DNA of 32,484 bases, from NCBI GenBank assembly GCA_022826185.1, contig JAJDVH010000135.1, positions 1 through 32,484 of the forward strand, in the 5' to 3' direction. Made by a program: the position numbers and the translations under genes. Under the pieces are notes generated by a model. That model was not told the DNA's origin. It saw only the letters and a program-made list of their open reading frames with translations, and did no database searches. This stretch comes from Alphaproteobacteria bacterium (GTDB lineage Bacteria > Pseudomonadota > Alphaproteobacteria > Bin95). Of the stretch, positions 1 to 32,484 are shown in pieces; the first letter of the stretch is position 1; every line of letters starts with the position of its first letter.

Positions 1-1038
1 GCCGAGAGCAAGCCTCGAAAATCTCGGTCGCCGGCGGCAGTCGGGTAGATTTCGAAACCCAGTCGCGGCAGGGTGCCTTCAGGGGCAACATCGAACGCCA
101 TCATGAAGCGGTTGGAGACATCGTGGAGTCCCGACAGGAAGCGCAGAACTGTGGGGATCGAACCCGGCCACCGGAGTCCATCGAGAAATGGCTCCACCTG
201 AGCTGCCGAAACCTCCGCGACAACCAGCCTGACGGATCGGGGCGTGCGTTCGGGAAAGGCGGCGGCGAATGCGACTACTGCGCCGGAGGGCAGCACAGCA
301 AATGCGCGGGACAACGCGCGGTGTTCATGTCGCGGGTCACTCCGGCCAAAGACACGACTGAGCGTGTCGGCAAGGCGAGCCGGTTCAATGTCGCGCCGCC
401 CGGGGTTAGCGAAGCATCCGATCGCAGATTGATCGCCGGAGCGGCTTTCCGCTCCTCGGGGATGTCAATGAGATCGTATTCGAGCATCAGCCATCTGTAC
501 GGTTCCGGCTTGCTGGCCAGATAGGCGTCGAGCCAGGCTTTCAGGGATGTCGCCGCTGCCCCGTCGGTGCCCGCCAGGTAGTGGTGCGGGACCCGTGAGG
601 AGGTCACGGTGAGCGAGAAGTCAGCAGCCGGTTCTGGATCGTCGAGTCTCATACCAACGGCGTCGGATTGTGACTCATGGGAGATGGCCTCAACTGTCAC
701 CCCGGCCTCCGAGCCGGGGCCCAGTGCGGCCGTGCGGCGGCCCGGGGCGGTCGCGCCTGTTCTCCCTGGCTGCGCCCGCCGGGAACGCTGTAGCTGGACC
801 CCGGCTCGGGCCGGGGTGATAAAAAAGAGCGCAAGCACGAGGAAAGGCGGCGGCGCCATAGGTTCCGGTCAACGACCGTTGGTATCAGTTCGAAGATGCA
901 CAGGTTCGCCGCCACGGCTGCGGGAAAATCTCCGACCCGCAGCAACAGTCGGTCCCAACCCCGTCCAGCGAGCAAGGAATCGGGAATCTGTGGCCGCAGT
1001 GCCTCGAGCAGGTCCCGAAGCTGCGTCATTGCGTTCAT
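1..1038 (-). pseudogene. Broken paralogue of the uncharacterised RiPP-locus protein at 10206-11258 (partial at window edge)
   Basis: Read leftward, three pieces in different frames align in order with the intact protein at 10206-11258. The N-terminal piece (1038 to about 888) carries LRDLLEALRPQIP and GWDRLLLRVG, matching LRDVLLGLRSQFP and GWDCLLQRVG. The middle piece (about 648 to 400) carries DPEPAADFS and YDLID. The last piece (about 395 to 1) carries RVFGR, PERTPRSVRLVV, WPGS and PRLGFEIYPT. A 233-bp insertion separates the first two pieces, and a small frameshift near 395-405 separates the last two. The start ATG at 1038 follows a purine-rich GAGGGAGAAAGG. The 3' end lies beyond the window. 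Function is unknown; some C-terminal features of the intact copy recall ABBA-fold peptide prenyltransferases. That the reading frame is broken is well supported; a biochemical role is not. Confidence 0.85.
652..884. mobile_element. MITE-like insertion with TIRs and 3-bp target duplication
   Basis: The element begins TACCAACGG and ends CCGTTGGTA, so the ends are perfect 9-bp inverted repeats. It is flanked by TCA at 649-651 and 885-887. Removing the element plus one TCA rejoins the host gene exactly in frame, giving F-E-L-R-L-D-D-P-E-P, which matches F-E-F-R-L-G-E-P-E-P of the intact paralogue. Inside lies a second, nested inverted repeat (697-721 against 796-819, CCCCGGC..GAGCCGGGG type), so the whole element could fold into a long hairpin. 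It has no transposase and would need one supplied in trans. The family is not identified. Confidence 0.85.
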
Positions 1039-1423
1039 GCCTTTCTCCCTCAGTGCTCGTCCACGATTTCAACATCACACGGTCCGTCGTCAGTCCCGAA
1101 CCCCATGCTATCCTAGATGCGGAGGCGGGGGATGGTCGCAAAGACACGCAGACGCCAAGCGCCTGCGGTTCGTTTTGCAGCGCGTCCACGGCCACTGGCC
1201 GGGCACAATACGGGGTGCGACGCTGACCGCCGGAGGCGGTTTTTGAACGGGAATGGATCACCGGTAAAACGACGCTCTCGGACCCTCGCCTCCGACACCA
1301 GAAAATCAATACCAAAACCGGTCCGAACGCGACCAAAACCGACCCCAGGAACCACCTGGCGTTTCACTCAACGGGGCGGATCAAACCCGATGGACCATGT
1401 GGGTTTTCTGACCGTCGCCTACA
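1039..1423. other. Intergenic stretch without recognisable gene
   Basis: About 385 bases between the broken paralogue and the small oxygenase. Open frames here have unconvincing, arginine-rich translations on both strands and no family resemblance. The only structured element I see is the plus-strand terminator-like hairpin at 1226-1244. Confidence 0.5.
1226..1244 (+). terminator. Rho-independent terminator-like hairpin
   Basis: ACCGCC (1226-1231), loop GGA, GGCGGT (1235-1240), then a short T run to 1244. The orientation is for plus-strand transcription, yet no plus-strand gene is recognisable upstream. It may be a relic of a lost gene or may block antisense transcription into the leftward operon. 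Confidence 0.5.
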
Positions 1424-1975
1424 TCAGGAGGTCGATATTGGTGATTCAACGCTTCGCATGACATTCAGCACCAACGCGCATCTTTGCTCAATATCATTGC
1501 AGGCATAGTTGTGCCAGGTATCCTCTGCCCTACTGAACACCAATGCTCGGTTACGCTTCCAGGGAACCTCAAAACGATTGTCGCCTTCCCGACTGGAAAA
1601 CAGGAATGTTCCGAGATTGTCTTTGGGTTTGCAATAGACAACGGTCGATAACAGCTTTTCGGGAATGTCCGGATGAATTGGATGGATCAGGGATTTTGGA
1701 ACTGTCTGGAATCCCCAATCAATGTACTTGGCCCGATCCAGCTTCTGTGGGGCCAGTTCTTTCAGCATGTTCAAGAGCACATCTGCGCATCTTTCATTGA
1801 TCGGCCGCAATTCCTCCTCGCTGCAACGGCTGGTATTGTAGACGCACTGTCCTGAAAGGCTGAACGCGCACTTGAGAGCCAAAATCAGCCTCCTAGGATT
1901 GAAGCTTCTGTCAATCTCGCCGAATCCATTCTTTATGGTTTCAAATTCATCCGGTTCGAAAAAATCATCGAACAC
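1424..1975 (-). CDS. Small Fe(II)/2-oxoglutarate-type oxygenase
   Basis: A 183-residue protein with the layout of small 2OG-Fe(II) oxygenases. It has a proximal H-x-D in IHPDIPEK, a distal His in EDTWHNYAC, and a following Arg (EQRCALVLN) placed to bind 2-oxoglutarate. A hydroxylation or desaturation of the neighbouring RiPP precursor is a reasonable inference; the substrate is not shown by sequence. The only usable start in this frame is GTG at 1975, with no clear Shine-Dalgarno. Coding-like sequence continues in frame upstream (PDDLPHGKSFFDYSWTNPYVV) right back to the TGA that ends the CmcJ-like gene, 28 codons earlier. The gene may therefore be the severed C-terminal half of a fused double oxygenase, or may start at a poor GTG. 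It lies downstream of the precursor on the same strand. Confidence 0.75.
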   Translation of the reverse strand: MFDDFFEPDEFETIKNGFGEIDRSFNPRRLILALKCAFSLSGQCVYNTSRCSEEELRPINERCADVLLNMLKELAPQKLDRAKYIDWGFQTVPKSLIHPIHPDIPEKLLSTVVYCKPKDNLGTFLFSSREGDNRFEVPWKRNRALVFSRAEDTWHNYACNDIEQRCALVLNVMRSVESPISTS

Positions 1976-2059
1976 AACATACGGGTTGGTCCATGAGTAG
2001 TCAAAAAAACTCTTTCCATGGGGCAGGTCATCCGGAGTCTGGGGGATGCGGGGCTCCCG

Positions 2060-3034
2060 TCAATTCGCCGGAGCCCGGTCAACCATTGGCGGCTGCCGCT
2101 GAACGCCCGTCCAGTCGACCGCCGGTTCCTGACGCCAGGTCGAAACCGTGCCATCCAGCCGCCTGTTCGGCACTTCGGCCCGGAATCTGGCCTTACGGCG
2201 CTCGCGGTCCGGGTCGGCCTCGGGCAGGACCGCCAGAACGCGAACTTCGACGGACTCTCGCAATGGCGCATTTTCCCGGGTAGCCGGATCCCGAAATGCG
2301 GCATGAAAGACCGTGCGCGAAGCGGCGTCTTCCAGACGTGTATCATATTGCTTGAAGATCAGTGCCTCGCTCGGCTTCATGTTCGGGAAGTAATGCCAGA
2401 TCTGGCCCGCATCGTGAATCAGGCGGCAATCGATCACACGTGTTCGCGGTTCGGTGCGCCGCAGGCTATCGGCGTAAACGATGTCGTCAGCTGAGACCGT
2501 GGCGAGATCGCACAGCGCCAGCGGCCCCGATTCGATCAGACGATCGGAATTCGTTCCGCGCCAGACGTTGAACAAGGCGAAGTGCCGACCCTCCGGCACA
2601 TCGACAAAATCTTCTATCGTAGGAGAAAAGTCGGCGTGAACGACCGCCCCGTACAGACCCTGGCGAGCGGGACCTGTGACTCTTCCGACGCGAAAACCGT
2701 GCTGCACAACCTTGGCCGCCACGCATCCGGTGGCGGCCTCGACCAGCTCTTCGCAATGCCTGAAATAGCGGCCGGTCACTTGGGATCGATTGCCAAAATC
2801 CAGATCGACCGGTGCCTCGACCAACTGGAAGCCCTCGCATTCGATACTCGGCGCCCGCTTGAGTGAACGGGCGTCGTGAATCCGAATCTTCCTGCGGCAA
2901 ATCGCGTCCCGGCTGCCATCCGGATCGAACGCTTCCCTGGAATTCAGCCGGGTAAACCGATATTTCGGGCTAACGAAGAAGCCGTCCGAAATCACGAACG
3001 GCGCGTCCAGGAATGGCGGCAATCGTCCTCTCAT
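2060..3034 (-). CDS. CmcJ/NvfI-type Fe(II)/2OG-dependent oxygenase
   Basis: A 324-residue protein when started at the ATG at 3034 (MRGRLPPFLDAPF). A 359-residue form from 3139 is possible, but the extra N-terminus looks non-coding. Family marks are the proximal H-x-D in VHADFS, the signature NVWRG followed by PLALCD, YFPNMKPSEALIFKQYD, a distal His in TVFHAAFRDP and RESVEVR near the catalytic C-terminus. CmcJ/NvfI-type enzymes act in secondary metabolism on diverse scaffolds. Here the gene sits about 240 bases downstream of a RiPP precursor, so oxidation of the peptide or of an attached group is inferred. About 60 residues follow the last family motif, ending in MVDRAPAN. The stop TGA at 2062-2060 lies in the same frame as the next oxygenase. 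A truncated relative is present at 9089-9277. Confidence 0.85.
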   Translation of the reverse strand: MRGRLPPFLDAPFVISDGFFVSPKYRFTRLNSREAFDPDGSRDAICRRKIRIHDARSLKRAPSIECEGFQLVEAPVDLDFGNRSQVTGRYFRHCEELVEAATGCVAAKVVQHGFRVGRVTGPARQGLYGAVVHADFSPTIEDFVDVPEGRHFALFNVWRGTNSDRLIESGPLALCDLATVSADDIVYADSLRRTEPRTRVIDCRLIHDAGQIWHYFPNMKPSEALIFKQYDTRLEDAASRTVFHAAFRDPATRENAPLRESVEVRVLAVLPEADPDRERRKARFRAEVPNRRLDGTVSTWRQEPAVDWTGVQRQPPMVDRAPAN

Positions 3035-3276
3035 TTGTCGATCTGTCCATGCCCGTTCGGTTTGCCAGCCGACCGCCACGCGAAATCCCGACGGTCTTCG
3101 GACGGTCCCTGCACACACACCGCCAAGCCTCGGACTCATAATCGCGCAGCCGGATTCCGGCCGTTGCGACCTTTACATGGCGAGGAAGTCGGTGGCGGCC
3201 TATGTCCAGACTCCCTGCATCGGGAAGCCCGGATCGCGTCTCCGCCTAAACCGGAAGCCCGTAATGGATACAGGGC

Positions 3277-3540
3277 CTAGTACGAATCGTCGGTGGGAGC
3301 AATGCCTCCCGAAGCTCCCCGCAGTTCCTCGTCCGAAAGGCGGCTGCCGGCAGGCGGCAGGACCAAATGAAATTCTGTCGCGCTTTCTTCATGCACATTG
3401 ATGGAAAACCCTTGAGGCACCGTAAGCCCGGTGGCTTCCTTGATTGCCTCGCGCGGGTCTTCAATCAACCTGCCGCGGAATGCTTCGTCCTCATCCGCCT
3501 TGACACGAATCATGTCTTCGATTTCCACTACGGTCTTCAT
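3277..3540 (-). CDS. RiPP precursor with nitrile-hydratase-like leader peptide (NHLP) and 8-residue core
   Basis: An 87-residue acidic peptide. Residues 1-79 resemble NHLP leaders: an N-terminal acidic helix, AFRGRLIEDPREAIKEATGL, then PQGFSINVHEE, FHLVLPP and a C-terminal LSDEELRGASGG. The double glycine at 78-79 is the expected cut site for the C39 peptidase encoded at 3959. That would leave a core of only IAPTDDSY, which has Thr, Ser, Tyr, Asp and Pro side chains but no Cys, so it cannot be a lanthipeptide or an azoline product. The start ATG at 3540 follows CGAGGAG 12 bases upstream. A strong promoter-like sequence and an inverted repeat lie just upstream. It is the first gene of the leftward set and is divergent from the transporters. 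Leader identity is confident; the modifications are unknown. Confidence 0.9.
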   Translation of the reverse strand: MKTVVEIEDMIRVKADEDEAFRGRLIEDPREAIKEATGLTVPQGFSINVHEESATEFHLVLPPAGSRLSDEELRGASGGIAPTDDSY

Positions 3541-3565
3541 GACCTGTTTCTCCTCGCTCTGACAA

Positions 3566-3584
3566 CGACGTGCCGATCACGTCG
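3566..3584. promoter_or_regulatory. Candidate operator: perfect 7-bp inverted repeat at the precursor promoter
   Basis: CGACGTG-CCGAT-CACGTCG is a perfect inverted repeat with a 5-base centre. It begins two bases beyond the -10 box of the leftward promoter, so it would cover the expected transcription start and could act as a repressor site. No regulator gene is recognisable in the RiPP locus, so the binding protein would be encoded elsewhere. A 5'-UTR hairpin role is an alternative. Confidence 0.5.
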
Positions 3585-3585
3585 C

Positions 3586-3614
3586 ATTATGCTCAGGAAT
3601 TCCCGCCATGGCAA
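3586..3614 (-). promoter_or_regulatory. Sigma-70-like promoter for the precursor gene
   Basis: On the minus strand, TTGCCA (3614-3609), a 17-base spacer and CATAAT (3591-3586). Both boxes match the consensus at five of six positions. The predicted start near 3579 lies about 40 bases before the precursor ATG. Confidence 0.6.
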
Positions 3615-3640
3615 GCTGCAGCAAGGCGCGGTGCTTGCGG

Positions 3641-3669
3641 TTGAAAGCTCAAAGGGGTTCCAATATCTT
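3641..3669 (+). promoter_or_regulatory. Sigma-70-like promoter for the transporter operon
   Basis: TTGAAA (3641-3646), a 17-base spacer and TATCTT (3664-3669). It sits back to back with the precursor promoter; the two -35 boxes are 26 bases apart, so both could answer to one regulator. The next candidate gene starts at 3798. Confidence 0.45.
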
Positions 3670-3797
3670 CCGTTGCAGGCATCCGGCCATGCCGTCAGAG
3701 GTTTTCAACGCCGTCCGGACTTCGGACCGAACCGCCACCGGAACTTCCAGGTCGCGACAGAACTGTTGGAACAAGGTCAGCGTGCAAAGAAGAAAGC

Positions 3798-3947
3798 GTG
3801 TATAGAAGAGCAGCCCTCCTTCACAGGATGCAGCCCGAAGCCCTGGACGATCCGCTGACGGTCACGGCGCCGCATGGGCGCGTCTTCACTAGGGCCTTGC
3901 TTGTTTTGCTGACGATCATGGCTGTCTGGGCAGTTCTGGCAGTTTGA
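3798..3947 (+). pseudogene. N-terminal stump of an HlyD-like (NHLM-type) membrane-fusion protein
   Basis: From GTG 3798 a 49-residue frame reads YRRAALLHRMQPEALDDPLTVTAP, then one transmembrane helix (ALLVLLTIMAVWAVLAV), and stops. NHLM-system secretion proteins of the HlyD family start in this way: an ALxRLxSPExLDxxLTVTSP-like cytoplasmic segment followed by a single membrane span and then a long periplasmic part. Here everything after the helix is missing, and the stop overlaps the upstream end of the next frame (start ATG at 3959). I read it as a truncated adaptor gene. The alternative is a genuine small membrane protein co-expressed with the transporter. The resemblance was judged by eye. 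Confidence 0.5.
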
Positions 3948-3958
3948 GCCCGGTCGCA

Positions 3959-6178
3959 ATGGCGAGGCTTTCGGCATCACGGTTCCCGTATGTCAGCGGA
4001 TTCCTACGGTCCTGGGGGCGGCCTTTCCGCACCCCGCTGCTCATGCAGTTGGAGGCAACCGACTGCGGGGCGGCCTGTCTGGGCATTGTGCTCGCCCATC
4101 ACGGACGCTGGATATCGCTGGAGCAGCTGCGCGAGGAATGCCATGTGGGCCGGGACGGCTCGAATCTCAGTGACATTGCCCAGGCTGCCAGAGCCCACGG
4201 CATGAGGGCCACAGGCCGCACCATGGAGTTGCGGCATGTGGCGAGGTTGCCATGCCCCACGATCCTGTTCTGGGGATTCAACCATTTCGTTGTTCTCGAG
4301 GGCGTCTCGCGCGACCGCTACTATGTGAACGATCCGGCTGAGGGACATCGCGCCGTTGGCCGGGAAACGTTCTATCGTGAATTCACAGGCGCCGTGCTGG
4401 AGCTCGAACCCGGCCCCGAATTCCAGCGGCAGGGCTCCCGGCGCAGCGGTCTGCAGAGGCTTTGGCCCTTGTTGGAGGGTCACGGTTCCCGGTTGGCGCG
4501 CATCGCGGCTCTGGGATTGCTGCTCGCTCTCATGTCCCTGGTCCTGCCGTTCTTGCTGGCGGTGTTCGTGGACGGTTTCCTCGAAGGCGGGCAGAGCGAC
4601 CTGGGCGGAGCGCTGATTGCAGGCATGCTGTCTGCCGGCGCTGGCGCCTATGTCCTGACATGGCTGCAGATGCGTTCGCTGCGCGAACTGGTCATTCGGC
4701 TTTCCATCGTTCAGTCCGACCGGTTTCTCGATACCCTGCTGCGCCTTCCGTTACGCTTTTTCGCCCACAGGCTTCCGGGCGATCTGGCCATGCGTCTGCG
4801 GCAGATCGACCAGGTGGCGGACATCGGCGCCGGGCAACTCGTGGGCATTGCGGTCGATCTGGTGATGAGCGTGGCTTTTCTGGCGGTCATGCTGGTCTGG
4901 AACCTGCCGTTGGCCTGTGCGGTCGCCGGGCTTGGCATCTCCTGCTATTTCCTGACCCGGGTGCTGACCCGTCTGCGCCGGGACCAGAATCACCGGCTGC
5001 GGCGGGAACAGGGCATGTTGGCGGGCCAAAGCGCCGCCGGCCTGCAATCGATCGAGAGTCTGTTGGCGACCGCCCGCGAAAACGATTTCTTCTCCGACTG
5101 GAGCGGCAGACAGGCCCGTGAACTGAAAGCAAGGCAGGAGTTTGCGGAACTCGGGCATGTGGCGGCTTCGCTCCCGTACCTGTTCCAGTTGCTCACCGCG
5201 GTTGCCGTGTTCGGGTTCGGCGGCTGGCTGATGATGCTGGAGCAGGTCAGCATCGGCGCGTTGATGGGGTTCTATGTCCTTGCCGGCAACTTCATCCGCC
5301 CCGTTACGCGGGTCGCCCAGTTCTCCGACCTGCTGGAAACCCTGGAAGCCGATCTGTCCAGAATGGAAGATGTTCTGCACGCACCGCGCAAGCTGGCGCA
5401 TGCAGCGAACGTCCAGGATGCGCACCGGCAAATCGCGGCGCTGCAAGGCCAGCTGCGCCTGATCGGCAAGCTGGAGGTGCGGGGCGTAACTTTCGGCTAC
5501 CAGCGAAGCCGCGACCCGCTGATCGACGACCTGAGCCTGACGATCGAGCCCGGCCAGCGCATTGCCGTGGTCGGTCCAAGCGGCTCCGGCAAGTCCACTC
5601 TGGCGCAACTGACAGCCGGGCTCTATCCGCCCTGGTCGGGGGACATCCTGTTCGACGGCCACCCGCTCGCAGAGATCCCGCGCGAGGTCTTCTACAGATC
5701 GGTCGCCATCGTCGACCAGCATCCGGTTCTGTTCGCCGCCTCCATCCGCGACAATCTCACCATGTGGGATGCGACCACTCCGGACGACTTCGTCACCGCC
5801 GCCGCCAGGGATGCCGCGATTCACGGGGACATCATCGGCCGTCCCGCCGGATACGACTCCCCGGTGGAGGAGGGCGGGCGCAATTTCAGCGGCGGTCAGC
5901 GACAGCGGATGGAGATCGCCCGGGCGCTGGTCAATAATCCATCGCTGCTGATCCTGGACGAGGCGACCAGCGCCCTCGACCCCACGACCGAGTTGCTCGT
6001 TGACGACGGGATTCGCCGCCGCGGGTGTTCCTGCCTTATTATCGCGCATCGTCTGAGCACGATTCGCGACGCGGACCGGATATTCGTCGTCGACAAGGGC
6101 CGTATCGTGGAGCAGGGGACCCACGATGAACTCCATGCCCGCGACAGCGTCTACCGCAGGTTGATCCAGGGTGATTGA
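3959..6178 (+). CDS. NHLM-type ABC transporter with C39 peptidase domain (leader-cleaving exporter)
   Basis: A 739-residue peptidase/permease/ATPase protein. The C39 domain (about 25-150) has QLEATDCGAACLG with the catalytic Cys36, preceded by the oxyanion Gln30, then His109 in GFNHFVVLEG and Asp125 in VNDPAEG. The membrane domain follows at about 180-460. The ATPase has Walker A GPSGSGKST near 539, the signature FSGGQRQR near 643, Walker B LLILDEAT near 665 and the H-loop IIAHRLST. Such proteins cut precursors after Gly-Gly and export the core through the inner membrane, which fits the Gly-Gly of the divergent precursor. An upstream start (TTG at 3944) would add five residues. The stop overlaps the next gene by 8 bases, so translation is probably coupled. 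Confidence 0.95.
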   Translation: MARLSASRFPYVSGFLRSWGRPFRTPLLMQLEATDCGAACLGIVLAHHGRWISLEQLREECHVGRDGSNLSDIAQAARAHGMRATGRTMELRHVARLPCPTILFWGFNHFVVLEGVSRDRYYVNDPAEGHRAVGRETFYREFTGAVLELEPGPEFQRQGSRRSGLQRLWPLLEGHGSRLARIAALGLLLALMSLVLPFLLAVFVDGFLEGGQSDLGGALIAGMLSAGAGAYVLTWLQMRSLRELVIRLSIVQSDRFLDTLLRLPLRFFAHRLPGDLAMRLRQIDQVADIGAGQLVGIAVDLVMSVAFLAVMLVWNLPLACAVAGLGISCYFLTRVLTRLRRDQNHRLRREQGMLAGQSAAGLQSIESLLATARENDFFSDWSGRQARELKARQEFAELGHVAASLPYLFQLLTAVAVFGFGGWLMMLEQVSIGALMGFYVLAGNFIRPVTRVAQFSDLLETLEADLSRMEDVLHAPRKLAHAANVQDAHRQIAALQGQLRLIGKLEVRGVTFGYQRSRDPLIDDLSLTIEPGQRIAVVGPSGSGKSTLAQLTAGLYPPWSGDILFDGHPLAEIPREVFYRSVAIVDQHPVLFAASIRDNLTMWDATTPDDFVTAAARDAAIHGDIIGRPAGYDSPVEEGGRNFSGGQRQRMEIARALVNNPSLLILDEATSALDPTTELLVDDGIRRRGCSCLIIAHRLSTIRDADRIFVVDKGRIVEQGTHDELHARDSVYRRLIQGD

Positions 6179-9074
6179 GACCGGCCCCGACTGCGCGCTG
6201 GCCAGGCTCATTCTCGCCTGCGGGGAGGCGCATCCGGCTGCCGCGAACCGGCCGGTGGCGCTCGGCGACGCCGAAGTGGTCTGGTATGTCGAGAGCGGAG
6301 CGGTCGACGTGCTTGCCGCCGAATATAACGACGGGCGGATAACCTCTGCGTACAAGCATCTCGCCCGGCTGAATCCGGGCCGGATGGCGTTCGGTGTCAA
6401 TGCCTCCGGCCATTCGATGAAACTCATGGCCAAGGGCCTGCCGGGATCCCGCCTGCGCAGTCTGACGCGCGAACGTTTGCTCGATGAGCTGGCGAGAGCG
6501 GAAAACGCCGGCGGTATCCGGAAATCCCTAGACGCGCAGGTCGATGCCTGGATCGGCAACCTTACCGACGCAGTGGCCCGCGACATGATGGCGAGGCCTC
6601 CTACCGCGCTTCGCCTCGGTCCCGGGCGCATGGCCGGAGCTGGAGTCGCCTCGACCGACCGGGGTGTCGTCTGGCTTGCCGCGCAAGGGCTGGATGCCGG
6701 TTTCCTCGATCTTGCGGATATCGGGTCCGACGAATGGTTCCCGGTTGCCCCGGCCTCATGGGTCCGCCTGCACACGGCGGCAGAGTTCGAATGCAGGTTG
6801 ACCGCCGCCCTCGACAGCGGCCGCTTGTTGCGCAAGGTCTTGCCGGGGTTTCACGAGAGGCTTCTCGATGTGGAGAGCCTCAACCGGCGCCTGTCTCTGG
6901 TCGACGAAGCCAATCTGCAGGTCACCCAGGCGACACGGCGTCAAAACGAAAAGGCCAGGGCCAGGACCGGCCTCAAGGCGCTTTACGACCCGCGCCTTCG
7001 CCCCGAGGACAATGAAACCGCGCTCGGCAAGGCCTTGCGCATGATCGGCAGGCGGGAAGGCATTGACATACGCACGCCGGCTGTCGCGGGCAACAGGCAA
7101 CCGACGCTGAGGGACTATTGTGAAGCATCGGCGGTTCGCGCGCGCCGGGTGCGGTTGACGGAGGAAAGCCGCTGGTGGCTCGGAAACAGCGGCGCCATGC
7201 TGGCTTTTCGCCGGGGAAGCGGGGAGCCTGTGGCACTGCTGCCCGGTCCGGCCGGCCGATACCGGGTCGTGGATCCTGCGACCGGCAGGTCCAGCCGGGC
7301 GGACAGCAAGACCGCGGACGAAATCCGGGATGTCCACCTGCTGTATCCCAGACTGCGCCGCGAGGACGCGACAGGCCTGAAAGACCTGTTGCTTGCGGGG
7401 TGCGCCGGGTCGGCGCTGGATTTGGTCCAACTCGTGCTGGCCGGCCTTGCCGGCGGCACCCTGGCGCTGGCGCCGGCATTTGCCGTCAGCCTGCTGGTCG
7501 GCGCCATGGCGCCGGGCGGCGATGCGGCGATGCTCCTCGAGTTTGCAGCCGTTCTGGCCGGGCTGGCCGCGACTGCCGCCCTGATGCACATTCTTCGCGG
7601 AACAGCGCTCATGCGCGCCGAAGGGCGCTTTGCCGCCCGGGTCGGGGCCGCGATCTGGGACCGCCTGTTGCGCCTTTCCCCGGCTTTCTTTCGCCGCTAC
7701 AGCGCCGGCGAACTCTCGGCGAGATCCATGGTGTTCCAAGATGTAAGGGATCATGTCTCCGGCGTCACCGCCGACGGCGTGCTGTCCGCGCTGTTCCTGG
7801 TTCCGGCGCTTGGGCTGCTCTTCTACTACGATGTCCGGCTCGGCTGGGTCGCCCTCCTGCTCGCGGCGGCCATGATCGGGGTCACGGGCGCTTTCTGCCT
7901 GTCCCAGATCGAACCGCAGCGCCGCTATCTCGAAACCTCGCGCAGGCTGGCAGGGGACATCCAGCAGTTCCTCACCGGCATTGCGAAACTGCGCACCACC
8001 GGAGCCGAGGACTCGGCCTTTGCCGCCTGGGCCAGGCAGTATCTGCATCACAAGCAGGCCGAAATCCGGCTGTCGGTCCTCGGCGAGCATCTTGCGGCCT
8101 TCGGCGCCGCAACACCCTGCGTGGCAAGCGCAGTCCTCTTCTCGGCGGTCGCCGCGCAGGACGCGCGCGGTTTCGAGACGGCCGACTTCCTCGCAGTGCA
8201 TATCGCGGTCATGGTTCTGTGCATGTCCGTCATCACGCTCGGAAACTCCGCCCGGGCGATCGCCTTCATCAAACCGGCCTGCGAGCATGTCGCCCCCATC
8301 CTGGCGAGCCCGGTGTCCGCAGGTTCCGGCGGTCGGGATCGGCCGGTGCTTGCAGGAGGGATACTCTTCGACAGGGTGGGATTTGCCTACTCCGAAAGCG
8401 GATCGAAGGTGCTGGACGATGTTTCGATCCATGTGGAGCCCGGCGAGTTCGTCGCCATCGTCGGCGAATCCGGCTCAGGCAAGAGTACCCTGTTCAGAAT
8501 TGCGCTCGGGCTGGAAACACCGGTCTCGGGGGCCGTTTACTATGACGGTCGGGATCTGGCCCATCTGGACCTCGGCGCGGTCAGGCGACAGACAGGCGTG
8601 GTCGTTCAGAACGGCGCCCTGCAGCCCGGCAGCGTTCTCGACAATATCGTCGGCAACAACGAGGAACTCACCGAGGAGGACGCCTGGCGAGTTGCCCGGC
8701 AGGCCGGCATTGAGGAGGAAATCCGCGCCATGCCGATGGGGCTCCATACCCAGGTAGGCGGGAATCCCGCAAACTTTTCCGGCGGCCAAAGCCAGCGGAT
8801 ATTGATTGCGGCCGCGCTGGTGCGCGAGCCCCGCATCGTTTTCCTCGATGAGCCCACGAGCTGGCTGGATACCCGAAGCCAGGCGCTGACGATGCAGGGC
8901 ATCGAGGACTCCACCAGCACCCGCCTGGTCATCGCGCACCGCCTCTCCACGATTCGCATGGCCAACCGGATCTACGTGCTGCAGGGCGCGCGCGTAGCGC
9001 AATCCGGCAGCTATGAGGAGCTGCTTGCAGCACAAGGCCCGTTCCGCGACCTGGCCCTGCGCCAGACGGCCTGA
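6171..9074 (+). CDS. NHLM-type ABC transporter, permease/ATPase with N-terminal accessory domain
   Basis: A 967-residue protein from GTG 6171, overlapping the C39 transporter gene. It has a long N-terminal part (about 1-390) with a cyclic-nucleotide-binding-like beta segment (VWYVESGAVDVLAAEY, later LARLNPGRMAFGV) but no C39 catalytic residues. A six-helix ABC membrane domain follows at about 410-710, then an ATPase with Walker A GESGSGKST near 765, signature FSGGQSQRI near 869, Walker B IVFLDEPTS and H-loop VIAHRLST. Length and layout match the second ABC protein that accompanies the C39 transporter in NHLP systems, so the two probably form a heteromeric exporter. A full-length membrane-fusion partner is lacking in the locus. 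Confidence 0.93.
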   Translation: MIETGPDCALARLILACGEAHPAAANRPVALGDAEVVWYVESGAVDVLAAEYNDGRITSAYKHLARLNPGRMAFGVNASGHSMKLMAKGLPGSRLRSLTRERLLDELARAENAGGIRKSLDAQVDAWIGNLTDAVARDMMARPPTALRLGPGRMAGAGVASTDRGVVWLAAQGLDAGFLDLADIGSDEWFPVAPASWVRLHTAAEFECRLTAALDSGRLLRKVLPGFHERLLDVESLNRRLSLVDEANLQVTQATRRQNEKARARTGLKALYDPRLRPEDNETALGKALRMIGRREGIDIRTPAVAGNRQPTLRDYCEASAVRARRVRLTEESRWWLGNSGAMLAFRRGSGEPVALLPGPAGRYRVVDPATGRSSRADSKTADEIRDVHLLYPRLRREDATGLKDLLLAGCAGSALDLVQLVLAGLAGGTLALAPAFAVSLLVGAMAPGGDAAMLLEFAAVLAGLAATAALMHILRGTALMRAEGRFAARVGAAIWDRLLRLSPAFFRRYSAGELSARSMVFQDVRDHVSGVTADGVLSALFLVPALGLLFYYDVRLGWVALLLAAAMIGVTGAFCLSQIEPQRRYLETSRRLAGDIQQFLTGIAKLRTTGAEDSAFAAWARQYLHHKQAEIRLSVLGEHLAAFGAATPCVASAVLFSAVAAQDARGFETADFLAVHIAVMVLCMSVITLGNSARAIAFIKPACEHVAPILASPVSAGSGGRDRPVLAGGILFDRVGFAYSESGSKVLDDVSIHVEPGEFVAIVGESGSGKSTLFRIALGLETPVSGAVYYDGRDLAHLDLGAVRRQTGVVVQNGALQPGSVLDNIVGNNEELTEEDAWRVARQAGIEEEIRAMPMGLHTQVGGNPANFSGGQSQRILIAAALVREPRIVFLDEPTSWLDTRSQALTMQGIEDSTSTRLVIAHRLSTIRMANRIYVLQGARVAQSGSYEELLAAQGPFRDLALRQTA

Positions 9075-9088
9075 AGAGGGGCGGCAAA

Positions 9089-9277
9089 ATGAGCCGGTTC
9101 CCGTTCTTCGTCGATGCGCCGTTCGACATCAACTTCAGGAATCGGGAGCTTGTCCCGATCCGCTTCCATGACTATTGCTCGCAGTCGGTCATGGTGGCGA
9201 CTCTGAGGATCGCCGGATTTCAGGCTACGCTTCACGGTCGGCGGGCCGGACCCGTAACATCAACGCTCCTGTTCTGA
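9089..9277 (+). pseudogene. Truncated CmcJ-like oxygenase fragment
   Basis: A 62-codon frame reading FPFFVDAPFDINFRNRELV and ending HGRRAGPVTSTLLF. Its first residues match the N-terminus of the CmcJ-like protein at 2060-3034 (LPPFLDAPF). The rest matches a later part of the same protein (VEAPVDLDFGNRSQV and HGFRVGRVTG). This looks like an internally deleted copy in which two similar stretches, DAPF and EAPV, became joined, followed by loss of the catalytic part: no H-x-D and no distal His are present. A GAGGGGCGG before the ATG means it may still be translated. A small accessory protein is possible, but the catalytic role is gone. Confidence 0.5.
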
Positions 9278-9285
9278 GGACACAG

Positions 9286-10209
9286 ATGCCCCAAATGGTT
9301 TCGCAATCGCTTTGGTCGGCTGCACAGGCCGCCATTGCTCGCGGGCTCGATTTTCTCGAGTCGGCGGTGGGGCCGGATGGCGCCTGGCGCTGCAACTATT
9401 ACGGGACCTTCCAACTCGAAGAGGATCGAATTCCCCCCTTCGTGGCTGCTCTCGGCGTAGTCGCTCTCCAGTCCTGCCCCCCCCCGCAACGTAGTGGAAA
9501 CAGTCTCTCCCGCTCCCGCGGCTGCATCCTTTCCCACATAAAGTTCCCCGGCATCTGGCGCTGGGCGCCGCACGGCTTCGAGGTCGATTCCACGTCCGTT
9601 TGCTCGCTCGCTGTCGGGCGCCATAGCCATCCCTGGCTCTTCTTCGGACGGAATGTGCAGCCCGTCCTGTCCTGCCGCGACGACAATGGCCGGTTCCTGA
9701 CATGGATGAGCTCGTTCGGCCCGTTCGGGATGCCCAATGACGACGACCCGATCGTCAATGCCAATGTCGTTACCTATCTGGGCGACCGGGAGGAGACACG
9801 ACCCGTTCAGCAATGGATCGAGCGCCTGATTGTCGAGGACCGGGTGCCGGGTTCGTCCATCTGGTACAACCCCATGGACCTCTATTGCAGCGTCAGCCGC
9901 GCGAGCTGTATTGCGCCACCGGCCTTTGAGACCGTACGGCTCGCGCTCGGGAACCGCATCCGGGAGTTTGCGCCCGAGACCGCCTACCGGGCGGCCCAGA
10001 TAATTTCCTCACTGGACATGCTCGCAGACGGGACAAATGCCGACCTGATCGCGCGGCGCGCGGAGCAACTGGTCGACATGCAGCGCGCCGATGGCGGCTG
10101 GCCCCCCACGGAGTTCCTGCGCGCTCCCGAAGGCTCGCGCATCTATGTCTCCGAGGCGCTGACCGCGGCGTATTGCGTGGAGGCCCTTTCTCGTCTGGCC
10201 CGGTCGTGA
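9286..10209 (+). CDS. Terpenoid-cyclase-like / prenyltransferase-type alpha-barrel protein
   Basis: A 307-residue protein from ATG 9286 (MPQMVSQSLW), with GAGG six bases upstream. The QW-like repeats of the squalene-cyclase/prenyltransferase superfamily are visible: ARGLDFLESAVGPDGAW near the start, and MQRADGGWPPTEFL with IYVSEALTAAYCVEAL at the end. The class II cyclase DxDD position reads E-V-D-S-T (Glu99 to Thr103), so only the middle Asp is kept; cyclase activity by the usual acid mechanism is therefore uncertain. A run of nine C at 9477-9485 lies inside the gene. The stop overlaps the next start (GTGA at 10206-10209), so the two proteins are probably made together. A role in RiPP tailoring with an isoprenoid is inference from context. 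Confidence 0.75.
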   Translation: MPQMVSQSLWSAAQAAIARGLDFLESAVGPDGAWRCNYYGTFQLEEDRIPPFVAALGVVALQSCPPPQRSGNSLSRSRGCILSHIKFPGIWRWAPHGFEVDSTSVCSLAVGRHSHPWLFFGRNVQPVLSCRDDNGRFLTWMSSFGPFGMPNDDDPIVNANVVTYLGDREETRPVQQWIERLIVEDRVPGSSIWYNPMDLYCSVSRASCIAPPAFETVRLALGNRIREFAPETAYRAAQIISSLDMLADGTNADLIARRAEQLVDMQRADGGWPPTEFLRAPEGSRIYVSEALTAAYCVEALSRLARS

Positions 10210-11258
10210 CCGGGGCGTTCCATCTGCGGGATGTGCTGCTCGGGCTTCGTTCGCAGTTCCCTGCCGCGTTGCTCGATGGACAGGGCTGGGACTGCCTGCT
10301 GCAGCGCGTCGGCGGGCTGCCCGCTGAGGCGGCCGCCGCATGCGGTTTCGAGTTCCGGCTCGGCGAGCCGGAACCGGCTGCGGACTTTTCCGTCGTGATA
10401 ACACCCGGCCCGGTCGCGCAGCACTATGTCGCCAGCGGCCTGCGGGCGCCGCCGGCCACCGTAGAGTCCTGGCTCAGCAGGCATCTTGCCCGCAAGTCGG
10501 GGCGGGACGACTGGATCGACTGGATTCTGTTGGCCTATGACCTCATTGACGCGCCGTCGGGCCGACAGCTTGCTCCGGCCGTCTATCTGAGCCCCGCCCT
10601 CTCGCGTGCGCCAGCCTCGGGAGCGCTTTGGTCGCAGCTTCTGGTGGACACTCTCGGGAGGGTGGCCGGGCGGCCCCTGGAGGTCCAGGAACGAGTTTCG
10701 CTATGCCGGGCTCTTCAGGCCGTGCCATCGACAGCCACTGTCGTCTTCGCCGCGGTGGCTCCGGATCGCACGCCGAGGGCGATCCGGCTGATTGTCACGG
10801 GAATTTCCACCCCTCGGCTGCTGTCCTTTCTCGACCGGCTCGAATGGCCCGGCTCGCTCACCATGGCTGCCCGGGCGCTGGCCGCCATGGAGAGCGTGTC
10901 CAACAGCGTCATGGCGTCCTTCGATATCACATCCGATGGAATCGCGCCGAGGCTGGGGTTTGAAATGTATCCGAGCTATCCGGCGTGCCCCGACCCCGCC
11001 GGGATTCGCGCCCTGGTGAGAACCTGGATCACGACCCGAAGATCCGAATGGACCCGCCTGATCGACCGCCTTGAAGAAACCGGGCTATGCCTGCCGGACA
11101 AGGCGCGCGGCCTGCTGGACTGGCCGAGACGCCACAGTGTCTTTGCCAAGCAAGGAGCATTTCGCCTGCATATGGGGATCAATCACGTCAAGATCGTTCT
11201 GGCCGGCGAGTGCCTGCAGGCAAAGGCCTATGCCGGATTGAAGGTCTTTCCGCTTTGA
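10206..11258 (+). CDS. Uncharacterised RiPP-locus protein, possibly ABBA-fold prenyltransferase-like
   Basis: A 350-residue protein starting at GTG 10206, which overlaps the stop of the cyclase-like gene. I do not recognise a named family with certainty. It shows PAADFSVVITPGPVAQHY, a WILLAYDLIDAP stretch, RTPRAIRLIVTGIS, WPGS, PRLGFEMYPS, and a C-terminal INHVKIVLAGECLQAKAYAGL. Alternating beta strands ending in lGFElyp-like and KAYxGL-like segments recall ABBA prenyltransferases such as the cyanobactin PatF/LynF group; that is a fold-level suspicion only. A second, broken copy lies at 1-1038, so the locus once held two. Pairing with a terpene-cyclase-like protein and a core containing Tyr, Ser and Thr makes peptide prenylation a testable idea. 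Confidence 0.7.
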   Translation: MTGAFHLRDVLLGLRSQFPAALLDGQGWDCLLQRVGGLPAEAAAACGFEFRLGEPEPAADFSVVITPGPVAQHYVASGLRAPPATVESWLSRHLARKSGRDDWIDWILLAYDLIDAPSGRQLAPAVYLSPALSRAPASGALWSQLLVDTLGRVAGRPLEVQERVSLCRALQAVPSTATVVFAAVAPDRTPRAIRLIVTGISTPRLLSFLDRLEWPGSLTMAARALAAMESVSNSVMASFDITSDGIAPRLGFEMYPSYPACPDPAGIRALVRTWITTRRSEWTRLIDRLEETGLCLPDKARGLLDWPRRHSVFAKQGAFRLHMGINHVKIVLAGECLQAKAYAGLKVFPL

Positions 11259-11444
11259 AAACGGGCGGCGCCCCAGTCGATTTGCGGTCGCGCCTGTAAC
11301 CGGATAACAGTCTCGGTCACCCCCTTGGTCTGTTTCGTGATGCAATGGCCGTTGTTATCATCCGTTCCCCTTACTGTTCCGGCTTGGCCGCCTCGTGGCG
11401 ATGCAAGGTTGGAGCGGGTTCCCTTCGCCGGTTTCGACGCTCCC

Positions 11445-12367
11445 ATGATCTGCCGTCTTTCCAATTCAACCAATGTCCGGGATGTCGTCGATGGCCTGAA
11501 TGAGGCTGGCGTCGTCATCGTCGAGACATTGTTGTCCGACCGGATCTGGATTCATCGCTCGGTGAGGCACCGATCCTGGGTCACGTGTTCACCGGCCAGC
11601 GCGCCAAGACCGTCGATACGGTAGTCAAGCGTAGCGAAACCTATCGCCGTATGCTGATGTCAGAGCTCTTCTCGGGCGCGGTGGGGACGATTCTGGGGGC
11701 GAATTGCAACACCTGGCGCCTGTCGGCGAGCTCCGCCATGTCCGTCCATGGGGGCGGCGAAATGCAGGTTCTTCATCGTGACGAGGACCTCTACGGGACT
11801 TATGTCGACCGTTCGCCCGAAGCGCCGCGATCACCACCATCCTGGCGTTGACCGACTTCGCAGAAGAAAATGCCGCGACCCGGTTTGTTCCCAGGAGTCA
11901 CCGGTGGCCTATGGATAGGGAGGCCGACGAAAGCAAGGTCATTACGCGACGATGAAGCGCAGTTCGCTGGCACTGTGGCTGGGCAAGACATTGCACGGGT
12001 TGAGCGTGAACCGTACGAACACTGCGCGAACCGGCATCATCACCATCTGTTCGGCAGGCTGATTGCGTCAGGCGGAGAATTTCTACGGTTCCGTCCCGAA
12101 AAGCTCGCCGGGACGTTCCCGGTCGAGATCAGGCGAATGCTTGGCTGGCAGGCCAATAACAAATTCATGGGCCGCACCATTGCCGACGAGGCGTTTGCAA
12201 AATGGCTCGACCAGGGACGCGAAGCGCCGGAAGTCGATAAGGATGCGGAGATTATCCGCGATGCGTTGTGGGGCCTAATTCAGGAAGGAAAGCTTTTCAT
12301 CCGGCGGGGCGGCTATGTCGTCAGGCGGGGCCGCGGGCGCGTGATCGTCGAACCCGCCGGGGAGTAA
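11445..12367 (+). pseudogene. Decayed phytanoyl-CoA dioxygenase (PhyH)-like gene
   Basis: Pieces in successive frames follow the order of a PhyH protein: DVVDGLNEAGVVIVETLLSD (from about 11480), then LGHVFTGQRAKTVDTVVKRSETYRRML, GGGEMQVLHRDEDLYG with the H-x-D iron ligands, ITTILALTDFAEENAATRFVPRSH, MKRSSLALWLGKTLHGLSVNRTN with the distal His and Arg region, then LRQAENFYGSVP and TFPVEIRRMLGW. Frames switch near 11560, 11820, 11945 and 12100. A TGA at 12060-12062 stands where PhyH proteins usually have Trp. The last 60 codons (to 12367, IRDALWGLIQEGKLFIRRGGYVVRRGRG) do not look like PhyH, and I cannot place them. It was probably a third or fourth oxygenase of the RiPP locus, now dead. Confidence 0.8.
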
Positions 12368-12583
12368 TCGTTCGGCCGGTTGTCGGCTGGACAGCTCTGC
12401 AAGGGGGCGGCCGGACCATGCAACCGGTTCCGGTCGTTTCAGGTTTTCAACCTTGACCGCAATGGCCTGCAAACGCCACGATTGCCGTGCGTCGAATATC
12501 GCGAGGACGGACCGGTCGAGCGTATTCCGACGGAACCGGTCCTGAACGCGGAAACCGTTCGACGGAACAAGGAGAGCGATCCA

Positions 12584-12871
12584 ATGAACAAATCGGACCT
12601 TGTGCGGCATGTGGCCGGCGAAACCGGAATGAGCAGGTCTGCCGCCGAGGCTGCGGTCAATGCGGTGCTGTCCGGCATCGCCGGGTCGCTGGCCCGGGAC
12701 GAACCGGTCAGCCTCCTGGGGTTCGGGACGTTTGCCGCCCGGCACCGGCCGGCCCGCACCGCCCGCAACCCGCGTACCGGCGAGACCATTGCCGTCGCGG
12801 CGTCCACCAGAGCGGCGTTCAAACCCGGAAAGTCGCTGAAGAACGCCCTGAACGCAGGCGCAGGGTCGTGA
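12584..12871 (+). CDS. HU/IHF-family DNA-binding protein
   Basis: A 95-residue protein with the classic HU layout: MNKSDLVRHVAGETGMSRSAAEAAVNAVL helices, then VSLLGFGTFAARHRPARTARNPRTGETI, with the strand-to-arm GFGTF and the RNPRTGE arm, and a C-terminal FKPGKSLKNALN. The arm carries the usual Arg and Asn-Pro residues for minor-groove binding and bending. ATG 12584 follows AAGGAGAG with good spacing; longer versions of the frame have no support. It acts in nucleoid structure or as an accessory protein in site-specific DNA events. It stands alone between the decayed PhyH gene and the exporter operon, so it may belong to a mobile segment or simply be an extra HU copy. Confidence 0.93.
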   Translation: MNKSDLVRHVAGETGMSRSAAEAAVNAVLSGIAGSLARDEPVSLLGFGTFAARHRPARTARNPRTGETIAVAASTRAAFKPGKSLKNALNAGAGS

Positions 12872-13293
12872 ACCCGGATTGCCGTCTGTTCGGCGACAAG
12901 TGAGGAGCGACTGGCCTGACAGATTGAAGGCGCGTTCTGTACAGGCGCGAAGATCATCGGGTGGCGCCGACATTCGAGATGTGCCGAGGAAGCGACTGCG
13001 CCGCACCAGGCAATGAAGCCGGGCCTCGGTATCGTTCATTGGTGACGATGGCTATACCGGGCATTCCTTGAGGTCGCCTTCGAACGGGCCGGCGCAACGC
13101 CCTGCCGGGAACGCCATCGCGGGGATGAGTTTCCGGTCCGGCGGGAAAGAGGTTGACACGTCTTTCGGTACTCCCGCCAATTCCCGCCCGAGTTGAACAT
13201 CCTCCGGGGGGCCATGTTTTTTCTGCGATCCGGTTTCCGTCCCGGGCGGGCGCGTAGAACGGGGCCCGGAAGCGGTGGGCGGCGTTGCGGACC
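12872..13293. other. Intergenic region upstream of the exporter operon
   Basis: About 420 bases without a recognisable gene; open frames on the minus strand look like shadows. The clearest regulatory signal is the TTGACA-led promoter candidate at 13153-13181. Confidence 0.5.
13153..13181 (+). promoter_or_regulatory. Candidate promoter of the TolC/MacAB-like operon
   Basis: A perfect -35 TTGACA (13153-13158), 17 bases, then GCCAAT (13176-13181), a weak -10. It is the only good -35 box in the 420-base gap, and lies about 110 bases before the first gene. Confidence 0.35.
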
Positions 13294-14727
13294 ATGAGGC
13301 TGGCACCATCCGGAACGTGGGCGGCGGGCAGGGTTGCGAGGCATTTCGGCGTCCTCCTGTGCCTCATGGCGCTGCTCTCCGCCCCCATGTCTGCCAAGGC
13401 GCAGGAGCGCCCCGCCTGCGAGGGCAATGTCTGCGAACTGACGCTGGAGGACGCCATCGCCCTGGCTCTGGAGCGCAACCGTCCGCTTCTGAACAGCCGG
13501 CTCGACCGGGAGGTGCGGCGGTTTTCTCTGGATGTGGCCGAGGACCGCTGGAGCCCCCGGGTAACCGTCGGTCCTTTCGCCAGCAGGGACCGGCAGGACC
13601 AGAAGGCCGGCGTGGGCGCCCGCACGGAGCTGCGCGTGCCCACCGGCGGGGCGTTCTCGCTCGGATGGGACGAGACCCTGTCCCGGCGGTTCGAGGGCGC
13701 CGCCTCGCAGAGCTTCCGCTTTTCCCAGCCCTTGCTGAAAGGCGCGTGGGCCGATATCGACAGCGCGCCGGTGCGCCAGGCGCGGCTTGCGGAGCGGACC
13801 GACATGCTCGCCTTCCGCAACACGGCGGCGGACTTGGTCGTGTCAGTCATCGGAGCGTATCGGGCGTTGATCGGAGCGGTGCGGCAGGTGGAGATCGGCG
13901 AGGCCTCGTTGCGGCGCGCGCGCGAACAGCTTGCGGCGACGCGCGCGCTGATCGGGGCGGGGCGCGTGGCCGAGCGCGAAGCCGGGCGGTCGGAGGCGGC
14001 GATCGCCAACCGGGAACTGGCGCTGGTGCGGGCGCGGAACCGCCTGGAGGCGGCGCAATTCGGGCTGATCGGCATTCTGGAGCTGGACAGCCGGGTGCGG
14101 ATTCGCCCGCTGGAGGAGCTGAGGGCCGAGCGGCGGGACGCCGCCTTTCAGCCGGCGCTGGAGGAGGCGCTGCGCGACCGCCCCGACTACCTGCAGGCCG
14201 GGCTTCGGGTCGAGAGCGCCCGGATCGCGCTGGCGGTGGCCCGCAACAACCTGTTGCCGGACCTTTCCGTCGGCGTCCAGTGGGACCATAACGACGCGGG
14301 CCGGACAGACAGCACGGTGCGTATGGACGCCACGATTCCCCTGAACGACCGGGCGCCCGAGCTTGAACGCCTCCGGGCCCGCAACGCGCTGAAGAAGGCG
14401 GAGAGGAGCGTTGTCGAGCTGCGCGAGTCGATCGGCGTGGCGCTGCGCCAGGCGGCGAACGATGTCGAGGTCGGGCTGCGCGTGGCGGAACTGGCGGGCG
14501 ATGCGCGCGCGCTGGCGGAGAGGAACCTTGCGGTGGAGGAGGCGAAGTTCGGCCAGGGCCTGTCGTCCACCTTCGAGGTGGCGGCGTCGGAGGAGGAGCT
14601 GGTGCGGGCGGAGCAGGCCGAGGCGGACGCCATCCTCGCCTATCTCGATGCGCTGACGCGGCTCGACCGGACGGCGGGGCGCACGCTGGACCGGTGGGGC
14701 ATCCGGCTTGAGGCGGCGGCGCGATGA
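13294..14727 (+). CDS. TolC-family outer-membrane channel protein
   Basis: A 477-residue protein beginning MRLAPSGTWAAG with a signal peptide (hydrophobic FGVLLCLMALLSAPMSAKA, cut before QERPAC). It has two TolC-type helical repeats: LTLEDAIALALERNRPLLNSRL near residue 50, and the long coiled-coil stretch RRAREQLAATRALIGAGRVAEREAGRSEA. The second repeat starts around ALEEALRDRPDYLQAGLRVESARIALAVARNNLLPDL. The length fits the family. It forms a trimeric outer-membrane exit duct. The stop overlaps the start of the adaptor gene (ATGA at 14724-14727), so the two are coupled. A start three codons upstream (TTG) is less likely. Confidence 0.9.
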   Translation: MRLAPSGTWAAGRVARHFGVLLCLMALLSAPMSAKAQERPACEGNVCELTLEDAIALALERNRPLLNSRLDREVRRFSLDVAEDRWSPRVTVGPFASRDRQDQKAGVGARTELRVPTGGAFSLGWDETLSRRFEGAASQSFRFSQPLLKGAWADIDSAPVRQARLAERTDMLAFRNTAADLVVSVIGAYRALIGAVRQVEIGEASLRRAREQLAATRALIGAGRVAEREAGRSEAAIANRELALVRARNRLEAAQFGLIGILELDSRVRIRPLEELRAERRDAAFQPALEEALRDRPDYLQAGLRVESARIALAVARNNLLPDLSVGVQWDHNDAGRTDSTVRMDATIPLNDRAPELERLRARNALKKAERSVVELRESIGVALRQAANDVEVGLRVAELAGDARALAERNLAVEEAKFGQGLSSTFEVAASEEELVRAEQAEADAILAYLDALTRLDRTAGRTLDRWGIRLEAAAR

Positions 14728-16493
14728 CGGACCGCGGGCCGGACATTTACCGCACGCTGCTGGAGAACCTGTCCGACGGGGTGATGGTCATCGGTTTCGA
14801 CGGGACGGTCGGGCTGGCGAACGCCGCCTTCTGCCGGATGTTCGGGCTCGACCCCGATGCGACGGCCGGGCGCCGTTTCGGGGAAGTCTTCATCGCGCTC
14901 GAGGGCTTCGACGAGTTCACCCAGATCGTGCTCGACGCCGTGGCCGAGCGCAGCGACATGGCGCGGCGCATCACGCGGGTCCTGGTCGGCGAGGAGTCGC
15001 GTTCGCTTTCCGTCACGACCTCCCGCCTGACGACGGAGGACCGGGAGCGCGGAACGGTCGAGCGGGTGGCGATGATCGTGGTGGTGTCCGACATCACCGA
15101 GGTCCGGGAGCTGCGCGAGACGGAGCTGCGCCAGGCGGGGGTCATCGAGACGCAGCTGGACGAGCTCCGGGGCGCCTATCGCGACCTGGAGGCCCGGAAC
15201 GAGGCGTTTTCGGCGATGACGAAGCGCGTTCGCAGGGCGCGCGCCGCCGCGATGCTGTTCGTCCTCGTGCTGTTCCTCGCCATCGGCGCCTGGTATGTCC
15301 GGCCGCTGGATTACTTCACCGCCACCGCGGCGCTCGATCCCGGCCCGGACGCCGGCGATCCGGCCGCGCTGGCGGTCATCACGGTGGAGCCGCGCGCGTT
15401 CCGGTCCACCATCGCGCTCCAGGGCCATCTGGCGCCGGGCCGCGTCGCCGAGATCGTCAGCCCGATCGAAAGCCATGTGAGCGCGGTGCATGCGAGCCCC
15501 GGGGACCGTGTGGCGGCAGGCGCGCCGCTGGTCGATCTCGACACGGGGCAACTGGCCGCGGACCACCGCCGGGCCCAGGTGGAGCATATCAAGGCGCGGG
15601 ACCGGCTTGTCGAGATCGAGGCGTGGGAGGACAGCGCCGACATGGCGCGGGCCCGGCGCGCGCTGCGGCGGGCGAAGATCGCGCTCGACGATGCGGAGCG
15701 GCATCTCGGGCGGACCGCCTTCCTGCTGGAGCAGGGGCTCGTGCCCGCCTCGCAGCATGAGGACGCGCAGCGCCAGCGGCAGAACCGGGCGCTGGACCTC
15801 GAGGAAGCCGGGCGGGAGCTGGAGGCGGTGAAGGCGCGGGGCGGCGAGGAGGCGCGGCGGGTGGCGCGGCTGGAGGCCCGGACGGCCGAGGACCGTCTGC
15901 GCACGCATGAGGAGAAGCTCGACCTCGCCCGGGTCACCGCGCCGATGGCCGGGATCGTCATGGTGCCGGACGGCCCGAGGGCGAGGCCGCTGGCGAAGGG
16001 CCGCCCGGTGGCGCAGGGAGAGCTGATGCTCTCCATCGCGGACCTGGAGCGCCTCTCCGTGGTCACGAAAGTGGACGAGGTGGATGTGAGGAAGGTCGGG
16101 GCCGGCCAGCGGGCCTGGATTACCGGTCCCGGATTCCCTGGCCTCAGGATCGAGGGCGCCGTGACCCGGGTCTCGTCGCGGGCGGACCCGAAGAGGCGGC
16201 GCGGCACGCCGCAATTCGAGGTCGTCGCGGCCCTGGACAGGCTGGCGGCCGAGGCCCGCGACCGGCTGCGGGTGGGCATGTCGGCCTATGTCACGATCGT
16301 CGTCCATGACCGTCCCGCGGCCCTGCTGGTCCCGATCGGCGCGGTGGAGCAGGCGGGCGGCAAGGCCTGGCTGCGCGTGCTCGCGGGCGAGACGCCGGAG
16401 CGGCGCGCGGTCGAGCTCGGCCTCACCACGCTAGACTCCGTGGAGGTCGTGGCGGGCCTCTCCGCCGGCGACAGGGTCGTCCTGCCCCGATGA
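14724..16493 (+). CDS. PAS domain fused to HlyD/MacA-type periplasmic adaptor
   Basis: A 589-residue protein with an unusual layout. Residues about 5-130 form a PAS domain (LLENLSDGVMVIGFDGTVGLANAAFCRMFGLD, ending in VVVSDITEVRELRE). A coiled coil follows (about 130-170) and then one membrane helix (AMLFVLVLFLAIGAWYV, about 175-191). The periplasmic part is an HlyD/MacA adaptor: a barrel-sandwich half (VEPRAFRSTIALQGHLAPG, VSAVHASPGDRVAAGAPLVDLD), a long alpha hairpin rich in Arg/Glu/Ala (about 285-390), the second half (LARVTAPMAGIV) and a beta-barrel region (LSVVTKVDEVDVRKVGAGQ). The usual adaptor has no PAS domain; here a cytoplasmic sensor is joined to the transport machine, which suggests ligand- or redox-gated assembly or activity. 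It overlaps the TolC gene and precedes the ATPase. Confidence 0.9.
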   Translation: MTDRGPDIYRTLLENLSDGVMVIGFDGTVGLANAAFCRMFGLDPDATAGRRFGEVFIALEGFDEFTQIVLDAVAERSDMARRITRVLVGEESRSLSVTTSRLTTEDRERGTVERVAMIVVVSDITEVRELRETELRQAGVIETQLDELRGAYRDLEARNEAFSAMTKRVRRARAAAMLFVLVLFLAIGAWYVRPLDYFTATAALDPGPDAGDPAALAVITVEPRAFRSTIALQGHLAPGRVAEIVSPIESHVSAVHASPGDRVAAGAPLVDLDTGQLAADHRRAQVEHIKARDRLVEIEAWEDSADMARARRALRRAKIALDDAERHLGRTAFLLEQGLVPASQHEDAQRQRQNRALDLEEAGRELEAVKARGGEEARRVARLEARTAEDRLRTHEEKLDLARVTAPMAGIVMVPDGPRARPLAKGRPVAQGELMLSIADLERLSVVTKVDEVDVRKVGAGQRAWITGPGFPGLRIEGAVTRVSSRADPKRRRGTPQFEVVAALDRLAAEARDRLRVGMSAYVTIVVHDRPAALLVPIGAVEQAGGKAWLRVLAGETPERRAVELGLTTLDSVEVVAGLSAGDRVVLPR

Positions 16494-16518
16494 CGGCGGA
16501 GGAACGGCGCCGGGCGGG

Positions 16519-17211
16519 ATGCTGAGGCTCGCGGATGTCCGCCGGTCCTACAGGGTGGGGCCGGTCACGGCGGAGGTGCTGCGGGGCGTCGACCTGGAGG
16601 TCGGCGCGGGCGACCTTTTGTCGATCATGGGGCCGTCGGGCAGCGGCAAGACGACGCTGATGAACATTATCGGCCTGCTGGACCGCCCGAGTTCGGGCGC
16701 CTGCCTGCTCGACGGGCGCGATGTGGCCGGCCTGCGGGACGACGAGCTGTCCGCCTTGCGCAACCGGCATATCGGCTTCGTGTTCCAGTCCTTCCACCTG
16801 CTGCCGCAATTGACGGCGCTGGAGAATGTCTGCCTGCCGCTGGTGTATCGGGGCATGGCGCGCCCGGAGATGCGCCGCCGCGCCGCCGCCGTGCTGGAGA
16901 GCGTCGGCATGGCGGAGCGGACCGGCCACCGTCCGGACCAGCTTTCCGGGGGGCAGAAGCAGAGGGTCGCCATCGCCCGGGCGCTGGTGGGCGAGCCGGC
17001 GCTGCTGCTCGCGGACGAGCCCACCGGCGCGCTCGACACCGACACGGCCGCGGAGGTGATGGGGCTGATCCGGCGGCTGAACGCGGAGCGGGGCATTACG
17101 GTGCTGATCATCACGCACGACCCGTCGGTGGCGGGCCAGTGCGCGCGGCAGACGCGCATTCAGGGCGGCAGGCTGTTCGAGCCGGGCGCCGCGGCGCCGT
17201 CCCGGGCGTGA
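16519..17211 (+). CDS. MacB/LolD-type ABC transporter ATP-binding protein
   Basis: A 230-residue stand-alone ATPase: Walker A MGPSGSGKTTLMNI, Q-loop FVFQSFHLLPQLTALENV, signature LSGGQKQRVAIARAL, Walker B LLLADEPTGALDT and H-loop LIITHDPSVAGQC. The FHLLPxLTAxENVxLP stretch and the LADEPTGALD form are typical of the MacB/LolD group that powers mechanotransmission rather than substrate passage through the membrane. It starts at ATG 16519, 25 bases after the adaptor gene, and is followed 13 bases later by the matching permease. Its partners are the adaptor and the FtsX-like permease next door. Confidence 0.95.
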   Translation: MLRLADVRRSYRVGPVTAEVLRGVDLEVGAGDLLSIMGPSGSGKTTLMNIIGLLDRPSSGACLLDGRDVAGLRDDELSALRNRHIGFVFQSFHLLPQLTALENVCLPLVYRGMARPEMRRRAAAVLESVGMAERTGHRPDQLSGGQKQRVAIARALVGEPALLLADEPTGALDTDTAAEVMGLIRRLNAERGITVLIITHDPSVAGQCARQTRIQGGRLFEPGAAAPSRA

Positions 17212-17224
17212 CGCGGGGCGCGCG

Positions 17225-18427
17225 GTGTCGAGAACCCTCTCGGTCCTCGGGGCCAATGCCCGCGAAGCGGCCGAAAGCCTGCGCCGGGCGCGGCTGCGCA
17301 CGGTGCTGGGCCTTGTCGGCATCATGATCGGCATTTCCTCGGTGATCGCGATGGTCTCGCTCGGCGAAATCGCCAGGGAGCAGGCCCGCAAGCAGTTCGA
17401 GGCGCTCGGCACCGATATCGTGATCGTCCGCAAGGGGCAGGGCGGCCGGGTGCGCGCCATCGCCCTTGCGGACGCCGTGCAACTGGCGGCGGCGGTGCCG
17501 TCCATTACCGAGGCCGCACCCCGGATATCGGGTCGCGGGCAGTTCGAGTTCGCCGGCAGGAAGGTCGGGCGGGGCGCGATCCAGGGCGTCACCCGGTCCT
17601 TTGCAAGCGTGAACAGGCTGTCGCTGCAGGCGGGGCGGTTCGTGTCGGACCTGGATACGGACCGGTATTACGCCGTCATCGGCGCGGAAGTGGCGGACGC
17701 GATGCGCGGCGGGCGGGCGGTGGACAGCCTGCTCGGCGGGATCGTCGAGGTCGATGAGGCGCTCTTCACCGTCGCCGGCGTGCTGGACCGCAAGCAGGAA
17801 GGCTACGCCCTGCCGGTCCGGGTGAAGGCGGACAAGTCCGTCTTCATCCCGATCACCACCTCGCAGCGGATCGCCCCCGAACCCGGGGTCGAGGTCATCG
17901 TCGCCCGGTCCGCCGCCGGCGTCCATTACGAGACGGCGGTGCGGGACATCCGGTCCTGGTTCCGCAAGCGGGCGCCGGGCCTCTCGCTCGACATCGTCAC
18001 CGCGAAGCAGCTGATCGCCCAGATGGAGTCGCAGATGGGCATCTTCACCCTGCTGCTGGGCGCGGTCGGCAGCATATCGCTGATCGTCGGCGGCATCGGG
18101 ATCATGAACATCATGCTGGTGTCCGTGGCCGAGCGGCGCGTGGAAATCGCCATCCGCCGGGCGCTGGGCGCGCGGCAGCGGGACATCCGCAGCCAGTTCC
18201 TGATCGAGTCCGTCATCCTGACCGTCACCGGCGGCGCGCTCGGCGTCCTGCTCGGCCTGGCGGCCACATGGGCGATCTGCCGGTTCACGGACTGGGAGTT
18301 CCTCGTCTCCGGCCTCTCCGTGGCGAGCGGCCTCGGCACCGCGGCGGCCGTCGGCCTGTTCTTCGGCTTCCAGCCCGCCCACCAGGCCTCGCGGCTCGAC
18401 CCCATCGCAGGCCTCCAGGGAAAGTAG
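17225..18427 (+). CDS. MacB/FtsX-type ABC transporter permease
   Basis: A 400-residue protein from GTG 17225. It has one N-terminal membrane helix (RTVLGLVGIMIGISSVIAMV), a MacB-like periplasmic domain of about 220 residues, and three C-terminal helices: LLLGAVGSISLIVGGIGIMNIMLV, a coupling segment ERRVEIAIRRALGARQRDI, then FLIESVILTVTGGALGVLLGLAATW and a last helix. In MacB the ATPase and this part are one polypeptide; here they are separate genes. With the TolC-like channel and PAS-adaptor it completes a tripartite exporter for peptides, lipids or small molecules. The substrate is unknown. The nearby RiPP system lacks a full adaptor, so shared use of parts is conceivable but unproven. Confidence 0.93.
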   Translation: MSRTLSVLGANAREAAESLRRARLRTVLGLVGIMIGISSVIAMVSLGEIAREQARKQFEALGTDIVIVRKGQGGRVRAIALADAVQLAAAVPSITEAAPRISGRGQFEFAGRKVGRGAIQGVTRSFASVNRLSLQAGRFVSDLDTDRYYAVIGAEVADAMRGGRAVDSLLGGIVEVDEALFTVAGVLDRKQEGYALPVRVKADKSVFIPITTSQRIAPEPGVEVIVARSAAGVHYETAVRDIRSWFRKRAPGLSLDIVTAKQLIAQMESQMGIFTLLLGAVGSISLIVGGIGIMNIMLVSVAERRVEIAIRRALGARQRDIRSQFLIESVILTVTGGALGVLLGLAATWAICRFTDWEFLVSGLSVASGLGTAAAVGLFFGFQPAHQASRLDPIAGLQGK

Positions 18428-18430
18428 CGC

Positions 18431-18452
18431 GCCGCCGCTTCGCAGCGGCGGC
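18431..18452 (+). terminator. GC-rich hairpin after the exporter operon
   Basis: GCCGCCGCT (18431-18439), loop TCGC, AGCGGCGGC (18444-18452): a perfect 9-bp stem four bases after the permease stop. There is no T run, so it may work as an RNA 3'-end stabiliser or a Rho-assisted stop. Confidence 0.5.
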
Positions 18453-18460
18453 CCGGGACC

Positions 18461-18486
18461 GGCGGCCCGGGCGATGCCGGGCCGCC
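18461..18486 (-). terminator. Perfect 10-bp GC hairpin after the Calx-beta/Cys-repeat gene
   Basis: GGCGGCCCGG (18461-18470) pairs perfectly with CCGGGCCGCC (18477-18486). It lies just downstream of the leftward gene ending at 18502. The flank between hairpin and stop is repeated after the paralogous gene at 21195. Confidence 0.5.
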
Positions 18487-18501
18487 AATCCCTGCAACGC
18501 C

Positions 18502-19857
18502 CTAGCAGGAGCCTTCCGTCAGCGTCCCGTTGCAGTTGCTGAGCGTCTTCACTTGCGTTGGCGTTCCCTTGAAAGACTCGTTGTAATGCACCGGAGCAAA
18601 GCCATATTGATTGGCCGCTCCCTGGCACCAGGTCTTGACCTCGCATTGCCCGTCGGAGGCCGGGGTTGCCGGCGACACGTTATGATACCCAAGGTCGGCG
18701 CTTGTGCCGCAGCTATTGCTTGCCGAGCTGTCCGACCATGCAACATTGCAGGCGCTTGCCAGTTGAGCCAGGGCGAGGGCTTCGCAGGTGCCGGAATATA
18801 GGGTGCCATCGCAATAGTTGAGCTGTTTCACCTCGGCGACCGACCCGGAGTAGGTCAGTGCGGTCGCCGGGGTCCCGCAGGAGGTCGAGACGTCGCATTG
18901 CTGGTTCGACGCCCCCATGCTGTGGTCCCCGTAGGACGACCCGCATTGCTGGCTGGCGCCGCTATCGTCCCAGGCATCCTTGCACTTGGCCGGGAGGGCT
19001 GCTGCCCAGGCGGCGGCGGCGGCCTGGGCGGCGGCGATGCAACCGATTTCCAGTGAGCCGTTGCAACTCTCCAGATCGCGCATGTCCTGGAGACTGCCGG
19101 TCACGGTGTGCGGTACAGAGGGATTGCCGTTCGAATCCCAGCATCTGGTGTCGACCTTGCACTGGTCGTCCGAGGTCACCACCATCTCGAACTGGTTGGC
19201 GCCGGTAGGACAGTGATTGGAAGCCTGGCTGTCGCCCCAGGCATCGAGGCACTGTTGGACCGTCGGGGCGCTGGAGCTGCTCTGGGTTGTAGTACTCCCC
19301 GCGGGAACGACGTTCAGGATGACGACCGCCGCCTGACGCACCGACCCCAGTTCGGTCTCCGGCGCGTCGCTGGAATCGGGCAGGGACAGCTTGACGATGA
19401 GCCCTTCGGAAGACTCGGTCAGGTCGGAGTCCGTCAGGGCGGATACGGTGAAGGTCTTCTCGGTCTCGTCCGCGTCGAACGTCAACTGTCCCGAGGCGGG
19501 CGTGTAGTCCGTATTCGCGGTCGCCGGGTTGTTGGTGGTGGAGGCAGGGTCGGCGGTGGTGTAGTTGACGGCGGCTTCGCCGGAACCGGTCTTCTTGACC
19601 GTCACCGTCGCATCCTGGCCTTCGTTCATGGAATACGAGGATCGGCTGAAGCTGACCTCCGGGGCAGCAGGCGTCGCGTTTGCAGCCGCGGACTCCCCGC
19701 CCTGGTTCTGGTTCCCGCCAAGCGCACCTTGAGCGGCAACCGGCGGGGCAAGGAGGCCGCCGGCGAGCGCCGAAAGCACGAGCGCCGCGCAGAGCGCCAG
19801 CGGTCCAGGGCGCTTGCGGGGAGGGGGGGGAGATTTCCAGGTTCGCGGGTTCGTCAT
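18502..19857 (-). CDS. Secreted Calx-beta protein with three six-cysteine repeats (copy 1)
   Basis: A 451-residue protein with a signal peptide (LALCAALVLSALAGGLLAPPVAAQ). Residues about 65-185 are a Calx-beta domain: VSFSRSSYSMNEGQDATVTV, TDYTPASGQLTFDADETEKTF, LTDSDLTESSEGLIVKLSLPD. Three repeats of about 70-85 residues follow, each with the pattern C..AW.DS.AS..C, then C.V.T.C, then G...(E/D)(V/M)(K/R).L..C.G.L..G.C; six Cys per repeat suggests three disulfides, typical of an extracellular protein. I do not recognise the repeat as a named domain. A run of eight C at 19823-19830 encodes Pro residues 9-12, in front of the hydrophobic core. AAGGAG precedes the ATG. Adhesion or ligand binding outside the cell is a guess. 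Confidence 0.9.
   Translation of the reverse strand: MTNPRTWKSPPPPRKRPGPLALCAALVLSALAGGLLAPPVAAQGALGGNQNQGGESAAANATPAAPEVSFSRSSYSMNEGQDATVTVKKTGSGEAAVNYTTADPASTTNNPATANTDYTPASGQLTFDADETEKTFTVSALTDSDLTESSEGLIVKLSLPDSSDAPETELGSVRQAAVVILNVVPAGSTTTQSSSSAPTVQQCLDAWGDSQASNHCPTGANQFEMVVTSDDQCKVDTRCWDSNGNPSVPHTVTGSLQDMRDLESCNGSLEIGCIAAAQAAAAAWAAALPAKCKDAWDDSGASQQCGSSYGDHSMGASNQQCDVSTSCGTPATALTYSGSVAEVKQLNYCDGTLYSGTCEALALAQLASACNVAWSDSSASNSCGTSADLGYHNVSPATPASDGQCEVKTWCQGAANQYGFAPVHYNESFKGTPTQVKTLSNCNGTLTEGSC
19823..19830 (-). repeat. C8 homopolymer next to the start codon
   Basis: Eight G on the plus strand (eight C in the gene) fall at codons 9-12 of the Calx-beta/Cys-repeat gene. Gain or loss of one base would abolish the protein just after initiation. 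The paralogous genes do not have an uninterrupted run here. Confidence 0.6.
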
Positions 19858-19914
19858 GCATTTGCTCCTTGGGGTTTCGCTCTGCGGGCCGGGTGCTTCG
19901 GGCGCGCGGGCCGT

Positions 19915-20388
19915 CTAGTCGTTGTCCTCGATCTCGCCGGTCAGTGTCATCGTGGTCGGGATGCCCTCGAAATTCTGCTGCAACTCGACCCAGGCCGAGG
20001 TGCCCAGATAGGCCGCCTGGAACTGCCGGTCGTAGAGTTCGAGCTTGAAGTCTTCGGTGTCTTCGACATCGCTGTCGTCCAGCGTATCCACACTGACCGT
20101 CTCCTCCGTGTCTCCTGCGGGGAACGTCACCGTGCCGGTGGCGGCCTCGTAATCCTCGTCCTTGACCGCCGAGCCGTCGGCCGTCTTGTATTTGTAGCGC
20201 ACCGACATGCCTGTCGGCGGGGTTCCTATCTTCACCGTGAAGGCCATCTTCTCGCCCTCGGTGGCCTCCGCGGCATGCGCCGACGGCGAGACCGGCGCGA
20301 TGGCCAGCACGGCCGCCGCCAGCATCGCGCGGCGCTTGCCGGTCCGGGCCGGGCCCGGCGCTGCGGTTGTCGGTCGGTCGATCGTCAT
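19915..20388 (-). CDS. Small secreted Calx-beta protein (B)
   Basis: A 157-residue protein with a signal peptide (RRAMLAAAVLAIAPVSPSAHA) and one Calx-beta domain: EATEGEKMAFTVKI, SVRYKYKTADGSAVKDEDYEAATGTVTFPAGDTEETV, LDDSDVEDTEDFKLELYD. The acidic loops in such domains often bind calcium. Start ATG 20388 follows GAGAGGAACG. It lies between genes A and C on the same strand, with gaps of 57 and 65 bases, and is probably co-transcribed. It resembles the protein at 22503 most in its last part (GIPTTMTLTGEI against GIPKTMTLTRCI). Confidence 0.85.
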   Translation of the reverse strand: MTIDRPTTAAPGPARTGKRRAMLAAAVLAIAPVSPSAHAAEATEGEKMAFTVKIGTPPTGMSVRYKYKTADGSAVKDEDYEAATGTVTFPAGDTEETVSVDTLDDSDVEDTEDFKLELYDRQFQAAYLGTSAWVELQQNFEGIPTTMTLTGEIEDND

Positions 20389-20453
20389 CGTTCCTCTCCC
20401 CGGGGTTTCGGTCTCCGTGTCGCGCGGTGAGCGCGCGCCGGCTGCGTTTCCGG

Positions 20454-20987
20454 TCAGGGCTCGAGAATTTCGCCGGTCAGCTCGATCTCTTCCGGGAGTA
20501 TGTCATCGGCCGATTTCCAGCAGAGGGTCACGTTATTCCACACGGAGTTGTAGCAACGGCCTCTGATCTGGGGGTCGGTGAGCGTCAGCCTGAAGGTCTC
20601 GCCATCGCCTTCATCGACATCGTCCTCATAGGTTTCGACCCTGATCTTCCTGGAGACGGTGCTGGTCTTGAAGACCACCTTTCCGCTGACCGCCTTGTAG
20701 CTGACCGCCTTGTAGTCGTCCCCGGCCGTGGCGTCGTCGTCTTCCGTTTTGTAGGAATAGCGGAACGTGGCCCTGAAATTCCCGTTGCTGAAATTCGGCT
20801 TCTCTATCTTGAAGACGACCTTCCGGCCCTCGGTCGCTTCGGCATCGGCCGCCGAGGCCGGCGCGGCGAAGAGGCCGCCGGCGATCAGCGCCGGAAGCAC
20901 GAGCGCGCCGCAAAGCGCCAGCGGTCCAGGGCGCTTACGGGGAGGGGAAGATTTCTGCGTCGGGATTCGGGTTTGCAGGTTCGTCAT
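20454..20987 (-). CDS. Small secreted Calx-beta protein (C)
   Basis: A 177-residue protein starting MTNLQTRIPTQKSSPPRKRPG, whose signal region is nearly that of the long protein A (RKRPGPLALC), showing a shared 5' origin. A single Calx-beta domain follows: EATEGRKVVFKIEK, FRYSYKTEDDDATAGDDYKAVS, RKIRVETYEDDVDEGDGETFRLTL. Two Cys (GRCYNS and TLCWKS) may form a disulfide. A 15-bp tandem repeat inside the gene (about 20691-20720) doubles the YKAVS segment. GAGGAGACGC lies before the ATG. It is the first gene of the C-B-A set and lies just downstream of the conserved element at 21031-21099. Confidence 0.85.
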   Translation of the reverse strand: MTNLQTRIPTQKSSPPRKRPGPLALCGALVLPALIAGGLFAAPASAADAEATEGRKVVFKIEKPNFSNGNFRATFRYSYKTEDDDATAGDDYKAVSYKAVSGKVVFKTSTVSRKIRVETYEDDVDEGDGETFRLTLTDPQIRGRCYNSVWNNVTLCWKSADDILPEEIELTGEILEP

Positions 20988-21030
20988 GGCATGCGTCTCC
21001 TCTGCTTCGGGAAATCGTGTCATTCGCCCC

Positions 21031-21099
21031 AACGGTAACGGCTACACGCGATAAGCGTCCAAGACCGTTTTATTGTGCCGGCCATAAGAATTACCTATC
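21031..21099 (-). promoter_or_regulatory. Conserved 69-bp upstream element, copy 1
   Basis: It lies upstream of gene C. It matches the copy at 23026-23094 at all but about 5 positions outside one 8-base variable block. Read in the gene direction it holds CTTAT-GGCCGGC-AYAR, then AAAACGGTCTTGGAC and a second CTTAT, then a GCCGTTACCGTT end. TATG-CCGGC-CATA style symmetry suggests a protein-binding site. A TTGGAC box with GTTACC 17 bases on could be the promoter but is weak. Confidence 0.6.
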
Positions 21100-21153
21100 C
21101 GGATCACCTGTCGGTCCTCGAAGCCTGCCTGCAAGGGGCGCCGTGGAGGGGCC

Positions 21154-21179
21154 GGCGGCCCGGGCAATGCCGGACCGCC
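21154..21179 (-). terminator. GC hairpin after the second Calx-beta/Cys-repeat gene
   Basis: GGCGGCCCGG (21154-21163) and CCGGACCGCC (21170-21179), one mismatch. It and the flank up to the stop codon (CCCTGCAACGCCCTA) repeat the 3' flank of the gene at 18502. Confidence 0.5.
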
Positions 21180-21194
21180 GGTCCCTGCAACGCC

Positions 21195-22454
21195 CTAACA
21201 GGATCCTGCCTTGAGCGTTCCGTTGCAGTTATTGAGGATTTTCACCTGTTCGACCGTGCCGCGGAACCACGCCCCGATATATTGGGGATCGGGGCTCGAC
21301 CTGTGGCACTGGGTATCGACAGCGCATTTCGGCCCGTTCGTGACGCTCACGACGTGTTGTCCGAGGACTGTGTCCAAACAGTTAGTGACCGGACTCGCCT
21401 CCCATGCGGCCTTGCAGTTCTCGACCGTTACGGGAGCAGGGCAGGAGGTGGACAGCTGACTGTCGCAGTAGTCGAGCTTTTTCACCTCGCCGGGCGACCC
21501 GGTGAAGGACGCCGCGACCGCCGGGGTCCCGCAGGAGGTCGAGACCTCGCATTGCTGGTTCGACGCCGTCACGCTGTGGTCCCCGTAGGACGAACCGCAT
21601 TGCTGGCTGGCGTCGTTCTCGTCCCACGCATCCTCGCAGTCGGCGACCAGCGCGGCCAGGGCGGCAGCCTGGGCGGCGGCGATGCAACCGATTTCCAGTC
21701 TGCCATCGCAATTTTCCAGATTGCGCATGTCATCGAGACTGCCGGTGACGGTTTTCCAGGGTGCAGGGGACTTGCGCGAATTCGTGCATCGGGTGGACAC
21801 GCTGCACTCTCCGTCCGAGGTAACCGTCATCCTGAACAATTGCCTGGCCCCGATCCACGGGCAGGATCCGGAAGCCTGGCTGTCGTCCCAGGCATCGAGG
21901 CATTGTTGGACCGTCAGGGCGCTGGAGCTGCCGCCTCCGCTCTGGGTTGTAGTACTCCCCGCGGGAACGACGTTCAGGATGACGACCGCCGCCTGACGCA
22001 CCGATCCCAGCTCGGTCTCCGGCGCGTCGCTGGAATCGGGCAGGGACAGCTTGACGATGAGCCCTTCGGAAGACTCGGTCAGATCGGAGTCCGTCAGGGC
22101 GGACACGGTGAAGGTCTTCTCGGTCTCGTCCGCGTCGAACGTCAGCTGTCCCGAGGCGGGCGTGTAGTCCGTATTCGCGGTCGCCGGGTTGTTGGTGCCG
22201 GAGGCAGGGTCGGCGGTGGTGTAGTTGACGGCGGCTTCGCCGGAACCGGTCTTCTTGACCGTCACCGTCGCATCCTGGCCTTCGTTCATGACATACGAGG
22301 ATCGGCTGAAGCTGACCTCCGGGGGATCGTTCGCCGAGGCCGGCGCGGCGAAGAGGCCGCCGGTGAGCGCCGGAAGCGCAAGCGCCGCGCAAAGCGCCAG
22401 TGGGTGAAGGGCGCGGGAGGATGGCCTCCGCCTGCGGGGGTGCGGGTTCGTCAT
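21195..22454 (-). CDS. Secreted Calx-beta protein with three six-cysteine repeats (copy 2)
   Basis: A 419-residue paralogue of the protein at 18502-19857. The signal peptide ends LTGGLFAAPASAND. The Calx-beta domain (about 50-165) is almost identical to copy 1, from FSRSSY through LNVVPAGSTTTQS, which points to recent duplication or gene conversion. The three Cys repeats are much more divergent (for example TVENCKAAWEASPVTNC and VKILNNCNGTLKAGSC), so the C-terminal part evolves faster than the Calx-beta part. This is what one expects of a binding region under diversifying selection, though that is inference. The ATG at 22454 lies in a GACGCATGCCATG context also seen before gene C. It is the second gene of the right-hand module. 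Confidence 0.9.
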   Translation of the reverse strand: MTNPHPRRRRPSSRALHPLALCAALALPALTGGLFAAPASANDPPEVSFSRSSYVMNEGQDATVTVKKTGSGEAAVNYTTADPASGTNNPATANTDYTPASGQLTFDADETEKTFTVSALTDSDLTESSEGLIVKLSLPDSSDAPETELGSVRQAAVVILNVVPAGSTTTQSGGGSSSALTVQQCLDAWDDSQASGSCPWIGARQLFRMTVTSDGECSVSTRCTNSRKSPAPWKTVTGSLDDMRNLENCDGRLEIGCIAAAQAAALAALVADCEDAWDENDASQQCGSSYGDHSVTASNQQCEVSTSCGTPAVAASFTGSPGEVKKLDYCDSQLSTSCPAPVTVENCKAAWEASPVTNCLDTVLGQHVVSVTNGPKCAVDTQCHRSSPDPQYIGAWFRGTVEQVKILNNCNGTLKAGSC

Positions 22455-22502
22455 GGCATGCGTCCCCTGTTCTTCGGGACCTCGTGTCAGTCGGCCGTCC
22501 GG

Positions 22503-22973
22503 TCAGTCGGCCGCGATGCAGCGGGTCAGGGTCATCGTCTTCGGGATGCCGTAGATTTCGAGCTCGGTCGCAACCCAGCCCTGCACGACCTGCCTCTGTC
22601 CGTTCACATAGGTCACCAGCAGCCCGTTGGTCTCGCGAGTGTCCAGCACCAGCTGGACGTTCTCCTCGTCCTCATCGACGGCGTCGGTGTAGGTCGTTAC
22701 GGAGATCTTTTTCGTATCCTCGCCGCTGTCGAAGACTACCTTGCCCGTCTTCTTCTTGTAATCCTCGTCTTCGGTCGCGGTGTCTTCCTTCGTCCGGTAG
22801 GAGTAGCGGACCGACCATCCGCTCGGAGCCGCGCCCAGCTCGACCTTGAACACCATGTCGTCGCCTTCGTCGACGCAATCCGACGCCTGCGCCGGGACAG
22901 CGCCCGCCGCCAGAACCGCGACAGCGAGGGCCGCACACCGCGCCCGCGCTTCCTGACCAATCCCGTGCCTCAT
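22503..22973 (-). CDS. Small secreted Calx-beta protein (E)
   Basis: A 156-residue protein from ATG 22973, preceded by GGAGGACGG. The signal peptide is AALAVAVLAAGAVPAQAS. A single Calx-beta domain follows: DEGDDMVFKVEL, SVRYSYRTKEDTATEDEDYKKKTGKVVFDSGEDTKKISV, TDAVDEDEENVQLVLD. Cys residues near the start (SDCVDE) and the end (LTRCIAAD) could close the domain. It is the first gene of the right-hand module, 48 bases ahead of the long Cys-repeat gene and downstream of the conserved element at 23026-23094. A longer version from 23057 would run into that element and is unlikely. Confidence 0.85.
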   Translation of the reverse strand: MRHGIGQEARARCAALAVAVLAAGAVPAQASDCVDEGDDMVFKVELGAAPSGWSVRYSYRTKEDTATEDEDYKKKTGKVVFDSGEDTKKISVTTYTDAVDEDEENVQLVLDTRETNGLLVTYVNGQRQVVQGWVATELEIYGIPKTMTLTRCIAAD

Positions 22974-23025
22974 CGTTCCGTCCTCCTTCCCTGCCGGCGC
23001 GCCCCATTGCGCCCCGGATGAGCCG

Positions 23026-23094
23026 AACGGTAACGGCCGTCTCCTATAAGTGTCCAAGACCGTTTTACTATGCCGGCCATAAGAGTTTCCTATC
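23026..23094 (-). promoter_or_regulatory. Conserved 69-bp upstream element, copy 2
   Basis: Second copy of the element at 21031-21099, here before gene E. The intergenic block has stayed nearly identical although the first genes of the two modules differ, which implies function as promoter or operator. Confidence 0.6.
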
Positions 23095-23372
23095 TACTGA
23101 CCTCGGATGCCCCGCGGCCGCAGACGACCCCGGACAAGACGCGCGAGCTTGCGGCCCCGGAGCCCGGTTGCGGCTGAGAGGACGCGCGCCTCCCGCAGGG
23201 TTGCGAGCGGTCGTCACCTGAACGAAAGGCAGGATGCGCCCGCCTTGGAGGATGGACCGGTTACTATGGAAAACCCGGGCCTGCCGTCATGCTCAACGGC
23301 CTCTGTCAGTTTCGCGCTATACAACGCGGATATCGACTCAACACGATGTGTGAATCCAGCAGGAGCGCAGCC

Positions 23373-24974
23373 TCAGGCGCCGGGGACATGCTCCTCCAGC
23401 TGCGCAAACGGGTTGAACTCCGCCTCGACCTTGGACATCAGGAAGAAGGTCTCCTCCACCGCATTGGTGATCAGCAGGACATTCATGAGCTCCAGTTGCA
23501 GCAGGGGCGGCTCGAGCCCCACATAGTGGGCGCGCATGTCCCGCATCAATGTCCCCCGGTCCCCGATCAGTTGCGCGGCGATGGTCCAGGACATTTCGTC
23601 GTCGGCATCCATCGCATCGGCGACGGACAGGAAGACGGTGTCCACCCCCTCGCAAATGTTCATGCGGAAGTCTTCCAGCCCGTCATGGCCCTTGAGTTCC
23701 TGCAGGGCCCGGCACATGTCCCATGACGCGCTTTCCATCCAGGCAAGAAGCCTCATGCGGTTCATCAACCGGTTGCGGTTTTCCACGCCCTGCATGGTGT
23801 GGGTCCTGTGAAGGTCCTCCAGAAAATGCGTGATCTCGCCCGTCACGTTCCGGCAGGCGTTCCGGGCCTGCCTCAGGTCCGTGTCCTCCCTCACAGCCTC
23901 GAAATACAGCGACAGCATCCGGAAGACGCGCTTCTGCTCCAGTTCGGCCAGCATTACCGAGGCGCCGATATCCACCGACGCATGGTCGAAAATGAACTGC
24001 GCCTTCGACATCTCGTCGATAGCCGACGCCGGCCAGAGCTTCTCGAAGAGCCGGGCCGTCGGCCTGAGCAGCACAAACAGGATCGGAACGATGGCTGAGT
24101 TCGTGATGAAATACACAACGGCCAATTGCTGTTCCAGGTCGAGGTCCAGGGACATCGCCAGCGCCTTGACCGATGGAATGCCGAGGTAGAGTTCGGCATA
24201 GAACAGCGGGATCGTTATCGCGCAGATCGCGACATTCAAATACACCAGATACATGGCGGTCTGGCGGGACTGGCCGGTCAGCCCCGCCGACAGGATATAT
24301 GTGATGACGCTCGACCCGATGAAGGACCCGTAGACGGCCATGATGGTCTGTTCCACGGTGAGCACCCCGGCGGCCGCCAGGCTGATGGCGAACACCGAAA
24401 CCGCGCTCGAAGACTGCGCGATGGCCGTCAGCACGGCCGCCACCAGGAAGGCGAGGATCGGCGACCCGCCGGTTCCCTCCAGCATGTCCTGGAACCAGGG
24501 CTGCCCGGCGAGCGGCGCCGCCGCCTCTTTCAGCAGGGTCAGCCCGAAAATGAGCGTGGCAACGCCGAGCAACGCCAACGCGACCGCACGGTATTTCGAC
24601 AGGGCTTCGCTGGCCACGGCGATGCCTGCGGCCCCGAGCGCGAAAAGGACAACGGTCTTCATGTCGAAGGTGACGACAAGGACCAGGAACGTCACCCCTA
24701 TATTGGCCCCGAGCGTGAGCGCGAAGGCGATCCTCGTCGAAATCAGCCCGGAGCGCAGAAGGCTCACCGCGATAAAGACCAGCACGGTCATGCTCTGGGC
24801 GACGCCGCCGGCGACCATGCCCCAAATGAGGGCGGTGGACGGGCGTCCGGCCAGGCGTTGCGCGGTCCGGCGCAGCCGCCGGCTTGCGAGCCGTTTCAGG
24901 CTGACCGTCAGGGACCACATCCCGACGACGAACAGCCCGAGCCCGCCGACCATGCCCGCAAACAGATCGACCAT
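23373..24974 (-). CDS. Na/Pi-cotransporter-family membrane protein with PhoU-like C-terminus
   Basis: A 533-residue protein. The membrane half (about 1-310) holds two inverted Na/Pi repeats. The second has the family motif AQSSSAVSVFAISLAAAG; the first reads GGVAQSMTVLVFIAVSLL, a degenerate QSxx form. The loop GANIGVTFLVLVVTFD is also typical. Residues about 340-533 are helical and PhoU-like (MLSLYFEAVREDTDLRQARNACRNV, ITNAVEETFFLMSKVEAEFNPF). The family moves phosphate or other anions with sodium at the inner membrane; the altered first QSS motif leaves the substrate uncertain. It is probably a single-gene unit upstream of, and co-oriented with, the Calx-beta modules, 278 bases from their regulatory element. 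Confidence 0.9.
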   Translation of the reverse strand: MVDLFAGMVGGLGLFVVGMWSLTVSLKRLASRRLRRTAQRLAGRPSTALIWGMVAGGVAQSMTVLVFIAVSLLRSGLISTRIAFALTLGANIGVTFLVLVVTFDMKTVVLFALGAAGIAVASEALSKYRAVALALLGVATLIFGLTLLKEAAAPLAGQPWFQDMLEGTGGSPILAFLVAAVLTAIAQSSSAVSVFAISLAAAGVLTVEQTIMAVYGSFIGSSVITYILSAGLTGQSRQTAMYLVYLNVAICAITIPLFYAELYLGIPSVKALAMSLDLDLEQQLAVVYFITNSAIVPILFVLLRPTARLFEKLWPASAIDEMSKAQFIFDHASVDIGASVMLAELEQKRVFRMLSLYFEAVREDTDLRQARNACRNVTGEITHFLEDLHRTHTMQGVENRNRLMNRMRLLAWMESASWDMCRALQELKGHDGLEDFRMNICEGVDTVFLSVADAMDADDEMSWTIAAQLIGDRGTLMRDMRAHYVGLEPPLLQLELMNVLLITNAVEETFFLMSKVEAEFNPFAQLEEHVPGA

Positions 24975-25301
24975 GTCCCCCCTGCCCGCCCGCGCCCTGC
25001 CGGCGGCGGGTTGCGTTCCGAATGAAGGATGCCGCCCGCCGGCGCCTCCAGGCCGGGAGGGCGAGATGCCGTCGCGCCCTCCCGGCGCGATGGCTTATCC
25101 TTTCCCCATTGCAGCTATTGTAATCACCGCTCCTTCCGGCGGTCCAGCAAGGCGGTGGCGGGACGCGTCGATCAGGCCGATGCGGTGGCAACTCCAGCCC
25201 ATGAGCAGCGCCGCCAGAGCAAAGCCGCCGAGTTCCATATCGGGCCAGTAGTATTTGGCGACCCGCCGATACCGCACTGGCGGCCACGATCTCCATCGCA
25301 A
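24975..25301. other. Intergenic region with possible gene remnant
   Basis: A leftward frame (25301-25095) reads KYYWPDMELGGFALAALLMGWSCHRIGLIDA, somewhat membrane-protein-like, but has no family resemblance I can name and no good start. It abuts the IS66 remnant and may be the remains of a gene disrupted by that element. Confidence 0.3.
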
Positions 25302-25535
25302 TCAGATAGACCACGCCGTCAAACTTCCTTTGTAAGTCCCATGGGTTTCGTGGAGATTCGCGGGCATCGGGATGTATCGGTCTCCCGGAGGGCGAAGAGC
25401 GCCGTCGCGCACCGTCGCACCAAGCTCCAGCGCCTCCGCCACGATCCGGGCCTTGAGCTCAGACAGCCACTGGCGACGACCGCCAGGCACCGGCAGCACC
25501 TTGACGCTCCCCAGAGTCGAAATCGAGGTCTGCAT
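25302..25535 (-). pseudogene. tnpA: IS66-family tnpA (accessory ORF) remnant
   Basis: The frame starts MQTSISTLGSVKVLPVPGG and continues RQWLSELKARIVAEALELGATVRD, the N-terminal helix-turn-helix part of IS66 TnpA. It then departs from the family (ALRPPGDRYIPMPANL) by a frameshift and ends at 77 codons, too short. AGGAGGTAAG before the ATG and the preceding GCATCACCTCTGCGATGC are also typical of IS66 5' regions. No tnpB or tnpC follows, so this is a dead fragment. It marks past transposition between the cotransporter and autotransporter genes. Confidence 0.8.
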
Positions 25536-25629
25536 TCAGACTCTTACCTCCTGCTTGCATCGCAGAGGTGATGCCCAAATCAGAGACCCCGCCGGAGGTG
25601 ACCCGCTCAAACCGCTCAGCAACACAGCG

Positions 25630-28164
25630 CTAGAATCGGAGCGACATCGTCCCGGACACGCGGTCCGCCCCGGGCTCCGCTTCAAACCCGACAGACCCGC
25701 CGTCGAACGTCATGCCCCAACCGAGAGTGTAACTGCCGTCCCGGGCGTAGTTCGTCGAGACGGTCCCTGCCCCCGTCGCCAGGGACATGCCGGCGCCCCA
25801 GCTCGTCCACCCGGACCCGGAGTCCATGGCTTCGGATCCATCCAGCCGGACCTCCAGCGCATCCGTCACAGCCCATGCGAGCCCGCCGCCGAGCTCCACG
25901 CTCCGGTCGTCGTCCACATCTCCGCCGTCCCACCTGAGCAGGGCCCTTGGAGACAGGGTGAGCGGACCCAGAGCCAGGCCGCCTTCCACGCCGCCGCGAA
26001 CCCGGGTGCTTTCCGAGGACGAGGCTTCATGGTGAGGGGTCTTCCCGGAGTCGATACCCTGCCAGAAGGCGTCGCCTACAAGGTCGAGGGAGTAGTCCTC
26101 CGCCTCGCGCAGACCCACGCGGAAGCCGGCAGCCGCCATGCGCCAGTCGATATTCGCGGTCGCGCCCTTGAGAACATCGTCGCCCTCACGGGAGAGCGAG
26201 CTCTCGCCTTCGCCGTAGCCGGCCGCAGCCCAGACAGTCCCGGGACCCAGCTTGAGAGCCGTATATGGATACACAGCCGTCAGGTCGCTCTCCAGATGGT
26301 AGAGGTCATTCGACCCCCCCCCCCGATAGAGTCCTTCCGCCTCGGAACGGGCCAGAGCCAGACCGAACATCAGAGGACCATCGACATAGTCCACGCCTGC
26401 ATGGCCGGTCGTAACGTCGCCGTCACCGCCGGTCATGCTGGAGAATGAGGTCCCGTCCGCACGGGCCCACATGGCCAGAGCCCCGTCGTGGCTCGTCATG
26501 GACGCGCTGGAGCCCATCAGGAGAGCATCCCCGTCGGTGACGGGACGATCCTTCGCAGGCATGGCTCCGAGAGAACCTTCGACCTCACCAGGGCTTCTGT
26601 TGGCGAACACGCGACTGGCCACGGACTCCACGACCTGACCGGCAACGCCATGACCAACTCTCGCCAGCCATTCCGCAGGCAGAGGTCCGTCGTTGGTTAT
26701 CGTGACGGAGCCCTCATTCACGACAAGTTCTCCATCGCCGCCGGTCTGCGTGAAGCCCAGGATCAGCCGCTCGCCGCTGTCGTTGTGGCTGTCCCGGTAC
26801 GCCTGGACATAGCCGAACCACGCATCCCCCCTTATCGAGGAGCAGAGCGTAATCTCCCTGTCGAGGAAGTACGTCCGGTAGTCGGAGCTGTCCGGCTGGC
26901 CTCCCGAGGCAGGTGTCAGGGTGACGCGACCCGTCACGCACCGGCGCTCGCCCTCCTGCGAGGGGGTGGAGATGCCAACCTGCGCCCACTTGCCCTCCCG
27001 GACCGTCACCGTGGGCATGTTGATCGTGATCGTGGACGCCGCCCCCACGTCGTCATCGTCCAAAACCTTGGCCGATACCGAAGACGGCGTGCCGAGGACG
27101 TAGCCCTGTCCGGCGATGACGTAGCCGGTGACGGTTCCGTCGTCCGTGTGGTCCAAGTCGTCCAACGACCCCATGCCCGTGAACGACACGCTGGTATGCC
27201 CGGCCGGCAGGGTGAAGTGTTTGCCTCCCTGATATATCTCCGCCAAGCCTCCGCCCAGCCGCTTGAGGCCGACCTTGCCGAACTGCACTACCCAGACCTT
27301 GGTGTGTCTGCCAGAGGGGCACGGCGTACGCGCGGGCGAGCACATCAACTGGTTCACCGCACGGAAATCGACGCGGATTTCCAGGTCATCGACGGGCGCT
27401 TCGGATGCGTGCAGCGTCCAGGTATGCGCCTTGCCCTCGGTCACGTCCGCGCCGACGCTCAGCGTGATCGTCGGCTTGGGCTTGGGCGGGCACTCGGCTC
27501 GGCGCTGGAGGTCCCGTGCCTGCTCGTCAGCGACCCCCGCAACCCGCCAAACGGCCGGCTGGTAACGCACCTCCGAGCCGTCCCAGCACGTCAGCATCTC
27601 GGGCGGCTCAGGGCATTGCTGCGATGCCAGGATCGTGCCTCCGCCGGGGCAGGTCTTCGTCTTCTCGCGCCCGTTCTCGGTGCCGAGCCAGCCGATCACC
27701 GGCCCCCAACCCGCCCACTTCTTCAGCCCCTCTGCGGCTTCGGCCGTCGTGAACGGCGTCGTGACGGCGCAGCCCGATCTGGCCAGATTGGCGGGGGGCG
27801 AATCCATGCTCGGCGCGTTGGACCTCCCCCTGACCGATGAGTTGTCGTGCGCGTAATTCCATCGCCCATTGCTGTCGAATGCGCGCAGCACCCGATACCA
27901 GTTGCAGCCGTAGTTGCGGTGCGCCTTGGTCTTGTTGGCGTTGTAGTAGCTGATGATCGTGTCGATGGCGATCTGGCGCAGATTGCATTTCCTGTAACCC
28001 GTGCCGCCGCTTGTGTACGTCGGGTTCGAGCAGTTGAAGCCGGAGCTCGCCTCCGCGCTGTTCGCCATCGCGCCGAAGAACACGAAGGCGGGGACGGCGA
28101 GCAGGGCCACGGTGAGCGCCCCGGAGGCCCACCAGCCGTAATTTCCGGTTTTCCGCATGTTCAT
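25630..28164 (-). CDS. Autotransporter-like surface protein with C-terminal outer-membrane beta-barrel
   Basis: An 844-residue protein from ATG 28164, with a signal region GALTVALLAVPAFVFFGAMANSAEA. Residues about 35-170 are Cys-containing (GFNCSNP, GYRKCNLRQIA, GCNWYRVLRAF, SGCAVTTPFTTAEAAEGLKKW). The middle (about 235-510) is made of beta-sandwich repeats of Calx-beta style (TITLSVGADVTEGKAHTWTLHAS, AKVLDDDDVGAASTITI, GELVVNEGSVTITNDGPLP). From about 515 an autotransporter-type linker and barrel follow (AEWLARVGHGVAGQVVESVASRV; later WAAAGYGEGESSL, RMAAAGFRVGLREAEDYSLDLVGDAFW), with alternating strands to a terminal Phe (SGTMSLRF). A run of eleven G in the barrel part (26314-26324) makes phase variation likely. 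It shares the Calx-beta theme with the secreted proteins at 18502-22973. Confidence 0.88.
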   Translation of the reverse strand: MNMRKTGNYGWWASGALTVALLAVPAFVFFGAMANSAEASSGFNCSNPTYTSGGTGYRKCNLRQIAIDTIISYYNANKTKAHRNYGCNWYRVLRAFDSNGRWNYAHDNSSVRGRSNAPSMDSPPANLARSGCAVTTPFTTAEAAEGLKKWAGWGPVIGWLGTENGREKTKTCPGGGTILASQQCPEPPEMLTCWDGSEVRYQPAVWRVAGVADEQARDLQRRAECPPKPKPTITLSVGADVTEGKAHTWTLHASEAPVDDLEIRVDFRAVNQLMCSPARTPCPSGRHTKVWVVQFGKVGLKRLGGGLAEIYQGGKHFTLPAGHTSVSFTGMGSLDDLDHTDDGTVTGYVIAGQGYVLGTPSSVSAKVLDDDDVGAASTITINMPTVTVREGKWAQVGISTPSQEGERRCVTGRVTLTPASGGQPDSSDYRTYFLDREITLCSSIRGDAWFGYVQAYRDSHNDSGERLILGFTQTGGDGELVVNEGSVTITNDGPLPAEWLARVGHGVAGQVVESVASRVFANRSPGEVEGSLGAMPAKDRPVTDGDALLMGSSASMTSHDGALAMWARADGTSFSSMTGGDGDVTTGHAGVDYVDGPLMFGLALARSEAEGLYRGGGSNDLYHLESDLTAVYPYTALKLGPGTVWAAAGYGEGESSLSREGDDVLKGATANIDWRMAAAGFRVGLREAEDYSLDLVGDAFWQGIDSGKTPHHEASSSESTRVRGGVEGGLALGPLTLSPRALLRWDGGDVDDDRSVELGGGLAWAVTDALEVRLDGSEAMDSGSGWTSWGAGMSLATGAGTVSTNYARDGSYTLGWGMTFDGGSVGFEAEPGADRVSGTMSLRF
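26314..26324 (-). repeat. G11 homopolymer within the autotransporter gene
   Basis: Eleven C on the plus strand (eleven G in the gene), encoding part of YRGGGSN in the barrel domain. The frame is open in this sequence (ON state); a change of one base would truncate the barrel and block surface display. Confidence 0.8.
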
Positions 28165-28187
28165 GCTCCCTGAGAAGCCGGATTCAT
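28161..28187 (-). CDS. Eight-codon leader minigene overlapping the autotransporter start
   Basis: ATG at 28187 starts MNPASQGA and ends in a TGA (28163-28161) that overlaps the ATG of the autotransporter (ATGA). It has its own CGGGAG ribosome-binding site. The RBS-plus-ATG unit is tandemly repeated with a 23-bp period and three mismatches, so the minigene arose by duplication of the initiation region. It may tune or couple autotransporter translation. Confidence 0.55.
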   Translation of the reverse strand: MNPASQGA

Positions 28188-28343
28188 GCTCCCGGAGAAT
28201 CCGGCGCGACAATTAAGCACAAAGAAAAACAACTTGACAGAAGAATCTTCATATGAATCTCGCCCGATTCGGACGAGCCGCCGATGCAGTCGAGAGGGTG
28301 CCCTCCCGATTGGGGGTTCAGAGGCGTCCGCGGTCCTCCGTTC

Positions 28344-28516
28344 CCTCATCCTGAGTAGCCGCGAAGCGGCGTATCGAAGGGCCTGCCCTGAGCCCGTCGA
28401 AGGGGGCCTCATCCCGAGTAACGGCGCATCCTTCGATACGCGCCTGCTGGCGCAGTCGCTACTCAGGATGAGGAAGGCAGCAGGGCCTGCTGGCGCGGAC
28501 GCTACTCAGGATGAGG
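28344..28516. repeat. REP/MITE-like palindromic repeat cluster
   Basis: CCTCATCCTGAGTAGC (28344-28359) is the inverse complement of GCTACTCAGGATGAGG, which occurs twice (28458-28473 and 28501-28516). An inner pair, CGTATCGAAG (28370-28379) and CTTCGATACG (28431-28440), is also inverted. CCTGAGCCCGTCGAAGG between them is a half-unit of the same style. This is a non-coding palindromic element family, common between genes in alphaproteobacteria. Confidence 0.8.
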
Positions 28517-28932
28517 ACAGAGTGTCGGGACGCCAGGCGCCGATCCGGGTCTCGATCCCACCGAACCGATCAAAATCCGGTCGAATCCAGGCCATGCGCC
28601 CTGTCCGCAAAATCCAAACCGGGCAGCAATGGAACAAGTCCGGGCATGACGAGATGAAGACACGAGTCCCAAATCGAGACCGTTGGCATGAGACATCCGC
28701 ATGCTGTGACGAGGTAGCGGGCGAACAATCCCCGTCACGAGGAAGAGAGTCATAATGGCGGCGGCTGCGATTTGACACCTCAGGCATCATGTTGTTCGGT
28801 GCGGTCAACAGCTGCCGACAAGCATGCAAAGCCGCTGACGACGCGCTCCAGCCCGTCCACCGAACCCGACATCTCCTTATGGTGATAAGTTTACCAATGC
28901 TCACCTTGACCAGGCACCATATGCCTTCTGCG

Positions 28933-28960
28933 TTGACAGCGATTCGGGACGGCACAGAAT
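28933..28960 (+). promoter_or_regulatory. Promoter candidate for the sulfite dehydrogenase operon
   Basis: TTGACA (28933-28938), 16 bases, CAGAAT (28955-28960, four of six). It stands about 65 bases before the ATG at 29025. Confidence 0.45.
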
Positions 28961-29024
28961 CGAGAACGGAACGAGGCGGCACGTCTCGACGAAAGGGTAT
29001 CGGCGAACGACAAGGGAGGAAGAC

Positions 29025-30320
29025 ATGCCGAAAGACACGCAAGACACCAAGGGGCTCTACGCCTGGTTCGCGGAAAACCCGGAAGAAGCGCGCCGGCAAT
29101 TTTTCGAGCCGGCGCCGGGAGTGAGCCGGCGCGGCTTCTTCGCCGGCGCCGGGCTGGCGGCCGCGGGCGGGCTGCTCGGCATGACGATCCCGTTCTACGC
29201 CAACATGCCGCGCGGGCTGGTGCCGGCCGCCTTCGCCTCCGAGGACGTGCTGGTCGGCAAGGACGGGCTGACGCTGCTGAACGACCGGCCGATCAATGCC
29301 GAGACGCCGGCGCACCTGCTCGACGACGCGATCACGCCCACCGCAAGGCATTTCATCCGCAATAACGGCCTGCCGCCGGAAGACGCCGACGCCGAAGGCT
29401 GGACGCTCGCCGTGGACGGGCTGGTGGACAATCCGATGGACCTGTCCATTGCGGACCTGCAGGCCGGGTTCGAGGTGGTGACGATGGCGCTCACCATCGA
29501 ATGCGGCGGCAACGGCCGGGCCTTCTTCGACCCGCCCGCGCGGGGCAACCAGTGGACCGTGGGCGCGGTCGGCTGCTCGGAATGGACCGGCGTCAGGCTC
29601 GCCGACGTGCTGAAAAAGGCCGGCGTCAAACCGGGCGCGGTCTATACCGCGCATTACGGCGCCGACACCCATCTCTCCGGCAAGGAGGGCAAGCTGCCGA
29701 TCTCGCGCGGCGTGCCGGTCGCCAAGGCCATGACCGACAATGTGCTCATCGCGTTTGCGATGAACGGCGGGCCGCTGCACCGGCAGAACGGCGCGCCGCT
29801 CCGCCTGGTGGTGCCGGGCTGGCCGGGGTCATGCTCGCAGAAATGGCTGAGGCGCATCCAGCTTCGCGACATCGTGCATGACGGGCCGAAGATGACCGGC
29901 AAGTCCTACCGGGTGCCGCGCTATTCCGTTGCTCCGGGCGACAAGGTGCCGACGGAGGACTTCGAGATCATCGAGCGCATGCCGGTGAAGTCCCTGGTGA
30001 CATTGCCGGAGAACGGCGCCGGCGCGGCCCGGGAGGTCGAGGTGCGCGGCCATGCCTGGTCGGGCGACCGCACGGTTTCCACCGTCGATCTCTCCATCGA
30101 CTTCGGCAAGAGCTGGATGGCTGCCGAGCTGGACGGGCCGGTCAATCCCGGCGCCTGGCAGAACTGGCGGCGCAGCATCGCCTTCCCCGAGGCCGGATAT
30201 TACGAGGTCTGGGCGCGGGCGACCGACAGCGCCGGCGAGATGCAGCCCTTCGCCATCGACTGGAACCCGAAGGGCTATCTCAACAACACCATGCACCGGG
30301 TGGCGCTGCGCGTAGCCTGA
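29025..30320 (+). CDS. Periplasmic molybdenum-dependent sulfite dehydrogenase (SorA/SoxC family)
   Basis: A 431-residue protein with a twin-arginine signal (SRRGFFAGAGLAAAGG, residues 34-49), as expected for a cofactor loaded in the cytoplasm. The sulfite-oxidase domain has the molybdopterin-binding Cys160 in TIECGGNGRAFF, then GAVGCSEWTGVRLADVL, LIAFAMNGGPLHRQNGAPLRLVVPGWPG and KWLRRIQL. The C-terminal dimerisation domain reads VRGHAWSGDRTVSTVDLSIDFGKSW. It oxidises sulfite to sulfate and passes electrons to a c-type cytochrome, here the next gene. GGGAGGAAG lies before the ATG. SoxC and SorA cannot be told apart by eye; a dihaem cytochrome partner favours a SoxCD-like arrangement, but other sox genes are not in the window. 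Confidence 0.93.
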   Translation: MPKDTQDTKGLYAWFAENPEEARRQFFEPAPGVSRRGFFAGAGLAAAGGLLGMTIPFYANMPRGLVPAAFASEDVLVGKDGLTLLNDRPINAETPAHLLDDAITPTARHFIRNNGLPPEDADAEGWTLAVDGLVDNPMDLSIADLQAGFEVVTMALTIECGGNGRAFFDPPARGNQWTVGAVGCSEWTGVRLADVLKKAGVKPGAVYTAHYGADTHLSGKEGKLPISRGVPVAKAMTDNVLIAFAMNGGPLHRQNGAPLRLVVPGWPGSCSQKWLRRIQLRDIVHDGPKMTGKSYRVPRYSVAPGDKVPTEDFEIIERMPVKSLVTLPENGAGAAREVEVRGHAWSGDRTVSTVDLSIDFGKSWMAAELDGPVNPGAWQNWRRSIAFPEAGYYEVWARATDSAGEMQPFAIDWNPKGYLNNTMHRVALRVA

Positions 30321-30330
30321 CCGCGGGCCG

Positions 30331-31032
30331 ATGCGCATCGTCATCGCGGCGGCGCTGCTGCTTGCCTGCGCAGCGGCAGCGCCCGCCGGCGCGGCCGACC
30401 TGGAGGCGCGGCTCGCCGCGGCCGATCCCGTGCGCGGCAAGAAGGTCTTCCGCAAATGCGCCGCCTGCCACACGGCCGGGAAGGGCGGACGCAAGAAGAT
30501 CGGACCCAATCTCTGGGGCATTGTCGGCGCGCCCGTGGGGGCGAGGACGGGCTTCCGCTATTCGAAGGCGATGACGGCGTTCGGCGGCAGCTGGACGCCG
30601 GAGCGCCTCGACGCCTATCTGACCAGACCGCGCGCGCTGGTGAAGGGCGGCTCCATGAGCTTCGCCGGCCTGAAGCGCGAGCGGGACCGCGCCGATGTCA
30701 TCGCCTTCCTGAACGGAATGGACGACAGCCCGGCCGCTTTCGGGCCGGTGACGCCGGCGGCTCCGGCGGTTTCCGGGCCGGTGGAGCCGGAGGATTTCGG
30801 CCAGATGGTCAGCGGGCCCGGCGCGTCCGAGACCTTCGATGCCTGCACGCCCTGCCACTCGGAGCGGATCGTCGTGCAGCAGGGGCTGACGCGCGAGCAA
30901 TGGGACGAGCTCATGGTGTGGATGGTCGAGGAGCAGGAGATGGAGCCGATAGAGGAGGGCGTCCTCACGGTGATCCTCGACTATCTGGCGGAGCATTACG
31001 GCCCCGACCGCCCGAACTTCCCGCACAATTAG
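30331..31032 (+). CDS. Dihaem c-type cytochrome, partner of the sulfite dehydrogenase
   Basis: A 233-residue protein with a signal peptide (IVIAAALLLACAAAAPAGAA). The first haem site is CAACH (Cys43, Cys46, His47), in a cytochrome c domain of the c2/c550 type (GKKVFRKCAACHTAGKGG, KIGPNLWGIVG, FRYSKAM, with a Met in GGSMSFAG as likely axial ligand). A Pro/Ala-rich linker follows (about 135-155), then a second site, CTPCH (Cys172, Cys175, His176), in a smaller domain. The gene starts 10 bases after the dehydrogenase stop. It should take electrons from the molybdenum enzyme towards the respiratory chain. Confidence 0.92.
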   Translation: MRIVIAAALLLACAAAAPAGAADLEARLAAADPVRGKKVFRKCAACHTAGKGGRKKIGPNLWGIVGAPVGARTGFRYSKAMTAFGGSWTPERLDAYLTRPRALVKGGSMSFAGLKRERDRADVIAFLNGMDDSPAAFGPVTPAAPAVSGPVEPEDFGQMVSGPGASETFDACTPCHSERIVVQQGLTREQWDELMVWMVEEQEMEPIEEGVLTVILDYLAEHYGPDRPNFPHN

Positions 31033-31282
31033 AGAACGCCAAGCATCCCTTGTAAGACCCGATACAAATGCGGCCGTCCCTGCCGACCTCAAGGTCAATG
31101 GAAACGCAGGACGGCGGGAAGGGGTGCTGTCCGGTGGGGCACCGGCCGGTCCATTCTTCGTGCGGCGTCCGGTTTCCGTTTCCGGGGTTCGCTCATTTCC
31201 GCTCTATCGGCCCGAACGCTGCCATGCAGCGATGCCGTGTTCGCGCCGGATCGGATGTACGCCAAGGTGCCGATCACACCGC

Positions 31283-31406
31283 TCATTCCGCCGCCCAGGG
31301 ATCGACGACCTCGATCCCGACGCCCTCGAAATCCCGGACATTGCGCGTGATCACCGCCATGCCGCGAGACCGGGCGATCGACGCAATCGGGCAGTCGTGT
31401 GATATG
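31283..31406 (-). pseudogene. C-terminal remnant of a VapC-like PIN-domain toxin
   Basis: The frame reads ISHDCPIASIARSRGMAVITRNVRDFEGVGIEVVDPW. This matches the end of VapC proteins (acidic residue before IAAIA, then VTRNVRDFEGxGIxVxxPW). The upstream half with the first conserved Asp (the usual start, LLDTNV) is absent, and no antitoxin gene is visible. The fragment cannot form the four-acid PIN active site. It is a relic of a toxin-antitoxin pair. Confidence 0.75.
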
Positions 31407-32260
31407 AGCGTCAATACGGTCATCGTGCTGGCAACATTCCCGGCGACAGTGTCTAATGCGAGCGATGGCGGGTGGGCGCCGCCGCCGAGTCTTGCAGCAG
31501 CCGTGCGAAAAGTGCGGGAAGCCAAAACGCGATTTCACAGAGCGGATAGATCGTCTGACCGATATGGCTTTCCGCGTCAATCAACGCAAGCCGGTCGAGC
31601 TTGACCCGACACCCTGCGCATCGATGACGACATCTCCGGCACAGTCTCTTGCCATTATGAACGAGGAGCCGCCGCTTCCGGTTCATCCATGCCGATTATC
31701 GCAGCGATCGCTTGCCCGACCCGCTCTGCCCCCGCCTCGACCTCGCGGTCTCCGACATGGGCTAACGCATGGTCTTGCGGGTCTTCACCGGACCGGCCTC
31801 CGACGGGTTCCCCGCTGCCTCGCCCCGGCCGCGTCGGCCCGCACCGCCTGCAAAGCGTGGTGATGACGGTCGGCCTCCCTGCCCGGCCCGTCGCCGCGAC
31901 CCTGAGCGAGACCGAGACGATGTGCCTGGCTGTTACGCTCGCCGCTGCCGGCCTCGGCTCGCCCGCCGGCGAGCCTTGGCCCACCTCTGAGGCGGGAAGG
32001 CCGTCCGGCGGCGTCCGGGGCGGGTTTTTCTCATAAGGGCCATTATCCGCTCGCCTGTGCGCCCCGCCTCGCGGATTGCCGCCGCAATCGGCCAGGGAGC
32101 GCCGCCAGCGCCCGCAAGGGCCGTTGGGGGTATTCGATAGCCTCTTGGACCCGGAAACGCGCTCACGGGCGATTTTCGGCGTCCTGGCGCTTGCCGATCC
32201 GCCGCCGCCTGTGCAAGAGTCTCGCCATGACCGACGGGCCGACGCCGCTTGGGGGGACAC
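31407..32260. other. Region without recognisable gene
   Basis: About 850 bases. Several frames are open on both strands, but their translations are rich in Arg, Pro and Ser with no family marks. One rightward frame (from 31456) has CEKCGKPKRDFTERIDRL, a possible Cys-x2-Cys motif, without a second pair. I see no tRNA, integrase or clear att site. Confidence 0.4.
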
Positions 32261-32353
32261 ATGACAGCTATCGAGTACGAAGAATGTCCGGACTGCGGAC
32301 GCCTGAAGCCGGTCGGCAAACTGTGTCCTTGGTGCACCCATGTCAGAGCCTGA
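32261..32353 (+). CDS. 30-residue zinc-ribbon miniprotein
   Basis: ATG 32261 follows a run of six G (32251-32256) that can act as a ribosome-binding site. The product has two Cys pairs, CPDC (9-12) and CPWC (22-25), separated by GRLKPVGKL: a minimal zinc ribbon. The stop at 32351-32353 overlaps the next frame. Such tiny zinc proteins are frequent in phage and accessory DNA; function is unknown. The compact, motif-bearing frame makes it more likely than chance. Confidence 0.6.
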   Translation: MTAIEYEECPDCGRLKPVGKLCPWCTHVRA

Positions 32354-32484
32354 CTCGAAACTCGATCAACGGTTACAAGGCCTTGCGAGCCTTCGTGTAG
32401 TGAGTCGTATGTGTGCGATGTCGACCCAAGCCTGGCTGGAAGCGATGGATTTCTCCCAGTCTTTTGCCAGCCTGCGACAACGCC
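32340..32484 (+). CDS. Unknown protein, N-terminal part (runs off the window)
   Basis: ATG 32340 opens a frame that stays open to the window edge (48 codons: MSEPDSKLDQRLQGLASL, later STQAWLEAMDFSQSFASLRQR). It overlaps the end of the zinc-ribbon gene by 14 bases, a layout that suggests coupled translation. No family is recognisable from this part. Confidence 0.4.
   Translation, partial: MSEPDSKLDQRLQGLASLRVVSRMCAMSTQAWLEAMDFSQSFASLRQR

Follow-up and report, generated by a model that had tools for sequence, protein, structure and literature searches.

Locus organization

We analyzed a 32,484-nucleotide window, the whole stretch of DNA considered here, from an alphaproteobacterial draft genome of 279 contigs, whose source organism is probably a marine sponge symbiont. 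A first-pass annotation had described a precursor, an NHLM pair, a CmcJ-type and a small oxygenase, a cyclase-like protein and a duplicated protein, and this gene set lies at the positions it gave:

1..1047 (−): second ABBA prenyltransferase gene, broken (87–90% nucleotide identity to the intact gene of locus L036)
652..881 (strand not assigned): MITE-like insertion of about 230 bp with 13-nt terminal inverted repeats, within the second prenyltransferase gene
1424..1975 (−): putative small Fe(II)/2OG oxygenase (motif HPD...WH...R)
2060..3139 (−): CmcJ/NvfI-family oxygenase, putative tailoring enzyme (NF041278, 165.7 bits)
3277..3540 (−): NHLP (proteusin-type) precursor peptide, 87 aa (TIGR03793, 65.4 bits; RBS GAGGAG; ortholog in locus L141)
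3280..3303 (−): core peptide IAPTDDSY, read directly from the sequence (Gly-Gly codons at 3304–3309)
3944..6178 (+): NHLM_ABC1, C39 peptidase/permease/ATPase (TIGR03796, 852 bits; Peptidase_C39, E 1e-31)
6171..9074 (+): NHLM_ABC2 exporter subunit (TIGR03797, 682 bits)
9286..10209 (+): class II terpene cyclase-like protein, single domain (profile, AlphaFold2, Foldseek, alignment)
10206..11258 (+): predicted ABBA-fold prenyltransferase (AlphaFold2 and Foldseek; Pfam and NCBIfam have no model for the family)

The precursor is divergent to the NHLM peptidase/exporter pair, scores above the cut-off of the NHLP leader model (50.9 bits), is preceded by the ribosome-binding site GAGGAG and ends in GASGG/IAPTDDSY-stop. 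Its L141 ortholog shares 67% identity, and 33 of the codon changes between the two are synonymous, which argues that the precursor is a real gene. The nitrile-hydratase-like leader, together with the Gly-Gly-type site (GASGG before the core) and the adjacent NHLM_ABC1 and NHLM_ABC2 genes, corresponds to a proteusin, and the annotation's reading of this precursor, core and exporter arrangement holds. NHLM_ABC1 scored slightly below (852 vs 853 bits) and NHLM_ABC2 below (682 vs 709 bits) the respective NCBIfam equivalog cut-offs. Cys-based chemistry on the window core was rejected, as IAPTDDSY contains no Cys.

Both oxygenases that had been proposed were recovered. The CmcJ/NvfI-family enzyme is well above its cut-off (80 bits) and occurs in the window and in loci L028, L036 and L141, and is absent from 78 srp-type loci (see below). 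The smaller protein matched no Pfam or NCBIfam family; its Fe/2OG motif was read by eye, and outside the window it was seen in L028 only. In agreement with the claim that no standard RiPP maturase is present, no YcaO or halogenase homologs were found in the whole window, and neither radical SAM proteins nor lanthionine synthetases were found among the scanned open reading frames (ORFs) of positions 1–12367. The ORF at 11870–12367, which the annotation had included, matched no family, and nothing observed ties it to the cluster. Downstream of the cluster (13285–18427) lie genes for a TolC-like outer membrane protein, an HlyD-type fusion protein with PAS domains and a MacB-type permease, which could be a separate efflux system.

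Predicted prenyltransferase and terpene cyclase

The protein encoded at 10206–11258 has no credible Pfam or NCBIfam family, and its own family has no detectable sequence similarity to any Pfam prenyltransferase family. A Phage_int_M match (E 3e-4) was discarded as spurious: it fell below the cut-off, appeared in 1/49 members only and was contradicted by the fold. Since a profile search against PDB sequences returned only ATP synthase noise, the ABBA assignment rests on predicted structure. The AlphaFold2 model, built from 49 sequences (pLDDT 86, pTM 0.87), comprises five alpha-alpha-beta-beta repeats closing a barrel, as in ABBA enzymes. Every one of the best 50 Foldseek matches listed against the PDB was an ABBA prenyltransferase, and enzymes acting on tryptophan, tyrosine and peptides were among them; the probability was about 1.0 for most, at a moderate TM-score of about 0.5. 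Conserved Arg, Lys and Tyr residues were noted in the family. By its modeled fold the protein is thus an ABBA prenyltransferase, from which its activity is predicted. The first-pass annotation had counted two copies of this protein. A second copy exists, and it is not intact: compared with the L036 gene, from another genome of the same genus, it carries a 1-nt deletion and the 230-bp insertion, and it is cut by the contig end. The window's genome also holds a 74% identical relative of this insertion, on contig C261 (L027 3066–3244).

The protein at 9286–10209 is encoded by a separate ORF that overlaps the prenyltransferase gene by 4 nt. Its family profile retrieved drimenol synthase 9mhs from the PDB (E 9.7e-7), and its AlphaFold2 model (pLDDT 81) matched the drimenol synthase AsDMS (E 6.5e-10, TMq 0.78) and the meroterpenoid cyclase MstE; the transaldolase AprG was also among the structural matches. 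Profile and model both indicate a class II cyclase beta-domain fold akin to those of MstE and drimenol synthase. The invariant Asp of the (D/E)xDST motif (about 9586–9588 in the window) corresponds in the alignment to the position changed in the D333N structure of AsDMS and is kept in 34/34 aligned cyclases. The first motif position is Glu in the window (E-V-D-S), whereas the L141 ortholog reads DLDST and the L146 protein DCDDT. The protein is therefore class II terpene cyclase-like by profile and modeled fold, with predicted activity. MstE and drimenol synthases share with it the fold and the Asp of DxD(D/S/T)T, but act on prenylated small aromatic acids or free FPP, whereas a prenylated peptide is the putative substrate here. 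Together, the two assignments bear out the isoprenoid chemistry suggested in the first-pass annotation, for the prenyltransferase by predicted fold and for the cyclase by profile and fold.

Homologous loci and srp clusters

Scanning one genome per species across 85,000 species yielded 220 prenyltransferase relatives, and the 78 best loci among them were analyzed; an added phylum-wide sampling of 398 genomes contributed one distant match, near a Nif11-like ORF. By their record titles the relatives are MAGs of many phyla. One title names a sponge outright, and the isolate names suggest an origin in sponge microbiomes. NHLP precursors accompany the prenyltransferase in 69/78 loci, contrary to the possibility, raised by the annotation as a refutation, that homologs occur mainly without them. 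Its other refuting case, homologous loci with a standard maturase, applies in part: YcaO is present in 73/78 loci (81 sequences searched) and missing from the window's own clade. A desaturase-GlnE-like fusion (63/81 sequences searched) and a halogenase (23/81) are further components of these loci; neither these nor YcaO were found in the window, L028 or L036 among the same 81 sequences. The fusion is an 800-aa protein combining a fatty-acid desaturase with a GlnE-like nucleotidyltransferase domain (e.g. L074 5174–7576, and in srp loci).

Their cores (LCCCW and others) identify many of the homologous loci as srp clusters. As summarized in PMC10858898, srp clusters from sponge microbiomes (Nguyen et al. 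2021) encode SrpE with the core LCCCW, a YcaO cyclodehydratase that makes thiazolines, and a Trp brominase. They have in common with the window an NHLP precursor, NHLM exporters and a homologous prenyltransferase, and in LCCCW loci also a homologous cyclase. In contrast, the YcaO (SrpC), the brominase (SrpI) and the NHLP-cyclase fusion are all lacking in the window, whose core is IAPTDDSY rather than LCCCW. The srp literature searched mentions no prenyltransferase or terpene cyclase for these clusters. Cyclases of srp clusters (L027 6911–8932, and many srp loci) have at their N-terminus an NHLP-leader domain that ends in a TGA/TGR-type site, so that this end of the protein resembles a leader peptide fused to an enzyme; the window cyclase, unlike these homologs, has no such domain. 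A 231-aa ORF on contig G000:C201 (L038 983–1675) contains two weak NHLP-like stretches and resembles a nitrile hydratase alpha subunit more than a precursor.

The cyclase co-occurred with Trp-ending cores in 36 srp loci (LCCCW) and with other cores in 0/27 (Fisher p 3e-17, a value that overstates independence, because in the tree the pattern is concentrated in few clades and reflects few independent events). L111 was the one apparent exception among complete (untruncated) Trp loci. L084 and L089 were not counted because their Trp-ending precursor lies 8–9 kb from the prenyltransferase studied. The ABBA homologs also accompany cores without a C-terminal aromatic residue (RCCC, LCCCG), so the family does not always use one.

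The window's own clade and enzyme fusions

The window, L036, L141 and L142 form one supported group in the tree. L028, in a second genome, is nearly identical in content (99.2% DNA identity), and positions 1347–13199 match G004:C196 at 99.2% DNA identity. The srp-type prenyltransferases of those two genomes differ by about 24%, so recent transfer or contig mis-binning is possible. The L141 locus keeps the precursor, both NHLM_ABC genes, CmcJ, prenyltransferase and cyclase at 51–70% protein identity; the small oxygenase is missing and the core reads FAPGGDSW. This cluster (genome G197) adjoins a TrwC relaxase. L142 holds 11 precursors with 10 different cores, each ending in Trp, along with the prenyltransferase, exporters, HlyD and the cyclase; the ORFs tested there included no further maturase. 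Ser and Asp, common to the window and L141 cores, are not kept in L142. In L036 (genome G001) no precursor was found; a transposase-like ORF occupies that position, and little sequence follows the prenyltransferase before the contig end. L146 and L147 represent a minimal locus, in which a cyclase, a prenyltransferase and two leader-type ORFs lie between a gene of aspartyl-tRNA synthetase type and one for a MucR regulator; the L146 core (TVDWNNLNFPM) has a non-aromatic C-terminal residue. Apart from its near-identical copy, the window has the sole Tyr-ending core found.

In the distant loci L143–L145, a single protein of 720–735 aa has an N-terminal prenyltransferase half; the C-terminal half matches squalene-hopene cyclase in L144 and L145, and in L143 a similar DADST motif was read by eye. 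The L143 fusion (7496–11078) adjoins a lasso-type leader (YAPPELKLIGKVSEL), PqqD and an HPr-kinase-like gene, with a P450 and a methyltransferase nearby; its product is perhaps a terpene-modified lasso-like peptide.

Relation to known systems

Terpene chemistry on ribosomal peptides has been known since 2024. NctPC (Hubrich et al. 2024, Chem 10:3224) is described in PMC13290415 as a fused prenyltransferase-terpene cyclase that acts on ribosomal peptides, geranylgeranylating Trp and then cyclizing the chain; prenylation of macrocyclized lanthipeptides has been reported by the same groups, according to PMC12715784. Because of the NctPC precedent, the "new class" proposed in the first-pass annotation was dropped. 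Both systems combine an abba-barrel prenyltransferase and an MstE-like class II cyclase that modify an aromatic residue in a ribosomal peptide, on the window side by prediction. NctPC, however, is one fused protein acting on Trp, whereas the window has no such fusion and encodes separate enzymes with an NHLP proteusin precursor and a Tyr-ending core; compared with NctPC systems, it lacks a lanthionine synthetase and contains CmcJ and Fe/2OG oxygenases. Cyanobactin prenyltransferases, which have the ABBA fold, modify diverse residues (PMC13290415). This F-family and MppC share the fold predicted for the window enzyme and act on ribosomal peptides, but those described in the literature searched have no partner terpene cyclase.

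Proposed pathway and alternatives

Gene content, predicted folds, the conserved catalytic Asp and co-occurrence across genomes make it probable that the locus produces a proteusin peptide that is prenylated at its C-terminal Tyr, cyclized, oxidized, cleaved and exported; the residue modified, chain length, reaction order and products we infer. The fusions of both activities in distant genomes, the minimal L146 locus and the NctPC precedent also favor this reading; the moderate TM-scores, the few clades behind the cyclase–Trp pairing, the RCCC and LCCCG cores, the lone Tyr ending, Glu at the first motif position and the non-aromatic end of the L146 core weigh against it. The ABBA prenyltransferase would attach a long prenyl diphosphate-derived chain to the Tyr (Trp in relatives), and the separate class II cyclase would protonate its terminal alkene and cyclize it. 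The two Fe/2OG-type oxygenases probably tailor the product, after which the C39 peptidase of NHLM_ABC1 may cleave behind Gly-Gly and the NHLM_ABC pair export a short peptide-terpenoid hybrid. Tyr, Ser and Thr had all been suggested as targets. The FAPGGDSW core of L141, the all-Trp cores of L142 and the pairing of srp cyclases with LCCCW make the C-terminal aromatic residue the likely substrate, so that from these sequence patterns the window's C-terminal Tyr is most likely where the terpene chemistry occurs and Ser and Thr are less likely.

The prenyltransferase might instead target Ser, Thr, Asp, the N-terminus or the C-terminal carboxylate, the Tyr or Trp being kept for recognition or oxygenase chemistry. 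The homologs paired with RCCC and LCCCG cores and the diverse residues used by cyanobactin enzymes of the same fold (PMC13290415) speak for this, but a terminal aromatic is common to all cyclase-associated cores found except that of L146, and the Ser and Asp of the window and L141 cores are lost in L142; we consider such a target unlikely. Less likely again is a cyclase-like protein that serves as a leader-binding scaffold or uses its fold for other chemistry, leaving a linear prenyl chain on the product. Against the leader domain of the srp homologs, the AprG match and the imperfect DxDD motif of the window stand the terpene cyclases as best matches by both sequence profile and structure, the invariance of the catalytic Asp, the canonical L146 motif and the working cyclase domain of NctPC as related in PMC13290415. 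It is very improbable that the cluster is a decaying srp-type remnant that lost YcaO and halogenase and makes no product: one prenyltransferase copy is broken and relatives have more enzymes, but every other gene is open, the second genome retains nearly identical content, and the L141 ortholog, at its much lower protein identity, keeps the gene set including CmcJ.

Returning to prenylation and cyclization at the C-terminal Tyr, what is new, as far as the literature searched shows, is the use of unfused enzymes on a proteusin, the Tyr ending, a clade without another primary maturase and the srp link; an earlier mention in the 2021 srp or 2024 NctPC report is possible. The presence of the prenyltransferase-cyclase pair in widespread srp clusters implies that srp products are also terpene-modified peptides. 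The full proposal, a proteusin subclass with the unfused pair as its only primary maturases and a subsequently oxidized Tyr meroterpenoid, alongside srp products that are terpene-bearing bromotryptophan thiazoline peptides, may equally well hold or fail. The srp clusters are among the most widespread RiPP cluster types in sponge microbiomes, and two of their protein families thereby gain a putative function. The predicted peptide-terpene hybrids would alter the masses sought in sponge extracts, and the unfused enzymes, together with cores that vary in nature (one genome has 11 precursors), may provide a tool for placing terpenes on peptide C-termini.
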